Made by a program: the position numbers and the translations under genes | Notes under the pieces: model-generated | Databases searched by the model: none | What the model was told of the DNA's origin: nothing | Seen by the model: the letters and a program-made list of their open reading frames with translations, nothing else | NCBI RefSeq assembly: GCF_034366625.1 | Contig: NZ_JAXMIH010000024.1 | Location: 1 to 64,000 of the forward strand | Length of the DNA stretch: 64,000 nt | Reading direction: 5' to 3' | Origin: Prosthecobacter sp. | GTDB lineage: Bacteria; Verrucomicrobiota; Verrucomicrobiia; Verrucomicrobiales; Verrucomicrobiaceae | Shown: positions 1-64,000 of the stretch, piece by piece | How positions within the stretch are numbered: position 1 is the first letter of the stretch | Layout: each line of letters begins with the position of its first letter

Positions 1-753
1 CCCATTGGGGTTGTAGCGTGCCACGCGGAAACGGCTGCCTGAGTCGTAACCGCTGACGACGATCTTCCCGTCACCCTGCAAGACCATGCCGTTCATGACA
101 TCGTGGGTGCCGCTCAGGTCGGTGCTCATCAGGCCGCCGACACCAAAACTGTTGTCCAGTGTTCCGTCGCCGTTGTAGCGCAGCACCACGAAATCAAGGG
201 TGCTGTAGATCGCGTCGCCCGCGACCACAATCTTCCCATCCGCCTGCACTGCCACGGAACCAGCAGAACTGCCCCCAGCAATGGTGGTGACGATCTTGCC
301 GGTGCCAGCCTGGCCGAAACTGGTGTCCAGCGTTCCATCGGTGTTGTAACGCACCAGCGTGACATCGCTCCTGTTGCCGCCGTCAGAAGAGCTTCCCACG
401 ACGACGATCTTGCCATCGCTCTGCAATGCCACACCCCTCCCGTTATCATCGGTGCCGCGAATGTTCGTGGTCACCTTGCCCGTGCCGTTGAAGGTCGTGT
501 CCAGCGTTCCGTCCGGATTGTAGCGTGCCACCGCAAAGTCAGCGGCGGCGGCCTGCCCCGCCACCACGATCTTGCCATCGCTCTGCAACACCAGGCTATA
601 GCCGCGATCATTGCCGCTGCCAAAGGCTGTCGTCACGATACCCCCAATGCCAAAGCTCACGTCCAGATCACCTGGCTCGGCAGCGACAGGAAGGCTGGCG
701 AGGGCGCTGACAGCACCAAGGAGAAGGCTGAGATGGGAATGGGTTCGGGTCAT
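1..753 (-). CDS. Delta-60 repeat exported protein, partial (C-terminus off the left edge)
   Basis: The reading frame stays open from an ATG at 753 to the window edge, giving 251 codons with no stop. It starts with a signal peptide (basic MTRTHSH, then a hydrophobic LLLGAV core, cleavage near VAA). Next come repeats of about 57 residues built around LQSDGKIVVAG, FAVARYNPDGTLD and TTFNGTGKV. This is the delta-60/beta-propeller-like repeat seen in large exported bacterial proteins. On the DNA the repeat shows as related blocks near 152, 323 and 497. An AAGGAAG motif lies about 13 nt upstream of the ATG. Such proteins are thought to be secreted or surface-bound with no assigned activity. Only the N-terminal part is visible, so total length and any C-terminal sorting domain are unknown. 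Confidence 0.85.
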   Translation of the reverse strand, partial: MTRTHSHLSLLLGAVSALASLPVAAEPGDLDVSFGIGGIVTTAFGSGNDRGYSLVLQSDGKIVVAGQAAAADFAVARYNPDGTLDTTFNGTGKVTTNIRGTDDNGRGVALQSDGKIVVVGSSSDGGNRSDVTLVRYNTDGTLDTSFGQAGTGKIVTTIAGGSSAGSVAVQADGKIVVAGDAIYSTLDFVVLRYNGDGTLDNSFGVGGLMSTDLSGTHDVMNGMVLQGDGKIVVSGYDSGSRFRVARYNPNG

Positions 754-988
754 GGAGTTCAGGCTTCCTTGATGGGATACCCACGATTTCGGTTCATGTT
801 ACGCATCTGAACGAGATTTCACGCCGGGCCATGGTGATGTCGTTGAGCTATCCGCCCATCGTTCAGTCCAGCATTGCGGGAGACTACCTGCCCGTTGTGG
901 CCGGTGTCGATACAAACCTTCGGTCCGTCAGTGCCGCGCCCACGCATGGCTCTCGCTCGGACGTTCATCGACAAGAGACCTCCGCCTT

Positions 989-3900
989 TCACCAGCCGCC
1001 ACCTAGGGCCTTGATGAGCAGCACACAGGCCAGGAAGCTCTCGCCCCGGAGGCGCGTGGCCTCCTGTTCCGCACGCAGGTGCGTGCGCTGGCTGTCCAGC
1101 ACCTCGTAATAGGCCACCAGCCCGGAATCGTAGCGTTTCTGGGAAAGCTCCAGCGCCTTTCGAGCCGAGGCCACCGTGGCATCTTGGGCCGCCGTCTGCC
1201 GCCTCAACACGGCCACGCCGCTCAGGGCATCCTCGGCATCACGCATGGCTCCGAGCACCGTGCTTTTGTAGCTTGCCGCCGCTTGATCATAGCGCGCCTT
1301 CGTCGCCTCAATGTTCGCCCTGACTCCTCCACCTCGCAGCAAAGGCCATTCGACCGCCGCCGGTCCCAGCCCCCAGACACGGCTCTGCGCATCGCCTATC
1401 TTCCAAAAATAGCTCGTCTGCGTGCCACCCGTGAGGCCAATGCTCAGGCTGGGGAACAGGGCCGCTTTCGCCACACCGATCTCGGCATTCAACGAAGCCA
1501 TTTGACGCTCCGCCGCGGCAATGTCAGGGCGTCGCTCCAGCAGATCGCTCGGCACGCTGGCAGGCACGGTAGGCGGCGCACCGCTGATTTCATGCGCCGA
1601 CTGGTTGAACTGCGACGGCGTCTTTCCGAGCAGCAGGGCAATGGCATGTTCGAGTTCTGCACGCCTTTTTTCCAAACCGATGGCTTCCGCCTCCGTCGCC
1701 GCCATGTCAGTCTCCGCCTGCGCCACGTCGATTTGCGCGATGTCTCCCTGCTCAAAGCGCGTGCGTGCCAGTTCGACAGTTCTGCGACGCAGGGCGACCG
1801 TGCGCTTTAACAAGGCGATCTGTGCATCCTGCGCACGCAACGCGAAGTAATTCAGCGCCAGTTCGCTTTGCAGGCCAAGCAGGGCGTTTTGATAATCCCC
1901 TTGCTCTGCTTCAGCACGCGCGGCTCCGGCGCTGCTTTGATTGCGCAGCTTGCCCCAGAAATCGAGTTCGTATTCAAAATCGAGCGTCGCCCCCATCACA
2001 TTGCGCGTGCGCCCGCCAGCGAACTGGAACTTCATGTTTCCCGAACCACGGCTGCGATTGGCCGAGCCGTTCAGCGTGAGGAACGGAAACAGGCTGGCCC
2101 GGTCAGCACGTGCCAATGCTTTGGCCTCGGTGACACGATGCATCGCCAGTTCCAAGGTCGGACTGCCCGCCTCGGCCTGTTGCATCAACGCGTTCAAGCG
2201 AAAATCACCAAACAAGCTCCACCAGTTGCCACGGCTGGCATCGTCACGCGGTTTCGCCGTGCGCCAGGGGCCGCTGGTTTTGAACTCGGTCGGCAGATCC
2301 GGCTTCGGGGAAAAGTATTTGGGAGCGAGGTTGCATGAAGGCAGCAACAGGAACGCAAACAGCAGCACGTGAATGAGCGCGGGATATTTGGGTTTCGTCT
2401 TCACTTCCTCGCCGGTCAGGGCTGATTCGAGTTTGCGTGTCACATCAAGGGGCGAACCCGTGTGCTGGGCGATCAGGGCATAGACCATGGGAACGAGGAA
2501 CAAGGTGACAATGGTGGCGAGTGACACGCCGAACACAATCACAACGCCGACGACCATGCGCGTCTCATACCCTGCCCCGTGGCCGAGCATGAGCGGCAAA
2601 GCGCCCATCACGGTGGCCAGCGCGGTCATCACGATGGGGCGCAGACGCTGCTCGCTGGCGGTGAGAATGGCCTCGCGGAAATCCATGCCTTCATCGCGAA
2701 GCTGGTTGATGAATTCGACGATAAGAATGCCGTTCTTCGCCGCCAGACCGATGAGCATGATGAGTCCGATCTGGCTGTAGATGCTTTGATTCAGGCCCAT
2801 GACCTGCAAACCAATCAGCGCACCCGCCACGGCCACAGGAACCGTCAGCATGATCGTCAGTGGATGTACAAAGCTCTCAAACTGCGCCGCCAGCACCAGG
2901 AAGGCGATGAGCATGGCCAGCGCGAAGATCAAACCGATGCTGCCGCTGTTCTCCTTCATCTTCAGGGCGTTTCCTTTGTAACCGACGATGGCGGTGGTTG
3001 GCAGGTTTTCCTGGATCAACTGCTCCATGTACTCCACGGCCGCGCCAAGGCTGTAGCCCGTGGCGAGTTCGGCATCGAAGGTGATGCTGCGCATGCGGTT
3101 GTAGCGGTTCAGCGTGCCGCTGTCAGCGAATTCATCCATCGTGACGAGATTCGCCAGCGGGATGAGCTGTTTGCTGCGCTCGCTGCGCACGAAGATGTTG
3201 TTGAGATCCAGCGGGCTGCGTTTGTCCGCGTAGCTGCCTTCGAGCATCACGTCGTATTCCTCGCCTTGATAAATGAAGGTGGTGGCACGGCGGCCGCCAA
3301 GCAGTGTTTCCAGCGTGCGGCCAATGTTGGCCGAAGACACGCCGAGATCGGCGGCACGCGCTTGATTGATGCTCACACGGAGCTGCGGCTTGGTGTCGCG
3401 ATAATCGCAGTCGAAGCCCACAAGATTTGTGTTCTCCCTGGCCTTGCTGAGAATGATGTCACGCCATGCGGCCAGTTCTTCAAAGGTGGGGCCGCTGACG
3501 ACGATTTCCAACGGCTTGTTCAGGCCGCGCATCATGCCCTGGCGCATGACGACGGACACCTTGGCGCTGGGGATGTCCGCAGTCTTCTTGCGGATCTCGG
3601 CCATGATTTCGAAGCCGTTCCGCCGCGTGCCAAACGGCGAAAGCGTGAGCACGGCGATGGATTCGTTGAAATCCGCCGAGGCACCGAAGCTACGCGGCGC
3701 GCGGGCATTCACACGGGTGGCCTCATGCGTTTCTTCGACGAGATACATCAGGCGCTCGTTGAGCGCGTCGAGCGTCTGCATCGTGTTGGCAAACGTTGTG
3801 CCCGGCGGACTGGTGGCGGTGACGAAGAAGGAGCCGCGGTCTTCACGCGGCGTGAATTCTTCCGGGATGTACTTCAGCAGCCACCAGCACATCGCCGTGA

Positions 3901-5503
3901 GACCTAGAACGACCGGGATGGCCGTGGCGGGAAAATTGAGCAATAGCGCCAGCGCTTTGCGATACAGGCTCTGCACAAACTCAAAGGTGCGTTGCAGCAG
4001 ACGGGCCAGGAAGCCGTCGGATTCACGATCCCGCATGATCTTGGAGGCCAGCATGGGAGAAAGCGTGAGCGCCACGAAGCCGCTGAATCCCACGGCGATG
4101 GCCAGAGTGACGCTGAACTCGGCAAACAAGCGACCCGTGTCCCCCGGCATGAAAGTGACGGGCACAAACACCGCCAGCAGCACCAGCGTCGTGGCGATGA
4201 CGGCGAATCCGACCTGCCGCGTGCCGAGGAAGGATGCCACGAGCGGCTTTTCGCCCAGTTCGATGCGGCGGTGGATGTTTTCGAGCACCACGATGGCATC
4301 ATCGACCACGAGGCCGATGGCGAGCACGAACGCCAGCAGCGTGAGCGTGTTCATCGAGAAATCCAGGGCATACAAAACGATGCAGGTGGCGAACACGCTG
4401 ACCGGAACGGCCACGATGGGCACCAGCACGGCGCGCATATTGCCCAGGAAGAGATAGATGATCGCCACGACGAGGGCGAGGGCGATGACAAGCGTGCGAT
4501 AGACCTCGTGGATGGATTCCTCGATGAACTGGCTGATGTCGTAGCTGTTGTCGAGCCGCATGTCCTTCGGCAGCGTGGCGCGGATCTTGTCAGCCTCGGC
4601 GCGCACGGCCCTGGCCACGTCGAGCGGGTTCGCGCGCGACTGGCGCACCATGCCGAGCGACACCATGCGCACGCGGTTGCCTTTGAACGAGGTTCGCGCC
4701 TCGTCAGCGCCAAGCTCCACCTTCGCCACTTCAGCCAGACGCACCTGATAACCGTTCTCGCCACGCGCGATGACGAGTTTTTCAAAGTCCTGCGTCGTCT
4801 CATACTGGCGGTTGATGCGCACGGTGAACTGGCGGTCGAGCGACTGCACCGTTCCCGCAGGCGGGTCGATGTTTTCACGGCGCAGGGCCTCCTCGACATC
4901 GAGCGCGGTGAGGCCGCGCGCGGCGAGCGCCTCACGATCCAACCAGATGCGCAACGCATACCGCGCGGCGCCGGAGATGCGCACGCGAGCGATGCCAGGG
5001 AGGCGCGAGAAGCGGTCCATCAGGTAGCGCTCCGCATAATCGTTCAGCTCCAGCGTGCTGCGGGTGTCGCTGGCGAGGTTCAGATACATCAGCACCTCGG
5101 CGCTGAGCTCGGTTTTGCCGACGTTCGGCGGCTCCACTTCCTCCGGCATCGTCGGCAGGATCGGACTGATGGCTTCTCGAATATCATTGGCCCCTGCATC
5201 GAGATCGCGGCCCAGATTGAACTCGACGGTGATCTCGGATTTGCCGTCAACGCTGATGGAGGAGATGTTTTTGATGGCCTCCACCTGCGAGATGCGGTCT
5301 TCGAGCCGCTGCGTGATGCGACGCTCGACGACGCTGGCGGAAGCACCTCGATAATAAGTTTCAACCGTCACGATGGGCGGCTCGATGTCGGGATACTCAC
5401 GGACTTGCAGACGCGTGTAAGCCACGACGCCGAAGGCGATGAGGATGAGGTTCATCACCATCGCCAGCACAGGGCGACGCACCGATGTATCCGAGAGCCA
5501 CAT
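989..5503 (-). CDS. RND efflux permease (HAE1 type) fused to an outer-membrane factor lipoprotein
   Basis: One uninterrupted frame of 1504 residues. Residues 1 to about 1035 are an AcrB/MexF-type proton-driven multidrug permease: TM1 begins at MWLSDTSVRRPVLA, the TM4 proton-relay pair is in GLVVDDAIVV, and the TM10 lysine is in GLAAKNGILIVEF. After a short linker a hydrophobic stretch ends in LLLPSC (Cys about 1057), exactly like a lipoprotein signal peptide. A full OprM/NodT-type TolC domain of about 450 residues follows, ending KALGGGW. The ATG at 5503 lies 1 nt after the adaptor stop codon; a longer form from 5566 would overlap the adaptor. Adaptor, pump and channel are thus made from two adjacent genes. 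A separate OMF made from an internal GTG just before KTKPKYPAL cannot be excluded, but no properly spaced Shine-Dalgarno is seen there. Confidence 0.92.
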   Translation of the reverse strand: MWLSDTSVRRPVLAMVMNLILIAFGVVAYTRLQVREYPDIEPPIVTVETYYRGASASVVERRITQRLEDRISQVEAIKNISSISVDGKSEITVEFNLGRDLDAGANDIREAISPILPTMPEEVEPPNVGKTELSAEVLMYLNLASDTRSTLELNDYAERYLMDRFSRLPGIARVRISGAARYALRIWLDREALAARGLTALDVEEALRRENIDPPAGTVQSLDRQFTVRINRQYETTQDFEKLVIARGENGYQVRLAEVAKVELGADEARTSFKGNRVRMVSLGMVRQSRANPLDVARAVRAEADKIRATLPKDMRLDNSYDISQFIEESIHEVYRTLVIALALVVAIIYLFLGNMRAVLVPIVAVPVSVFATCIVLYALDFSMNTLTLLAFVLAIGLVVDDAIVVLENIHRRIELGEKPLVASFLGTRQVGFAVIATTLVLLAVFVPVTFMPGDTGRLFAEFSVTLAIAVGFSGFVALTLSPMLASKIMRDRESDGFLARLLQRTFEFVQSLYRKALALLLNFPATAIPVVLGLTAMCWWLLKYIPEEFTPREDRGSFFVTATSPPGTTFANTMQTLDALNERLMYLVEETHEATRVNARAPRSFGASADFNESIAVLTLSPFGTRRNGFEIMAEIRKKTADIPSAKVSVVMRQGMMRGLNKPLEIVVSGPTFEELAAWRDIILSKARENTNLVGFDCDYRDTKPQLRVSINQARAADLGVSSANIGRTLETLLGGRRATTFIYQGEEYDVMLEGSYADKRSPLDLNNIFVRSERSKQLIPLANLVTMDEFADSGTLNRYNRMRSITFDAELATGYSLGAAVEYMEQLIQENLPTTAIVGYKGNALKMKENSGSIGLIFALAMLIAFLVLAAQFESFVHPLTIMLTVPVAVAGALIGLQVMGLNQSIYSQIGLIMLIGLAAKNGILIVEFINQLRDEGMDFREAILTASEQRLRPIVMTALATVMGALPLMLGHGAGYETRMVVGVVIVFGVSLATIVTLFLVPMVYALIAQHTGSPLDVTRKLESALTGEEVKTKPKYPALIHVLLFAFLLLPSCNLAPKYFSPKPDLPTEFKTSGPWRTAKPRDDASRGNWWSLFGDFRLNALMQQAEAGSPTLELAMHRVTEAKALARADRASLFPFLTLNGSANRSRGSGNMKFQFAGGRTRNVMGATLDFEYELDFWGKLRNQSSAGAARAEAEQGDYQNALLGLQSELALNYFALRAQDAQIALLKRTVALRRRTVELARTRFEQGDIAQIDVAQAETDMAATEAEAIGLEKRRAELEHAIALLLGKTPSQFNQSAHEISGAPPTVPASVPSDLLERRPDIAAAERQMASLNAEIGVAKAALFPSLSIGLTGGTQTSYFWKIGDAQSRVWGLGPAAVEWPLLRGGGVRANIEATKARYDQAAASYKSTVLGAMRDAEDALSGVAVLRRQTAAQDATVASARKALELSQKRYDSGLVAYYEVLDSQRTHLRAEQEATRLRGESFLACVLLIKALGGGW

Positions 5504-5504
5504 G

Positions 5505-6635
5505 TCAGGGAGTCGTCGTGTCGGGTTGTTCGGGGTTGAAGGCCTCCACAGGACCGCCGTAGTCACCGGCGGCCTTCACAGCGGCCCCGTCCTGCAAACC
5601 GACGATGCCATCGGCAACGATCAACTGCCCTTCACTGAGTCCGCTCGTGATTTCGACAAAGCCCGGCTTGCGGCGGCCGGTTTTGACCTCAACGCGCTTC
5701 GCTTTGTCACCCAGGATCGTGAACACGTAAGCCTTGGCACCGATGGGAACCAGCGCGCGTTCAGGAATGGAGAGCGACATCTTCGGCTCTACCACGAGCC
5801 GCACCATGACGAGCATGCCGGGCTTGAGCGCGAGATCGGGATTTGCCACCTCCGCACGCGTGGGGATGGAGCGCGTCACGGGGTCGATGCGTGAGTCGAG
5901 GTGCGACACTTTGCCCTCGTATTTGCGTTCGCGATCCGAATCCGTGCGCGCGGTGATCAATGTTCCAGGCTTCACGGTGCCGAGATAGGTTTCCGGCACG
6001 GAGAAGTCGATCTTCACCACGTCCATCTTGTCGAGCGAGGCAATGACCGTTCCGGGGGTGACCAGCGCGCCGACACTGATGCGCCGCAAACCGAGCCAGC
6101 CGTCGAAGGGCGCCGTGATGCGGCGATCCGTGAGCTTCGCCTCGGCCTCGAATATTTTTTGCTTCGCGATGTCGGCGAGCGTTTTGCGCTCCGCCAGCCG
6201 TGCCTCGGGTGCCGCGCCGTCTTTGACGAGATTTTTGAGACGCTCGATCTCACGCTCTTCCTCGGCGAGCGTCGCCCTGGCAGATGCGAGCATCGCCTGC
6301 TCCTCGGAATCGCTCAGCAGGGCCAGCAGAGTGCCCTTTTTGACGAAGTCCCCGTCGTTGAAGGACAACTGTGTCACCGACTCGGTCACGTTCGAACTGA
6401 TGTCGATGGACTCAAAGGACCGCACCGTGCCGATGGCATCGAGATCGAGCGCATAGTTCTCCTTGGCAACCTTGGCGGTCAAAACCGGGGCCGCACCCTT
6501 GGCGACCGCCGCAGGTTTGGCGGTAGAAGTTTGATCACGCTGCTTCAGAAACATCCAGCCGCCCACAACCACACCTCCGGTGACGAGGATGAACGCAAAG
6601 AAACGAAAGAATGCACTTGGCCTGGCTTCGGACAT
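5505..6635 (-). CDS. RND efflux periplasmic adaptor (membrane fusion protein)
   Basis: This HlyD/AcrA-type protein of 376 residues links the inner-membrane pump to the outer-membrane channel. It has one N-terminal membrane anchor (AFFRFFAFILVTGGVVVGGW), a lipoyl half-motif (VTQLSFNDGDFVKKGTLLA), an alpha-helical hairpin rich in Glu, Arg and Ala, the second lipoyl half (ITAPFDGWLGLRRISVGALV) and a beta-barrel/membrane-proximal part. The C-terminal tail is acidic and proline-rich (FNPEQPDTTTP). It lies 1 nt upstream of the pump-channel fusion, so the two are probably one operon. The start is uncertain: ATG 6635 places the anchor at a normal distance, while ATG 6686 adds 17 residues. Neither has a clear Shine-Dalgarno. 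The substrate cannot be deduced. Confidence 0.9.
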   Translation of the reverse strand: MSEARPSAFFRFFAFILVTGGVVVGGWMFLKQRDQTSTAKPAAVAKGAAPVLTAKVAKENYALDLDAIGTVRSFESIDISSNVTESVTQLSFNDGDFVKKGTLLALLSDSEEQAMLASARATLAEEEREIERLKNLVKDGAAPEARLAERKTLADIAKQKIFEAEAKLTDRRITAPFDGWLGLRRISVGALVTPGTVIASLDKMDVVKIDFSVPETYLGTVKPGTLITARTDSDRERKYEGKVSHLDSRIDPVTRSIPTRAEVANPDLALKPGMLVMVRLVVEPKMSLSIPERALVPIGAKAYVFTILGDKAKRVEVKTGRRKPGFVEITSGLSEGQLIVADGIVGLQDGAAVKAAGDYGGPVEAFNPEQPDTTTP

Positions 6636-6724
6636 GGGGGATTCAAACAAACGCAGGCCGGAGAAATCGCTAGCAGCAAAGGACATGCAAAGCGGACTTT
6701 TTTGCCAGCGCCACGTCTGAAAAA

Positions 6725-7573
6725 TCAGCCCAGTTCTGCCACCGGTCGAGGCGTCAGATCGGCGGTTCCCTTGGGGAACATGCGGTCACGAGCGGTGAGG
6801 ATCTCCGGCTCGTCTTCGGTGACGAGGACGACGTGCTCGAAGTGTGCGGAAGGCTTGCGGTCAGTCGTCACCACCGTCCATTTGTCGGCGAGGATGCGCG
6901 TCTTGTCGGTGCCCATGTTGATCATGGGCTCGATGGCGAGGGTCATGCCGGCCTTGAGGCGCGGACGCGCGCCTTTTTTGCCGTAGTTGGGCACCTGGGG
7001 CTCCTCGTGGAGCTTTCTGCCGACACCATGACCGACAAACTCGCGGACGACACTGTAGCCGTATTGGGTGACGTGATGTTCGACGCTGTGGCAGAGGTCA
7101 CCCAGCATCCAGCCGTCACGAGCGTATTTGACGGCGACGAGAAGCGATTCCTCGGTGGCGGCGAGAAGGTGGAGCGTTTCCTTGGCGACATTGCCCACAG
7201 GAACGGTGAGAGCGTTGTCGCCCACCCAGCCGTCGTAATAGACTCCAACGTCGATTTTGACGACGTCGCCGTCCTGGATGACGCGCGGGCCGCCGATGCC
7301 ATGTACCACTTCTTCGTTGATGGAGACGCAGATGTTGCCAGGGAACTGGCGGTAGCCGAGGAAGGCGCTGGTGGCACCACGTGCCTTCATCTCAGCGGCG
7401 GCAAAGCGGTCGATCTCGGCGGTGGTGGCACCGGCGTGGACTTGGGCGGCGGTTTTGATCAGTACATCACGCGCGACCTGGCAGGCCTTGCGAATGCTCT
7501 GCTGCTGAGCGCCGTGGCGGATGGGAATGTTCCCGGATTTGACGAAGGCCATGACGCGATCAATGAAACTCAC
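6725..7573 (-). CDS. map: Methionine aminopeptidase, type I
   Basis: This protein removes the initiator methionine from new proteins in the cytoplasm. Its 282 residues carry all five metal ligands of the family: Asp in KIDVGVYYDG, Asp in VGDNALT, His in GHGVGRKLHEEP, Glu in AIEPM and Glu in FEHVVLVT. The N-terminus is about 20 residues longer than in short MetAPs. The start is a GTG that overlaps the secY stop in a GTGA junction, so translation is probably coupled to secY. It is the last gene of the ribosomal unit. The usual followers infA, rpmJ and the alpha operon are not here; an efflux operon comes next. Confidence 0.97.
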   Translation of the reverse strand: MSFIDRVMAFVKSGNIPIRHGAQQQSIRKACQVARDVLIKTAAQVHAGATTAEIDRFAAAEMKARGATSAFLGYRQFPGNICVSINEEVVHGIGGPRVIQDGDVVKIDVGVYYDGWVGDNALTVPVGNVAKETLHLLAATEESLLVAVKYARDGWMLGDLCHSVEHHVTQYGYSVVREFVGHGVGRKLHEEPQVPNYGKKGARPRLKAGMTLAIEPMINMGTDKTRILADKWTVVTTDRKPSAHFEHVVLVTEDEPEILTARDRMFPKGTADLTPRPVAELG

Positions 7574-9072
7574 TTCAGAGCCAGTTTATACACCACACCG
7601 AAGAGCACGATGATGGCAAGACCGACCCACATCCAGACAATGGTGGTGGAGTCCATCGTGCGGCCACCCTGCTGGACGCGGTCCACGCGGCCACGGATGC
7701 GGCCTTTCTTGAGGAAGCCGTCATAATGGCTCTGCAAGAGATGCGTTTCGACCTGACGCATGACATCCAGCACGACGCCAACGAGAATCAGCAGGCTGGT
7801 GCCGCCGAAGAACTGGGCGGCGGAGCTCGAAATCTGCATGGAACTGCTGACGATGCCGGGCATCACATAGAGACCGGTGAGGAAGATCGCCCCGGCAAAG
7901 GTGAGGCGGCTCATGGTGAAGTCGAGGAAGTCGGCGGTGGGCTTGCCAGGACGGATGCCAGGGACGTAGCCGCCGCTCTTTTTGAGATCTTCGGAAATCT
8001 GCGTGGGCTGGAACATGGTGGCGACCCAGAAGTAGCTGAAGAAGAAAATCAGGGCGGCGGAGATGACGTAGTAAGTGGTTCCGGTGCTGATGAAGATGGC
8101 CATGCGCTGAATCCAGTTCACGTCCTTGAACAAGGAGGCCAGGATGGTGGAAGGGAACAGCAGGATCGCCTGCGCGAAAATGATCGGCATGACGCCGGAA
8201 TAATTGATCTTCAGCGGCAGATACTGCGTCTGGCCGCCATAGACCTTGCGGCCGACGACGCGTTTGGCGTAAGTGATGGCAATTCGTCGTGTCGCCTGGG
8301 TGAGCGCAATAACACCGGCGATGACGAGAATCATGAAGCCCATGAGCAACACGAGAGTGAAGGCGCTGGCCGGGCTGGCTTTCACGCTGCCGACGAAGGT
8401 CTGCCAGACCTGGATGAGGGCCCCAGGCAGGTCGGAGACAATGTTGACGCAGATGAGGATGGAGACGCCGTTGCCAATGCCGCGGTCGGTGATCTGCTCA
8501 CCGAGCCACATCATGAGCATGGTGCCGGCCGTGATGGTGATGACGGAGGTGAAGACAAAGCCAATGCCGTAATTGGGCACGAGCGGTCGCCCGCCTAGTT
8601 TGTCGATGGCATCCTGCAAGCCGGCCATCAGATAGTTTTGCTGCGGATCGGCCAGTGATTGCGCGAGCAGGGTGGCCTGGAAGACGCAGAGCACAATGGT
8701 GGCGATGCGGGTGTACTGCGTGATCTTCTGACGACCGCCCTCCTCGCGGGCCAGTTTGCTGAGCGGCGGCCACACGGCGGTGAGGAGCTGCAGCATGATG
8801 CTCGCACTGATGTAAGGCATGATGCCGAGGGCGAAGATGGCGCAGTTTTGCAGGCCACCACCGCTGAAGATGTTGAGCAGCGCGGCGACCTGGGCGGCAC
8901 CGGAGGCACTGTCACCCGCCTTGTTTTCGATCCAGGCATTCAGCACCGTCGGATCGACGCCCGGAAGCGTGATGGAGGTGCCGATACGGACGATGACAAT
9001 CATCGCCAGCGTGAAGAGGATGCGCGAGCGAAGTTCGGGGACTTTGAAGCTGTTGGCGAAGGCGGAGATCAT
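7570..9072 (-). CDS. secY: Protein translocase subunit SecY
   Basis: The central channel of the Sec translocon in the inner membrane. The 500-residue protein has about ten hydrophobic segments, begins with the family-typical MISAFANSFKVPELRSRI, and carries the conserved cytosolic loop KRVVGRKVYGGQTQYLPLKIN near the middle. It is longer than the usual 430 to 450 residues, mostly in periplasmic loops such as the Gly/Asn/Ala-rich insert after TM1 (ENKAGDSASGAAQ). In the operon it follows rplO across a 91-nt spacer that can fold into a hairpin (9094 to 9141), and it overlaps map by 4 nt. adk, which often follows secY, is absent. Confidence 0.97.
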   Translation of the reverse strand: MISAFANSFKVPELRSRILFTLAMIVIVRIGTSITLPGVDPTVLNAWIENKAGDSASGAAQVAALLNIFSGGGLQNCAIFALGIMPYISASIMLQLLTAVWPPLSKLAREEGGRQKITQYTRIATIVLCVFQATLLAQSLADPQQNYLMAGLQDAIDKLGGRPLVPNYGIGFVFTSVITITAGTMLMMWLGEQITDRGIGNGVSILICVNIVSDLPGALIQVWQTFVGSVKASPASAFTLVLLMGFMILVIAGVIALTQATRRIAITYAKRVVGRKVYGGQTQYLPLKINYSGVMPIIFAQAILLFPSTILASLFKDVNWIQRMAIFISTGTTYYVISAALIFFFSYFWVATMFQPTQISEDLKKSGGYVPGIRPGKPTADFLDFTMSRLTFAGAIFLTGLYVMPGIVSSSMQISSSAAQFFGGTSLLILVGVVLDVMRQVETHLLQSHYDGFLKKGRIRGRVDRVQQGGRTMDSTTIVWMWVGLAIIVLFGVVYKLALK

Positions 9073-9093
9073 GGGAGAGGGGCTCTAAGCGAA

Positions 9094-9141
9094 GATGGGC
9101 CTGGTTCCTGACAGCACTTGCTGCGCGGAGACCGGCCCATC
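9094..9141 (-). promoter_or_regulatory. Hairpin in the rplO-secY spacer
   Basis: GATGGGCC (9094-9101) is perfectly complementary to GGCCCATC (9134-9141). The stem extends inward by GGT/ACC with a one-base bulge, closing a loop of about 25 nt. It lies in the only sizeable gap between rplO and secY. No T-run follows, so it is not a classic terminator. It may be a processing site or mRNA stabiliser that separates secY-map expression from the ribosomal genes. The function is inferred. Confidence 0.4.
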
Positions 9142-9163
9142 AAAACGGTTGGGTCAGAAAAAA

Positions 9164-9607
9164 TCAGGCGGCGATGGAACCGCCGGCTTTCTCAATCTTT
9201 TCACGGGCCGCAGCGCTGACTTGCGCGCCTTGGATGGTGAGTTTGCGGGCGAGATCGCCAGTGCCGAGGATCTTGATGGCATCGCAGTTGCGGCTGACGA
9301 GCCCGATTTCACGCAGAGCGGCTTCGTTGATGACGGCACCGTCCTGGAAGGCATCGTTGAGTTCGCCAACATTCACGACTTCGAAGACGTCTTTGAACGC
9401 CTTGTTGTTGAAACCCTTCTTGGGAAGACGGCGGTGCATGGGCATCTGACCACCTTCAAAGCCGGGGCGGATGCCGCGTCCTGCGCGGGCCATCTGACCT
9501 TTGTTGCCTTTGCCACAGGTTTTGCCGTGGCCGGAGCTTTCGCCACAGCCGAGGCGTTTGCGGCGCTTTTTGGCACCGGGGCGGGGTTTAACGTCTTGGA
9601 GTTGCAT
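9164..9607 (-). CDS. rplO: 50S ribosomal protein L15
   Basis: A large-subunit protein of 147 residues. The N-terminal Gly/Lys/Arg-rich arm (KKRRKRLGCGESSGHGKTCGKG) and the GFEGGQMPMHRRLPKKGF motif are diagnostic of L15. It follows rpsE with only 39 nt between them, leaving no room for rpmD (L30), which sits here in many bacteria. The entire gap is a tract of 7-nt units that abuts the ATG, so there is no ordinary Shine-Dalgarno. Confidence 0.98.
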   Translation of the reverse strand: MQLQDVKPRPGAKKRRKRLGCGESSGHGKTCGKGNKGQMARAGRGIRPGFEGGQMPMHRRLPKKGFNNKAFKDVFEVVNVGELNDAFQDGAVINEAALREIGLVSRNCDAIKILGTGDLARKLTIQGAQVSAAAREKIEKAGGSIAA

Positions 9608-9642
9608 GATGAAAACTAAAAGTTAAAAGCTGAAAGCTAAAA
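9608..9642 (-). repeat. Heptamer tandem repeat tract A, 5' of rplO
   Basis: On the coding strand the gap reads as five consecutive 7-nt units of the form TTTTAGC, TTTCAGC, TTTTAAC and so on. The last unit touches the rplO ATG. Three to five bases per unit are invariant, and the phase is kept for 35 nt. The tract replaces the expected Shine-Dalgarno. Confidence 0.75.
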
Positions 9643-9646
9643 TGAA

Positions 9647-10234
9647 TCAGAGGGCTTTGCGCTCTTTGATCTGCTTGCCACGGGCACGGAGGATTTCGTC
9701 AGCAGGGCGCAGCGCGCTGAGGGCGGCGAGCGTGGCCTTGACGACGTTGGCGTGATTGCTGGAACCAAGGGACTTGCCGATCACGTCTTTGACGCCAGCG
9801 GCTTCAAGCACGGCGCGTGCGCCACCACCGGCGATGATGCCGGTACCTGGCGTGGCAGGCTTGAGCAGAATGTGGCCGCCGCCGTGGGAACCGGTCACCT
9901 CATGGGGAATGGTGCTGTCCTTGAGGCAGATGGAGTACATGTTCTTGCGGGATGCCTCGGTGGCCTTTTTGATGGCGTCGGAGACTTCGTTCGCTTTGCC
10001 AAATCCGCAACCGACCTTGCCCTTGGCATCACCAGAGACAACGAGAGCGCTGAAGCTGAAGCGACGACCGCCTTTGACGACCTTGGCGCAACGGTTGATG
10101 TGAACGACTTTTTCAACGCCATCCACTTCACGCGGCCCACGATCATCGCGACCACGGAAGACTGAAGGTGCGGGAGCAGCGACTTCAACGGCTTCCACCG
10201 GCGGTGCCTCAATAATTACTGTTTCATCGGCCAT
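9647..10234 (-). CDS. rpsE: 30S ribosomal protein S5
   Basis: A small-subunit protein important for decoding fidelity. The double-stranded RNA-binding S5 fold is seen from [18 protein letters not shown] to about residue 100. The C-terminal domain has [19 protein letters not shown] and ends RALGKQ-like ([12 protein letters not shown]). At 195 residues it is longer than usual because of an acidic, Ala/Pro-rich N-terminal extension of about 35 residues ([18 protein letters not shown], then a [14 protein letters not shown] linker). It lies between rplR and rplO in the usual spc order. Confidence 0.98.
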
Positions 10235-10256
10235 ATAAGAAATGAATGCGGGTGGA

Positions 10257-10613
10257 TTAGAATTTCAGGCCCTTTTCGCGGGCGGCATCGGCGAGAGCCT
10301 TGACCTTGCCATGATAAATGAAGCCCGCGCGGTCGAAGACCACTTCGGAGATGTTCTTGGCGATGGCACGCTCGGCGAGGACGGCACCGACCTTGGTGGC
10401 GTTCTCGACGTTGGCCTTGCCAGCGCCGTAGCCTTTTTCCTTGGTGGAGGCCGAAACAAGAGTCTTGCCGGCCGCATCGTCGATGACCTGGGCGTAAACG
10501 TTGGTGTTCGAGAAGTAAACAGCGAGACGGGGACGCTCGGCGGTGCCGCTGAGCTTGCGGCGGATGCGCTTGTGAATGCGAGCGCGGATGTCTTTGCGAT
10601 TGGTGAGGGCCAT
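10257..10613 (-). CDS. rplR: 50S ribosomal protein L18
   Basis: A 118-residue protein that binds 5S rRNA with L5 and L25 in the large subunit. It has the basic N-terminal tail ([19 protein letters not shown]), the [20 protein letters not shown] core and the family ending [28 protein letters not shown] split over the last 30 residues. It lies in canonical order between rplF and rpsE, with short spacers. Confidence 0.98.
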
Positions 10614-10631
10614 GATGAATATCTCCGGGGA

Positions 10632-11171
10632 TTACTTGACGGATTTGCCGGCTTTGCGGCGGATGTGCTCGCCCACATAACGAACGCCCTTGGCCTTGTA
10701 AGGCTCCGGCGGGTAGTAGGCGCGGATGTCGGCGGCAAGCTGCCCGACAACCTGTTTGTCGATGCCTTCGATGGCGATCTTGGTGTTTTCAGTGACGGTC
10801 ACCTTCACCCCTTTCGGGATGGGATGCAGACGTTCATGGGACTGGCCAAGCTGGAGGTCGATCTCGGAGCCTTTGACCGCAGCGCGGAAGCCGACGCCGT
10901 GGATTTCGAGGTTCTTGGTGTAGCCCTGGCTGACGCCGATGAGCATGTTCGAGATCAATCGCTGCGTGGTGCCGTGAAGAGCACGCACCTGGCGCTCATC
11001 GGACTCGCGGGTGACGTTGATGGTCTTGGCATCGGCATCGACTTTGACGCCGAGCGGAAGATTCCAGCCAAGTTCGCCCTTGGGGCCTTTGACATGCACC
11101 GAACGGTCGTCGCCGATCTTGATGCTGACCTTGTCGGGAATGGTGATGGGTTGTTTGCCTACGCGTGACAT
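10632..11171 (-). CDS. rplF: 50S ribosomal protein L6
   Basis: A large-subunit protein near the factor-binding site. The 179-residue product starts MSRVGKQPITIPDKV, the standard L6 N-terminus, so ATG 11171 is chosen over a TTG-type upstream start at 11249 that would run back into the rpsH region. It has two repeated beta-alpha modules and the C-terminal signature YYPPEPYKAKGVRYVGE, followed by a basic tail (RRKAGKSVK). It sits between rpsH and rplR. Confidence 0.98.
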   Translation of the reverse strand: MSRVGKQPITIPDKVSIKIGDDRSVHVKGPKGELGWNLPLGVKVDADAKTINVTRESDERQVRALHGTTQRLISNMLIGVSQGYTKNLEIHGVGFRAAVKGSEIDLQLGQSHERLHPIPKGVKVTVTENTKIAIEGIDKQVVGQLAADIRAYYPPEPYKAKGVRYVGEHIRRKAGKSVK

Positions 11172-11193
11172 GAAGGTGGTGACAGTTGGAGGT

Positions 11194-11583
11194 TTACCAG
11201 ACGGTGGCGAGGAGTTCGCCACCCACTTTGGCCTTGCGGGCCTTGGCACCGGTCATGATGCCACGCGGGGTGGAAAGAATGGAAATGCCGAGGCCGCCGA
11301 GGACGCGGGGGATCTCATCGCTGCCCACATACTTGCGCAGGCCGGGCTTGCTGGCGCGGTCGATCTTGCGGATGACAGGTGCCTTGTCCTGATACTTGAG
11401 CTTGAGCTTGAGGCGAGGATGGGTGGCGTTGGTGTCCACTTCATAGCTCCAGATGTAGCCTTCTTCCTGCAGGATGCGGGAGAGTTCGGCTTTCATCTTC
11501 GAGAAGGGAATGAGCACCTGCTCCTGCTGTGCGGAGCAGGCATTGCGGATGCGGGTGAGATAATCTGCGATCGGGTCGGTCAT
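11194..11583 (-). CDS. rpsH: 30S ribosomal protein S8
   Basis: A 129-residue 16S rRNA-binding protein that initiates assembly of the platform. In E. coli it is the translational repressor of the spc operon. It starts MTDPIADYLTRIRNA and ends with the S8 signature ISILSTPRGIMTGAKARKAKVGGELLATVW region. rplE is only 29 nt upstream, so rpsN (S14), usually placed between rplE and rpsH, is missing here. Confidence 0.98.
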   Translation of the reverse strand: MTDPIADYLTRIRNACSAQQEQVLIPFSKMKAELSRILQEEGYIWSYEVDTNATHPRLKLKLKYQDKAPVIRKIDRASKPGLRKYVGSDEIPRVLGGLGISILSTPRGIMTGAKARKAKVGGELLATVW

Positions 11584-11612
11584 GACGCTGAGGGTGTCCG
11601 GGGGTTCTTAAA

Positions 11613-12200
11613 TTAGGCGGCAGCGGCTTCAGAGCCATCTTCCTTCTTCGGCTGGGCGGTGCGGGTGCGGAACGGCATGCCCAGGGCACGCAGCATTTCA
11701 CGCGCATGATCATCATTGTTCGTGCTGGTGACGAAGGTGATGTCAAAACCGAGGGGACGCTTGATCTTGTCGATCTCGATCTCAGGGAAGATAGACTGGT
11801 CGGAGACACCGAGGGTGTAGTTGCCACGGCCGTCAAAGGCGCGGGGAGCGACACCACGGAAGTCACGAATACGCGGGATGGCGGTGCGCACGAGGCGCAT
11901 CATGAAGTCATACATCTTAACGCCGCGCAGAGTAACTTTAACGCCGATGTTTTCACCTTCACGCAGCTTGAAGTTGGCGATGGCCTTCTTGCTTTTGGTG
12001 ATGATGGGCTTCTGGCCGGTGATGAGAGTGACTTCGTTCACCGCATCTTCGATCGCCTGCTTGCGTTCGCCCTGGCTGCCGACAGAGCAGTTGATGACGA
12101 TTTTTTCAAGCTTGGGAACCTGATGGATGTTGGTGAGGGCGAGCTGGGTCTTCAGTTCGTCGCGCTTCTGTTTGTAGAGGGTCTTGAGGGAGTATTCCAT
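11613..12200 (-). CDS. rplE: 50S ribosomal protein L5
   Basis: Binds 5S rRNA and contacts the P-site tRNA. At 195 residues it is slightly longer than the usual 179 because of an acidic, Ala-rich C-terminal tail (KKEDGSEAAAA). Diagnostic stretches are ITGQKPIITKSKKAIANFKLR, GVKVTLRG and FRGVAPRAFDGRGNYTLGV. The 90-nt spacer to rplX is one of the longer gaps in the cluster, but no defined structure was recognised in it. Confidence 0.98.
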   Translation of the reverse strand: MEYSLKTLYKQKRDELKTQLALTNIHQVPKLEKIVINCSVGSQGERKQAIEDAVNEVTLITGQKPIITKSKKAIANFKLREGENIGVKVTLRGVKMYDFMMRLVRTAIPRIRDFRGVAPRAFDGRGNYTLGVSDQSIFPEIEIDKIKRPLGFDITFVTSTNNDDHAREMLRALGMPFRTRTAQPKKEDGSEAAAA

Positions 12201-12290
12201 GATTCAGTTTGGGCTGTGCCTCCTTTCCTTCAATGGCCGCACCGTGCGGAGCGACGATGGTAAAGGGGGAAGCAAATGGGGGGCGGGGAT

Positions 12291-12578
12291 TTAGGCTTTG
12301 GCCTTCTTCTTAGCAACTTTCTTTTTCTTCTCTTTCGCGGGCGCTTCGACGCGCTTCACGTTGGAAATGTGGATGGGGGCTTCTTTTTCCTGGAAGCCGC
12401 CGGCCTGGTTCTGCTGGGTGGGCTTGATCGCTTTTTTGATCATGCGCACGCCTTCAACGAGCACACGGCCTTTGCCCGGCTGCACTTGCAGGACAACGCC
12501 CTGCGCGCCTTTGGCGGCTCCGGAGATGACGACGACATTGTCGCCCTTTTTAACGTGGGTCTTGATGTGGCTGCTCAT
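12291..12578 (-). CDS. rplX: 50S ribosomal protein L24
   Basis: An early assembly protein of the large subunit. It has the KOW motif ([21 protein letters not shown]) and the [24 protein letters not shown] segment. At 95 residues it is shorter than the roughly 104-residue E. coli protein, and ends in a Lys/Ala tail ([14 protein letters not shown]). Its start overlaps the rplN stop by 4 nt (ATGA), implying coupled translation. Confidence 0.98.
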
Positions 12579-12943
12579 AGCACTTCGGGGGCGAGGGAAA
12601 CGATCTTCATGAAGTTTTTGTCGCGCAGCTCACGGGCCACCGGGCCAAAGATGCGGGTGCCGCGCGGGTTGTTGTCCTTGTCGATGATGACCATGGCGTT
12701 CCGGTCGAAACGCAGGATCGAGCCATCCACACGACGGATCGGATGCGAGGTGCGGACGATCACGGCACGGACGACTTCGCCCTTCTTCACGGCGGCGGTC
12801 GGGGTGGACTCGCGAACGTGCGCGGTGATGATGTCGCCAACATAGGCGAAGCGGGTGTTTTTCTTGCCCAGCACGCCGATCATCGTGGCCAAGCGGGCAC
12901 CGGTGTTGTCAGCCACCGGGATTGAAGATTCCATTTGCAACAT
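12575..12943 (-). CDS. rplN: 50S ribosomal protein L14
   Basis: A 122-residue large-subunit protein that forms intersubunit bridges. It starts [19 protein letters not shown] and contains [32 protein letters not shown] at the end, both hallmarks of L14. It is highly conserved, with no unusual extension. It overlaps rplX downstream by 4 nt and follows rpsQ. Confidence 0.99.
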
Positions 12944-12987
12944 AAGCTGTTTCTCCTGGTCAGGTTAAGGGGTTCAAAAAATTGCGA

Positions 12988-13272
12988 TTAGTGCTTCTGA
13001 ACTTCCAGCAGTTCCCAGCGCTTCAGCTTCGAAAGCGGACGGGTTTCGCCGATGAGCACCTTGTCGCCCTCCTTGGCCTGTTCCTTCTCGTCATGAGCAT
13101 AGAACTTGGAGGTCTTGCGCACGATCTTCTTGAACTGCGGATGCGGAACGCGGCGTTCGACTTTGACGACGATGGTCTTCGCCATTTTGTCGGACAACAC
13201 GACGCCGACGCGCGTCTTGCGCACGGTTTTCTTTTCGGTGGCGGCAGGGGCTGCTGCGGTGGTCTCGCTCAT
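12988..13272 (-). CDS. rpsQ: 30S ribosomal protein S17
   Basis: Primary 16S rRNA binder of the small-subunit body. The OB-fold core runs from [22 protein letters not shown] to the [20 protein letters not shown] signature. The N-terminus carries about 20 extra residues ([19 protein letters not shown]) compared with the 84-residue E. coli protein. It sits between rpmC and rplN in canonical order. Confidence 0.98.
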
Positions 13273-13307
13273 GATGTTAAAATTGCTTCAGGGGGTTGGT
13301 GACCGGA

Positions 13308-13526
13308 TCAGGCGGCCTTCTTGGCAGCCGCGGCGCGGGTGCGCTCGGTGATGATGGTTTCGATGCGGGCGATCTCCTTGCGGATGTGGGTCAGGCGCGC
13401 AGGATTTTCGAGCTGGCCGCCACCGGCGCTCTGCTGGATGCGCAGATTGAGCGCCTCCTGCTTCAGTTCGCGACGGCGTGCGGAAAGCTCTTCCACAGTC
13501 GATTCACGGAGTTCTTTGATCTTCAT
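13308..13526 (-). CDS. rpmC: 50S ribosomal protein L29
   Basis: A 72-residue two-helix protein at the peptide exit tunnel. It starts MKIKELRESTVEELSARRRELKQEALNLR and has the ARLTHIRKEIARIETIITER motif, ending in an Ala/Lys tail (TRAAAAKKAA). Immediately upstream of the ATG is a 7-nt repeat tract rather than a Shine-Dalgarno. Confidence 0.98.
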   Translation of the reverse strand: MKIKELRESTVEELSARRRELKQEALNLRIQQSAGGGQLENPARLTHIRKEIARIETIITERTRAAAAKKAA

Positions 13527-13532
13527 AATTCA

Positions 13533-13560
13533 GTTCGCAGTTCGCGGTTCTCGGTTCGCG
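13533..13560 (-). repeat. Heptamer tandem repeat tract B, between rplP and rpmC
   Basis: On the plus strand four exact-phase 7-nt units occur: GTTCGCA, GTTCGCG, GTTCTCG, GTTCGCG. On the coding strand this is CGCGAAC-type repeats ending 6 nt before the rpmC ATG. The unit differs from tract A but has the same length and position relative to the gene. Confidence 0.8.
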
Positions 13561-13566
13561 TGGTGG

Positions 13567-13989
13567 TTATTTGTGCAGGCTTTCGCGGCTGACGAAGCGG
13601 CAACGGAGGCCGAGTTTCGTAGCGGCCAGGCGGCAGGCTTCACGGGCGGTGGCCTCGTTGACGCCGGAGATTTCAAACAGCATGTGCCCGGGGAGGACGA
13701 CAGCGACCCAGAATTCCGGGGCGCCTTTACCTTTACCCATTCGGACTTCCGGCGGGCGCTGGGTGACGGGCTTGTGCGGGAAAATGCGGACGAAAACCTT
13801 GCCTTTGCGCTTCAGGAAGCGGGTGATGGCGACACGGCAGGCTTCAATGTGGATGTTCTTGATCCAGCCGCGTTCAAGGGTCTGGAGTCCGAACTCACCG
13901 AAGTCGAGCTTGTTGCCGCTGGTGGCGTTGCCACCGCGGTTGCCGCGTTGCGATTTGCGATATTTAACTCTGCTGGGAAGAAGGGCCAT
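13567..13989 (-). CDS. rplP: 50S ribosomal protein L16
   Basis: A large-subunit protein near the A-site tRNA elbow. The 140-residue product starts [20 protein letters not shown] and contains [29 protein letters not shown], the L16 core, with the conserved arginine near the decoding centre. It lies between rpsC and rpmC. Confidence 0.99.
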
Positions 13990-14036
13990 ACGTCTCTGTC
14001 CTGTGGGAAGGTTTTAGTTCAAAAGGTGGAGGCTGA

Positions 14037-14837
14037 TCATGCCTGGGCGGGGGCTGGTGCCGGGGCGGGAGCGGGGGAACCATAACCGGAACCACCACCA
14101 GGGCCGCCACGACCACGTTCGCCACCACGGGGACCGGGAGCGCCAGGGCGGCGGTCACCACGGTCGTTGTTGCGCGGGCGGCGGTCACCGGAAGGACGGG
14201 AGACGCCTTCAGGGGCATTGCCACGGTTCATCCAGCACTTCACGCCGATGATGCCGTAAACGGTGCGGGCTTCGGCAAAGCCATAGTCAATCGGGATACG
14301 CAGCGTTTGAAGCGGCACCTTGCCCTGGCGATACCACTCAGCACGGGCAATGTCGGCGCCACCGAGACGACCGGCGCAGCGGAGACGGATGCCGTCAGCA
14401 CCCATGTCCATCGCGGTCTGCACGGAGCGCTTCATGGCGCGGCGGAAGGAAATACGGCGTTCAAGCTGAACGGCAACGGCCTCGGCGACGAGCTGGGCGT
14501 CGAGCTCGGGCTGCTTGATTTCAAAGATGTCGATTTTCACCTGCTTGCCACCGCACATCTCGGAGATCTTCTGGCTCATCACGTCGATTTCCTGGCCTTT
14601 GCGGCCGATGACGAGACCGGGACGGGCGGTGTGGAGCGTCACACGGACCTGGTTCCAGGCGCGTTCGATGACGATCTTCGAGATTGCGGCCTGCATGAGC
14701 TTCTCCTTGAGATAGCCACGGATAGCGAGGTCGCTGTGCAGCGAGTCTGCATATTCTTTTTCAGGGGCATACCACTTGGAGCGCCAGTCTTTGGTGACTG
14801 CGAGGCGGAAGCCGATCGGATTTACTTTCTGTCCCAT
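14037..14837 (-). CDS. rpsC: 30S ribosomal protein S3 with a Gly/Arg/Pro-rich tail
   Basis: Forms part of the mRNA entry pore and helicase. It has a KH domain (VIGRKGQEIDVMSQKISEM) and the S3 C-terminal domain (ADIARAEWYRQGKVPLQTLRIPIDYG). At 266 residues it exceeds the typical 220 to 235. Residues from about 215 on are low complexity: charged RRPRNNDRGDRRP, then GGERGRGGPGGGSGYG, then an Ala/Pro repeat. The tail has no known role; similar disordered tails occur on other translation proteins in this window. Confidence 0.98.
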   Translation of the reverse strand: MGQKVNPIGFRLAVTKDWRSKWYAPEKEYADSLHSDLAIRGYLKEKLMQAAISKIVIERAWNQVRVTLHTARPGLVIGRKGQEIDVMSQKISEMCGGKQVKIDIFEIKQPELDAQLVAEAVAVQLERRISFRRAMKRSVQTAMDMGADGIRLRCAGRLGGADIARAEWYRQGKVPLQTLRIPIDYGFAEARTVYGIIGVKCWMNRGNAPEGVSRPSGDRRPRNNDRGDRRPGAPGPRGGERGRGGPGGGSGYGSPAPAPAPAPAQA

Positions 14838-14869
14838 AAAGTGAGGAGGTGCGGTTCGGTGGCGGGCGG

Positions 14870-15310
14870 TTATTCGGAAACTTTGGCTTTGGCTTTAGCT
14901 GCCTTCTTCTTGGCAGGAGCGTCACGGCGGGCGGATTTAGGAGCTTTCTTCTCTCCTTCGGCTTTGGCTTCTTCAGCTTTCGGAGCACCGATGATGATAG
15001 TGATGTGCGTCATGCGCTTCTTGATCGGAGCGGCGGAGCCACGCGCACGCGGCATGATACGACTGAGGACGGGACCAGGAGTGGCGATGGCGGATTCGAC
15101 GATGAACTCGGAGGCGTCCAACTCATGGTTGTTCTCGGCGTTCGCGATGGCGGAGCGGAGGGTTTTACCAATGAGGAAGGCGGCCTTCTTTGGCGTGAAG
15201 TCGAGAACGCTCAACGCCTGGGAAACAGGCAGGCCGGTGATGGCGCGCGTGACCTGACGGGCTTTCTGCGAGGAGATCCTGGCGTATTTGAGGACTGAGC
15301 GGACGGACAT
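14870..15310 (-). CDS. rplV: 50S ribosomal protein L22
   Basis: Lines the peptide exit tunnel, where its beta-hairpin meets macrolides. ATG 15310 gives MSVRSVLKYARISSQKARQV, the expected N-terminus, so the longer upstream frame to 15490 is rejected. The conserved hairpin region reads SRIMPRARGSAAPIKKRMTHITI. After it comes a Lys/Ala/Glu tail of about 35 residues (EEAKAEGEKKAPKSARRD and so on), giving 146 residues in all. The gene upstream in the operon is not rpsS as usual but an exported coiled-coil protein. Confidence 0.98.
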   Translation of the reverse strand: MSVRSVLKYARISSQKARQVTRAITGLPVSQALSVLDFTPKKAAFLIGKTLRSAIANAENNHELDASEFIVESAIATPGPVLSRIMPRARGSAAPIKKRMTHITIIIGAPKAEEAKAEGEKKAPKSARRDAPAKKKAAKAKAKVSE

Positions 15311-15335
15311 AAAGCGAGGGGGGTTCTGGACTTGC

Positions 15336-16118
15336 TTAGAGGGATTTGTTGAGATCGACGCGGCCCCGGTCGCCCACGCGGACGGGATCGTTGGCGCTGG
15401 CCAGTTCTTGGACCACGGCACCACAGACGGAGTTGCGAACTTCAGTGACGAGGACTTTGGCGATGGGCTTGTCCTCGCGGAAAATTTCAAACGGCATGCC
15501 TGGCTTCACGCCGTCTTTGGCACCGATGGAGAGCACGGCGATGCCGAGTTCATTCTTCAGACTGACCACACGGGCATTTTGCATGTCACCAGCGGGCTGG
15601 CCTTCGGCCTGGCCACCACCGGCTTTGACGAGCGCACCGTCAGCCTTGGTGATCGCTTTGTTGAGGCGGTCAGATGTGGCAGGATCGGCGTTCTGGGCGC
15701 TCTTCATCAGCCCCATGCCGGCTTCGGCGAGTTCAATCAGGGCATTGGCGAGTTCATCGCGCTGCTCCTTCATGATACGCAAGTCGCTGAGGGCGGAGAG
15801 CAGACGCTCCTGAGTCTGATCTTTGGAGTTTTCGAGCGCACCCACGCCGAGCCCTTCGAGCAGGCCGCGCAGTTTTTCGTAGCGGTCCTTCAATTCGTTG
15901 CTCTCGGAGTTGGCGGCGGCGGCACTCTGGGCCAGCGCATCGTTCTTGTCCTTGGACGCGTTGTTCTGGGCTTCGAGGGCCTGGATCTTGGCGGCAGCGA
16001 CCTGAAGCGTGGTGTGAAGTTCCTGAAGTTCCAGCCTGTCATCCGCACGCACGCCAGCCACACCCGCCGCGAGGAGCAGCGAGAGAGTGAGTTTGGCGAT
16101 GGAGGTGCGGATGGACAT
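15336..16118 (-). CDS. Exported coiled-coil protein embedded between rpsS and rplV
   Basis: I do not recognise a named family. The 260-residue product starts with a Sec signal peptide (MSIRTSIAKLTLSLLLAAGVAGVRA, cleavage near residue 25). Residues about 28 to 150 are helical and rich in Glu, Gln, Ala and Leu with heptad spacing, typical of a coiled coil. A Gly/Gln linker follows, then a compact beta-rich C-terminal part (about 180 to 260: VSLKNELGIAVLSIGAKDGVKPG, FEIFR, VGDRGRVDL) resembling the small barrel domains of FlgT or MreC. It lies 21 nt after rpsS and 25 nt before rplV, same strand, so it must be co-transcribed with the S10 genes. The function is unknown; a periplasmic role coupled to growth rate is speculation. 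Confidence 0.9.
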   Translation of the reverse strand: MSIRTSIAKLTLSLLLAAGVAGVRADDRLELQELHTTLQVAAAKIQALEAQNNASKDKNDALAQSAAAANSESNELKDRYEKLRGLLEGLGVGALENSKDQTQERLLSALSDLRIMKEQRDELANALIELAEAGMGLMKSAQNADPATSDRLNKAITKADGALVKAGGGQAEGQPAGDMQNARVVSLKNELGIAVLSIGAKDGVKPGMPFEIFREDKPIAKVLVTEVRNSVCGAVVQELASANDPVRVGDRGRVDLNKSL

Positions 16119-16139
16119 GAAGTTCTCGATGCTCAGTGA

Positions 16140-16418
16140 TTATTTGGCGGCCTTGACGGTGACGGCACCGTGAGACTTGAAGAGGCGGGTCAGGGAGAAC
16201 TCTCCGAGGCGATGGCCGACCATGTTTTCAGTCACATAGACGGAGACGAAGTCCTTGCCGTTGTGAACGAGGAAGGTGTGGCCCACCAGGTCAGGAGTGA
16301 CCATGGAGGAACGTGCCCAAGTCTTGATCGGGCGTTTTTGCTTGGCGTCGTTGAGCTTGTCCACCTTGTCGAGGAGGGCTTGCTGAACGAAGGGACCTTT
16401 TTTGAGGGAGCGTGCCAT
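16140..16418 (-). CDS. rpsS: 30S ribosomal protein S19
   Basis: A 92-residue head protein of the small subunit that contacts S13 and the A-site finger. It starts [19 protein letters not shown] and has the signature [26 protein letters not shown] with [10 protein letters not shown]. It follows rplB. Downstream, the usual rplV neighbour is displaced by the exported coiled-coil gene. Confidence 0.99.
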
Positions 16419-16442
16419 GAGAATGCGTGAGTAGGGAATGGA

Positions 16443-17282
16443 TTACTTCTTGGCGTGACGGGTCTGCACGATGAGCTTGTTCGTGGCCTTCTTCTTGTTG
16501 CGAGTCTTCTCGCCCTTCGCATGGCCCCAAGGGCTAAGAAGGTGCTGACGACCACCACCTGACTTGGAGCGGCCTTCGCCACCACCGTTCGGATGGTCAA
16601 TCGGGTTCATACACATGCCGCGCACGGTCGGGCGGGTGCCCTGCCAGCGGGTGCGGCCCGCCTTGGCGCTGACGACGTTCATGTGCTCGACGTTACCGAC
16701 CTGGCCGATGGTGGCATAGCAGGTGGCGAGAATCTTGCGGATTTCGCCGGAAGGCATGCGCACAAGGGCGAACTCACCTTCACGGTTGGAGAGCACGGCT
16801 GCCTGACCAGCGGCACGGGCGACAACGCCACCTTTGCCGGGGGACAGCTCGATGTTGTGGATCGAGGTGCCAAGAGGGATTTTGCTCAAAGGAAGCGCAT
16901 TGCCGAGTTCTGGAGCGGCTTTTTCACCAGCGGTCACGGAGGCACCGACAGCGAGATTGTTCGGCGCGAGGATGTAGGCACGCTGACCGTCCTTGTATTC
17001 GATGAGGGCGATGCGGGAGGAGCGGTTCGGATCGTATTCGATGCCGACGACCTTCGCAGCTTCATCGCGACGGGAACGCTTGAAGTCGATGAGGCGATAG
17101 CGCTGGACGTGACCACCGCCGATGTGACGGGTGGTGATGCGGCCAGTGTTGTTACGGCCACCAGACTTGCGGAGAGCCACGGTGAGGCTTTTCTCCGGCG
17201 AGTGCTTGGTGATCTCCTCAAAGGAGTTCCACTCCTTGTAGCGATTGGTGGGAGTGGTGGGCTTGAATGTTTTCAGCGCCAT
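16443..17282 (-). CDS. rplB: 50S ribosomal protein L2
   Basis: A core large-subunit protein at the peptidyl-transferase centre. At 279 residues it has the usual length. Signatures are [22 protein letters not shown] near the N-terminus and the [19 protein letters not shown] loop near the C-terminus. The first histidine of DHP is retained; the second position, often His, is Asn here. It lies between rplW and rpsS. Confidence 0.99.
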
Positions 17283-17330
17283 GACGGTGGGATAAGTTAA
17301 AGGGTTGTGCCTGCGGGCCGGATACCTGGG

Positions 17331-17615
17331 TTAAGCGAGATCGAACTTTTCACCCGCCTTGAGGCGGACGATGGCTTTCTTCCAATGATTGGTGCGGCCG
17401 TAGTCGGCGCGGCGTTCACGACGGGCCTTGCCATCATAATTGCAAGTGCGGACGCCGGTGACTTTCTTGCCGAACAGCTTTTCGATGGCCTGCTTGATGT
17501 CGATTTTGGTGGCTTCGACATCGACGGAAAACACGTACTCGTTGTTCTTCTCGCCCAGCAGCGTGGCTTTTTCGCTGAGGCGGATGGTTTTGATGACTTT
17601 ATGAAGGTCTTTCAT
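17331..17615 (-). CDS. rplW: 50S ribosomal protein L23
   Basis: A 94-residue exit-tunnel protein and docking site for trigger factor and SRP. The L23 core is clear in IRLSEKATLLGEKNNEYVFSVD, EATKIDIKQAIEKLFGKKV and GVRTCNYDGKARR. It starts 2 nt after the rplD stop, indicating tight coupling. Confidence 0.98.
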   Translation of the reverse strand: MKDLHKVIKTIRLSEKATLLGEKNNEYVFSVDVEATKIDIKQAIEKLFGKKVTGVRTCNYDGKARRERRADYGRTNHWKKAIVRLKAGEKFDLA

Positions 17616-17617
17616 GA

Positions 17618-18229
17618 TCAGGCGGTCCTTTTGGCAAGGGTTTCAAGGGCGTCGCCGGTGACAACGACGCTGCGATAGCGGAGGAGGTGCTCGGCGTTCA
17701 CGTCATCAGCGGAGATGAGCTGGACGTTCTGGACATTGCGGCCGGCGCGGAAGGTGAGTTCATCAAAGCCTTTGCCGATGAGCAGCACGTTCTTGGCGGT
17801 GGTGAGACCGTTGACTGCGGCGATGAAGCTCTTGGTCTTGCCATCAGCGACGGCGAAATTGCTGGTGGTGAGCACTTCACCATCCAGGATGCGGGCGGTC
17901 AAAGCGGCGCGGAGGGCGAGCTTTTTGGTGCTCTTGGGGATCTTCTTCGCGTAAACGGTGGTGTTGCGTGGGCCGAAGACGACACCACCACCACTCCAAA
18001 TCGGGGAGCGCTTGCTGCCCATACGAGCATTGCCGGTGCCCTTCTGGTTCCACATTTTCTTGCCGGAACCGGAGACTTCCGAACGGTTTTTGGTGTGGGC
18101 GTTGCTTTGACGGCGGTTGGCACGGTAGGCCACCAAGGTGTCACTCAGCGCCTGGGAGCCTTTGTAGCCCTCGGTGAGTTGAATGTTCGCCTGCTTTGCG
18201 GCATCGGCTGTTAGAATGTTCGCGGACAT
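17618..18229 (-). CDS. rplD: 50S ribosomal protein L4
   Basis: A large-subunit protein whose loop lines the exit tunnel. In E. coli it also represses the S10 operon. The 203-residue product has the diagnostic KKMWNQKGTGNARMGSKRSPIWSGGG stretch around residues 55 to 85 and a C-terminal Rossmann-like half (KNVLLIGKGFDELTFRAGRNV). It lies between rplC and rplW. Confidence 0.98.
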   Translation of the reverse strand: MSANILTADAAKQANIQLTEGYKGSQALSDTLVAYRANRRQSNAHTKNRSEVSGSGKKMWNQKGTGNARMGSKRSPIWSGGGVVFGPRNTTVYAKKIPKSTKKLALRAALTARILDGEVLTTSNFAVADGKTKSFIAAVNGLTTAKNVLLIGKGFDELTFRAGRNVQNVQLISADDVNAEHLLRYRSVVVTGDALETLAKRTA

Positions 18230-18247
18230 GATTCAGTTCCTCAGAAA

Positions 18248-18940
18248 TTATTTCTTAGCTGCCTTGGTGGAGACACGTTGGACGACTACTTTTTTAGCGC
18301 CGGCCTTCTTGCCAGGACGCACCACAACGATGCTGCCGGTGTTCCCAGGAAGCGCGCCACCGATGAGCAGCACGCCTTCTTCAGGACGGCTCTGCACGAC
18401 AACGAGATTCTGCACTGTGCGGCGGGAGACGCCGTCATGGCCGGGCATCTTCTGATTCTTCCAGACGAGACCGGGGGTAAGACGGCAACCGATGGAACCA
18501 GGACGACGATGCATCATGTGACCGTGCGTGGCAGGCTGGCCGGCGAAACCGTGGCGCTTCACAACGCCCTGGAAACCCTTGCCCTTGGTGGTGCCGATCA
18601 CATCGACGACCTGGCCGTTGGTGAACAGGCTGGCGTCGAGCTTGAAATCTTCCGCAGGCAGCTTGTCGTCGCCGGTGAGGCGGAATTCTTTGACGATGCG
18701 CTTGGCGGTGGTGCAACCATGCTTCTTGAAATGACCGAGCAGCGGCTTGCTGACACGGGATTCTTTAAGCTGGTCGCCATAACCGATCTGCACAGCGCTG
18801 TACTTGTCTTTGCCGTCGCTGCGCTTCACCTGAAGAATGGTGTTGCCGCTGACATCGACCACAGTGACTGCCACGGCATCGCCTTTGGCGTCATAGACCT
18901 TGGTCATTCCTAGTTTTTTGCCGATCAATCCGAGACTCAT
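18248..18940 (-). CDS. rplC: 50S ribosomal protein L3
   Basis: Binds near the 3' end of 23S rRNA and helps start large-subunit assembly. The 230-residue protein starts MSLGLIGKKLGMTKVYDAKGD and contains the L3 loop GFQGVVKRHGFAGQPATHGHMMHRRPGSIG across residues about 125 to 155. An Ala/Lys tail ends the protein (VSTKAAKK). It follows rpsJ. Confidence 0.98.
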   Translation of the reverse strand: MSLGLIGKKLGMTKVYDAKGDAVAVTVVDVSGNTILQVKRSDGKDKYSAVQIGYGDQLKESRVSKPLLGHFKKHGCTTAKRIVKEFRLTGDDKLPAEDFKLDASLFTNGQVVDVIGTTKGKGFQGVVKRHGFAGQPATHGHMMHRRPGSIGCRLTPGLVWKNQKMPGHDGVSRRTVQNLVVVQSRPEEGVLLIGGALPGNTGSIVVVRPGKKAGAKKVVVQRVSTKAAKK

Positions 18941-18975
18941 GAGTGTGTCCTCCTGGGGTAAAATGGGTGGCCGTG

Positions 18976-19284
18976 TTAGATCTTGATCGTGATGTCCACA
19001 CCAGATGGGAGGTTGAGCTTCTTCAGCTCGTCCACGGTGCGGGATGTGGGATCGACGATGTCCAGCAGCCGCTTGTGCGTGCGGATTTCGAACTGGTCCA
19101 TCGACTTCTTATCGACGTGCGGGGAACGGTTCACAGTGAACTTCTCGATGCGGGTGGGCAACGGGATGGGGCCTGCGACGCGGGCGCCGGTGCGCTTCGC
19201 GGTTTCGACAATATCGGCAGTGCTCTTGTCGAGCACGCGGTAGTCATACGCGCGGAGGCGGATTCTGATGCGTTGATTAGTCAT
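18976..19284 (-). CDS. rpsJ: 30S ribosomal protein S10
   Basis: A 102-residue small-subunit head protein that also acts as NusE in antitermination complexes. It starts [21 protein letters not shown] and has [26 protein letters not shown], the S10 signature. It normally begins the S10 operon, but here it follows fusA by only 39 nt, so str and S10 genes form one unit without tuf between them. Confidence 0.99.
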
Positions 19285-19323
19285 GACGATGATCCGTGGG
19301 TGAGTGGGTTCAATCCGCTGAGG

Positions 19324-21474
19324 TTAAGATTTGCCGCCTCCGCGCTGTTCGACGATCGTCTCGACGATCTGTGACGGCACTTGTTCGAAGTGTGAGGGCT
19401 GCATCGAGTAGCTGGCGCGGCCGGAGGAAAGGGTGCGGATGGCAGTGGAGTAGCCGAACATTTCGGCCAGGGGCACTTCAGCGCGCAGGATGGCGGTGGC
19501 ACCGCGCATGTCCATGCCCTGAATCTTGCCGCGGCGGCGGTTCAAGTCGCCAAGAATATCGCCCTGGTAATCTTCTGGCGTGGAGGCTTCCACGGCCATG
19601 ATCGGCTCAAGCAGGATGCACTTGGCTTTCTTGAGCGCGTCTTTCACGGCGAAGATACCAGCCATTTTGAAGGCGTTTTCGTTGGAATCGACTTCATGGC
19701 TGGAACCATCCACGAGATCGATCTGCATGTCGATCACCGGGTAACCGGCGATGATGCCGTTGAGCGCTGCTTCAATGCAGCCGTTCTTGGCCGGATTGAT
19801 GAATTCTTTCGGGATGGTGCCGCCGACGACTTTGTTTTCAACCACGATGCCGGAACCTTTTTCGCCAGGGCGAATTTTGACCACAACGTGGCCGTATTGA
19901 CCGCGACCACCGGACTGCTTGACGAGCTTGCCTTCGCCATCCGCCGGGATGGTGAGCGTCTCGCGGTAGGCGATCTGCGGCTTGCCGGTGTTGGTTTCGA
20001 CCTTGTGCTCGCGCTTGAGGCGGTCGCAGAGAATTTCGAGGTGCAGTTCGCCCATGCCGGCGATGATGACCTGGCCGGTTTCTTCGTCGGTCTTGACGAA
20101 GAAGGTCGGATCTTCTTCGGAGAGGCGCTGCAGGGCATTGCCCATCTTTTCCTGGTCGCCCTTGGTCTTTGGCTCAACAGCCATCGAGATAACGGGTTCT
20201 GGGAAGGTTGGAGGCTCGAGCAGGATGTCGAGGTCTTCGTCGCAGAAGGTATCGCCTGTGCGCACATCCTTCACACCCACGAGGGCGGCGATATCGCCGG
20301 AGTAGCAACAATCAATGTCCTTGTGAACGCTGGCCTGAATCTGAATCAAGCGGCCCACGCGCTCGGATTTGCGGGTGCGGGGATTGTAGATCGTGTCGCC
20401 TTTTCTGACGCAGCCGGAATACACACGGAAGAACACGAGGCGGCCAAATTTGTCGGACCAGAGCTTGAAGCCAAGGGCGCAGAATTTGCCATTATCGTCT
20501 GGCAGCGCTTCGACCTTCACTTCAGGATCATCCACAAGCTGACCCGTCTGGGGCTGAATATCGAGCGGCCCTGGGAGATAGTCGATCACAGCATCGATCA
20601 GATACTGCACGCCCTTGTTTTTGAAGGCGGAACCACCGGCCATCGGAATGATCTTGTTGGCGATCACCGTGCGGCGAAGGGCTTCTTTCACTTCCCGAAT
20701 CGTGATCGGCTTCTCTTCAAGGAACATCATGCCGAGTTCTTCGTCATGATTGCAAATCTCAGCAACGAGGCCGTCGTAGTTTTCCTTGGCCTTCTTGATT
20801 TCGTCGCCTTCCAGGTCACGCACCGTGTAGGAAGAGCCAAACTTTTCGTCATCGTTATAGATGATCGCCTTTTGGTTCACCACGTCGATCTGACCAATGA
20901 GATTTTCTTCGGCACCGATCGGAATCAGGATCGGCCAGGCATTCGCACCCAGCTTTTTGCGCACGTCATTCACCACATTGTCGAAATTGGCGCCCGTGCG
21001 GTCCATCTTGTTCACGAAGGCGATGCGAGGAACGCTGTATTTCTCAGCCTGACGATACACCGTCTCAGACTGCGGCTGGACGCCGGCCACACCGCAAAGC
21101 ACAAAGATCGCGCCGTCAAGCACACGGAGGGAACGTTCCACTTCAGCGGTGAAGTCCACGTGTCCGGGGGTGTCGATGATGTTGACGCGAATGTCTTCCA
21201 ATTCGCGCAGCTTGAAGATGCCCTCTTCCTTGAGCTGCTTCCAGCGTGCGGTCACAGCAGCAGAAGTGATGGTGATACCACGCTCTTTTTCCTGCTCCAT
21301 CCAGTCGGTGGTCGCAGCACCGTCATGCACCTCGCCGATCTTGTGGATCATGCCGGTGTAGAAGAGAATACGCTCGGTCAGGGTCGTCTTGCCCGCGTCA
21401 ATATGCGCGCAGATCCCGATATTCCGGGTGCGCTCAAGAGGGTATTCGCGGTTGGGGGAGTTGGGGTTAGCCAT
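19324..21474 (-). CDS. fusA: Translation elongation factor G
   Basis: The GTPase that drives ribosomal translocation. The 716-residue protein has G1 (AHIDAGKTTLTERIL), G3 (DTPGHVDFT) and G4 (NKMDRTGA), domain IV (QSGGRGQYGHVVVKIRPG) and the C-terminal domain V with FGYSTAIRTLSSGRASYSM. All key GTPase residues are present. It follows rpsG and precedes rpsJ; the tuf gene that commonly follows fusA is missing. Confidence 0.99.
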   Translation of the reverse strand: MANPNSPNREYPLERTRNIGICAHIDAGKTTLTERILFYTGMIHKIGEVHDGAATTDWMEQEKERGITITSAAVTARWKQLKEEGIFKLRELEDIRVNIIDTPGHVDFTAEVERSLRVLDGAIFVLCGVAGVQPQSETVYRQAEKYSVPRIAFVNKMDRTGANFDNVVNDVRKKLGANAWPILIPIGAEENLIGQIDVVNQKAIIYNDDEKFGSSYTVRDLEGDEIKKAKENYDGLVAEICNHDEELGMMFLEEKPITIREVKEALRRTVIANKIIPMAGGSAFKNKGVQYLIDAVIDYLPGPLDIQPQTGQLVDDPEVKVEALPDDNGKFCALGFKLWSDKFGRLVFFRVYSGCVRKGDTIYNPRTRKSERVGRLIQIQASVHKDIDCCYSGDIAALVGVKDVRTGDTFCDEDLDILLEPPTFPEPVISMAVEPKTKGDQEKMGNALQRLSEEDPTFFVKTDEETGQVIIAGMGELHLEILCDRLKREHKVETNTGKPQIAYRETLTIPADGEGKLVKQSGGRGQYGHVVVKIRPGEKGSGIVVENKVVGGTIPKEFINPAKNGCIEAALNGIIAGYPVIDMQIDLVDGSSHEVDSNENAFKMAGIFAVKDALKKAKCILLEPIMAVEASTPEDYQGDILGDLNRRRGKIQGMDMRGATAILRAEVPLAEMFGYSTAIRTLSSGRASYSMQPSHFEQVPSQIVETIVEQRGGGKS

Positions 21475-21522
21475 GGAACAAAATTGACGTGAAATGGACG
21501 GGAAATCGTGATGAGAGACGGC

Positions 21523-21996
21523 TTAGAAGCGGAAGTGAGCGAACGCACGGTTGGCCTGCGCCTGCTTGTGAACGTCGTCCCGCTTGCGGACGGCATTCCC
21601 CTGCCCTTGTGCGGCATCCTTCAGCTCATTCGCCAGGGCGCGGTGCATGGCCTGGCCTTTGCGGCCACGGGCAAAACCAACAATCCAGCGCATGGCCAGG
21701 GACTCCTGACGACGAGGGGAAACTTCCAGCGGCACCTGATAGGTGGCACCACCGACGCGGCGGGCTTTGACTTCCACGCGTGGCTTGGTGTTCTCAATGG
21801 CGCGATTGAAGAGCTCCAGCGGATCGACGCTGTCCGTCTTGTCATTGAGCTGTTCGATGGCTGTATAGACAATGCGCTCGGCGAGCGACTTCTTGCCATC
21901 CAGCATGATGTTGCTGATGAGGGCGGCGACCAGTTCGCTATCGTAGCGGCTATCCTTGCGAACCTCTTTGTTATAAACGCGTTTTCTGCGGGCCAT
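21523..21996 (-). CDS. rpsG: 30S ribosomal protein S7
   Basis: Organises the 3' major domain of 16S rRNA; in E. coli it represses str operon translation. The 157-residue product starts MARRKRVYNKEVRKDSRYDSELV and has the S7 signature LFNRAIENTKPRVEVKARRVGGATYQVPLEV with SLAMRWIV. It lies between rpsL and fusA. Confidence 0.99.
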   Translation of the reverse strand: MARRKRVYNKEVRKDSRYDSELVAALISNIMLDGKKSLAERIVYTAIEQLNDKTDSVDPLELFNRAIENTKPRVEVKARRVGGATYQVPLEVSPRRQESLAMRWIVGFARGRKGQAMHRALANELKDAAQGQGNAVRKRDDVHKQAQANRAFAHFRF

Positions 21997-22030
21997 GACG
22001 TGGTGAGATGGAGGGTGAAATCAGCGGGAA

Positions 22031-22435
22031 TTACTTCTTCTTCGCGGCAACGGCGGCGGCACCGGCCTTCGGACGTTTCGCACCGTATTTGGAACGGCCG
22101 CGACGACGAGCGTCAACTCCAAGGCAGTCCAGCGTGCCGCGCACGATGTGGTAACGCACACCCGGCAAATCCTTCACACGTCCGCCACGCACGAGAACAA
22201 TGCTGTGCTCCTGGAGGTTGTGACCTTCGCCGCCGATGTAGGCGATGACTTCATAGCCGTTGGTCAGGCGTACCTTGGCCACCTTGCGCAAGGCCGAGTT
22301 CGGTTTCTTGGGCGTGCGGGTCATCACCTGGAGGCAAACGCCACGACGCTGCGGGCACTTGGCAAGCGCGGGTGACTTCGACTTTACCGCCTTGTCTTTG
22401 CGGCCGTGTCTGACGAGTTGATTGATGGTGGGCAT
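22031..22435 (-). CDS. rpsL: 30S ribosomal protein S12
   Basis: A decoding-centre protein that sets accuracy. The 134-residue product starts [15 protein letters not shown] and has [23 protein letters not shown] with the lysine that streptomycin-resistance mutations change, and [18 protein letters not shown]. The C-terminal KK-rich tail is slightly longer than in E. coli. It is the first gene of the long ribosomal unit, preceded by a leader with strong secondary structure. Confidence 0.99.
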
Positions 22436-22463
22436 GGTGTGAAAGAGCTGTGATCCTTGGCTT

Positions 22464-22543
22464 TTATTGGAGCCGGTTTCGGAAGACAGCGCGCCATGCT
22501 CACAATGAGCACGCGCAGACTTTTCCGGTTCTGGCTCCGATAA
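22464..22543 (-). promoter_or_regulatory. Large dyad structure in the rpsL leader
   Basis: An 80-nt nested inverted repeat. Outer arm 22464-22474 pairs with 22533-22543 (11 bp, one G-U type). A second helix joins CGGAA near 22480 to TTCCG near 22523. GCGCG (22489-22493) pairs with CGCGC (22512-22516). The tip is TGCTCA-CAA-TGAGCA (22497-22511). The structure ends about 28 nt before the rpsL ATG. It could be a ribosomal-protein feedback site or other leader RNA; its position on the mRNA assumes a promoter further upstream, which I could not define with confidence. Confidence 0.55.
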
Positions 22544-22545
22544 TG

Positions 22546-22567
22546 AAGGCCCTCCGTGGAGGGCCTT
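22546..22567 (-). promoter_or_regulatory. Perfect 10-bp hairpin upstream of the rpsL leader structure
   Basis: AAGGCCCTCC (22546-22555) and GGAGGGCCTT (22558-22567) are perfect complements separated by 2 nt. It lies next to the larger leader dyad. There is no T-run on either side, so it is not a standard terminator. It may stack on the larger structure or act as an attenuator element; this is inferred. Confidence 0.5.
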
Positions 22568-22866
22568 GATCTACCAGCTTCACGAAGGAGGCTGGGCCTT
22601 GGGAGCGCGCATTCTGGCGATTCCCTCTGCTCTCGCAAGCAGTATTTCAGGGTTTTTGAAATAATTTCTCCCTGCTTTCCAGGCAAATCTGAAAATAGCC
22701 GGCCAGCCAGTGATCCGCTCAGCGGATGACCTTTCTCGAAATTATCACAAACCCATGCCCAGACACTTGGGAGAACCCGGGCAAATTTGACCTCTATTCT
22801 CTACCAGCAACTCCCAGTAGATGCGTGCGTTTGCTTCGTGGCCAGTTCCCGCCACTGTCTTGCCTC
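22568..22866. other. Divergent intergenic stretch, promoters expected but not resolved
   Basis: This gap separates the start of the ribosomal unit (minus) from an exported-protein gene (plus), so at least two promoters should lie here. A weak minus-strand pair (TTGCCT, 17 nt, TATTTC) near 22649 to 22686 is the best I can see and is not convincing. No RNA gene or further ORF with support was found. Confidence 0.4.
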
Positions 22867-23490
22867 ATGCGCACGCTTCTCTGCCTCCTTCTCCTCGCCG
22901 CGAATGCTCTGCACGCACAGCAACCCGCCAAGACGGAACGCAAGCTCGAAACCCTGCTGCTCATGCCGGAGCCGAAGGCGATGCGCACTGCTCTTTCCAT
23001 CGTACCAGCAGGCGCGAAGCAGACCGTACTCACGCCGTATCGCGAATCCGCCGTGTCACCGAGCGGAATCGAGCCGTACTCGCAGGCCTCCTTCGCCAAA
23101 CTCGGCCTGAGCGTCGAAACCTTCGCCCAGCGAGCCAAAACCGCCGCTGACAAGCGCCTGACGCAGATGCAGCCCGAATTGAAAAAGGGAGCGGACGGCA
23201 AGATCGCCTATGCCGTCTATCGCGGTGAGTCGCCCCTGTTCCCCACCCTGCTCAGCGCTCCTTCCCTGCCGAAGATTTTCGAGGAGCTGTTCGGCAAAGA
23301 AATCTGGGTCGCCATGCCGGACCGCCACGCTCTCTACGTCTTCCCCGCCCGGTCTGACATTCTCCAGGAATTCACCGCCGACCTCGCTGAACGCTATACC
23401 AGTGATCCCTTTGCCGCGAGCTGCGAGGTGTTTTCAATCAAGACAGGCGAAGAACCGCGTGTGGTGGCGACGTTTGCGGGTGAGGAGTGA
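22867..23490 (+). CDS. Exported protein of unknown function
   Basis: ATG 22867 gives a 207-residue protein with a clean signal peptide (MRTLLCLLLLAANALHAQ); an upstream ATG at 22726 would add 47 residues with no signal-like character and is rejected. The mature part is mixed alpha/beta, with segments such as KIAYAVYRGESPLFPTLL, FGKEIWVAMPDRHALYVFP and FAASCEVFSIKTGEEPRVV. The MPDR segment faintly recalls DUF1444-type proteins, but I would not assign it. It is divergent from rpsL and may stand alone. Probably periplasmic. Confidence 0.75.
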   Translation: MRTLLCLLLLAANALHAQQPAKTERKLETLLLMPEPKAMRTALSIVPAGAKQTVLTPYRESAVSPSGIEPYSQASFAKLGLSVETFAQRAKTAADKRLTQMQPELKKGADGKIAYAVYRGESPLFPTLLSAPSLPKIFEELFGKEIWVAMPDRHALYVFPARSDILQEFTADLAERYTSDPFAASCEVFSIKTGEEPRVVATFAGEE

Positions 23491-23573
23491 AGCCACCTTT
23501 ATCATGCTCGACATGAGCGGTTTTCATTCAATGGTTCGGATCCCCCTATCCGTTTCTCTCTTGTGTCCCTCCC

Positions 23574-23966
23574 ATGAAAACATTCCTACTCCTCTCCATC
23601 CTGGGTTTATCGTCGTTGTGCTTGGGTGAGCCAGCCCCACCGGCAGCGTCGAAGAAGGAGGCTGCCAAGACTCCCCCTGCGGCCCCGAAGAAGGGTGGCA
23701 CGACGGTGGATGTGCGGGCGTTCCTGATCGGCACGAAATGGTCGTGGCGCAATGTGAGTGCCGGGGTGCCAGACCGTGAATGCATATTCATGGACGATGG
23801 CACTTTCCGGCATCCCCACTTCGTCGCCAAGTTTACTGTCAAAGACCCGCATGTGGTGGTACTGACAAAAAAGGGCGGGAAGGCAGTGCTGACTTTCGAC
23901 ACAGACTTCAAGACATTCGAAGCCATCGATTTCAACAACGTGCGGATCACGGGCAGCAGACTGTAA
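23574..23966 (+). CDS. Small exported protein of unknown function
   Basis: A 130-residue product with a signal peptide (MKTFLLLSILGLSSLCLG), an Ala/Pro/Lys linker (residues about 20 to 42) and one compact domain (FLIGTKWSWRN, ECIFMDDGTFRHPHF, VVVLTKKGGKAVLTFDTDF, FEAIDFNNVRITGSRL). The pattern resembles small lipocalin- or META-like beta barrels in which a stored property of a molecule is compared (a W near the start, repeated strands), but no family can be fixed. Short spacing to the previous exported gene suggests possible co-expression. Confidence 0.75.
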   Translation: MKTFLLLSILGLSSLCLGEPAPPAASKKEAAKTPPAAPKKGGTTVDVRAFLIGTKWSWRNVSAGVPDRECIFMDDGTFRHPHFVAKFTVKDPHVVVLTKKGGKAVLTFDTDFKTFEAIDFNNVRITGSRL

Positions 23967-24053
23967 GGCTAGGAACGTCAGCACCCACTTCGCCCGATGC
24001 TACGTTCACGCTGCATCCGATCAAGGAGAACCGTGACTGCGGTATTTGCCTCC

Positions 24054-24605
24054 TCACGGCCCATCGAACACCACGACATCATCACCGTCTTTGGCTGCGC
24101 CCTTTTTGTGCTCCAGTCCTTCGGCCCGACGGCGACGAGCTTCAGCGAAGAATTCTTTGAGGATGGCAACGCAGTCGGCATTGAGCACACCAGGAGTGAT
24201 TTCGCAGCGATGGTTGAGGTTGGGGGCTTGGAGGAGGTTCCAGTAGCCGCCGGCGGCGCCACCTTTGACATCGGGGCAGCCGAAGATGACGCGGCGGACG
24301 CGGCAGTGGATGATGGCACCGGCACACATCGGGCAGGGCTCCTTGGTGACATAGAGATCGCATTCGTTGAGCCGCCAGTCGCCCAGGGCGCTCTCAGCCT
24401 GGGTGAGGGCGAGCATTTCGGCATGAGCGGTGGCGTCCTTGAGGGTCTCTACCTGGTTCCAGGCGCGGCCGATGACGTTCCCTTGATGCACGATGATGGC
24501 TCCAATGGGCACTTCATCCTGTTTGGCGGCCTTGCGGGCCTGCCGCAGCGCCTCGCGCATGAAATGCTCGTCGTCGAAGGGGTTGATGATGAGGGTATCG
24601 GCCAC
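24054..24605 (-). CDS. tadA: tRNA-specific adenosine deaminase
   Basis: Converts adenosine to inosine at the wobble position of tRNA-Arg. The zinc site and catalytic glutamate are present (ATAHAEMLAL), with the two cysteines in KEPCPMCAGAIIH. GAIIVHQGNVIGRAWNQVE is also typical. The start is GTG 24605; a later ATG at residue 16 is possible. At 183 residues it has a C-terminal extension beyond the core, ending in a charged tail (KKGAAKDGDDVVVFDGP). It is divergent from rpe. Confidence 0.93.
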   Translation of the reverse strand: MADTLIINPFDDEHFMREALRQARKAAKQDEVPIGAIIVHQGNVIGRAWNQVETLKDATAHAEMLALTQAESALGDWRLNECDLYVTKEPCPMCAGAIIHCRVRRVIFGCPDVKGGAAGGYWNLLQAPNLNHRCEITPGVLNADCVAILKEFFAEARRRRAEGLEHKKGAAKDGDDVVVFDGP

Positions 24606-24633
24606 GCGGGTTTATAAACGGCTGCGCGGCCAA

Positions 24634-24668
24634 CTCAAACCTTGAACTTTGAACCTTGAACCTTATCT
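24634..24668 (+). repeat. Heptamer tandem repeat tract C, 5' of rpe
   Basis: Five 7-nt units in phase: CTCAAAC, CTTGAAC, TTTGAAC, CTTGAAC and a decayed CTTATCT. The tract ends 6 nt before the rpe ATG. Four of the seven positions are nearly invariant in the first four units. Confidence 0.75.
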
Positions 24669-24674
24669 CAGGGC

Positions 24675-25349
24675 ATGGATCACACGACCGACCTCATTCT
24701 CCCGTCCCTGCTGGCCTCCGACTGGTCAAAAATCGACGCCGAAGTGAAACGCGCCTCAAACGCCGGGGCACAGTGGCTTCACCTGGACGTGATGGACGGG
24801 GCGTTCGTCGATAACATCTCCTTCGGTCCGCAGATGGTACAGACGGTGCGCAAGGTGACGGACCTGTACCTGGACGTGCATCTCATGATTCACCGGGCGG
24901 ACCATTATCTGGAACGGTTCATCAAAGCGGGTGCGAACAACATCACAATCCACGTCGAAGCAAACTACGACACCTCGGTGGCGGAGACTTTGCAGCGTAT
25001 CCGGGCCGCCGGTTTGCACTGCGGCATCGCGCTGCACCCAAGCACGCCGTTTGAGGCGGCGCTGCCGTTTGTGAAGGACATCGACCTGCTGCTGGTGATG
25101 ACCGTGGTGCCCGGATTTGGCGGGCAGCCCTTCATGGAGAAGGAAACAATGCCAAAGCTGGCTGCCGCACGCGATTACCGCGATGCGCACGGTTTGAAGT
25201 TCCACCTGGAGGTGGATGGCGGCATCTACACGAATACCGCGCCGATTGCGAAGCAGAACGGCGCGAACTTGTTCGTCTGCGGCACGTCATCATTCGGACC
25301 ACCGGACATGAATCAGTCGATGCGCGATCTGGCGGCGTCCGTGGCCTGA
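24675..25349 (+). CDS. rpe: Ribulose-phosphate 3-epimerase
   Basis: Interconverts ribulose-5-phosphate and xylulose-5-phosphate in the pentose phosphate pathway. This 224-residue TIM barrel has the family motifs LPSLLASDWSKIDAEV, WLHLDVMDGAFVDNISFGP, LDVHLMIHRADHY, VMTVVPGFGGQPFM and LEVDGGI, with the metal-binding His and Asp residues. It ends at a hairpin shared with convergent infC. Confidence 0.95.
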   Translation: MDHTTDLILPSLLASDWSKIDAEVKRASNAGAQWLHLDVMDGAFVDNISFGPQMVQTVRKVTDLYLDVHLMIHRADHYLERFIKAGANNITIHVEANYDTSVAETLQRIRAAGLHCGIALHPSTPFEAALPFVKDIDLLLVMTVVPGFGGQPFMEKETMPKLAAARDYRDAHGLKFHLEVDGGIYTNTAPIAKQNGANLFVCGTSSFGPPDMNQSMRDLAASVA

Positions 25350-25356
25350 AATGAGA

Positions 25357-25383
25357 AAGGGCAGGAGATGAACTCCTGCCCTT
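25357..25383. terminator. Bidirectional terminator-like hairpin between rpe and infC
   Basis: AAGGGCAGGAG (25357-25367) is perfectly complementary to CTCCTGCCCTT (25373-25383) with a 5-nt loop. It lies in the 41-nt gap between convergent rpe and infC. The following T-runs are weak (AATTTTAT on the plus side), so efficiency is uncertain. Confidence 0.7.
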
Positions 25384-25390
25384 CGTAATT

Positions 25391-26389
25391 TTATTCAGCA
25401 GCGGGTGCTGGTGCGGCTTTTTCTTCCGGCGGTGGTGCCTCGTGATTCTCATCGTGATGATTGTCATCATGAGGCTCCTCATCGTGCTTCTCTTCACGCG
25501 GATCGTGACCTTCCGCGTGCAAGATGTCACTGTGCGCGGTGACGCCTTTGAGGTGAGTCTTGAACTTGCGGTGGCGCTGGCGTTCCGGCAGCGGACTGAT
25601 CTGCATGTTGATGTTTCGGCCGGCCATCCTCGGCTCCTGATCGACATGGCCCATGGTGAGAAGATCTTCCTTAATCTTCTTGGCCAGCAGATGTCCCAGC
25701 TCCTGATGCGCCATCTGGCGGCCGCGAAACTGAAGCTGAATGCGCACCTTGTGGCCTTCGGCCAGGAAGTCCTCGGCATGCGTGATCTTGATCAGGTAGT
25801 CATGCGGGTCGATGCCGATGCGGAACTTCATTTCCTTCACCTTGCCGGCCTTGTGATGCTTGTGGGCCTCCTTCTTGTGCTTCTCCTGGATGTATTTGTA
25901 TTTGCCGTAGTTGACGATCTTGCACACGGGCGGGTCGGCGTTCGGCGCGACTTCCACGAGGTCCAATCCACGCTCTTTGGCGATGCGAATGGCCTGCGAA
26001 GTCGGAATGATGCCCAATTGATGATGCCCATCCTCCTCAACCACCCGCACCTTCGGCGCACGAATGCGCTCGTTCACACGGGTCTGATCCACAAAGCGTC
26101 CGTTCGGCCTGTCACGACCACCGGGGCGATTTTGCCCCCCTGGACGGAACTGGCTGTTGCCACCACCCGCGTAAGCACCTGCGGGGCGCGCAGGCCCTGC
26201 TGGACCCGCTGGACGCGGCGCCGGGCCGGATGGACCCGCTGGACCCGCTGGACCCGCTGGACGCAGCGCCGGGCCTGCTGGGCCTGTTGGACGCAGCGCT
26301 GGCGACGGCGGTGGAACTCCTCCGCCCTGGTTTTGCTGGGGACGCGGCGCGAAATTGCCGCCGCTCAATTGCTGGAATGGATTGCTTAT
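25391..26389 (-). CDS. infC: Translation initiation factor IF-3, with long low-complexity extensions
   Basis: Prevents subunit joining and proofreads the start codon. The IF-3 core starts near NERIRAPKVRVVEEDGHHQLG, has EVAPNADPPVCKIVNYGKYKY, the linker helix, and the C-domain EMKFRIGIDPHDYLIKITHAEDFLAEGHKVR. An N-terminal extension of about 95 residues is rich in Gly-Pro-Ala triplets (collagen-like), and the C-terminus carries a His/Asp/Glu-rich tail. No ATG or GTG is in frame upstream of the core. GGAGG at 26396-26400 lies 6 nt before an in-frame ATA (26387-26389), whereas TTG 26368 has no Shine-Dalgarno. I therefore place the start at AUA, in line with non-AUG infC starts elsewhere. The rpmI-rplT pair that normally follows is absent. 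Confidence 0.92.
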   Translation of the reverse strand: MSNPFQQLSGGNFAPRPQQNQGGGVPPPSPALRPTGPAGPALRPAGPAGPAGPSGPAPRPAGPAGPARPAGAYAGGGNSQFRPGGQNRPGGRDRPNGRFVDQTRVNERIRAPKVRVVEEDGHHQLGIIPTSQAIRIAKERGLDLVEVAPNADPPVCKIVNYGKYKYIQEKHKKEAHKHHKAGKVKEMKFRIGIDPHDYLIKITHAEDFLAEGHKVRIQLQFRGRQMAHQELGHLLAKKIKEDLLTMGHVDQEPRMAGRNINMQISPLPERQRHRKFKTHLKGVTAHSDILHAEGHDPREEKHDEEPHDDNHHDENHEAPPPEEKAAPAPAAE

Positions 26390-26400
26390 GGGATACCTCC
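26387..26400 (-). promoter_or_regulatory. GGAGG ribosome-binding site with AUA initiation codon for infC
   Basis: A consensus GGAGG (26396-26400) is followed after 6 nt by ATA (26387-26389), in frame with infC. Rare start codons on infC are a known autoregulatory device, because IF-3 itself rejects them; AUU is the well-known case. AUA here is inferred from spacing and frame. Confidence 0.65.
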
Positions 26401-26473
26401 GGGTGTGTTCAAAACTCCAGGCCGCCTTGTGGCAACCACCTGGAAAATCATTCGAGAAAAACGCGCTGCAAAC

Positions 26474-26482
26474 ATCATATCA
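26474..26482 (-). promoter_or_regulatory. Possible extended -10 promoter for infC
   Basis: On the minus strand TG-A-TATGAT occupies 26474 to 26482, an extended -10 match 85 nt before the infC start. No good -35 is seen, which extended -10 promoters tolerate. The infC gene might also be read from the aroE promoter. Confidence 0.3.
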
Positions 26483-26687
26483 GCACGGACTCGATTCCGA
26501 CATGCACGCGTCTGCTGTCTCCCGATCATGCGGGGTGGGTGGACGCGACAAAGAAAAAATCATGCAGGGAAAGTCAGAAAGGAAAGCGCTTACAGAAAGA
26601 CGCTGGCGGAGCCAAGGACTCAAACGCCGTTCATAGGTAACGACTTTCACGACATTGAGCAAGCCGATTTATTGCCGCCCAGCGTGC

Positions 26688-26966
26688 CTAGTGGTCCTTG
26701 CCACAGACACGGCACATGAAGCGGTTGCCCCTGTCGGGGATCTCGTAGCTCTTCCCGCCGCAGAACGGACAGGCCACCGAAATGCAATTTCTCACAAACC
26801 AACGTGTCGCCATGGCAACAGCCACCCCCCCTACCAGCATCATTACCAGCGGCGGGAGGCGGTGAAATTCCAACCAGTTCCAAATCAGGTAAATGAACCC
26901 ACAATAGAACGCGCCCATGAGAACGGGTCCAAAAAAGCTAAGGGCAAAATGCTGTGAGGAGGTCAT
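26688..26966 (-). CDS. Small membrane protein with a C-terminal zinc ribbon
   Basis: A 92-residue protein with two hydrophobic helices (about 10 to 30 and 37 to 55) followed by a cytoplasmic zinc-ribbon signature: CPFCGG, then 13 residues, then CRVCGKDH. The family is not recognised. It lies 19 nt after aroE and about 300 nt before the infC start, same strand. Paired CxxC motifs point to a structural zinc site. The role is unknown. Confidence 0.75.
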   Translation of the reverse strand: MTSSQHFALSFFGPVLMGAFYCGFIYLIWNWLEFHRLPPLVMMLVGGVAVAMATRWFVRNCISVACPFCGGKSYEIPDRGNRFMCRVCGKDH

Positions 26967-26985
26967 GCGGGAGGCGTAGTAATCT

Positions 26986-27900
26986 TCACGTCATCACAGC
27001 ATTGCGCAAGCCTTCACGCATCTCTTCCAGCGGTGCAGGCCGCTCAAACCAGTGCTCAAACGAGATCGCACCCTGATGCAGCAGCAGCGTGAGACCGTCC
27101 ACCACCTTCGCACCTGCCCGTTTCGCATCTGTCAGCAGCGGCGTTTCACCACCGGCGCGGTAAACCATGTCAAACACGAGATGTCGGGCTTGCAGCGCCT
27201 CCGCAGGCAGGAGTTTAGTGTCGCCGGACTTCATGCCAAGCGAGGTCGCATTCACGACAAGATCAATTCCCGCCATTTCCGCTGCCACGGCCTCATCCGT
27301 CCATGGAATCACCTTCACCTCCGCTTTCGGTGAGAATTTAGCCACCTCCGCCGCCAGAGCCTCCGCTTTCGCTGCGGTGCGATTCGCCAAAACAAGCCTC
27401 GGACACTGCTCCAAAGCGCTCTGCACCGCCACCGCACGTCCCGCGCCGCCACCAGCACCGAGAATCAGCACGCGCAGATCCTTCACCTCGACTCCGAACA
27501 CCTCCTTCACGCTCCGCAAAAAGCCCGGTCCGTCACTATTGTAGCCATACAGTTTGCCATCGCGAATCGCCAGTGTGTTAACCGCACCGAGCTGCCGTGC
27601 CAGCGGATCGAGCACGTCCACGGCATCCAGCGCCTCGAACTTGTGCGGGATGGTGATGTTCACGCCGAGGAAGCCACACGCCGCGAACTGCCGGAAAGCC
27701 TCCGCCACCTGCCCCACTGGCACTTGCACACGAATGTACTGCGCCTCAATGCCACAGGCCTTCAGCGCCGGATTGTGCATCTGCGGGCTACGAGAATGCG
27801 CAATCGGGTCGCCTATAACCGCCAGCCGCGCAGGCGGCGTGAAGCGCTCAGCCACCGCGTTCCAGTGCATCAAATCATCAAACGATAAAAAATCTCCCAC
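26986..27900 (-). CDS. aroE: Shikimate dehydrogenase
   Basis: Reduces 3-dehydroshikimate with NADPH in aromatic amino acid synthesis. The 304-residue protein has the substrate motif VIGDPIAHSRSPQMHN, the catalytic lysine in GVNITIPHKFEAL, the aspartate in GYNSDGPGFLRS and the nucleotide loop ILGAGGGAGRAVAVQ with NRTAAKAEAL. The start is GTG 27900; the N-terminus is about 25 residues longer than usual and an inner ATG at residue 11 is possible. Confidence 0.96.
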   Translation of the reverse strand: MGDFLSFDDLMHWNAVAERFTPPARLAVIGDPIAHSRSPQMHNPALKACGIEAQYIRVQVPVGQVAEAFRQFAACGFLGVNITIPHKFEALDAVDVLDPLARQLGAVNTLAIRDGKLYGYNSDGPGFLRSVKEVFGVEVKDLRVLILGAGGGAGRAVAVQSALEQCPRLVLANRTAAKAEALAAEVAKFSPKAEVKVIPWTDEAVAAEMAGIDLVVNATSLGMKSGDTKLLPAEALQARHLVFDMVYRAGGETPLLTDAKRAGAKVVDGLTLLLHQGAISFEHWFERPAPLEEMREGLRNAVMT

Positions 27901-28023
27901 ACCCCAGCCATCGCCACAGATGCTCTTCCTGTCAAAGTTCCCGCCGCAATTTTACCGCTCGACATCTCGTTTGATCCGCGCAGCAATCATCGCCTCGCAA
28001 AACCTGCCTCTGTCATTCCAACC

Positions 28024-28887
28024 ATGAAACTCCTCTTCCCTCTCGCCACCCTCGCGCTCGCCACTGGCCTCTTCCTCGCCCAGGCCGCCGACTCTGCCGT
28101 CAAGCCACTCCGCGTTTTGATCGTCGCTGGTGGTTGCTGCCATGAGTATGACAAGCAGCCCATGGCACTCAAAGAAGGCATCGAGTCTCGCATCAACGCC
28201 ATTGTGGACATTGCCTACAACCCCGACAAGAGCACCAAGGCCACCTTTGAAATCTACAAGGCAAAAGACTGGGACAAGGATTTCGACGTCATCATCCACG
28301 ACGAATGCAGCGCCGATGTCACCGATCCTGCCTACGTCGGTGCCATTCTCGGCGCGCACAAAGCCGGCAAGCCCGCCGTCAATCTCCACTGCGCCATGCA
28401 CAGCTACCGCTGGGGCAATTTCCGCGAGCCGGTGAAGGCCGGTGCCGACAACGCTGGCTGGTATGAAATGCTCGGCCTCCAGTCCACCGGCCACGGCCCG
28501 CAGCAGCCCATCTCCATCACCTTCACCGACAAAACGCACCCCATCACCCAGGGCCTCGAAAACTGGACCACCATCAACGAAGAACTCTACAACAACATCC
28601 AGGTCCTCACCGGCAAACCTCTGGCCTCTGGCATCCAAATCGTCCCGCCCAAGGCCAAAAAAGGCGAAACACTGCCTCCCGACGCCAAAGCCACCGAAGC
28701 CACTGCCGTCGTCGCCTGGACCAACGAATACGGCCCGAATAAGACCAAGATCTTCTCCACCACCATCGGCCACAACACCGCCACCGTCGGCGACGCCCGC
28801 TACCTCGACCTCATCACCCGCGGCATCCTCTGGACCACCGGCCACATCAACGAAAACGGCCAGGCGGCCCCCGGATACGGCAAGTGA
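28024..28887 (+). CDS. ThuA-domain exported protein
   Basis: A 287-residue protein with a signal peptide (MKLLFPLATLALATGLFLAQA) and a ThuA-like, glutamine-amidotransferase-like fold: VLIVAGGCCHEYDKQPMALKEG, FDVIIHDECSADV, GKPAVNLHCAMHSYRWG and FTDKTHPITQGLENW. ThuA domains are common in PVC and Bacteroidota carbohydrate loci and have been linked to disaccharide utilisation, but the exact reaction of exported members is unknown. It is followed by a good rho-independent terminator, so it is likely monocistronic. Confidence 0.9.
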   Translation: MKLLFPLATLALATGLFLAQAADSAVKPLRVLIVAGGCCHEYDKQPMALKEGIESRINAIVDIAYNPDKSTKATFEIYKAKDWDKDFDVIIHDECSADVTDPAYVGAILGAHKAGKPAVNLHCAMHSYRWGNFREPVKAGADNAGWYEMLGLQSTGHGPQQPISITFTDKTHPITQGLENWTTINEELYNNIQVLTGKPLASGIQIVPPKAKKGETLPPDAKATEATAVVAWTNEYGPNKTKIFSTTIGHNTATVGDARYLDLITRGILWTTGHINENGQAAPGYGK

Positions 28888-28928
28888 GTTTGCCGTTCAT
28901 GCTCCGGCATGACTCCATCCATCTCGCG

Positions 28929-28959
28929 AATGCCCGGCGGTAACACCTCCGGGCATTTT
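28929..28959 (+). terminator. Rho-independent terminator after the ThuA gene
   Basis: AATGCCCGG (28929-28937) pairs with CCGGGCATT (28949-28957) around an 11-nt loop and is followed by T-rich sequence (TTTTGCATTTTT). Correct orientation for the gene ending at 28887. Confidence 0.75.
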
Positions 28960-29003
28960 GCATTTTTCATCCTGTAATTCTCAATTTCCAACCTCCAGCC
29001 ACG
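28955..29003 (+). repeat. Heptamer tract H, 5' of the repeat-peroxiredoxin gene
   Basis: Seven successive 7-nt units begin with A in phase: ATTTTGC, ATTTTTC, ATCCTGT, AATTCTC, AATTTCC, AACCTCC, AGCCACG. The tract starts inside the 3' side of the preceding terminator and ends 16 nt before ATG 29020. It is more degenerate than the other tracts. Confidence 0.5.
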
Positions 29004-29019
29004 TTCTTTGAGTCTGCTC

Positions 29020-31281
29020 ATGCGCCCGTTCCTTCCTCTCGCCCTCCTCCTCGCACTCCCGCTTCACGCCGACGAACTTCCCGGCCACTCCGCGCATGGC
29101 GAAGCCTTCAACGAAGGCCCGCGTCAAGCCGCCGTGCTCATTCCAGGCTGCGGCGACGCCGTCAAATTCCCCATCAGCTCCAAAAAGCCCGACGCGCAGA
29201 CTTTCTTCACGCAGGGCGTCGGCCAGCTTCATGGCTTCTGGTATTACGAAGCTGAGCGCTCCTTCCGTCAGGTCGCCGCCATTGATCCAGACTGCGCCAT
29301 GGCCTACTGGGGAATGTCCATGGCCAACGTGAACAACGAAAAACGCGCCCGCGCCTTCATCAAGAAAGCCACGCCACTCAAAGCCAAAGCCACCCCACGC
29401 GAGCAGAAGTGGATCACCGTCCTCGAAACCCTCTACCGTGAAGGCGACGACAAGCGCGACAAAAAACAGCGCAGCCTCGACTGCATCAAAGACTTCGAAA
29501 CCCTCGTCCAAGACGACCCGAAAGACATCGAAGCCAAAGCTTTCCTCGTCTGGCGCATCTGGTTTTCCCGCACCGAGGCTCCCATCTCCAGCAATCAAGC
29601 CGTCGATGCCCTGCTCGATCAAATCTTCGCCGCAGTTCCCAATCATCCCGCGCATCACTACCGCATCCATCTGTGGGATCAGAGCAAACCCATTCTCGCC
29701 CTGAAGTCCGGTGCGCAATGTGGTCAGGCAGCACCCGGCATCGCCCACATGTGGCACATGCCCGGCCACACCTTCTCCAAATTGAAGCGTCCCGATGACG
29801 CCGCCTGGCAGCAGGAGGCCAGCACCCGCGTCGATCACGCCTACATGATCCGCCAGTTCGTCCTCCCCGATCAAATTCACAACTACGCCCACAACGAGGA
29901 GTGGCTCATCCGCACCTACAACGACCTCGGTCGCGCCAAAGATGCCATCGGCCTCGCGCACAGCCTCATCGGCAATCCACGTCACCCGAGCTACAACACC
30001 CTCGACAAACAAACCACTTCCGCCAGCTACGGCCGCACCCGCTTGATCGAGACCCTGATCAAATGGGAACTCTGGGACGACTTGAAAACCTTCACCTCCC
30101 CCCCCGTCGGTCATCCCGCTCACGACATCACCCGTCTCCGCGCCCAAGGCCTCGCCGCGTATCATCAAAACGACACCAAGCTGCTCGCCGAGTCACTCAA
30201 GGCTCTCGAAGCCGTCAAAACCGATCAAAAACTCGTCAACATCGACACCAGCAAGCTCAAACCCAAAAAGGCAGACTCGTCCGACAAGTCAGAAAAATCC
30301 GACCCGAAGAAGAAAAGCGACAAGCCCGCCGAAAAACCCGAGGTCAAAGCGAAAAACAACGCCCTCACCGAATTGAAGGCCATCACTGCCCTCCTCGACA
30401 GCAAATTGCCCAAGACCGACAAAACCAAACTCCTCGACGCCATCAAAGACACCGACGTCCCCAAAGACCGCCTCGCCCGTTACTGGCTCAAGCTCGACGA
30501 CAAAACCAAAGCCGCCGACCTCACCAAGAACTTCACCCAAGACCTTGTCGGCCTCGCCACCAAAACTGAAGTCCTTCTCGCCTGCGGCAAAACCGACGAA
30601 GCCAAAAAGGCTTTCGAGGAAACCCGCAAACAGGCTTTCGCGATGGATCGCAACCTTCCCATCGCCAAACGCTTCGACGCACTCGCCAAAACCTTCGCCA
30701 TCAGCGGAGACTGGCCTGCGCCCGCACCAAAACGCACCGACAGCGGCATCCGCCCTCCGATCGAATCACTCGGCCCAGTCCACTGGCACGCGCCCGATGC
30801 TCCCACTTTCGAAGCCCTCACGCTCGACAACAAACCCGTGAAAAGCACCGACTACAGCTCGAAAAAGCCGACGCTGTTCATGTTCTACCTCGGCCACGAA
30901 TGCGGCCACTGCGTCGAGCAGATCCAGGCTTTCTCCAAAGCCGCCGCCGACTTCGACAAAGCCGGCATCCAGCTTGTCGCCGTCACTCTGGAGCCCACGC
31001 AGGTCGCTGGAAAAATCCGCGAGAAACTCGCCCTCAAAAAGGACCAGCCACTCCCCTTCCCCATCCTGTGCGACAGCAGCCTCGAAGCTTTCAAAAAAGT
31101 CCGCGCCTACGACGATTTCGAAAAGGAAACTCTCCACGCCACCCTGCTGATCGACCCATCCAACAAACTCCGCTGGCTCGACATCAGTTGGCAGCCCTTC
31201 ACCGACGCCAAGTTTGCCTTGGAGGAGTCCAAGCGCCTGCTCCAGCTCAATACGCCCGTGATAACTCAAGCCAGCGAGTAA
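29020..31281 (+). CDS. Exported TPR-like protein fused to a C-terminal peroxiredoxin/thioredoxin domain
   Basis: ATG 29020 gives a 753-residue protein with a signal peptide (MRPFLPLALLLALPLHA). The N-terminal half has helical repeats (VGQLHGFWYYEAERSFRQVAAIDPDCAMAYWG, and related helices over about 50 to 400) typical of TPR-type proteins. A Lys/Asp/Ser-rich linker lies near 415 to 450. From about 590 on there is an AhpC/TSA-type fold with a CGHC redox motif (near 627), a cis-proline region (ETLHATLLIDPSNKLRWLD) and a C-terminal helix. A TTG 4 codons upstream is less likely. Probably periplasmic thiol chemistry tethered to a scaffold; the partner is unknown. Confidence 0.88.
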   Translation: MRPFLPLALLLALPLHADELPGHSAHGEAFNEGPRQAAVLIPGCGDAVKFPISSKKPDAQTFFTQGVGQLHGFWYYEAERSFRQVAAIDPDCAMAYWGMSMANVNNEKRARAFIKKATPLKAKATPREQKWITVLETLYREGDDKRDKKQRSLDCIKDFETLVQDDPKDIEAKAFLVWRIWFSRTEAPISSNQAVDALLDQIFAAVPNHPAHHYRIHLWDQSKPILALKSGAQCGQAAPGIAHMWHMPGHTFSKLKRPDDAAWQQEASTRVDHAYMIRQFVLPDQIHNYAHNEEWLIRTYNDLGRAKDAIGLAHSLIGNPRHPSYNTLDKQTTSASYGRTRLIETLIKWELWDDLKTFTSPPVGHPAHDITRLRAQGLAAYHQNDTKLLAESLKALEAVKTDQKLVNIDTSKLKPKKADSSDKSEKSDPKKKSDKPAEKPEVKAKNNALTELKAITALLDSKLPKTDKTKLLDAIKDTDVPKDRLARYWLKLDDKTKAADLTKNFTQDLVGLATKTEVLLACGKTDEAKKAFEETRKQAFAMDRNLPIAKRFDALAKTFAISGDWPAPAPKRTDSGIRPPIESLGPVHWHAPDAPTFEALTLDNKPVKSTDYSSKKPTLFMFYLGHECGHCVEQIQAFSKAAADFDKAGIQLVAVTLEPTQVAGKIREKLALKKDQPLPFPILCDSSLEAFKKVRAYDDFEKETLHATLLIDPSNKLRWLDISWQPFTDAKFALEESKRLLQLNTPVITQASE

Positions 31282-31353
31282 ATCAGCCCGCGGATTTATC
31301 GTTTTCCCCATCGGTGGCGTTGCCGTTCGGACGATCCTCCGCTAAAGAGCAGC

Positions 31354-32604
31354 ATGATGTTCTCTCGCGGCTTTCTTCGCATCGTGTCGGCCTTTACGGC
31401 GCTCATTCTCGTCTCCTGCCAGATGCCTGCGCCGCAGGTGTATCAGCCCCAGGCGGCACAAGTCGGACCGTTCATGCTCGGGGTCGATGTCCTGGCCTCA
31501 CGCGGCTTTGATTTGATCCGTGGCAAGCGTGTCGGCCTTATCACCAACCACACCAGCTTAACGGGCCGTGGCGAACGCACGCGCACTGTCATGCAGCGGG
31601 CACTGGGCAGCAATCTCACCGCGCTCTATGCCCCCGAGCATGGCATCGACGGCACCATCGGTGCTGGCATCCATGTCAGCACCCGTCGCGACAGTGTGAC
31701 CGGTCTCACGGTCTATTCGCTCTATGGCCCGACTCGCAAACCAACGCCTGCGATGCTCGCGCCCATCGACGTGCTCGTCTTTGACCTCCAGGACATTGGC
31801 TGCCGCAGTTACACCTACATCAGCACCATGATCGTGGCGATGGAGGCCGCCGCAGAGAACGGCAAACAGTTCGTCGTGCTTGATCGCCCGAATCCCATGG
31901 GCGGCTGGCGTGTCGAAGGTCCGCCGCTGGAATCGAAATGGAAATCCTTCGTCGGCCAGATTCCCGTTCCTTACGTTCATGGCATGACCGCCGGCGAACT
32001 CGCCATGATGGCCTGCTCGCGCGGCTGGGTCTCGCGTGTTCCGCGTCTCGATGTCGTCAAAATGCAAGGCTGGCACCGTGGCATGGTCTGGCAGGATACC
32101 GGGCTGCGCTGGCATCCCACCTCGCCCAACATCCCGCACGCCACCTCCCCCTTCTACTACGTCACCACCGGCATTCTCGGCGGAGCCACCTCCGTGGACA
32201 TTGGCATCGGCACCGAGAATCCCTTCGGCTACGCCGGTGGCAGCGGCGTCAATCCCAATGCCCTGCTCGCCTACTGCCAGCGCCTCAACACTCCAGGTGT
32301 CAGTTTCGCACCTTATTCCAAGAACGACTTCGGTGGGGTCCGCCTCAGTATTAACCCCCGAGCCACCGCGGACCTCACCGCGCTGGACGTTCTGCTTCTC
32401 GCTGAAATCAACCGCCTCAGCGGCGGCAAAGTCGTCGGCCGCATGAGCGGATCCAAGCTGAACCTGTTCAACAAGGTTTATGGCAGCGAATCGCTCTACA
32501 GCGACCTTCGTCGTGGCGTCCCCGCCATGAGCATCGTTTCCCGCTGGCAGGGTTATAACCAGAGCTTCCGCTCGCAAAGGCAGCGTTTCCTGCTTTATCC
32601 TTGA
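31354..32604 (+). CDS. DUF1343 lipoprotein, NamZ-like exo-beta-N-acetylmuramidase
   Basis: A 416-residue protein with a lipobox (ALILVSC, Cys near residue 22). The DUF1343 core is clear: GKRVGLITNHTSLTGRG, LYAPEHGIDG, VYSLYGPTRKPTPAML, VLVFDLQDIGCRSYTYISTM, DRPNPMGG and GIGTENPFGYAGG. Characterised members (NamZ, GH171) release N-acetylmuramic acid from peptidoglycan fragments. The context suggests cell-wall recycling outside the inner membrane. It ends 9 nt before rsfS. Confidence 0.9.
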   Translation: MMFSRGFLRIVSAFTALILVSCQMPAPQVYQPQAAQVGPFMLGVDVLASRGFDLIRGKRVGLITNHTSLTGRGERTRTVMQRALGSNLTALYAPEHGIDGTIGAGIHVSTRRDSVTGLTVYSLYGPTRKPTPAMLAPIDVLVFDLQDIGCRSYTYISTMIVAMEAAAENGKQFVVLDRPNPMGGWRVEGPPLESKWKSFVGQIPVPYVHGMTAGELAMMACSRGWVSRVPRLDVVKMQGWHRGMVWQDTGLRWHPTSPNIPHATSPFYYVTTGILGGATSVDIGIGTENPFGYAGGSGVNPNALLAYCQRLNTPGVSFAPYSKNDFGGVRLSINPRATADLTALDVLLLAEINRLSGGKVVGRMSGSKLNLFNKVYGSESLYSDLRRGVPAMSIVSRWQGYNQSFRSQRQRFLLYP

Positions 32605-32612
32605 TTCTAACC

Positions 32613-33065
32613 ATGGAAGATCTCGAACTCGCCCGCGCCTGCGCCCTTTACGCCGATGACAAAAAAGCGGAGGACATCCGCATCCTCGACCTGCGCGGCC
32701 TCAGCCCCATCTGCGACTACTTTGTGCTCGTGACCGCCACATCCACGCCGCAGTTGCGTGCCGTGCGCGATGAAATCATCGAGCGCATGAAGGACGAACA
32801 CGACACGCCGCCCGACGTGAAGGACGGCAACTTCGAGAGCCAGTGGATCATCCTCGTCTATGGCAACGTCATGGTGCATGTGCTCACGCCTGAAAAGCGC
32901 GAGTTCTACGCCCTCGAAGAACTCTGGGGCGATGCGCCTGAGCTTGCTCTGACCTTGGAAGAACCAAAACAGGAGCCGAAACCCGTGGTCAAGAAAGCCG
33001 CCGTGAAGAAAGTCGCGGCCAAGAAAGCCCCGGCAAAACGCGCGACGAAGAAGAAGGCAGACTGA
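32613..33065 (+). CDS. rsfS: Ribosomal silencing factor RsfS
   Basis: Binds L14 and blocks subunit joining during starvation. The 150-residue protein has the RsfS core (ALYADDKKAEDIRILDLRGLSPICDYFVLVTATS, then WIILVYGNVMVHVLTPEKREFYALEELWGDA) over residues about 10 to 110. A basic tail of about 35 residues repeats KKAAVKKVAAKK-like units, unlike the short E. coli protein. ATG 32613 is chosen over TTG 32601, which overlaps the previous stop. Confidence 0.94.
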   Translation: MEDLELARACALYADDKKAEDIRILDLRGLSPICDYFVLVTATSTPQLRAVRDEIIERMKDEHDTPPDVKDGNFESQWIILVYGNVMVHVLTPEKREFYALEELWGDAPELALTLEEPKQEPKPVVKKAAVKKVAAKKAPAKRATKKKAD

Positions 33066-33108
33066 TTTTCTTCTCGTCATCCGTCACTGACTTCGCTACA
33101 CAGCAGGC

Positions 33109-34146
33109 ATGAACGTCCGTGTCCTGCTCGTCATTGTCTCCTGCACCCTGAGCGTCATCACCGGCCTCGTCATTGCACGCGGCGGCGTTGGCGTCACAGC
33201 AGTGCGACAGCGCCCCCTCATCGGCCTGTCGATGGACACACTCAAAGAGGAACGCTGGCAGATTGACCGCGATTTGTTCACCGCCGCCGCTCAAGCCGCC
33301 GGAGCGGACGTTTTGGTGCAATCCGCCAACAGCAACGATGTGGTCCAGCTCCAGAACATCGAGAGCCTCATCACACAGAAGGTCGATGTGCTCGTCATCA
33401 TCCCCAAAGATGCCGCCGCCATGGCCAAAGGCGTCGAACTCGCCCATCAGGCCGGCATTCCGGTGCTTTCGTATGATCGCCTCATCACCGGCTGTGATCT
33501 CGATTTGTATCTGACCTTCGACAACGTCAAAGTCGGCGAGTTGCAGGCCAAGTTCCTCGCGGATCGCATCCCTCCCAGCGGCAAGCTGCGCCTCATCCGC
33601 ATCTACGGCGCGAAGACCGACAACAACGCCAAGCTCTTCAAACAAGGACAGGACAACATCCTCCAACCCTTGATCGCCGCAGGCAAAGTCGAGGTGATGT
33701 TTGAAGACTGGACCGAAGACTGGAAGCCCGAGAATGCCAAGAAGATCACCAACGCCGCCATCACCAAGATCGGCCAAAATTTCGACGCCATCCTCGCCAG
33801 CAACGACGGCACCGCCGGTGGGGCCATTCAAGCGCTCACCGAAGAAGGCCTCGCCGGAAAAATCATCGTCACCGGCCAGGACGCCGATCTCGCCGCCTGC
33901 CAGCGCATCGCGCGTGGAACGCAGGCCATGACCGTGTACAAACCCATCCAAAGCATCGCCACCAAAGCCGCCGAACTCGCCCTCAAACTCGCCCGCCGCC
34001 AGCCCATCGTCGCCCGCGACGCCGTTTCCAACGGCAAAATCGACGTCCCATCCGTCCTGCTCGAAATCACCTCTGTCACGAAGGAAAACCTGCGTGAAAC
34101 AGTCATCAAGGACGGCTTCCGCAAAGAAAGCGACGTGTTCCAATGA
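33109..34146 (+). CDS. ABC sugar-binding protein, xylose type
   Basis: A 345-residue periplasmic-binding-protein-like I fold close to XylF. The N-terminus is a hydrophobic export signal (MNVRVLLVIVSCTLSVITGL). Core motifs are PLIGLSMDTLKEERWQIDRDLF, NSNDVVQLQNIESLITQKVDVLVIIPKDA, GIPVLSYDRLI, ASNDGTAGGAIQALTEEGL and VTGQDADLAACQRIARGTQAMTVYKPI. It overlaps the ATPase gene downstream by 4 nt (ATGA). No permease gene follows. The true sugar is unknown. Confidence 0.92.
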   Translation: MNVRVLLVIVSCTLSVITGLVIARGGVGVTAVRQRPLIGLSMDTLKEERWQIDRDLFTAAAQAAGADVLVQSANSNDVVQLQNIESLITQKVDVLVIIPKDAAAMAKGVELAHQAGIPVLSYDRLITGCDLDLYLTFDNVKVGELQAKFLADRIPPSGKLRLIRIYGAKTDNNAKLFKQGQDNILQPLIAAGKVEVMFEDWTEDWKPENAKKITNAAITKIGQNFDAILASNDGTAGGAIQALTEEGLAGKIIVTGQDADLAACQRIARGTQAMTVYKPIQSIATKAAELALKLARRQPIVARDAVSNGKIDVPSVLLEITSVTKENLRETVIKDGFRKESDVFQ

Positions 34147-35654
34147 TTCTTCGCGCTGAAAACATCACCAAACGCTTCCCCGGTGTCACGGCACTCAAGG
34201 ATGTGTCGTTTGATCTTCGCGAAGGTGAAATCCATGCGCTGTGTGGAGAAAACGGCGCAGGCAAGAGCACGCTGATCAAGCTGCTCTCTGGCATTCACCC
34301 ACACGGGAGCTACGAAGGCAAATTCGAGGTGAATGGCAACGAAGCTCGCTTTGAAACGATCAAGGATGCCGAGCGCACTGGCATTGCGGTCATTTATCAA
34401 GAGCTAGCGCTCGTCGAGGAGATGACCGTGGCCGAAAACATCTTCCTGGGACGTGAACCACGTCGTTGGGGAGCCTTCATCGACTGGCCTCGCATGCATC
34501 GCGAGGCGCAGGCATTGCTGGATCGTTTCAAGGTCGATCTCGAGCCATCTGCTCCCGTGCGCACGCTTGGCGTGGGGCAGAAGCAACTCGTCGAGATCGT
34601 CAAGGCGCTCGCTAAAGACTCCAAAATCCTCATTCTCGATGAACCGACCGCCGCACTCGCCGAGCACGAGGTCTTGATCCTTCTCGACATCCTGCGCGAT
34701 CTGCGCAAGCGCGGCATCGCCAGCATCTACATCTCCCACAAGCTCGATGAGGTCTTCAGCATCGCCGACCGCATCACCGTGTTGCGCGATGGCACGACGG
34801 TTTGCACGCAGCAGGCCGCCAGTACGAACAAGAATGAGGTCATCCGCCACATGGTCGGTCGCGAGTTGGGCGATCTGTTCCCACGCCGCACCTCACACCC
34901 CGGCGAGATCATTCTGCGCGTCGATTCCCTCGCCGTGGCGGATGCTGAGACCGGAACCACGAAGCTCCATGACATCAGCTTCGAATTGCGTGCCGGTGAA
35001 GTGCTCGGCATCGGCGGTCTGATGGGCGCTGGGCGCACGGAGCTGCTCATGCACCTCTTCGGAGCCTGGGGACGCGGCCTTTCTGGCAGCGTGCAGCTTC
35101 GCAATCAACCTCTGAGCGGCCTCACACCCGAAACCATCATCCAGCGTGGCCTGGTGCTGGCTTCCGAAGATCGTCGTCGTTACGGGCTGCATCTCGATCA
35201 CGAGATTGGCTTCAATCTCTCGCTTTCCTCGCTGCAAAGCGTCACTCGCAGCGGCTTCATCCGCCGGAATCGGGAAATTCAACGCAACCAAGGCATCTTC
35301 GATTCCCTCCGCGTCAAAGCGACCGGCCTAGAAGCCGTTGTGGGCAAACTCTCTGGCGGCAATCAGCAAAAAGTCGTGCTCGGCAAGGCCCTACTGACCG
35401 AACCTTCCGTCATTCTGCTCGATGAGCCGACGCGCGGCATCGACGTGGGTGCGAAGCTCGAAATCTACGAAATCATCAATCAGCTCACCGCTGAAGGCAA
35501 GGCCGTCATTCTCGTCTCCAGCGAACTGCCCGAACTCATCGGCATGAGCGACCGCATTCTCATGCTCAACGCCGGGCGCATCGGCGGTTCCTTCACCCGC
35601 AGCAAGGCCACGCAGGAAAAACTCATGGCCGCCGCCATGGGTCATGCAGGCTGA
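34143..35654 (+). CDS. ABC sugar importer ATPase (XylG/MglA type)
   Basis: Energises a sugar importer at the inner membrane. The 503-residue protein has two nucleotide-binding domains: first with Walker A GENGAGKST and Walker B ILILDEPTAAL; second with the family-typical altered Walker A region (GIGGLMGAGRTEL), signature LSGGNQQKVVLGKAL and Walker B VILLDEPTRGIDVGAK. The start overlaps the binding-protein stop (ATGA). The matching XylH-like permease is not in the window; the next gene, 34 nt on, is a sulfatase. Confidence 0.95.
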   Translation: MILRAENITKRFPGVTALKDVSFDLREGEIHALCGENGAGKSTLIKLLSGIHPHGSYEGKFEVNGNEARFETIKDAERTGIAVIYQELALVEEMTVAENIFLGREPRRWGAFIDWPRMHREAQALLDRFKVDLEPSAPVRTLGVGQKQLVEIVKALAKDSKILILDEPTAALAEHEVLILLDILRDLRKRGIASIYISHKLDEVFSIADRITVLRDGTTVCTQQAASTNKNEVIRHMVGRELGDLFPRRTSHPGEIILRVDSLAVADAETGTTKLHDISFELRAGEVLGIGGLMGAGRTELLMHLFGAWGRGLSGSVQLRNQPLSGLTPETIIQRGLVLASEDRRRYGLHLDHEIGFNLSLSSLQSVTRSGFIRRNREIQRNQGIFDSLRVKATGLEAVVGKLSGGNQQKVVLGKALLTEPSVILLDEPTRGIDVGAKLEIYEIINQLTAEGKAVILVSSELPELIGMSDRILMLNAGRIGGSFTRSKATQEKLMAAAMGHAG

Positions 35655-35688
35655 AAGTTGAAAACAACCCTCGCGTTCAAACTCCACC

Positions 35689-37269
35689 ATGATTCGCCCT
35701 CTCCTCGCCTTTCTCGTTCTCACCACCTTTGCGCAGGCAGCCAAGACACCCAACATCGTCTTCATCTTCTGCGATGATTTGACCACGCAGGCCATCAGTT
35801 GCTACGGCGACAAGCGCAAGCTGCTCGAAACGCCGAACATGGATCGCATCGCCAAGGAGGGCATGCGCTTTGACCGCTGCCTCGTGACGAACTCGATCTG
35901 CGGCCCCAGCCGCGCGGTGATCCAGACCGGCAAGTACTCGCATGCCAACGGATTCTACAACAACAGCAACAGCAAGTTCGACAGCAGCCAGCCGACGTTC
36001 CCGAAGGTGATGCAAAAAAGCGGCTATCAGATGGCGGTGATCGGCAAATGGCACCTCATGACCGATCCCGTGGGTTACGACTACTGGAACGTGCTGCCGG
36101 GCCAGGGTGCCTATTACAACCCGGCAATCATCAACAACGGCAAGACCGAGAAACTGGCAGGCTATACGACCGACATCATCGGCGATCTCACGCTCGACTG
36201 GCTCAAGGGCCGCGACAAAACCAAACCCTTCATGATGATGAGCCAGCACAAGGCCCCACATCGCGAATGGGAGCCGCCAAGCCGCCTGCTCGGCTTCGAC
36301 AAGGATCGCGTTTATGAGGAGCCGGAAACATTGTTCGACAGTTACTCCGGTCGCAGCAAAGCGGTAAGTGACCACGACATGGGCATCGACCGCACCTTCA
36401 CCGAACGCGATGCGAAACTCGTCGTTCCCGGCAATTTGACCGAGGAGCAGAAGACCGCCTGGAATGCCTACTACGAGCCGCGCAACGCCAAATACCGCGA
36501 GGCAGCTCCTGCTGGTCGCGAACTCGTCAAATGGCGTTACCAGCGCTACATGCACGACTATCTGGCCTGCGTGAAGGCGGTGGATGAGAATGTGGGCCGT
36601 GTGCTCGATTACCTCGATAAAGAAGGCCTCGCGGAGAACACCGTCGTTATCCTCAGCAGCGATCAGGGCTTCTTCCTCGGCGAACACGGCTGGTTCGACA
36701 AGCGCTGGATCTTTGAAGAGTCCCTGCGCACACCCTTGATGGTGCGCTGGCCCGGCGTGATCAAACCCGGCAGCAGCACGAGCCAGATCGTGTCGCTCAT
36801 CGACTTCGCCAGCACCTTCCTCGACATCGCCGGTGCGCCAAACATGGCCGACGTGCATGGCCGCAGCATCGTTCCGCTCATGAAGGGTGAAACGCCCGAA
36901 GACTGGCGCAAATCGCTCTACTACCACTACTACGAGTATCCCGTGCCGCATCGCGTGCGCCCGCACTACGGCGTCATCACCGACCAGTTTAAGCTCGTGC
37001 ATTACTACAAGCCGGATGTCGATGATTGGGAGCTGCTCGACCGCAAAGCCGACCCGCTCGAAGTGAAGGACTTCTACAACGACCCCGCTTACGCCGACAA
37101 AGTGAAGGAACTCAAAGCCGAAATCCTCCGCCTCCAGGCCGAGGTGAAGGAAACCATGCCCCCGCCTCGCTTCACACACGGCAACAAGGCATTCGATGGC
37201 GAAGTCAATCCGCCCGAGCAGCCGAAAGGCAAGGGGGTCGGCAAGAAAAAAGCGGCGAAGCAGCAGTAG
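35689..37269 (+). CDS. Exported sulfatase, formylglycine type
   Basis: Hydrolyses sulfate esters, probably of polysaccharides or sulfated glycans. The 526-residue protein has a signal peptide (MIRPLLAFLVLTTFAQA), metal-binding Asp pair (FIFCDDLTTQ), the CGPSR modification motif at Cys71, the VIGKWHL lysine/histidine motif and a C-terminal SSDQGFFLGEHGWFDKRW metal site. A basic, Gly/Lys-rich tail ends the protein (KGKGVGKKKAAKQQ). It follows the ABC ATPase and precedes an MFS gene on the same strand. The anaerobic-type or FGE maturase is not in the window. Confidence 0.95.
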   Translation: MIRPLLAFLVLTTFAQAAKTPNIVFIFCDDLTTQAISCYGDKRKLLETPNMDRIAKEGMRFDRCLVTNSICGPSRAVIQTGKYSHANGFYNNSNSKFDSSQPTFPKVMQKSGYQMAVIGKWHLMTDPVGYDYWNVLPGQGAYYNPAIINNGKTEKLAGYTTDIIGDLTLDWLKGRDKTKPFMMMSQHKAPHREWEPPSRLLGFDKDRVYEEPETLFDSYSGRSKAVSDHDMGIDRTFTERDAKLVVPGNLTEEQKTAWNAYYEPRNAKYREAAPAGRELVKWRYQRYMHDYLACVKAVDENVGRVLDYLDKEGLAENTVVILSSDQGFFLGEHGWFDKRWIFEESLRTPLMVRWPGVIKPGSSTSQIVSLIDFASTFLDIAGAPNMADVHGRSIVPLMKGETPEDWRKSLYYHYYEYPVPHRVRPHYGVITDQFKLVHYYKPDVDDWELLDRKADPLEVKDFYNDPAYADKVKELKAEILRLQAEVKETMPPPRFTHGNKAFDGEVNPPEQPKGKGVGKKKAAKQQ

Positions 37270-37322
37270 GACCCGCTTTGCACTATTGACGTGTCGTTCC
37301 CTTTTCGCTTTTCTCACGCCCG

Positions 37323-38585
37323 TTGAACACCACCAGCCATAGTTCGGATCAACGGGCCTTTTCATCCGACCAGCGCATGGTGCTGTGGGTTTTGTGGCTG
37401 ACCTACGGCTCGTTTTACTTCTGCCGGAACAATTTGAGCGTCGCGCTGCCCGGCATTCAGGAGGAGCTGGGTTACACGAAGTCGCAGATGGGCACGGTGC
37501 TCATGGTGTTGAAGCTGGCGTATGGCGCGGGGCAGTTCATCAACGGGCAGATGGCGGAGCACTGGCAGCCGCGCAAACTGCTGGCGCTGGGCCTGCTGGC
37601 GTCGGCGGCGCTGAATGTGGTGTTTGGCTGGATGACGGCGCTGTATTTCCTGACCTTCGTGTGGGCCTGCAACGGCTACGTGCAGGCGCTGGGCTGGCCG
37701 CCGACGATGCGTGTGGCAGCGAACTGGTTTCCGCCGCTGCAACGCGGACGCGCCATCGGCATCATCGGCACCGGCTATCAACTCTGTGGTGCGCTGACTT
37801 TCGTCGTCGCTGGCTGGGCGGCGGAACGCTTCGGCTGGCGCGGCGCGTTGTATGTACCGGCGGTGCTGGTCTCAATCAGTGCCGTTCACATGCTGGTGTT
37901 TCTCAAAGAAAAACCTGCGGCGGAGCATGCGCTTGAGGACATGGAGCATGCGACGGCGATGGCGAACCGGTCGCTGCGGGAGAATCTCGTGGTGACATTG
38001 ACCAATCCAGCGCTGTGGCTGGTGGCGGTGGCGCTCTGTCTGCTGGATGCCTGTCGCTACGGCTTCACCGACTGGGGTGTGACACATCTCAAGGAAGTGC
38101 AAAACGCCAGCGTCGGCACGGCGGCGTTCAAATACGCAGTGCTGCCCTTCGGCGGCATTGCGGGCGCTTACTTGTCGGGCTGGGCCACGGATCGTTTCTT
38201 CAAAGGACGACGCGCGCCAGTGATCTGCATCTTGCTCTTCGCGCTCGGTTTGCTCGCGCTGGCTTATGATTCCGTGATTCACTGGGGCATGTTGCCATCT
38301 GTAGCGATCTTGTTCTGCATTGGCTTCTGTATTTTTGGCCCGCAGGTGCTGCTCGTCGGCACTCTGCCTGTGGATCTCGCGCGACGCGGTACTGCCGCCG
38401 CAGCCGTGGGCTTCGTGAACTTCATGGGCTACATGGGTGCGGCCGCAGGCGACAAATTGACAGGCCGCCTTGCCGAAGATTACGGCTGGCCCACCGCCGT
38501 GCGCTTCTGGGCCGCGTGCGCCTTCGCCGGATCATTGGTCATCGCATGCCTGTGGAAGGCAACCGCACGCCCACATAACACATAA
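37323..38585 (+). CDS. MFS transporter, organophosphate:phosphate antiporter family
   Basis: A 420-residue inner-membrane protein with 12 predicted helices. The segment YGSFYFCRNNLSVALPGIQEELG and the ACNGYVQALGWPPTMRVAANWF motif match the OPA group (GlpT, UhpT/UhpC). An arginine in TM1 (YFCRNN) is in the place of a phosphate-binding residue in GlpT. The start is uncertain: TTG 37323 or ATG 37377; neither has a clear Shine-Dalgarno. It lies 24 nt before a nucleotidyltransferase gene, likely one operon. Confidence 0.9.
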   Translation: MNTTSHSSDQRAFSSDQRMVLWVLWLTYGSFYFCRNNLSVALPGIQEELGYTKSQMGTVLMVLKLAYGAGQFINGQMAEHWQPRKLLALGLLASAALNVVFGWMTALYFLTFVWACNGYVQALGWPPTMRVAANWFPPLQRGRAIGIIGTGYQLCGALTFVVAGWAAERFGWRGALYVPAVLVSISAVHMLVFLKEKPAAEHALEDMEHATAMANRSLRENLVVTLTNPALWLVAVALCLLDACRYGFTDWGVTHLKEVQNASVGTAAFKYAVLPFGGIAGAYLSGWATDRFFKGRRAPVICILLFALGLLALAYDSVIHWGMLPSVAILFCIGFCIFGPQVLLVGTLPVDLARRGTAAAAVGFVNFMGYMGAAAGDKLTGRLAEDYGWPTAVRFWAACAFAGSLVIACLWKATARPHNT

Positions 38586-38608
38586 ACACCCAACTTTTTC
38601 TTCCTCCA

Positions 38609-39361
38609 ATGAGAGCCATCATCATCGCAGCCGGTCGCGGACGCCGCCTCATGCCCACCACCGCCGCCGCCCCCAAGTGCTACGCCGAGATCAACGGCAA
38701 GCGCATGCTGGACCACGCGCTCAATGCCTTCGCAGGCGCGGGCATCAGCGATGTGTGCTTCATCGGTGGCTACCAGATCGACAAGGTGCGCGCCGACTAC
38801 CCGCAGTTCACATTTCGCCACAACACCGGCTGGGAGGATAACAACATCCTGCTCAGCCTGATGCACGCGGAAGACCTCATGGAGGATGGCTTCATCTGCT
38901 GCTACTCGGACATTCTGTTCACGAACGACGTGATTGAGGGTGTGCTACGACACCCCGCCGACATCGCATTAAGCGTCGATACGCAATGGCTCGACCGCTA
39001 CCAGCATCGCTCACAACACCCGCCCGACGACGCGGAGAAGGTGATCGTGAACAACGGCCTGGTGCAGCGCGTGCATCGCGGTATCACACCGGAAGAAGCG
39101 TATGGCGAATACACCGGCATCGCGAAGTTCACCGCGAAGGGAGCGGCCAATTTGCGCGAGCATTTTCATCAGGCGCGCGAGCAGTTCGCAGGCAAGCCCT
39201 TCCGCGAAGCCGTCGTCTTTGAGAAGGCCTATCTCATTCTCCTGCTCCAGCAAATGATCGAAGCCGGCATCCCCATGGCCCACTCCGACACGCCCGGCCA
39301 CTACATGGAAGTGGACACGCAGGAAGACTTCGAACTCGCCCGCAAACACTGGTCCAAATAA
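38609..39361 (+). CDS. Nucleotidyltransferase, LicC/PntC-like
   Basis: A 250-residue NTP transferase with the signature AAGRGRRLMPTTAAAPKC at the N-terminus, the metal Asp in CCYSDILFTNDV, and a C-terminal EVDTQEDFELA. The YSDI motif and the 250-residue length resemble phosphocholine or 2-aminoethylphosphonate cytidylyltransferases more than glucose-1-phosphate enzymes. It is 10 nt before the MetE-like gene. The substrate is inferred only. Confidence 0.85.
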   Translation: MRAIIIAAGRGRRLMPTTAAAPKCYAEINGKRMLDHALNAFAGAGISDVCFIGGYQIDKVRADYPQFTFRHNTGWEDNNILLSLMHAEDLMEDGFICCYSDILFTNDVIEGVLRHPADIALSVDTQWLDRYQHRSQHPPDDAEKVIVNNGLVQRVHRGITPEEAYGEYTGIAKFTAKGAANLREHFHQAREQFAGKPFREAVVFEKAYLILLLQQMIEAGIPMAHSDTPGHYMEVDTQEDFELARKHWSK

Positions 39362-39370
39362 TCCACCGTC

Positions 39371-40435
39371 ATGAGCAAGCCACTCCTCTTCCCCACCTCC
39401 GTCGTCGGCTCGCTGCCGCGTCCGGCTTTTGTGCTCGACCTCATCAACGACCGTCCACCGCTCTCCACTGAATGCTACACCAACGAGATGCAGGCCGCCG
39501 TACGCTACGCCGTCGCCATGCAGGAGCACGCAGGGCTGGATGTCATCACCGACGGCGAATGGTGGCGCAAAAGCTACATCGGCGTCATCGCCGAACTCGC
39601 GCATGGCTTCGAACTCGGCACCGCACCGGATGGCAGGCCCATGACCGTTGTCACAGAGAAACTATCGCCCAAAACACCGGGCTTCATCGCCCGCGAAGTC
39701 ACCTTTCTCAAAACGATCACGAGCCGCCTCATCAAATCCACGCTGCCGTCTCCCGCGCTGCTCGGCGAGCGCATGTGGCATCCGGAGAAGTCCGCCAAAG
39801 CCTATCCGAACCGCGACGACTTCGTGCGCGATTGTGTTCCCGTCCTGCGCCGCGAACTCGAACTCGTCAGTGATGCCGGGGCCGACATCGTACAGATCGA
39901 CGACCCGCATTTGTGCCTCTTCGTCGATCATGACGTGCGCGGCCGTTACACCGACCCCGATGCCGCCGCCGACTTCGCCGTGGACATGGTCAATGAAGTC
40001 GTCAGCGGCATCACCGGCGTGAAGATCGCCGTGCATCTCTGCCGCCGCGCCGGTGGCCGTGCGCGTGGTGAAGTCTGCCACGGCGGCGGCTATGGCCCCA
40101 TCATCAAGCACCTCAACAAGCTCAACGCGCATCACCTCACCATGGAGTTCACCGCGCCACAAGCTGGCGACATGACCGTCTTCCGTGAACTGCGCGAAGA
40201 TCTCGAAATCGGTCTTGGCTGTGTAGACGTGACGCCAGGCCAGGTGGACAGCGCTGAGACCATCGTCAGCCGCGTGCGCAAGGCTTTGCAGTTCCTCGCT
40301 CCCGAACGCATTTCGCTGAATCCCGATTGCGGCTTCGCCCCCGGCTCCGGCGCGGTGGTGAGCATTGACGAGACCTATCAGAAGCTCTGCAACGAGGTGG
40401 AGGCAGCGCGAATCCTGCGCGCGGAGTTCGCGTGA
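39371..40435 (+). CDS. MetE-like (cobalamin-independent methionine synthase C-terminal family) protein
   Basis: A 354-residue TIM barrel related to the catalytic half of MetE and to epoxyalkane:CoM transferase. It has VVGSLPRPAFV near the N-terminus, DGEWWRKSY, and all candidate zinc ligands: HLCRRAGG (His and Cys), TMEFT (Glu) and NPDCGFAP (Cys). It lacks the N-terminal MetE half, so a methyl donor or acceptor different from the standard reaction is likely. It is the third gene of a tight cluster with the MFS and nucleotidyltransferase genes. Confidence 0.9.
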   Translation: MSKPLLFPTSVVGSLPRPAFVLDLINDRPPLSTECYTNEMQAAVRYAVAMQEHAGLDVITDGEWWRKSYIGVIAELAHGFELGTAPDGRPMTVVTEKLSPKTPGFIAREVTFLKTITSRLIKSTLPSPALLGERMWHPEKSAKAYPNRDDFVRDCVPVLRRELELVSDAGADIVQIDDPHLCLFVDHDVRGRYTDPDAAADFAVDMVNEVVSGITGVKIAVHLCRRAGGRARGEVCHGGGYGPIIKHLNKLNAHHLTMEFTAPQAGDMTVFRELREDLEIGLGCVDVTPGQVDSAETIVSRVRKALQFLAPERISLNPDCGFAPGSGAVVSIDETYQKLCNEVEAARILRAEFA

Positions 40436-40445
40436 GAACGCGATC

Positions 40446-41600
40446 TCACCGCCACATCGTCTTGCTCACATACCACTCAACGAACTGCGGGCCGTAGAAG
40501 ACCCAGATCACGGCTCCCATCGCGAGATAAGGACCGAACGGGATCTTCGCACCCCATTCCGCTTTGCCCGTGACGCGGTGGATCACGGCAAAGACCGTGC
40601 CGAGCACCGAAGCGGCGAGAATCGTGAACAACACCGCCTGCCAGCCGGTGAAGGCGCCGATCATCATCAGGAACAGCACGTCGCCGAATCCCATCGCCTC
40701 ACGCGGGATCACCACCTGCGTCGTTTGCGCTTTCAGCGTCGTCACTCCTTCGAGCGAAAACTCCTCCAGGTTCGTGCCGTCGCGCACCTTGAGTTTTTCC
40801 ATCCACAGTTCGGCGGTCACGGCGCCAAAGGAACGTTCATTCACCTGCAAGGTGCTGCATGAGACCACCATGCGGTCAGTCGCGCGCATGAAGAGATCGG
40901 CCCAGTCATACTTGTGCTCACCGAAGGCAACCACGGGGGGCTCGTTATCATCCGGCTGGGTCACCTCCCAGGTTTCTTCCTTGGCAAAGACGAACTTCTT
41001 CCGCCCAAACGCCAGTTTTCCGAGTTCCACCACCAGCCAGAGCCCGCCAAGACCGAGCGCGGCGCTGGCCAGCGAGATGAGCAAGCCACGGGTGTGCGTC
41101 TCCTGCTCCACCAGCGCCGGCACCCACCACGCTGAAAGCACTCCCACCACGGCACCCCCGATGGTAATCGTATGCGGCAGGATGAAATGATCGATGTCGA
41201 TGAAGGTGCCGGAAATCAGCAGGCTCATAAACACCCACAGGCAGAGCACCTGCGGCCCCCAGGTGCTGATGTAAGGCCACGGATCCGGGTATTCTCCGCT
41301 GATCTTCAGAAACACGAGGTAGAACATCACGCCGGTGAGCAGTTCGACCATGAAGTAGCGGATGGAAATCTTGCCGCCGCAGTTCGCGCACTTCCCGCGC
41401 AGCAGCAGCCAGCTCAGCAGCGGGATGTTCTGCCACATGGGGATCTGGTATTTGCACGAGGGGCAAAAGCTGCGCCTGGGATTGTTCACCGAAATGCCCA
41501 GCGGCATGCGGTAGATGACCACATTGAGGAAGGAACCAATCCCGGTGCCAATGTAGAAGGCCAGGAAGTGCAGCAGGGCGTTGAGAATTTGAAAGCGCAT
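40446..41600 (-). CDS. Prepilin peptidase with a large inserted loop
   Basis: Cleaves and N-methylates type IV pilin-like precursors. The N-terminal domain has the zinc-type cysteines FCPSCKYQI and KCANCGG; catalytic aspartates are in SGTFIDIDHFILP and AMGFGDVLFL (the usual GDxK lysine is Leu). Between the two aspartates is an insert of about 90 residues (from FGRKKFVFAKEETWEV to VTTLKAQTTQVVIP), absent from compact PilD proteins. ATG 41600 is preferred over TTG 41621. No pilin or assembly genes are nearby. Confidence 0.93.
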   Translation of the reverse strand: MRFQILNALLHFLAFYIGTGIGSFLNVVIYRMPLGISVNNPRRSFCPSCKYQIPMWQNIPLLSWLLLRGKCANCGGKISIRYFMVELLTGVMFYLVFLKISGEYPDPWPYISTWGPQVLCLWVFMSLLISGTFIDIDHFILPHTITIGGAVVGVLSAWWVPALVEQETHTRGLLISLASAALGLGGLWLVVELGKLAFGRKKFVFAKEETWEVTQPDDNEPPVVAFGEHKYDWADLFMRATDRMVVSCSTLQVNERSFGAVTAELWMEKLKVRDGTNLEEFSLEGVTTLKAQTTQVVIPREAMGFGDVLFLMMIGAFTGWQAVLFTILAASVLGTVFAVIHRVTGKAEWGAKIPFGPYLAMGAVIWVFYGPQFVEWYVSKTMWR

Positions 41601-41662
41601 GAATGATGGCGGGATTTGCAAACTTGCCCCGCCGTGCGTGAGTACGGAAGCAAAAACTCCAC

Positions 41663-42358
41663 ATGACCTCAGATTCCTGGCGCCGCCTGCGCACTGCCCC
41701 CCTCCTTGCCATCATCACTCTGGTCGCCTGTGCCACGAAAGAGGAACGCCGCAGCGCCCTAGTGCCCAGCCACTCCATCGAACTCGCGAAGCGCTTCGAT
41801 TTCGTCGATGTCCGCGCCACCATTCCCGACATCGCCATCGATCTGCGCTACGCCACGCCCCACAATGTTGCCGGTCACCCTATCTATCCTTCCCGCATGC
41901 CCTGCCTGCTGCGCATAGAGACAGCGGAAAAGCTGAAGACCGCACAGGCTCTGTTGCGCGCCCAAGGCTACGGCCTGCGCATCTGGGACGCGTATCGTCC
42001 CCCGGAGGCACAGGAAACACTGCATCAGCATGGCGGCAGCACCGGCATGTTCCTTTCTCCGAAGGCCGGCTGGAGCCGCCACTGCGGCGGCATCGCCGTC
42101 GATCTCACGCTCGTCGATGCACAAGGTCGCGAGCAGCGAATGCCCACCTACTTTGACCAGGACTTCGAAAACGCCAGCCACCACTACCGCGGCAGCGATC
42201 CCATGGTGAAGCAGAATTTAGCCATCCTCAAAGAGGCCATGAAGCAGGCCGGTTTCACGCAGTTGGAGTCCGAGTGGTGGCACTTCGACGACGAGGACTA
42301 CATCCACGATCCCCAGCCCATCGTCTATGGCCGGGAACTCGCCATCCCCATGCTGTGA
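41663..42358 (+). CDS. D-alanyl-D-alanine dipeptidase-like lipoprotein (VanX/DdpX family)
   Basis: A zinc peptidase of 231 residues with a lipobox (IITLVAC, Cys near residue 23). It has the signature SRHCGGIAVDLTL (zinc His and Asp), the catalytic Glu and zinc His in ESEWWHFDD, and RIWDAYRPPEAQ with the conserved arginine. It is probably bound to the outer membrane or periplasmic face and may trim D-Ala-D-Ala or related peptides; no vancomycin genes are nearby, so recycling is likelier than resistance. The stop overlaps the next gene. Confidence 0.93.
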   Translation: MTSDSWRRLRTAPLLAIITLVACATKEERRSALVPSHSIELAKRFDFVDVRATIPDIAIDLRYATPHNVAGHPIYPSRMPCLLRIETAEKLKTAQALLRAQGYGLRIWDAYRPPEAQETLHQHGGSTGMFLSPKAGWSRHCGGIAVDLTLVDAQGREQRMPTYFDQDFENASHHYRGSDPMVKQNLAILKEAMKQAGFTQLESEWWHFDDEDYIHDPQPIVYGRELAIPML

Positions 42359-43092
42359 GCATCCGTAACGACGCCACCTTCACCGTCATCGACGAGACCG
42401 ATGGCTACATCGTCGTCAACAAACCCGCCCCGCTGCAAATCCATCCCGGTGATCCGAATGGCCCGCCCACGCTCTGGCATCGGCTCTGCGATCTCCTGTC
42501 GTATGAAATCGCCAACGGCGGCCAGGTCTCCATCATCAACCGCCTCGACCGCGAGACCAGTGGAGTCGTGCTCGTGGCAAAGAATCACGAACTCGCCCGC
42601 CTCTTCGGCATGGCGATGCAAGACCGCAAGATTCATAAAACGTACGTCGCCCTCGTCCATGGCTGGCCGGAGTGGGAGGAGAAAAACCTTGATGCACCGA
42701 TCTTGAGCGCCCGCGAAGTCGGCCCCGCCGACATTTGGGTCAAACAAATCGTCCATCCGCAAGGTGCTGCGTGCCGCACCTCGTTCCGCACGCTGCAACG
42801 CTTCGAGCGCAACGACATGAAGTTCGCATTGGTCGAGGCGAAGCCTGAAACCGGCCGCATGCATCAGATCCGCGTGCATCTCCATCACCTCGGCCTCCCC
42901 ATCGTCGGCGACAAACTCTATGGCCGCGATGACCGCTGCTACCTGGAGTTCATCGAAACTGGCTGGACGCCTGCTTTGGAGAAAAAACTGCTCTTGCCGC
43001 GCCAAGCACTGCACTCCTCACGACTTGAACTCAATCTCGAAGGCTTTCCGAGCTGCTGGAAGGCGCCGCTGCCATCCGAGTTCGTATTGTAG
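42355..43092 (+). CDS. Pseudouridine synthase, RluA/RluD family
   Basis: Isomerises uridine in rRNA or tRNA. The catalytic aspartate lies in INRLDRETSGVVLVAK; GRMHQIRVHLHHLGLPIVGDKLYG is a second family motif. The start is GTG 42355, overlapping the dipeptidase stop by 4 nt (GTGA); upstream in-frame codons belong to that gene. The 245-residue protein lacks an S4 domain, so the target is not predictable. The TAG stop lies inside the twin-hairpin element that follows. Confidence 0.93.
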   Translation: MSIRNDATFTVIDETDGYIVVNKPAPLQIHPGDPNGPPTLWHRLCDLLSYEIANGGQVSIINRLDRETSGVVLVAKNHELARLFGMAMQDRKIHKTYVALVHGWPEWEEKNLDAPILSAREVGPADIWVKQIVHPQGAACRTSFRTLQRFERNDMKFALVEAKPETGRMHQIRVHLHHLGLPIVGDKLYGRDDRCYLEFIETGWTPALEKKLLLPRQALHSSRLELNLEGFPSCWKAPLPSEFVL

Positions 43093-43137
43093 TTCCGCCT
43101 TTAGGCGGCTCAGAACCGGCTAAAGCCGGGACTACAA
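43087..43137. repeat. Nested twin-hairpin element I, overlapping a stop codon
   Basis: Outer arms TTGTAGT (43087-43093) and ACTACAA (43131-43137) enclose two tandem hairpins: CCGCCT/AGGCGG (43095-43108) and CCGGCT/AGCCGG (43116-43129). It lies between convergent genes, and its left arm supplies the TAG of the pseudouridine synthase gene. It looks like a REP-type mobile or amplified repeat, or a bidirectional terminator. Confidence 0.7.
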
Positions 43138-43147
43138 AACGCTGCAC

Positions 43148-43828
43148 TCAAGCCCAGCGCCTGACTCGGCTGTCGAGTTGAAACACCTGCCCGCTCACGT
43201 TCTCCAGGCTGTGCAAGAAGACGATGAAGCGCGCTGCGTCCTGTGGCGTATTCAGACGTCCCAAGGCATGCGCGTTCAGTAGATTTTCGCGGAACGCCGC
43301 ATCTACCAGCAGATGATGCGTCATTTTCGTCTCCAGAAATCCCGGCAGCACGCAGTTCGCCCGCACATTGCGCGCGCCATACTCCTTGGCAATGCTCTGC
43401 GTCAGTCCGATCAAGCCCGCCTTAGCCGCCGCGTAATTTGCCTGGCCATAAGGGCCGCTGAGCGCCGAATACGAGCCAATGTTCACGATGTGCCCATGCC
43501 GCTGCTTCGCCATGAGCTTCACCGCCGCCTGTGACACCAAGAATGCGCCTTTGAGATTCACATCGACGACTTGATCGAACTCCGTCTCTTCCATCTTCGC
43601 GATGGAAACATCGCGACACACACCGGCATTGTTCACCAGCAGATCAAGCTGCTTCACCGTGGCGAAAAACGCCTTCACCGAGTCCGCATTCGTTACATCG
43701 AGATCGCCACGACCCGGTGTCACAACGTCGAAACCCGCCTGCTTGAGTTCTTCGTAAATCGATTTCGCCAAATCGCCCTCACCGCCGGTGATGACGGCGG
43801 TGCGCGGCGGAGAGGTGGACACATCCAT
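43148..43828 (-). CDS. Short-chain dehydrogenase/reductase with altered cofactor motif
   Basis: A 226-residue Rossmann protein. The NNAG motif and catalytic Tyr and Lys (QANYAAAKAGLIGL) with the upstream Ser (NIGSYSALSG) are intact. The N-terminal glycine motif is unusual: TGGEGDLAKSI instead of TGxxxGxG. Closest relatives by pattern are FabG-like oxidoreductases. The Gfo/Idh/MocA gene ends 5 nt upstream, so the two probably form an operon for carbohydrate or polyol oxidation. Confidence 0.9.
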   Translation of the reverse strand: MDVSTSPPRTAVITGGEGDLAKSIYEELKQAGFDVVTPGRGDLDVTNADSVKAFFATVKQLDLLVNNAGVCRDVSIAKMEETEFDQVVDVNLKGAFLVSQAAVKLMAKQRHGHIVNIGSYSALSGPYGQANYAAAKAGLIGLTQSIAKEYGARNVRANCVLPGFLETKMTHHLLVDAAFRENLLNAHALGRLNTPQDAARFIVFLHSLENVSGQVFQLDSRVRRWA

Positions 43829-43832
43829 GTGA

Positions 43833-44960
43833 TCAACCGAGCGTGAAAGCCGGCAGCTTCACGATCTTGCCACCTGCCATGGCCGACTGATGCGCGCAGA
43901 GGCCTACACAGGTCCAGTTGGCAGATTGCGCGGCGTTCGGGAAGGGCTGGCGCTTTTCGGCGAGGGCGTAGGCGAACTCGTTGGCGAGATGCGGATGACT
44001 GCCGCCGTGACCGGAGCCTTGGGTGAAGCTGAGATGGGTTTTCTTGCCAATGTCATAGACGCCCTTCGTGGTGAAGCGCTGGATTGGCTTCGGCAGGCGT
44101 TTGGCGAAGTCAGGAGTCTTCACGAGCTTGGGAATCTTTGGCTCGGGCAGTTTGGCGCGGTGCATGACGAGCGGTTCGTGCTCGATGAGAGGCCATTCGA
44201 TGGAGGCTTTGTCGCCATACACGTCGATGCTCTCGCGATACTGACGCGCGGTGTCAAACAGACTGCGAATGATGCGGGCGCTGACATCGGTGCCTTTGAA
44301 TTTGATGTGCGCCGTTTCGACGGCAAACGGCGAGCCGTAGCACTTTTGCAATTCCTTGCGCACGGTGCCGGAGCCAAAGCAGCTCACGTATTCGGCGGGT
44401 TTGCCGATCATGCCGGCCACGGGACCGACGCAGTGCGTGGCATACCACATCGGCGGCAGGCCGGGCCAGTAGTTCGGCCAGCCGTCCATGTCCTGCTGAT
44501 GCGAGGCCTGCACGAACTGCAGCTTGCCGAGTTTGCCCTGATCAAGCTGCTCCTTCATGAAGAGATACTCTCGGGCATAGACCACAGTCTCCATCATCAT
44601 GTACTTAAGGCCGGTTTTTTTGACGAGATCGCAGATCTTTTTGCAGTCTTCGATGCTGGTGGCCATCGGCACGGTGCAGGCGACGTGTTTGCCGGCCTTG
44701 AGCGCTTCGATGCTCATCCAGCCGTGGTCGGGAATGGGCGAGTTGATGTGGACGGCGTCGATGTTCGGGTCTTTGAGCATCGCTTTGAAATCCGTGTAAC
44801 GCACGGCGATGTCGAAGGCGTCGCCGATGGTGTTGAGTTTCTTCGGGTCGCGCTGGCAGATGGCGTAGCAGGTCGTGAGCGGGTGACGTTGCCAGATGGG
44901 GATGAATTCTGCCCCGAATCCGAGGCCGACGACGGCGATGTTGAGTTTTTTGTCAGACAT
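43833..44960 (-). CDS. Gfo/Idh/MocA family oxidoreductase
   Basis: A 375-residue protein with an N-terminal Rossmann domain (IAVVGLGFGAEFIP) and a C-terminal dimerisation domain. The canonical EKP catalytic lysine motif is replaced by CTVPMA, a variation that raises doubt about ordinary dehydrogenase activity. GSGHGGSHPHLANEFA near the C-terminus suggests a metal or active-site His cluster. No signal peptide is seen. It pairs with the downstream SDR gene. The substrate is unknown. Confidence 0.9.
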   Translation of the reverse strand: MSDKKLNIAVVGLGFGAEFIPIWQRHPLTTCYAICQRDPKKLNTIGDAFDIAVRYTDFKAMLKDPNIDAVHINSPIPDHGWMSIEALKAGKHVACTVPMATSIEDCKKICDLVKKTGLKYMMMETVVYAREYLFMKEQLDQGKLGKLQFVQASHQQDMDGWPNYWPGLPPMWYATHCVGPVAGMIGKPAEYVSCFGSGTVRKELQKCYGSPFAVETAHIKFKGTDVSARIIRSLFDTARQYRESIDVYGDKASIEWPLIEHEPLVMHRAKLPEPKIPKLVKTPDFAKRLPKPIQRFTTKGVYDIGKKTHLSFTQGSGHGGSHPHLANEFAYALAEKRQPFPNAAQSANWTCVGLCAHQSAMAGGKIVKLPAFTLG

Positions 44961-45044
44961 GATGGCTGGAAGTTGCGGCGCTCTTATAGGCGTGAACGGC
45001 AGCCAAGGGGAAGGACAAAGTTTAGGCCTGATCGGACGGGCTTT

Positions 45045-45079
45045 GGTTGATGGTTCTGAGTTGATGGTTGATGGATGGG
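45045..45079 (+). repeat. Heptamer tandem repeat tract D, 5' of queA
   Basis: Five 7-nt units in phase: GGTTGAT, GGTTCTG, AGTTGAT, GGTTGAT and a decayed GGATGGG. The tract ends 2 nt before the queA ATG. Confidence 0.75.
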
Positions 45080-45081
45080 CG

Positions 45082-46062
45082 ATGCTGACCGCCGACTTCG
45101 ATTACCATCTGCCGCCTGAATTGATCGCCAGTGAACCGCTGGCGGATCGGTCGGCGTCGCGGATGATGGTGGTGCATCGGGGTTCGGGGAAGATCGAGCA
45201 CCGGATGTTTCGGGACATCGGGCAGTTTGTATCGCGGGAGGCAGGGGACATGCTGGTTTTGAACGACACGCGGGTCGTTCCGGCCCGCTACTTCACGGAT
45301 CGCGGTCATGAGGTACTGCGGTTGCAGATTCTCACACCCACACGCTGGCGCTGCATGGTGAAGCCGGGGAAAAAGTTCCGAATCGGCCACACGGTGCCGA
45401 TTGGCGAGGCCACGGGCCGTGTGATCGAGATTCTGGAGGAAAACGGCGACCGCATCATCGAGTTCGACCGCGTGGTGGATGAATCGAAGCACGGCCACCT
45501 CGCCTTGCCGCACTACATGGGCCGCGAGGACCAGCCTGCGGACCGCGAACGCTATCAAACCGTGTTTGCACGCCAGGAAGGCTCCATCGCCGCACCCACG
45601 GCTGGCCTTCACTTCACGCCGGAGGTGCTGAATCCCCTGCCCCACACGTTTGTGACGCTCCATGTCGGTGTCGGCACGTTTCAGCCAGTGAAGGTAGCGA
45701 ACATCGCGGATCACAAGATGCACTCCGAAGTCTATGAAGTCTCCGAATCGACCGCTGCGGCGATTCAATCGGCCAAACGCGTCATTCCCGTCGGCACCAC
45801 GGCCCTGCGCACGTTGGAAACCGTGGCCCGCGATCATGGCCGAGTCATCGCCACGCGAGGCAGCACGGACATCTTCATTCATCCTGGTTTCGAGTTCCAT
45901 GTCGCTGGCGGCTTGCTGACGAATTTCCATCTGCCTAAATCAACGCTCATCATGCTGGTCAGTGCTTTTGCGGGCAAGGAGCTGACGATGCGGGCTTATG
46001 CAGAGGCAATTCGCGAGCGCTATCGCTTCTTCAGCTATGGGGACTGCATGCTGATCGTGTGA
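45082..46062 (+). CDS. queA: S-adenosylmethionine:tRNA ribosyltransferase-isomerase
   Basis: Makes epoxyqueuosine on tRNA from SAM. The 326-residue protein starts MLTADFDYHLPPELIASEPL and has VLNDTRVVPARYF, EGSIAAPTAGLHFT, HVGVGTFQPV and TLIMLVSAFAGKE, all family motifs. ATG 45082 is chosen because upstream in-frame codons translate the repeat tract. It is followed by a nested twin-hairpin element. Confidence 0.96.
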   Translation: MLTADFDYHLPPELIASEPLADRSASRMMVVHRGSGKIEHRMFRDIGQFVSREAGDMLVLNDTRVVPARYFTDRGHEVLRLQILTPTRWRCMVKPGKKFRIGHTVPIGEATGRVIEILEENGDRIIEFDRVVDESKHGHLALPHYMGREDQPADRERYQTVFARQEGSIAAPTAGLHFTPEVLNPLPHTFVTLHVGVGTFQPVKVANIADHKMHSEVYEVSESTAAAIQSAKRVIPVGTTALRTLETVARDHGRVIATRGSTDIFIHPGFEFHVAGGLLTNFHLPKSTLIMLVSAFAGKELTMRAYAEAIRERYRFFSYGDCMLIV

Positions 46063-46063
46063 G

Positions 46064-46128
46064 AAAGTAGTCCAGTTGCTGTGCAACTGGTCGTGGAGAA
46101 CCCAGTTGCGAAGCAACTGGGCTACTTT
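46064..46128. repeat. Nested twin-hairpin element II
   Basis: Outer arms AAAGTAG (46064-46070) and CTACTTT (46122-46128) enclose CCAGTTGC/GCAACTGG (46072-46090) and CCCAGTTGC/GCAACTGGG (46101-46121). The two inner hairpins are near copies of each other. It exactly fills the gap between convergent queA and the Aas-like gene. Same layout as element I, unrelated sequence. It may act as a two-way terminator. Confidence 0.75.
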
Positions 46129-48315
46129 TTACATCCCTGCCCGTGCAATCTTCTCACAGCTCTGCACGTCGAGCTTGCCGGAGGCGAGGACGGGGATGTC
46201 GCTGACGCGGATCATCTTTTTCGGAATCCAGAGCGGGGGCATGCCTTTGTCGAGCAGGCGGTAGCGGAGGTCGAGGATTTCCTGGTGCTCGGGGCCGCCG
46301 GGCATGCTGGTGAGGAGGATGAGCGCCTCGCCTTTATCGATGTCGGGGACGCCAACGACGGCGATCTTGCGCGTGGCTTCATTTTCGAGGCCCATGGCTT
46401 TGACGAGGGCTTCCTCGACGGTTTCATGCGGCACCATCTCGCCGGCGATCTTGGAGAAGCGGCTGAGGCGGCCTTCGATGTAGAGGAAGCCATCGAGATC
46501 GACGCGGCCGATGTCGCCGGTGCGGAACCAGCCATCCTTGAGAACGTCGGCGGTGCGTTTGGGATCGTTGAGGTAGCCTTCGAAGACGTTGGGACCCTTG
46601 AACCAGATCATGCCGCTCTGGTGCAGCGGGATGGGTTGGCCGGTGTCTGGATTCGTGATGCGCAGCGCCATGCCGGGCACGACATGACCGACCGAGCCCT
46701 GGCGATGGCTGGGCAGCCAGGAGTAGCCGCTGTCCTCATCGCCGAGCGGCTCGGGGTCGGGCAGGTTCAAATTGGAGGCAGGGGAGGTTTCGGTGAGGCC
46801 ATAACCTTCGAGCACGCGTTTGCCGAAGCGGGTTTCAAACGCGTCGGCCACCGTGCTGGGGAGTTTTTCCGCGCCGGTGACGCAAAGCTTGATGGAAGTG
46901 AGTTGCTCGCGGTTCACGCCACGCAGGTAGCCGCGCAGGAAGGTGGGCGTGGCGATCATGAGGGTGACGCGGTATTTCTCGATGAGCTCGGCGAGTTTCT
47001 TCACCTCCAACGGCGTGGGATAGGTGATGAGGTGGAGCCCGTAAATAATGGGGAACCACAGCGTGACGGTGCAGCCGAAGCTGTGGAAGAGCGGCAGGCA
47101 GCCGAGGATGCTGTCATTGCTTTTCATGCCGAGGCGGCTGCCAAATTGCATGACGTTGGCGACTAAGTTGCGATGGGTGAGCGCAACGCCTTTGGGCTCG
47201 CCGGAACTGCCGCTGGTGAAGAGCAGCAGCGCCTCTTTGCGCCCGCCCTTCTTCGAGATGCCCAGCAGCGCCGCCAAGGCCACCGCAGGCAGCACCTTGC
47301 TCAGGACGAGCCATTTCACGATGGAGAACTTCATCTTCGGCAGAATGCGTTCGATGAGGATGAGCTGCTTGCTCGGTGGCCAGGGGAAGCTCTGCATCTT
47401 GCGCACGAAGATGTCGGCGGTGAGGAAGCGGTCGATCTGACCCTGACGGATGGCGCTGTCGATGGCAGAACGTCCGGCGGTGAAATTGAGGTTCACCGGG
47501 ATTTTCCCGGCCATGACGACCGCCACATTGCAGATAAGTCCACCAAGACCGGGTGGCAGGATGATGCCGACACGCTCTTTTTTCGTCTCCCGTTTCACGA
47601 CCTCTGACAAGGCGAGCGCGGTGGCGAAGACTTTGTCAAAGCGCAGGATTTTGTCGTCCTTTCCATCGACGACGCTGTTGCGTGTGCCGTGCTTTTTGAA
47701 GCCCATGATCAGGGCGTAGCCAAGACTGATGTCGAGCGCGGGACATCCACTGATGCTTTGCTCGGAAAGCTCCAGCAGGCGTTCCTGATAGGTGGCCAGG
47801 TTCACGTCCGGCCCTTGCAGCAGCCGGCCGAAGTTGAAGATCACCTCCGCATCGCTGTGACGGCGCTCAATGGGCATAGCGGTGTCCTGACGGCGATGCA
47901 CATGCAGCGGCAGCACGGGGACTTCGGCCTTGAGCAGAAATTCGAGCTTCGTGCCCGGCACGGTGGTCATGGGAGACGTCATCGTGGCCGCTTCGGAGGG
48001 CAGGTAAATGATGACGGCACCGCTTTTGGCAGCGTCCGCCAAAGCACGCCGGTAGGCGGAAACCTCTGTCTCGCCGAGGGTGAACTCCATGGCGTGGACA
48101 TTGTCCCGCTCCAGGTGCGCACGTAGCAGCGGATGCAGCGCCGCGCTTTTTTTCACCAAATAGATCACCTCTCTGCCTTCCAGCACGAGTTCCAACCGCA
48201 GCAGATCGAAGTAACCAAGCTGGCTGGGCAGGATCATGAACCCGCCGCCGGAGGGCAAGTTCTCTTTGCCGAGGATCGTGAGGTCGTTCAGGGTGACGGG
48301 CTTTTCAGTGGCCAT
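46129..48315 (-). CDS. Acyl-CoA/acyl-ACP synthetase with degenerate N-terminal acyltransferase domain (Aas-like)
   Basis: A 728-residue fusion. The C-terminal AMP-forming synthetase is intact: P-loop LLFTSGSSGEPKGVALTHRNL, GYGLTETSPA, and the GWFRTGDIG plus SGKLDVQ motifs. The N-terminal 200 residues align to the PlsC/Aas acyltransferase, but the HxSxxD motif reads PSQLGYFD (His to Gln, Ser to Gly) and the FPEGR motif reads LPSEAA, so it is probably inactive. A membrane-like segment lies near the middle (VLPAVALAALLGI). A role in lysophospholipid or fatty-acid recycling is inferred. ATG 48315 is preferred over GTG 48342. Confidence 0.9.
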   Translation of the reverse strand: MATEKPVTLNDLTILGKENLPSGGGFMILPSQLGYFDLLRLELVLEGREVIYLVKKSAALHPLLRAHLERDNVHAMEFTLGETEVSAYRRALADAAKSGAVIIYLPSEAATMTSPMTTVPGTKLEFLLKAEVPVLPLHVHRRQDTAMPIERRHSDAEVIFNFGRLLQGPDVNLATYQERLLELSEQSISGCPALDISLGYALIMGFKKHGTRNSVVDGKDDKILRFDKVFATALALSEVVKRETKKERVGIILPPGLGGLICNVAVVMAGKIPVNLNFTAGRSAIDSAIRQGQIDRFLTADIFVRKMQSFPWPPSKQLILIERILPKMKFSIVKWLVLSKVLPAVALAALLGISKKGGRKEALLLFTSGSSGEPKGVALTHRNLVANVMQFGSRLGMKSNDSILGCLPLFHSFGCTVTLWFPIIYGLHLITYPTPLEVKKLAELIEKYRVTLMIATPTFLRGYLRGVNREQLTSIKLCVTGAEKLPSTVADAFETRFGKRVLEGYGLTETSPASNLNLPDPEPLGDEDSGYSWLPSHRQGSVGHVVPGMALRITNPDTGQPIPLHQSGMIWFKGPNVFEGYLNDPKRTADVLKDGWFRTGDIGRVDLDGFLYIEGRLSRFSKIAGEMVPHETVEEALVKAMGLENEATRKIAVVGVPDIDKGEALILLTSMPGGPEHQEILDLRYRLLDKGMPPLWIPKKMIRVSDIPVLASGKLDVQSCEKIARAGM

Positions 48316-48392
48316 GGGTGGATGCGCGGAATGCAGGTGCACCTAAGCGGGGAGCAACGCGCATGCCAGCGGGAAAAGGACCGAACAAGGAG

Positions 48393-48435
48393 GTTGACGG
48401 TAGTTTGCAGTTGTTGACGATGGTTGACGGTGGAA
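48393..48435 (+). repeat. Heptamer-like tract E, 5' of the RlmI-like gene
   Basis: GTTGACG occurs at 48393, 48413 and 48423 within GGTTGAC-type heptads with one shortened unit. It is the least regular of the tracts and lies 25 nt before the ATG. TTGACG also resembles a -35 hexamer, so a promoter role is an alternative. Confidence 0.45.
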
Positions 48436-48459
48436 GGAAGAACCCAAACCACCCCACTC

Positions 48460-49710
48460 ATGCCTCCTCCCCCGCGAAACCCCCATCGTGAATCCGCCGC
48501 CCCTAGCACCACCCTGCCTCCAGGTAGCGAGGAGTGGCTGCGCCCCTGGGCACAGATGAAGTATTTCTCCTTCAATCCAGCGGTGTATCCGAACATGATT
48601 CGTGCTGTCTCACCCGACGCCGGTCCGGGTGATTTGGTGAACGTGTATGATAAAGAGGGCCAGATTTTCGGCAGCGGATTCTACAACCCCAAGGCCCATG
48701 TGCCGCTGCGGGTGATCCAGCATGGTGAAAATGTGCTCACGGAAGATGCGCTGGATGCCCGGCTCGATGCCGCGCTCGATCTGCGCCTGAAGACCCTGCG
48801 TCTCGACGAAACCACCGAGGCCTGGCGTGCCGTGCATTCGGATGGCGACGGGCTTAGCGGCCTTGTTGTGGATCGTTACGCCGATGTGCTGTCCATCGAA
48901 GTCACCACGCTCGGCGTGTGGCGCCGTCTGCCCCGCTGGCTGCCGAAGCTGCATGCGGCGCTTGGCACCTCGCAGCACCTCATCCATGTCGATCCCGACA
49001 TCGCCCGCATCGAAAACATGCGCTGGGCCGATGTGCCCGAGGCGGACGCGCCGGCCCCTCGGGGTGTGCGGGTGCGTGAGAATAACGTGCGCTATCAGGT
49101 CAGCTTCGAGGACGGCCACAAAACCGGCTTCTTCTGCGATCAGCGTGACAACCGCCTGAAGTTCGCGCACCTCGCCCGGGGACGTCGTGTACTCGATTTG
49201 TGCAGCTATACCGGCGGCTTTGCGATCAGCGCCAAGGTTCTCGGAGGCTGCGAAGACGTGACCGGCGTGGATCTGGATGAAAAAGCCGTCGCACAGGCCA
49301 AAAAAAACGCTGATTTGAATCAGGTCCGCATCGACTGGGTGCATGCCGATACCTTCACCTGGGGCCGCCAGATGCAGCAGAACGGTACTCAGTGGGACGC
49401 CGTCGTGCTCGATCCGCCGAAGCTCGTGTTTTCCCGTGATCCCGAAGAAGGCCAGCTCGGACGCAACAAGTACTACGATATGAACGCCGTCGCCCTCGGC
49501 CTGCTGAAACGTGGCGGGCTGTTCGTCACCTGCTCATGCTCGGGACTGCTCGATGTGGCCGAGTTCGAGGATATCGTCATGCGCGCTGCGCACCGTAACA
49601 AGCGCCGCCTGCAAATCCTTGACCGTACCGGAGCCGGGGCCGACCATCCCGTGATGTCGAACTGCCCCGAAGGCCGCTATTTGAAGGTGCTGTGGTGTCT
49701 GGCATGGTAA
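48460..49710 (+). CDS. Class I SAM-dependent rRNA methyltransferase, RlmI family
   Basis: Probably methylates a cytosine in 23S rRNA. The 416-residue protein has an N-terminal PUA-like part (DLVNVYDKEGQIFGSGFYNPKAHVPLRV), then a RRVLDLCSYTGGFAISAKVLG SAM motif near residue 245 and a VVLDPPKLVFSRD catalytic motif; VTCSCSGLLDVAEF carries the cysteine typical of m5C enzymes. ATG 48460 is taken; the in-frame TTG at 48424 lies in the repeat tract. Confidence 0.9.
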   Translation: MPPPPRNPHRESAAPSTTLPPGSEEWLRPWAQMKYFSFNPAVYPNMIRAVSPDAGPGDLVNVYDKEGQIFGSGFYNPKAHVPLRVIQHGENVLTEDALDARLDAALDLRLKTLRLDETTEAWRAVHSDGDGLSGLVVDRYADVLSIEVTTLGVWRRLPRWLPKLHAALGTSQHLIHVDPDIARIENMRWADVPEADAPAPRGVRVRENNVRYQVSFEDGHKTGFFCDQRDNRLKFAHLARGRRVLDLCSYTGGFAISAKVLGGCEDVTGVDLDEKAVAQAKKNADLNQVRIDWVHADTFTWGRQMQQNGTQWDAVVLDPPKLVFSRDPEEGQLGRNKYYDMNAVALGLLKRGGLFVTCSCSGLLDVAEFEDIVMRAAHRNKRRLQILDRTGAGADHPVMSNCPEGRYLKVLWCLAW

Positions 49711-49772
49711 GGGATGGTTTGCTTGCAGGTTTCCTTTGCTCAAACCCAGCCACCGTCTAATCTGAGCGTCCC

Positions 49773-51614
49773 ATGAATCCAGAGGTGCAAAACATCGTGG
49801 CCGCAGGCAAGCTCCCGGCTGCAGACGGCGAAAAACTTTCCAAACTCGAACCCGGAACCTTCTGTCTCCACAAAAGCTGGGGTGTCGGCAAGATCGCCGA
49901 ATGGGATTTGCTGGGAGATCGGATCTTGATCGACTTCGAGGGCAAGCCCGGCCATCCGCTGAAACTCGCGTTCGCCATCAGTTCGCTGGAGATCATCCCT
50001 GCCGATCACATCCTCGCCCGCCGTCTGGCCGATCTGGATTCACTGAAGGAACTGGCCGCCAAGAACGCCCCGGCACTCGTCGAACTTGCCCTCAAAAGCA
50101 GCGGCAGCGCCCTCCACCTCGACGACCTCGAAAAGCTGCTCAAAGGCCGCATCATTCCCGAGGCAGATTACAAGAAATGGTGGGAAGCCGCCAAGCGCGC
50201 GCTTAAAACACACCGCCACATCGTCGTTCCTGCCAAACGCACCGAAAAACTCGTCCTGCGCGATCAGGTGGAAAGCGCCGGCATCCAGATGGCGAAGTCC
50301 TTCCTCGCCGCCCGTGATTTGAAGGCGAAGCTCGCCGCCCTCGCCAGCATCCAGAAGGACATCGACCTCTTCAGCGACCCCAAAACCGAACTCATCCCCG
50401 TCTTCCAAGACATTTCCGACACAGCACGCAAGGTGGTCAAACTGCACCTCAAGGAGTGCCTGCAACTCCTCCTCGCACGCGACGAACTCGTCGAAAACCT
50501 CGGCACCGCCGCGCCGATGGGATCCATGAAGATTTCCGACCTCATCTGTGAGACGAAGGATGTCCTCGCCGATGCGATCAAGGGCCTTTCCGCCAGCCTG
50601 CTGGGCCGCATTTACCGCGCCTTTCCCGAAGCCTTCCCCAATCGTGGCTGGGTTCCCGAAATCCTTCATCATCTCACCAAAACAGGCGGTCGCGCCGTCG
50701 CGGAAATCGCCGTGGTGCTGGATGCCAATGACGAGCTCGACGTCCTCGCCGAAGCGCTGAAAAAATCCCTGCGTAACCGCATGCTTTCCGCCGATCTCCT
50801 GATCTGGATGGCCCGTGAGCGCAAAGGTCTGGCCGAATCTGTCTTCGACATCGATCTCGGACACGCCATCCTCGGCGTCATTGAAAGTGATCACATGGAA
50901 GGCGGCCCGAAACGCACCGGCCGCCTGCAGGATCTTCTCTCGGACGACAAGACACTGCTGGGTGAAATGGTGGCCGATGCCGAGGACGAAGACGTGCGTC
51001 TGCTCGCCAAGCGCCTCATCAACGGCTCCCTCTTTGATGAACTCACCCGCCGCTCCCTGATGGCGCGCATCATCAAGGTGCGTCCTGAAATGGAAGCCAT
51101 GATGGACGAAAACGCCGGCCCCCGCCACGACGACTCCCTCATTGTCTCCTGGGAAAGCCTCGAAAAGAAAAAGCTGGAACTCGAAGAGCTTGTCAACGTC
51201 AAGATTCCCGACAACAAGCGCGAAATCCAGATCGCCCGCGACGAGGGTGACCTCCGCGAAAATGGCGGCTACAAGGCCGCCCGCGACCAGCAGTCCGTCC
51301 TCCTGCGCATGCAGGGCAAGCTCGAGCGCGAGTTGCGCAACGCCCGCGGCACCGACTTCGTGAATGTTCCCACCGACAAGGTCGGCATCGGAACCGCTGT
51401 CGATGTCGAAGACATCCCTTCCGGCGAAAAGGAAACCTTCACCATTCTCGGCGCCTGGGACAGCGATTTGGACAAGAACATCATCAGCTACCTCTCCGAG
51501 TCCGCGAAGGCCCTCATCGGCAGGGCGGTCGGCGAGGAAACCGATCTGCCCACCGACAGCCATCACGGCACCCGCAGGGCGAAGGTCAATGCGATCCGGG
51601 CATTCAAGCCATAG
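49773..51614 (+). CDS. greA: GreA-type transcript-cleavage factor fused to a long N-terminal region
   Basis: Rescues backtracked RNA polymerase. The last 160 residues are GreA: coiled-coil with the acidic tip EGDLRENGGYKAARDQQ (both catalytic Asp/Glu present), then the FKBP-like domain (VDVEDIPSGEKETFTILGAW, ISYLSESAKALIGRAVGE). The first 450 residues are extra: a small Tudor/CarD-like module near 28 to 75 (GTFCLHKSWGVGKIAEW, DRILIDFEGK) and a long helical part. Chlamydial GreA is similarly long and annotated as a fusion, so this layout seems shared in the PVC group. Total 613 residues versus 158 in E. coli. Confidence 0.92.
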   Translation: MNPEVQNIVAAGKLPAADGEKLSKLEPGTFCLHKSWGVGKIAEWDLLGDRILIDFEGKPGHPLKLAFAISSLEIIPADHILARRLADLDSLKELAAKNAPALVELALKSSGSALHLDDLEKLLKGRIIPEADYKKWWEAAKRALKTHRHIVVPAKRTEKLVLRDQVESAGIQMAKSFLAARDLKAKLAALASIQKDIDLFSDPKTELIPVFQDISDTARKVVKLHLKECLQLLLARDELVENLGTAAPMGSMKISDLICETKDVLADAIKGLSASLLGRIYRAFPEAFPNRGWVPEILHHLTKTGGRAVAEIAVVLDANDELDVLAEALKKSLRNRMLSADLLIWMARERKGLAESVFDIDLGHAILGVIESDHMEGGPKRTGRLQDLLSDDKTLLGEMVADAEDEDVRLLAKRLINGSLFDELTRRSLMARIIKVRPEMEAMMDENAGPRHDDSLIVSWESLEKKKLELEELVNVKIPDNKREIQIARDEGDLRENGGYKAARDQQSVLLRMQGKLERELRNARGTDFVNVPTDKVGIGTAVDVEDIPSGEKETFTILGAWDSDLDKNIISYLSESAKALIGRAVGEETDLPTDSHHGTRRAKVNAIRAFKP

Positions 51615-51765
51615 CTAAAGAAACATTCAGCCCCATCAGTGCATCCTGTGAAATGCAGCGGGAGCATCTTGGTGGCACTTCTGCAGAGATTTGGCATGCC
51701 CTCAAATTCAGCGTGAAATTTGCCATTGTGAGTGTACGTATGTTCGCACCTCCAACCACCGCTCA

Positions 51766-53082
51766 ATGTCACTGACCAAGACCTCTCGAAAACCCTTTCA
51801 GTCACAACTTTTTGTTTGTCTCGCTGGACTGTCTTTCTGCCTTTTTTCAATGCCCTTTGCCAAGGGGCAGATCACCAGCGCTGAGAACCTTGGAGTCCTT
51901 CTTGGAAGCACGCCGAAAACGCCAGCCGAGCCTCCAACCGCCGTCGTCTCCCCAAGTGTTTTCGAGGCCAATCCTGGGCCCTGGGGAAAGATGCTGTGCG
52001 CTTACGTCTATTTGGAGGCTCCACAGAGCCTCATTGAGGGCTTTCCGCTGCCCAGTCCGACTTCTCGCTGGACGTTCCCCATGGACTTCCTCCCCAGTCT
52101 GCCGGAATTCCTGGCCAAATCGGGCCTCTCGCAGTCATTCATCACGGAGTTGCTCTCCCCTAAGCACATGGTGAAAGAGGCGGCGTTCGTGCATCTTCTC
52201 CCCCCCTTGGCGGAACTGGAAAACATCGCCCCGGAAACCCGCGCCTTGATTTATACCGAGCTGGCAAAGTATCCCGAAAATGAATACCAAACGGATCCGG
52301 TTCTCATCATCGGCACCACGGTCGAGGAATGGTACAAAGGCAGCAAACTGCGACCGGAGATCATCGGCAAAATCAAAAAACTCAGTTATCAGCGGGGCGA
52401 AACGACCGCTTTCAGCGACATCGCCGTTTTGCTGAACTACGCGCAATCTGACTCCGAGGCGCGCTCCATCTTCAAAGCCTGCACCCGCACCCGTAACCTG
52501 ATGGTCCGTGTCATCCTCGACAAGAATGTGAATCCCGAGGCAATCCTCAAATACTGGAGTTTCGGCGGCGTCGGCATTCGGCGCAAGGATTTGGAACCGC
52601 TGATTCAGTCCATCATGGAACTCGATGGCGTTGATGACATCGGCATCTCACACCTCCTCCCGGCACTCGCCCGCAAGCTCCTCTACACCTACCCTGGGCT
52701 GGACATGGCCAAGCATGGCGTCATGCCAGACTGTCACTGGACCTCGCTCAATTTTTTCAACTTCGAGCCTCATGAGTACCTGCTGGACGCCCGCCTGGCC
52801 ACCAGCCAGGTGCTGGAGCAGTTCTCCCCGGTGGAAGCGCCCTATCAGTTCGGTGACATCCTCTTCTTTTTGGACAACACCACAGGCGACGCCTTCCATT
52901 CTTGTGTGCATCTGGCGGACAATATTGTTTTCACCAAGAACGGGCGAAACATCCTTTCCCCCTGGGTGATCATGCGGCTGGATGACGTCAAAAAGATCTA
53001 TCTCTACAAAGGCAACGGACGCGTTCAGGGGTTCCGGCGCAAAGACATCGCCGCGGCAAAAGAGACCCAGAGTTCTCAATAA
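51766..53082 (+). CDS. Exported protein with possible NlpC/P60-like C-terminus
   Basis: A 438-residue protein with a signal peptide (LFVCLAGLSFCLFSMPFAKG after a short basic start). The central part is helical and unknown. The C-terminus shows a pattern like divergent NlpC/P60 peptidases: DCHWTSLNFFNF (possible catalytic Cys), YQFGDILFFLD (like GDLVFF) and HSCVHLADNIVFTKNG (possible catalytic His). The match is by eye, so hydrolase activity is tentative. ATG 51766 is used; an upstream TTG gives no signal-like start. Fairly isolated, with 150 nt of unremarkable sequence upstream. Confidence 0.75.
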   Translation: MSLTKTSRKPFQSQLFVCLAGLSFCLFSMPFAKGQITSAENLGVLLGSTPKTPAEPPTAVVSPSVFEANPGPWGKMLCAYVYLEAPQSLIEGFPLPSPTSRWTFPMDFLPSLPEFLAKSGLSQSFITELLSPKHMVKEAAFVHLLPPLAELENIAPETRALIYTELAKYPENEYQTDPVLIIGTTVEEWYKGSKLRPEIIGKIKKLSYQRGETTAFSDIAVLLNYAQSDSEARSIFKACTRTRNLMVRVILDKNVNPEAILKYWSFGGVGIRRKDLEPLIQSIMELDGVDDIGISHLLPALARKLLYTYPGLDMAKHGVMPDCHWTSLNFFNFEPHEYLLDARLATSQVLEQFSPVEAPYQFGDILFFLDNTTGDAFHSCVHLADNIVFTKNGRNILSPWVIMRLDDVKKIYLYKGNGRVQGFRRKDIAAAKETQSSQ

Positions 53083-53145
53083 CACCGCCAGGATTGACAT
53101 GCGGATGCAATGCACCCTTGGTAGGAGGCGTTAACTGTCATCACC

Positions 53146-54033
53146 ATGTCCTCACGTCGCCACTTCCTTCACACCGTGCTCGGAGCCGGTGCCGCCTCAG
53201 CCTTCGCCGCTGACTCCAAGCTCTCCTACAAAGGGGAAAACATTCAGTTCGGCCTCGTCACCTACCAATGGGGCAAGGACTGGGATCTGCCTACGCTTAT
53301 CAAGAATTGCGAGACCGCCAAGGTTCTCGGCGTCGAACTCCGCATCGAGCATGCGCACAAAGTTGACGTAACCTTGACGCCCGCACAGCGCTTGGAAGTG
53401 CGCCGCCGGTTCGAGGATTCCCCCGTCGATGTTCTCGGCATGGGCACCAATTTCGAGTTCCACTCCCCCAAGGATGACGAGGTGAAGAAGAACATCGAGG
53501 GAGCCAAGGCATTCATCAAACTCAGCCATGATATTGGTGGCAGCGGCGTGAAGGTGAAGCCCAATGCGCTGCCCAAAGAGGTGCCCGTCGAAAAGACCCT
53601 CGTCCAAATCGGCAAGGCGCTCGCTGAACTCGGTGACTACGCCATCGGTTTCGGCCAGGAAATCCGTCTCGAAGTGCACGGCAAAGACTCATCCGAGCTG
53701 CCGCACATCAAAACGATCATGGATGCCGCCGAGCGTGACAACGTGCGCGTCTGCTGGAACTCCAATGATACCGACCTCATCGGAGCCGGCCTTGAGGCCA
53801 ACTTCGCCCTCGTCAAAGACCGCCTTGGACACACAGTTCACATTCGTGGTGTCAAGCTCAGCGACTACCCGCTCGACAAGCTCGCCAAACTGCTCGTCGA
53901 AATCGATTACGAAGGCCACGTCTGCCTCGAAGCCGGCAAACAGCCCGATGGCGATCCTGTGGCCGCTCTCGCCGAACAGCGTGAGCTGTTCATGAACCTC
54001 GTCACCGAGGCGCGCAAGACCGTCAAAGATTAA
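53146..54033 (+). CDS. Tat-exported sugar phosphate isomerase/epimerase-like TIM barrel
   Basis: A 295-residue AP endonuclease 2-family protein (xylose isomerase-like TIM barrel). It begins with a twin-arginine signal (MSSRRHFLHTVLGAGAASAFAAD). Conserved metal-site patterns include VELRIEHAHKVD, QEIRLEVHGKDS, RVCWNSNDTD, HIRGVKLSDYPLD and GHVCLEAGKQ. Exported members with Tat signals are common in PVC bacteria and often lie near sugar genes; the substrate is unknown. It stands alone on this strand, followed by a gap with competing hairpins. Confidence 0.88.
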   Translation: MSSRRHFLHTVLGAGAASAFAADSKLSYKGENIQFGLVTYQWGKDWDLPTLIKNCETAKVLGVELRIEHAHKVDVTLTPAQRLEVRRRFEDSPVDVLGMGTNFEFHSPKDDEVKKNIEGAKAFIKLSHDIGGSGVKVKPNALPKEVPVEKTLVQIGKALAELGDYAIGFGQEIRLEVHGKDSSELPHIKTIMDAAERDNVRVCWNSNDTDLIGAGLEANFALVKDRLGHTVHIRGVKLSDYPLDKLAKLLVEIDYEGHVCLEAGKQPDGDPVAALAEQRELFMNLVTEARKTVKD

Positions 54034-54071
54034 GCTTTCTGCCTGAACCGTTGGTTCAATCCGCAGTCAGG

Positions 54072-54128
54072 AGGTCAAGGTGGTTCAAGGCACGCTGCTT
54101 GCCAATTCCTTGACCTTCTTGACCACCT
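54072..54128 (+). repeat. Overlapping inverted repeats after the TIM-barrel gene
   Basis: Two pairings compete: AGGTCAAGG (54072-54080) with CCTTGACCT (54108-54116), and AGGTGGTTCAAG (54078-54089) with CTTGACCACCT (54118-54128). TTGAC recurs three times. There is no T-run, so a simple terminator is unlikely. Confidence 0.4.
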
Positions 54129-54166
54129 CTTGACTCCCCTCCCCCTCTCTGCCATCTCAAGCAGTT

Positions 54167-54201
54167 CCATTCGTCATTCCTCATTCTGATTTTCTCATTC
54201 C
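54167..54201 (+). repeat. Heptamer tandem repeat tract F, 5' of the topoisomerase gene
   Basis: Five 7-nt units in phase: CCATTCG, TCATTCC, TCATTCT, GATTTTC, TCATTCC. The tract ends 3 nt before the ATG at 54205, leaving no Shine-Dalgarno. Confidence 0.8.
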
Positions 54202-54204
54202 ACC

Positions 54205-56133
54205 ATGGCCAATCCTGCCCCCGCTCACGGTTACACTGAAGACTCCATCAAATCCCTCGACTGGCGCGAGCACATCCGCCTGCGCCCGGGCATGTACATT
54301 GGCAAGCTGGGTGACGGCTCACTGCCCGAGGATGGCATCTACGTCCTGCTCAAAGAGGTGCTCGACAACTGCATCGACGAACACGTCATGGGCTTCGGCA
54401 ACACCATCGACATCGTCATCGCCGAGGATCAAACCGTCACCGTACGCGACTACGGCCGCGGCATTCCTCTGGGAAAATTACTGGAATGCGCCGCGCAGAT
54501 CAACACGGGTGCCAAATACGACAGCGAAGTCTTCAAGCGCTCCGTCGGCCTCAATGGTGTCGGCATCAAGGCCGTCAATGCCCTCTCCGAGTTCTTCGAA
54601 ATCCAGGCCATCCGCGAGAAACAGACGCGCACCATCGAGTTCAGCCAGGGCCTGGTCATCTACGACATGGGCAAGCCCAAGGCCTGTGACGAACCGGACG
54701 GCACCCGCATCGCCTTCCGGGCCGATGCGGAGAGCTTCGCCGACGACACGCATTACCGCCTCGATTTCGTGCGCGAGATGCTGCGCTTCTATGCGTGGCT
54801 GAATCCCGGCCTCACCATCATCCTCAACGGCGAGAAGTTTAAGTCCAAGGACGGCCTGATGGACCTCATCCGCGCCAAGCTCACCGAGGAGCCGCAGTAC
54901 CCGATCATCCATCTCGAAGGCAAGGATGTGGAGGTCGCCTTCACGCACGGCACCGGCTATGGCGAGGAGTATTACAGCTTCGTCAACGGCCAGCACACCA
55001 CTCAGGGCGGCACGCACCTTGCCGCCTTCCGCGAGGCCATCGTGCAGGAATGCCGCGAGTTCTTCAAAAAGCAGTTCGATCCCGCCGACGTGCGCGGCAG
55101 CCTCATCGCCGCCGTCAGCGTGAAGGTGCAGGAGCCGGTGTTCGAGTCACAAACCAAGACCAAACTCGGCTCCAGCCACATGGAACCGAACGGGCGCAAC
55201 CTGCGTGGCCACATCACCAGCGTCATCACCGCGCAACTCGACAATTTCCTCCACAAGCATGGCGACGTCGCTAAGTCGCTCCAAGAAAAGATCAACGCCA
55301 ACGAAAAGGAGCGCAAAGAGATCAGCGGCATCCAGAAAGCCGCCCGCGAAAACGCTCGCAAGGCCAAGGTTCACAACAAAAAGCTCCGCGACTGCCGCGT
55401 CCACTTTGACACCAAGGACAAGCGCCGCGACGACAGCACCCTCTTCATCACCGAAGGCGACAGCGCCTCCGGCAGCATCACCAAGAGCCGTGATGTCGAA
55501 ACGCAGGCCGTCTTCAGCCTGCGCGGCAAGCCGCTCAACTGCTTCGGCCTCACCCGCAAGATCGTCTATGAAAACGAGGAGTTCTACCTCCTCGCCAACG
55601 CCTTGCAGATCGAGGAAGACCTCGAAGAACTCCACTTCAACCGCGTCGTGCTCGCCACCGATGCCGATGTCGATGGCATGCACATCCGCCTGCTCATGAT
55701 CACCTTCTTCCTGCAGTTCTTCCCCGAACTCGTGCGCAAAGGCCACCTCTACATTCTGCAAACACCGCTGTTCCGCGTGCGGAACAAAAAGGAGACCTTC
55801 TACTGCTACAGCGACGACGAACGCCAGCGCGCCATCCACCGCTGCGGCAAGACCGCCGAGATCACCCGCTTCAAAGGCCTCGGTGAAATCAGCCCCGACG
55901 AGTTCAAGCACTTCATCGGCCCCAACATGCGCCTGGAACCCGTCACCATCCGCGACCACGCCCTCGACGCCGACGGCAACCCCATCCCTTCCGAGCATAA
56001 AAGCGTGAAGGAGATGCTCACCTTTTACATGGGCAAAAACACCCCCGAACGCCAGACCTACATCGTCGAGAACCTTCGCATCGAGGAAGAACTCGAATTC
56101 AAGGATGCCGCGGAACTGCCCGCAGCGGCTTGA
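54205..56133 (+). CDS. parE: Type IIA DNA topoisomerase, subunit B (ParE/GyrB-like)
   Basis: The ATPase subunit of topoisomerase IV or a gyrase paralogue. The 642-residue protein has the GHKL ATPase motifs ([38 protein letters not shown]), the transducer lysine region, and the TOPRIM domain ([27 protein letters not shown]). The C-terminal part is short, like ParE. The partner A subunit is not adjacent in the window. ParE versus GyrB assignment is by length only. Confidence 0.88.
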
Positions 56134-56157
56134 TCCACAGGCTAGCTATCACCGAAT

Positions 56158-56619
56158 ATGCCGCCGTCTTCCCAAGATCTCGCGGAAATTTCATCTCACA
56201 TCCGATATGAGATTGAGATGGCTTTTATCATTCCCAAGCACAATCCGAAAGATGGACACATTCGTGAGTCTGTCTTTCTTTCCATGCTAATTCACGCTCG
56301 TATTCTCCTTCATTTCTTTGAGTCCGCTGATCGCCGCCAAGACGATGTTTTATGCTCTGACTTTGGATTTCCCACTCGTGCAGTTAATCTTGCGCCGGAG
56401 CACCGAAAGAGGTTCAACAAAGACATGATGCACCTAACATATTCTCGGCTGCGTCACACATCAGAAACAAAGCCTTGGCCGCTTCAAGACATCATGCAGC
56501 CACTCCTCTTGCGCTCGCTTGAGTTTATTGAATTTGTTATTTCACATCCACCGACGCATATGAAGGCGGAAGAACTTTATCAGTGGAAGTTGCTCATGAA
56601 GACTTTCAATAAAGAATGA
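56158..56619 (+). CDS. Hypothetical helical protein, AT-richer than its neighbours
   Basis: A 153-residue product with no signal peptide and mostly predicted helices (SVFLSMLIHARILLHFFESADRR, LQDIMQPLLLRSLEFIEFVISH). No family is recognised. The base composition is visibly lower in GC than flanking genes and codon use is less biased (many A/T-ending codons), suggesting recent acquisition. It starts 25 nt after parE and is followed by a terminator. Confidence 0.6.
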   Translation: MPPSSQDLAEISSHIRYEIEMAFIIPKHNPKDGHIRESVFLSMLIHARILLHFFESADRRQDDVLCSDFGFPTRAVNLAPEHRKRFNKDMMHLTYSRLRHTSETKPWPLQDIMQPLLLRSLEFIEFVISHPPTHMKAEELYQWKLLMKTFNKE

Positions 56620-56686
56620 CGACCGTTAACCACGGTGCTGTTGCGAACTGCGGAATCCATCGGCTCCAACCTTCTCACACCACAAA

Positions 56687-56718
56687 AAACCCGTCAGACC
56701 TCACGGCCTGACGGGTTT
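56687..56718. terminator. Terminator-like hairpin between convergent genes
   Basis: AAACCCGTCAG (56687-56697) pairs with CTGACGGGTTT (56708-56718) around a 10-nt loop. An A-run precedes it on the plus strand, which is a T-run for minus-strand transcripts, so it best terminates the DUF1080 gene. Confidence 0.75.
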
Positions 56719-56742
56719 GGAATTAAATAAGCGCCGCTAAAG

Positions 56743-58179
56743 CTACTTCTGCTTCACCTTGAAGCTGCGGAACACCACGGGATCGCTGTGGCCGGCGAAG
56801 CCGATGTAGCCTTTGGTGTGGTCGAGACCTTTCGGCGGATGGGCGATCTGGCTGCGGTCGAAGGTGCTGATGTCCACGTCGAGGATCTTGGTGCCGTTGA
56901 GCGTGACCTTGATCTTCTGGCCCTCGATTTCGATCTCCTGGAAGTTCCACTCGCCCACGGGACGCAGGTAGCCATGCTTGGCACCGACGCAGTGGTAAAC
57001 CGAGCCGTGATACTGATAGGGTTCGAGACCCTTCTTGCCCGCAGCAGCCTGCTTTTCGTTGTAGCCGTCGCTGTCGATCACCTGAAGTTCCAGACCATCG
57101 GAAGCGGAATGACCACCGATCGGCGTGCGCAACGCGATGCCATTGTTGCCGGCCTTTGGCAGCTTGAATTCCACACGGATGATGCCGTTCTCGAATTCAT
57201 CCTTGGTCAGCAGATCGCCACCCTTGCCCTGCTTGCAGACGATGGCGCCGTCTTTGACCTCGTAGTTTTCCACCGCGCCCTGCCAGTTGCTCAGGTCCTT
57301 GCCGTTGATGTATTCCTTGAAGCCTTCGTCAGCCCCGTTGTTCGCCAACGTCTTGTTCGCCTCCTCAGCAGGGATCTCGCGAATGAACACGTTCTTCCAG
57401 CGGATCTCGCTGCCGTGCGTCTGAAGCTGGATCGGCCCCTTGGGGAAAGCCGGATCCACCATCCAGCCGTTGGGAGCCTTGGCCTCCTCCGCCTTCGGCG
57501 CGACCTTGCCATAGGCCTGATAGCCCGCTTTGCGATTGGCGAAGAAATTCTCCAGCACCGCGTTCTTTACCACGACTTCGCCATTGAACGTCACGGTCGC
57601 ACGCTCGCCGATCATCTTGATGTGGAAGGTGTTCCACTCGCCCAAGGGCTTGTCCATGAGCTTGAGGGGATTCTTGCCTTCTGGGTTCTTGTTGTTCCAA
57701 AGACCTCCGGAGCCGAAGGGCTTGCCCAGCGCGACGGCTTTTTCGTCCTTCTCCGTGAAGTCCCAGATCTGCACCTGCGGAATGCCGCGCAGGTAGATGC
57801 CGCTATCGCCGAGCGGCAGCATCTTGTAGTCCACCATCAACTCGAAGTCGCCGTAGTCCTTGTCGGTGGTGAGGTACAAGCCTTTGCCGTCATTGACGAG
57901 CTGGCCATCCTCCACCTTCCAGTGCGCGTTGAGGTGATCCCCCTTGTCATTGCCCTTCGCGTCAGTCAGACCACCGTCGATGGACTTCTTCTTGTAGGCG
58001 GCCTGCTCTTCAGGCGTCATTTTCCAGAGATCCGTAGGATCTTGCGTGCCCCAGCCATACCAGCCGGAGAGATCCTTGCCGTTGAAGAGTGCCGTGAAGC
58101 CTTCCGGCGGTGTGTTGTCCGCAGCTCCGGCGAGCGTGGCCGCCGCGAGCATCCAAGTCAGGGTGAGTGTGTGTTTCAT
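56743..58179 (-). CDS. Tandem DUF1080 (3-keto-disaccharide hydrolase family) exported protein
   Basis: ATG 58179 gives a 478-residue protein with signal peptide MKHTLTLTWMLAAATLAGA; upstream in-frame codons look non-coding. Two DUF1080 jelly-roll domains follow: the first about 25 to 270 (GFTALFNGKDLSGWYGWGT, DSGIYLRGIPQVQIWDF, GEWNTFHIKMIGERATVTFNG), the second about 285 to 475 (FKEYINGKDLSNWQGAV, NNGIALRTPIGG, GEWNFQEIEIEGQKIKVTLNG). Some family members cleave 3-keto-glycosides. It is divergent from a TlpA-like gene across 110 nt. Confidence 0.92.
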   Translation of the reverse strand: MKHTLTLTWMLAAATLAGAADNTPPEGFTALFNGKDLSGWYGWGTQDPTDLWKMTPEEQAAYKKKSIDGGLTDAKGNDKGDHLNAHWKVEDGQLVNDGKGLYLTTDKDYGDFELMVDYKMLPLGDSGIYLRGIPQVQIWDFTEKDEKAVALGKPFGSGGLWNNKNPEGKNPLKLMDKPLGEWNTFHIKMIGERATVTFNGEVVVKNAVLENFFANRKAGYQAYGKVAPKAEEAKAPNGWMVDPAFPKGPIQLQTHGSEIRWKNVFIREIPAEEANKTLANNGADEGFKEYINGKDLSNWQGAVENYEVKDGAIVCKQGKGGDLLTKDEFENGIIRVEFKLPKAGNNGIALRTPIGGHSASDGLELQVIDSDGYNEKQAAAGKKGLEPYQYHGSVYHCVGAKHGYLRPVGEWNFQEIEIEGQKIKVTLNGTKILDVDISTFDRSQIAHPPKGLDHTKGYIGFAGHSDPVVFRSFKVKQK

Positions 58180-58289
58180 GGTTGAGAGAGGCACAGGAGT
58201 CGCCCGCCGCGCCGGGCATCTTTCATCCATCACGATGAAGGCGACTTTCCGCTCGACACCCGCGATGAAAACGAGACGATTCATCTGAT

Positions 58290-59222
58290 ATGAAATCGTT
58301 CATCTGTGCCCTGACTCTCTGCCTCAGCCAAATCAGCCTGCATGCCCAGGCCACACCCGCTGAGGAAGCCGCCGCAGGTGCCAAGGCGCTGCTGCAACGG
58401 CTCTTTGCCCAAGAAACCAGCGAGGAAGAACTGCAGGCGCTCGCCAAAGAGGCCAACAAGGCCGGCGTGCCACGCCAACAGGTCATCGAGGCCAGGCTCG
58501 TCTGGGGCCTGCGGCATCAGGACACAAAATTCCTCGTGAAAATCCTGCCCGAGGTCGAAATTCTCGCCGCCAGTTTTGATTCTGCCAACGCCGCCGCCCT
58601 GCCGAATGTCGAGACTGTCAAAGCCTTCGTCGCCTACATCAAGGCGCTGAAAGCAGGTGAGGCGAAGGATGAAGCCGGATTCAAACAGAACATCCTCGAA
58701 GCCATCTGGCTCAATCCTCAGCAGGCCCAGGTCTTCCTCCAGTCCATCGAAAAATATCGCCGTGAATCCAAGATGGGCAGCCTCATCGTCGATCTGAAAA
58801 TCCCGCTCACCACCTCCATGGGCGAGGCCACCACGTTGCATGACCAGCTCGGCGGCAAAAAGGCCCTGCTGCTCGACTTCTGGGCCTCGTGGTGTGGCCC
58901 GTGCATGAACCTCATGCCTGCTCTCAAAAAGAAAGCCGAAAAACTCGCCGCCCACGGCGTCATCGTCGCCGCGATGAACAAGGACGATGAAAACGCCGAG
59001 TCCATCGCCGAGCGCATCCGCAAGGAACAGAACGCCACCCTGCCCTGGCTCGTCGAACCCATCGAGCGCCCATACACCAAGGCCTTCGAGATCGATTCCA
59101 TCCCGCGCATGATCCTGCTTTCACCCGAAGGCAAAGTTCTCTTCAACGGTCACCCTGAAGACCCATTGCTCTGGGCCGCTCTCAAAAAGATTGATCCCGC
59201 CATCGAAGCGCCAGCGAATTGA
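58290..59222 (+). CDS. Exported TlpA-like thioredoxin-domain protein
   Basis: A 310-residue protein with a signal peptide (MKSFICALTLCLSQISLHAQ), a helical N-terminal part (about 25 to 165) and a thioredoxin-like domain with redox motif FWASWCGPCMN near residue 197 and a cis-proline SIPRMILLSPEGKVLF. It is typical of periplasmic disulfide reductases. It ends 16 nt before the convergent PSCyt1 gene. Confidence 0.9.
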   Translation: MKSFICALTLCLSQISLHAQATPAEEAAAGAKALLQRLFAQETSEEELQALAKEANKAGVPRQQVIEARLVWGLRHQDTKFLVKILPEVEILAASFDSANAAALPNVETVKAFVAYIKALKAGEAKDEAGFKQNILEAIWLNPQQAQVFLQSIEKYRRESKMGSLIVDLKIPLTTSMGEATTLHDQLGGKKALLLDFWASWCGPCMNLMPALKKKAEKLAAHGVIVAAMNKDDENAESIAERIRKEQNATLPWLVEPIERPYTKAFEIDSIPRMILLSPEGKVLFNGHPEDPLLWAALKKIDPAIEAPAN

Positions 59223-59238
59223 AAACTAGCACGAACGC

Positions 59239-62200
59239 CTACTGCAAATAGAAGAACTCGTTCGAGTTCAGCAGCGCGTGGCACAGATCTGTGAGTGCTT
59301 CGCGGTTCGGATCTAGCGCGCCGCTCGCCTTGGTAGGCGCGGCGCTGCTTTCCCAGGCCCAACGGCTTTCGGCGGGGGCTTTGAGCATGGTGACGGCTTG
59401 ATCGGCGGTGATGTCGGCGATACAGGTGGGGTCGCTGTTCACGGTCCAGCTCATGAGCTTGCCGGCGTCGAGTTTGCCAGCGCGGAGAGCCACGCGGGCG
59501 ATGGCGCCGTCCCACACGCTGCGTTTGTCGATCTCGCGACCGCCGACATACAGAGCGCGGTCTTTGTTGATGTAACTGCCGACGATTTGATGCGGAACGG
59601 TGACGGTTTGCATCGCGGCGGCGGGATCACTCAAGTCGCGGACGTAGAAGGTGACGGTACCGCCGAAGTTCTGGCCGGGCGCGGGATGGTTGTCGAGGCT
59701 GGCACCGACGTAGTAGGGCTTGCCGACTGGAATGAAGAGGCCGGAAGCGACGACTTCATACGCGGGGCTGCCTTGGAAGTCGGAACCGCTGAGCTGGACG
59801 ATGAGGTTGTTCGGCTTGTGGGCGGATTTTTCGCTCGTGACACCGAGGGACCAGCCGGGTTTGGTTTTGTCGTTGTCCCAACGTGCGGCGATGGTGCGCA
59901 CGCTGGCGTCGGGATAGAGCGAATTGAGCTTCACCACGGCCTCGATGGCGAATTGATCGCCCTCGGTCTTGCCTTCGAGGTTCACGCGCAGTTTTTCATT
60001 CGCGGTGCCGGGTTGAAGCAGAAAGGTCTTCGTGGTGCGCGCCGCGGGATTGGGACCGAAGAACTTCTGTGCATCGGCAAGCGGTGTGGCGACCGGCGGA
60101 GGCGGTGGAGCCTCGCGTTGAAGCATGGCGCGCTGGGATTTGAGGAAGGCGAGAGCCGCGGCGGCTTCCTGTTTCGTCGGGTGACGTGAAAAGGCGAGCG
60201 CGTAGGCGCTGGCGACGCGTTTGGCATCGTCTTTGGGGATTTCCTTCGTCAGGCGGGCCGACATGGCGCGGGCGCGGTCGAGCGGCCAGTCGCCATTGAC
60301 CATGAGCAGGCTCTGCGTGGCGGTGGTGGTGCTCTGCCGCTCCGGCGTGCTTTGGAATCCAGGCGGCGAGTCGAGACTGGCAAGGAAATCATCCGGCGTG
60401 TTGCGCATCTTGCGCAGGTAGAGGCTGCGGCGTGGCTTGGACTTCTCCACGCCTTCGCCACCGATGGTGAGATCGAGTTCGCCGCTGGCGGTGAGCATGG
60501 CATCACGAGCCTGCTCCGCATCGAGACGGCGCGGGCTGTAGCGCCAGAGCAGGCGGTTTTCGGGATCTTTGAGCAGCGCATCTTTGTCGCTCGCGGTGCT
60601 CTGCTGGTAGGTGGCGCTGGCCATGATGAGCTTGTGCAGCGTCTTCAATTTCCAGCCGCTCTTGATGAACTCACTGGTGAGCCAGTCGAGCAGTTCGGGA
60701 TGCGAAGGTTTGTCACCGAGACGGCCGAAGTCGCTCGCCGTCGTGGTGATGCCTTTGCCGAAATGATACTGCCACACGCGGTTCACGATGACGCGGGCGG
60801 TGAGCGGGTTCTGCGGGCTGGCGAGCCAGTTCGCCAGCACCGTGCGGCGGCCGCTGGTGAGCGCGTCAGGCTTGGGCGCGGGGATTTTGGCGTCCTTCGG
60901 GTCGAGAATCGTGAGGAAGCCGGGCGTGGTGGTGACTTCGCCGACTTTACGCGTCACAAACTTCGTCGTGGGAGCCTGCGGGCCTGTTTCACCCACGGCG
61001 AGCGTGGGGATGAGGTTCTTCGGTTTGAGGTGATCGGATTCAGCGATCTTGGCTTTTGCCTCGCGATACTGCGTGGCCTCGGGCTCCTTCAATTTGTCCG
61101 CCTTGTAGCGCTCGCGCTCATAATAGACCTGACGACCGGCGAGCTGGACGATCTGTTCTTCATAAGGCGTGCGCTGCTCGCGTGACTTGGCGAACATGGC
61201 CTGGATTTCCTCGGGAAACTTGGTGATCGCGCTCTTTTGTGAGCCGACAATTTTCGGTTCAACGATAGCGTCGATCACGGCACGCGGCTCCTTCGTGGCC
61301 TCTTCCCAGATTTTGAGCTGCGTGTTGTAGTCGTCGATTTGCGCCTGCGTGGCGAAGGGCTTGTCCTCCGCCCAGGTGATGTTCGAGAGGAAGGCCTGAA
61401 GGCGGTAGTAGTCCTTTTGCAGGATGGGATCGAACTTGTGGTCATGGCACTGCGCGCACTGCACGCTGACGCCCATGAAGACATCGGCGGTCACATCAGT
61501 GACCTCGTTCATGATGAGCTTCCACTGACCCTCGGAGTCACGCTGGTTGTATTCGTAGATCGTGTGGCGCAAGAAGCCGGTCGCGGTGAGCAAATCGAGA
61601 TCGTCAGCGGTTTGCGGCACCGTTTTTCCCTGCGCGTAAAGCATCTCGTCACCCGCGATCTGCTCGCGCACGAACTGGTCATACGGCTTGTCGTTGTTGA
61701 GCGAGCGCACGACGTAATCGCGATACGGCCACACATTCGGACGATACGCATCGAGGCGGTAGCCTTCGCTTTCCGCGTAGCGCACGAGATCAAGCCAATG
61801 CTGCGCCCAGCGCTCGCCGTAACGCGGAGATTCGAGCAAACGGTCGATCAGCTTCGCATTGGCCTCGGGGGAACCCTTGGTCGCATAGGACTCATGCACG
61901 AAGGCTTCCACTTCTTCAGGTGTGGGTGGCATGCCCGTGAGATCAAAGGTGGCTCGACGGATAAACGACACAGGATCGACCGCTAGTGAAGGCTTGAGAC
62001 CGTTCTCGGCGAGCTTGGTCTGCACGAAGGCATCAATCGGTGATGCGGCTTTCGATTGCGGCACGGGCGGTGACTTCACCGGCACGAAGGACCACCACTT
62101 CTTGTCGTCCTCGGTGATGTCACCGGGTTTGCGCGCTGGTTTGGCCGCCGCGACTTCTGCCTCGGGCCAGGGGGCACCCATGGCGATCCACTTCTTGAGA

Positions 62201-62511
62201 ATCTCGATCTTCTCCGAGCTGAGCTTGCCATCCGGTGGCATTTCCATGTCGGGATCTTCGTAATTGACCAACTTGATGAGCAGCGAGGCATCTGGCTTAT
62301 GCGGCACGATGGCCGGGCCGCTTTCACCGCCTTGCAGGATGTAGGGCAGGTTGTCGAGGCGCAGGCCGCCTTTGTGTTTCTGAGCAGCATGACATTCGTG
62401 ACAGGACTCGACCAGCAACGGCCGCACGTCCTTCTCAAAAAACTTGAGCGACTCCGCATTCGGGGCGGCGACGGCGGCAGTGGCGGAGAGGAGGAAAAAG
62501 GCTCGGATCAT
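59239..62511 (-). CDS. PSCyt1/DUF1549/DUF1553 protein with an inserted LamG-like domain
   Basis: A large exported PVC-type protein of 1090 residues with signal peptide [16 protein letters not shown] (start 62511). A c-haem CHECH motif lies at residues 37 to 41 inside the PSCyt1 domain ([20 protein letters not shown]). DUF1549 follows ([59 protein letters not shown]), then DUF1553 ([34 protein letters not shown]). Near the end a LamG/concanavalin-like segment (about 870 to 1050) interrupts DUF1553, whose C-terminal [15 protein letters not shown] closes the protein. The usual DUF1501 partner gene is not next to it. Likely in polysaccharide processing; the exact role is unknown. Confidence 0.92.
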   Translation of the reverse strand: [1090 protein letters not shown]

Positions 62512-62626
62512 GGTTCTGGCAATAGAGTGTGCCGCATAGGACCTTTTGGACATGATTTTTTCTGTCCAAAGCCCCTCCGCAGCGACCTCTTGAGTACGAC
62601 CGCCGCTTCCGCGATGTTTCCACGCC

Positions 62627-63151
62627 ATGCCTGACACCGACCGCACCCAGGAATTCCTCGAACTGCTCACGCACCATGACCGTGCGCTGGGCGTCTATGT
62701 CTATAGCATGGTGCCGCAGCCGCATGACGCGGATGACATCCTGCAGCAGACGAAGATGATTCTGTGGCGCTGCTTCGATCAATTCGAGACGGGCACGAAC
62801 TTCCTGGCCTGGGCGCGGAAGACGGCGTTTCATCAGGTGCTGACGCATCGCCGTCAGAAGAAGCGTGAAGCGACGCCGCTGAGTGATGAAATCCTGGAAC
62901 TGCTGCACGACGAAGTCTCCAAGCTAAGCGACAGCGGTGATCGCCGCCGCGATGCCCTCCGCATCTGCGTGACGAAGCTGCCCGCCGCGCATCGCCAGCT
63001 CGTGACGCTGCGCTACTACGAAGACCTGGAAATCGACGGCGTGGCCGAGCGCATCCGCAGCACGGCGGGGGCGGTTTATCGCGCTTTGAGCCGCATTCGC
63101 ATGAGTCTCATGACCTGCGTGGAGAAAGAACTCAAACTGGAAGGAGCCTGA
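62627..63151 (+). CDS. ECF-type RNA polymerase sigma factor (PVC-type)
   Basis: A 174-residue sigma factor with region 2 (HDADDILQQTKMILWRCFDQFETGTNFLAWARKTAFHQVL) and region 4 (LPAAHRQLVTLRYYEDLEIDGVAERIRSTAGAVYRALSRIRMSL). It is divergent from the PSCyt1 gene across 115 nt and lies 2 nt before a FecR-like gene that may regulate it. Target genes are unknown; the neighbouring PSCyt1 gene is an obvious candidate. Confidence 0.93.
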   Translation: MPDTDRTQEFLELLTHHDRALGVYVYSMVPQPHDADDILQQTKMILWRCFDQFETGTNFLAWARKTAFHQVLTHRRQKKREATPLSDEILELLHDEVSKLSDSGDRRRDALRICVTKLPAAHRQLVTLRYYEDLEIDGVAERIRSTAGAVYRALSRIRMSLMTCVEKELKLEGA

Positions 63152-63153
63152 GC

Positions 63154-64000
63154 ATGAAACCTGCCGATCAATTTCGACTGATGGAGCTGTCCGAACGCTA
63201 TGCGGACGAAAAACTCAGCGCGGAGGAAATTTCAGCGCTCGAAGCCGAATTGCGCGACAATGCCGAGGCACGTGCCTTTTTCGCCAAAGCGCTGCATCAG
63301 CGTGCCGAGCTGTGTTTTGATGACTCGTGGCACACGCAGGCCGTTTCCGAGGCCAAGCCGGCTGCGAGGCCAGTTTGGTGGCGTCATGCCATCACGGCGG
63401 CTGCAGCGGCGTGCATCACCTTTGGCATCTTCTGGCTGCAAAACAGCCGTGACGGCACCGTTGCGACGTTGATTCGTTCCCAGCAGTGCCAGTGGGCTGG
63501 CAGCAGCCTACCGACAGTGGAAGGTGCGCGGTTGAAACCGGGCGTGCTCGATTTGATCGAAGGCTTGGCCGTGGTGCGCTTTGACAGCGGCGCGGAACTC
63601 GTTCTTGAAGCGCCCGCGACAGTGGAAGTACTCGACGCAATGAACTGCAAGCTGCGCCGTGGCACGCTCATCGCCGAGGTGCCGCCTCAGGCGAAGGGCT
63701 TCAGCATCGACACCAAAGACGCCAAAGTCATCGACTGGGGCACGAAGTTTGGCCTCAGCGCCGACGAGGACGGCAAGTACATGGTGCGTGTGCTTGAAGG
63801 TCTCGTTGAAGTGGAGGACAAGAATGCCAGCGGATCGAAGAAACTCGAAAAAGGCCAGGGCATGGATCGTGGCTGGTCGAAAAGCCAGCTCAATCCCAGC
63901 AGCGGCGATGGCACCGAGCCGAGCCGCTGGCAGCCGACGAGCGTGTTCGACGCGGGCGACGGCTGGCAGGCCATCACCACCGCGTTTGGTCGCGGCAAGG
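63154..64000 (+). CDS. FecR-like anti-sigma or signalling protein, partial (right edge)
   Basis: The frame is open from ATG 63154 to the window end, at least 282 codons. The cytoplasmic N-terminus resembles anti-sigma domains (FRLMELSERYADEKLSAEEI), one membrane helix follows (residues about 80 to 97, WRHAITAAAAACITFGIFWL), then a FecR domain (LDLIEGLAVVRFDSGAELVLEAPATVEVLD, GWS-type repeat region). It is 2 nt after the sigma gene, so co-translation is likely. Relatives often end in a LamG domain, which would lie beyond the window. Confidence 0.88.
   Translation, partial: MKPADQFRLMELSERYADEKLSAEEISALEAELRDNAEARAFFAKALHQRAELCFDDSWHTQAVSEAKPAARPVWWRHAITAAAAACITFGIFWLQNSRDGTVATLIRSQQCQWAGSSLPTVEGARLKPGVLDLIEGLAVVRFDSGAELVLEAPATVEVLDAMNCKLRRGTLIAEVPPQAKGFSIDTKDAKVIDWGTKFGLSADEDGKYMVRVLEGLVEVEDKNASGSKKLEKGQGMDRGWSKSQLNPSSGDGTEPSRWQPTSVFDAGDGWQAITTAFGRGK

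Follow-up and report, generated by a model that had tools for sequence, protein, structure and literature searches.

A conserved, probably exported protein encoded between rpsS and rplV in the S10 operon of Verrucomicrobiota

Few gene pairs in bacteria are as stable as rpsS-rplV. In the 64,000-nucleotide stretch of DNA analyzed here (the window), the two genes are separated by a gene for a 260-residue protein, which we call X. What is this protein, how did it come to lie there, and does its place tie it to ribosome production? With gene names read off the list of open reading frames, the order in the window is fusA-rpsJ-rplC-rplD-rplW-rplB-rpsS-X-rplV-rpsC-rplP-rpmC-rpsQ-rplN-rplX-rplE-rpsH-rplF-rplR-rpsE, and X is on the minus strand, the same as the adjoining ribosomal genes. 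An earlier note had placed X between rpsS and rplV with spacers of 21 and 25 nt, and the coordinates confirm this. The features of the locus are as follows.

15336..16118, minus strand: gene X, 260 aa (open reading frame, third-position excess and orthologues at the same site)
16044..16118, minus strand: X residues 1-25, predicted signal-peptide-like N-terminus (hydrophobicity rule)
15621..16046, minus strand: X residues 25-166, long helices forming a hairpin and a third helix (AlphaFold2 model)
15357..15575, minus strand: X residues 182-254, six-stranded FlgT_C-like barrel, the best-conserved part (model pLDDT, structure matches and residue conservation)
16119..16139, minus strand: 21-nt spacer from the rpsS stop to the X start (sequence)
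15311..15335, minus strand: 25-nt spacer from the X end to the rplV ATG (sequence)
16140..16418, minus strand: rpsS (S19), upstream neighbor of X (open reading frame; used as query)
14870..15310, minus strand: rplV (L22), downstream neighbor of X, ATG at 15310 (open reading frame)
15288..16139, plus strand: antisense open reading frame overlapping X, judged no gene (stops in 7/8 relatives; codon adaptation 0.445)

Elsewhere in the window, rpsN is absent between rplE and rpsH, where the gap (11583-11613) is too short for it, and tuf is absent between fusA and rpsJ, where the gap (19284-19324) is also too short.

Comparison with eight congeners supports X as the coding frame. Substitutions concentrate at the third codon positions of its minus-strand frame; against the locus L003, for example, codon positions 1, 2 and 3 carry 21, 9 and 90 substitutions. 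The overlapping plus-strand frame was rejected as a real gene and judged a shadow, because the matching frame is broken by stops in seven of the eight. Searches of positions 14000-19500 returned no promoter-like site on either strand; six terminator-like sites turned up, all of them opposite the gene strand, with 6.8 expected on both strands together. No Rfam match was found in 9000-24000. No Shine-Dalgarno-like motif precedes X, rpsS or rplV; under a loose rule, such a motif occurs in only 6 of the 21 cluster genes (window 9647-22435). The codon adaptation of X is 0.653, compared with 0.607-0.802 for the ribosomal genes, but 5 of 29 other open reading frames, taken mechanically, score at least as high as X, so the measure does not discriminate. 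The earlier note took the spacers to show that X is translated from the ribosomal mRNA. We soften this to a statement of fit: the spacers are as it gave them, and together with the signal search they are consistent with X being read from that mRNA, as we infer.

The gene is conserved at this site. Our draw of relatives comprised 56 genomes, including the window genome; 53 match X and 52 hold it inside the operon, with both neighbors visible at 50 of these loci and two loci cut by contig ends. The four relatives without X in the operon (G014, G016, G031 and G006, which has a single weak match elsewhere) are 74-81% complete. A draw of 141 genomes from the class, again with the window genome, yielded 106 matches at E ≤ 1e-3, of which 76 are strong (E ≤ 9.4e-20, the next best being 6e-11). 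Every locus of these 76 genomes was read, and in all of them full-length X directly follows rpsS; rplV then adjoins X in every genome but G181, whose contig ends first. Twelve further genomes carry a short form of X in place, giving a class total of 88/141. X is spread over two frames in G025 (L018) and is part of a 558-aa frame in G177 (L130). Loci of several genomes were covered twice in the class reading, and the profile used to read the class and split loci was built from many of those same loci.

A strong match is lacking in 65 class genomes; S19 was found in 62 of them, and L22 likewise in 62. In 39 of the 65, the S19 and L22 domains lie at most 86 nt apart, with no X; in seven they lie 124-165 nt apart, also with no X; in four (G071, G079, G104 and G113) 191-604 nt separate them and no X is recognizable; and in three (G103, G114 and G174) neither was found, these categories having been obtained by hand subtraction. 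X at rplV is absent from 53 of the 141 genomes, a few of which are ones in which S19 or L22 was not found. Genomes without X at rplV, in the class or elsewhere in the phylum, include several single-contig ones. A search for remnants of X in eight genomes with long rpsS-rplV gaps gave a best E of only 0.051. Two genomes of 0.9 Mb (G071 and G079) are without X and a congener of 2.5 Mb (G136) has it, a pattern that would sit more easily with a role in the envelope than with one in the ribosome. At L156 and L157, the loci of 0.9-Mb genomes of one genus, the rpsS-rplV gap is 329 and 164 nt, with no recognizable remnant of X.

Outside the class, we sampled 80 of 128 genomes of the phylum: of 60 that have an A1 match, 45 were taken, and of 68 that have none, the first 35. 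An X match was counted if it shared the strand of L22 and ended no more than 300 nt ahead of it. X is directly upstream of L22 in 46/80, which is no frequency, because the genomes were chosen rich in matches; at 19 of these loci it is joined to rpsS, at 26 the operon is split, and in one genome S19 was not found. The remaining 34 comprise 23 joined operons, 10 split ones and one genome lacking both hits. The A5 alignment used for this search includes X from 19 of the 80 genomes (18 via A1 and one via the A2 profile).

Altogether, 36 of the 80 genomes have an S10 operon that is split ahead of rplV (L214-L222, L262-L279 and L281-L289), with X at the break in 26. Many splits were deduced from different contigs, so all 26 split loci were read upstream of X. 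Contig ends, suspected as the cause in 12 of the 26 where X lay close to such an end or the length of the contig was not given, were rejected: none of the 26 loci has rpsS upstream of X, although in G272 and G245 the contig extends only about 0.6 kb and 1.1 kb beyond X. The genes found there are mostly unrelated and vary, apart from tatC in genus g100, where it directly precedes X in five of the six genomes read (G189, G195, G231, G235 and G286, not G194; L218 762-2857, L262, L269, L273 and L276). This tatC, an envelope-export neighbor, matches Pfam TatC at E 2e-47 to 2e-57 and in one genome has a TatA-like gene ahead of it. No X match directly follows S19 in any of the 36 split genomes, and in the 10 without X at L22 (L222 included) no X was seen among the last open reading frames upstream of rplV. 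A small number of events may account for these splits.

These counts show the order rpsS-X-rplV, which the earlier note proposed to check, to be conserved in many Verrucomicrobiota. A one-off insertion, which the earlier note would have recognized by relatives with adjacent rpsS and rplV and no homologue, is rejected on the strength of X at the same site in 52/56 genomes of the order and 88/141 of the class, and directly upstream of rplV in 46/80 of those chosen elsewhere in the phylum, although that picture holds in part for the 39 of 141 class genomes in which both genes are close and X is absent. Among 30 Planctomycetota loci (the best L22 matches among 59 genomes), none has X between rpsS and rplV, as judged by gap size and open reading frames only: 24 gaps are shorter than 120 nt, three of 228-311 nt contain no open reading frame above 52 aa, and three were not measurable.

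To trace the descent of X, we compared its tree distances with those of rplB+rpsC at 84 loci. The two agree well (Mantel r 0.746, against a maximum of 0.114 in 999 permutations), with X distances on average 3.07 times those of rplB+rpsC, and X is inherited vertically. A mobile origin was rejected, as X has no match in the plasmid collection and its tree follows the ribosomal tree. The distribution fits an ancient insertion followed by vertical descent and repeated loss, and we infer a single insertion in an early ancestor.

The architecture proposed from the sequence, with an N-terminus of export type, a coiled coil and a small barrel, was upheld as a prediction by the N-terminal rule and an AlphaFold2 model (76 input sequences, mean pLDDT 86.7). 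The model shows a weak N-terminal helix, helices at residues 25-89, 93-139 and 146-166, and a poorly predicted link. In the C-terminal region, for which the earlier note had recommended structure prediction, it places a six-stranded barrel, with strands within residues 182-254 and a pLDDT of about 95. Block pLDDT in the helical part is mostly 86-98, lower at residues 91-100 (65) and 161-170 (77); the pTM is only 0.41, so the model does not fix the relative placement of coiled coil and barrel. Within the barrel, G199 is invariant in the 76 sequences, and G203, G207, M208, P209, R214, V227, R228, G249 and D250 are nearly so. The last residues of X vary among members.

An export-type N-terminal segment is predicted at 101 of 107 full-length loci, an upper bound, because full-length X, unlike the controls, was given whichever start codon yielded the best hydrophobic segment. 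When starts are fixed, 92 of 107 pass in a partly different set of proteins, judged over a longer N-terminal stretch; four of these have a lipobox-like motif under a loose rule. The same export rule passes all 11 short forms tested and, among the controls, 0/88 rplB, 1/87 rpsC and 12/87 rplV. A net positive charge lies ahead of the hydrophobic stretch in 84 of 107. Judged by these predictions, X is probably an exported protein.

The short forms, found in 12 class genomes (G062, G085, G092, G099, G118, G140, G145, G155, G164, G168, G178 and G186), also lie between rpsS and rplV and are without the coiled coil, the equivalent of residues 25-166 being missing from all 12. They are 111-130 aa long in the 11 read (L144-L154) and 114 aa in L136. 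A short-form model has one six-stranded barrel with the strand order of full-length X; FlgT and ATPase barrels tie in structure comparison with it, and no Foldseek match to the short form reaches E 0.001.

Does X belong to a known family? FlgT, TsaP and MreC, the main candidates, are envelope ring and scaffold proteins. Pfam and NCBIfam models match the window protein below their cut-offs only, mostly in the helical part. Over 76 members, FlgT_C is the commonest Pfam match (24/76 at E ≤ 0.1, best 2.9e-4); it is outscored by two coiled-coil models, MscS_porin (2.5e-5) and CC149 (7.2e-5), each matching 5/76 members, and the MreC core model matches 4/76. Among 44 more diverse members, FlgT_C matches four; the commonest NCBIfam matches are SMC-type models, with MreC models in two to three members and TIGR04211 in four. 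LysM is not among the 25 families listed of 116 (76 members) or of 55 (44 members). TsaP is the top match of a PDB profile search (E 0.0012, residues 187-231), with no single stretch passing E 1, and the matches shown after it are mostly coiled coils. In fold searches, which leave out the coiled coil, Foldseek returned LPHT ring chain 0 (4.1e-5), which its length suggests is FlgT, then FlgT 3w1e (6.8e-5), with MreC 2j5u fourth (7.7e-4). By VIA Z, LPHT ring chain 0 (11.4), FlgT 3w1e (10.8) and F1-ATPase barrels (about 10) are nearly tied.

FlgT, of the flagellar H-ring, may have the same barrel fold (3w1e, rmsd 2.0 Å over 75 residues), but the window protein has no match to FlgT_C PF16538 or to any further FlgT domain (Pfam, E ≤ 1), its residues 25-166 are helical, and X has a coiled coil and lies outside any flagellar locus. 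TsaP, a LysM protein of the type IV pilus machine, matches the barrel, whereas the window protein shows no LysM at E ≤ 1 and X is in the S10 operon. MreC has the same order of parts (anchor, coiled coil, barrels), whereas X shows one barrel rather than two in both the full and the short model and lies outside the mre cluster, in the S10 operon in 76/76 strong-match class genomes; according to PMC12283558, Verrucomicrobium spinosum has its own essential mreC, VSP_RS17760. The barrel is FlgT_C-like at best, and membership in all three families fails on these other features. PMC3444138 describes the PVC signature protein CT421.2 family, which is conserved across the superphylum and has no known function; its members measure about 53 to more than 80 aa and occur in both Planctomycetes and Chlamydiae. 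X differs in being longer, in its predicted export-type N-terminus and in not lying at rplV in the 30 Planctomycetota loci. A literature search, which had most of the subscription literature outside its reach, likewise found no described system like X, in agreement with the earlier note.

The reading we prefer, with a probability of roughly 45%, is that X is an ancient exported periplasmic scaffold, inserted early into the S10 operon and supplied in step with the ribosomal proteins. X would have entered between rpsS and rplV in an early Verrucomicrobiota ancestor and then passed down vertically, with losses. Its N-terminus would direct passage across the inner membrane, and the coiled coil would give it a rod-like or oligomeric form. 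The working end would be the conserved FlgT_C-like barrel, which would serve for docking as such modules do in ring and scaffold proteins of the envelope. If X is translated from the ribosomal protein mRNA, its supply would climb with growth, so that an envelope part would be made in step with, and matched to, the ribosomes. The arrangement suggests that these Verrucomicrobiota produce a component of the envelope alongside their ribosomes. We consider doubtful the bolder proposition that the phylum carries a ribosome-coupled secreted scaffold, hard-wired in the S10 operon and kept with rplV after splits, such that envelope-building capacity tracks ribosomal protein synthesis.

Nearly as likely as the preferred reading, X may be an ordinary periplasmic protein that landed once at a site giving strong expression without functional coupling, the order persisting because breaking ribosomal operons is costly. 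A frozen ancient insertion gives the same conservation pattern, so the placement does not establish the functional tie to ribosome production that the earlier note drew from it. Vertical descent with about threefold faster divergence than rplB/rpsC agrees with such an accident, as do 39 of the 65 class genomes lacking a strong match, whose S19 and L22 domains are at most 86 nt apart. There is also a precedent for an envelope gene inside a ribosomal protein operon: the spc operon contains secY. That gene is nearly universal and encodes an integral membrane protein, whereas X is limited in these samples to one phylum and sits in the S10 operon. Against an accident, X stays with rplV in 26 split operons and directly follows rpsS in none, a point of modest weight, because the splits may not all be independent.

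A TsaP-like accessory that helps anchor a secretin or pilus ring is very unlikely. The top PDB profile match and the FlgT_C matches in 24/76 members point that way, but no single stretch of the TsaP match passes E 1, the window protein has no LysM match at E ≤ 1, and coiled coils make up most of the remaining matches shown from the PDB profile search. Less probable again is a secretion monitor of the kind that SecM is for secA, in which targeting of the X nascent chain would bring S10 polysomes to the membrane or alter rplV translation, so that ribosome synthesis senses export capacity. An exported-type product encoded directly upstream of rplV and retained there in split operons would suit such a device; however, the conserved part is a folded barrel, the last residues and the X-rplV distance both vary, and Rfam matches are absent from 9000-24000. 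Least probable of all, X would act in the cytoplasm or on the ribosome, and its N-terminal helix would be a membrane anchor or hydrophobic by chance. The operon neighbors are ribosomal, and the hydrophobicity rule is passed by 12/87 rplV and failed by 6/107 loci of X even when the best start is taken, but the stretch is present in most proteins, short forms too, with positive charge before it in 84/107, tatC lies beside X in one genus, and two reduced genomes keep rpsS and rplV without X.

The observation made in the earlier note is confirmed, and its interpretation is plausible if unproven. X is a conserved and undescribed passenger of the S10 operon, probably exported, with a broader distribution and a greater age than sequence alone could show. 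A probably exported protein sits within a stable gene pair across much of a phylum, covered by no Pfam or NCBIfam model, and represents unannotated biology in a group with few genetic models. Should the coupling of supply in the preferred reading be true, it would offer a handle on how envelope synthesis matches ribosome content. The question looks testable in V. spinosum, should it carry X, as this species belongs to the same family as the window genome; PMC12283558 describes targeted deletion and a saturated transposon library for this species, and counts 100 of 618 essential proteins as being of unknown function.

For proteins of this kind we propose the class "S10-operon resident of the Verrucomicrobiota", defined by a same-strand gene directly upstream of rplV, as X is, by an export-type N-terminus with a C-terminal barrel, as predicted for X, and by joint transcription with the ribosomal genes, as presumed for X. 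Paralogues of X with a membrane-anchor-like start, a coiled coil and a similar barrel occur elsewhere, at L223 4042-5478 (window genome, contig C14), L225 3727-5441, L226 3484-5123, L228 4601-5347 and L229 4612-5352. Their neighbors differ between genomes and give no clear guide; in two f2/g2 genomes the paralogues form a tandem pair beside a gene reading as dnaX. In Planctomycetota, L201 4049-6489 encodes a tandem pair of related anchor, coiled-coil and barrel proteins, with a gene reading as a GspE-like ATPase two genes away.
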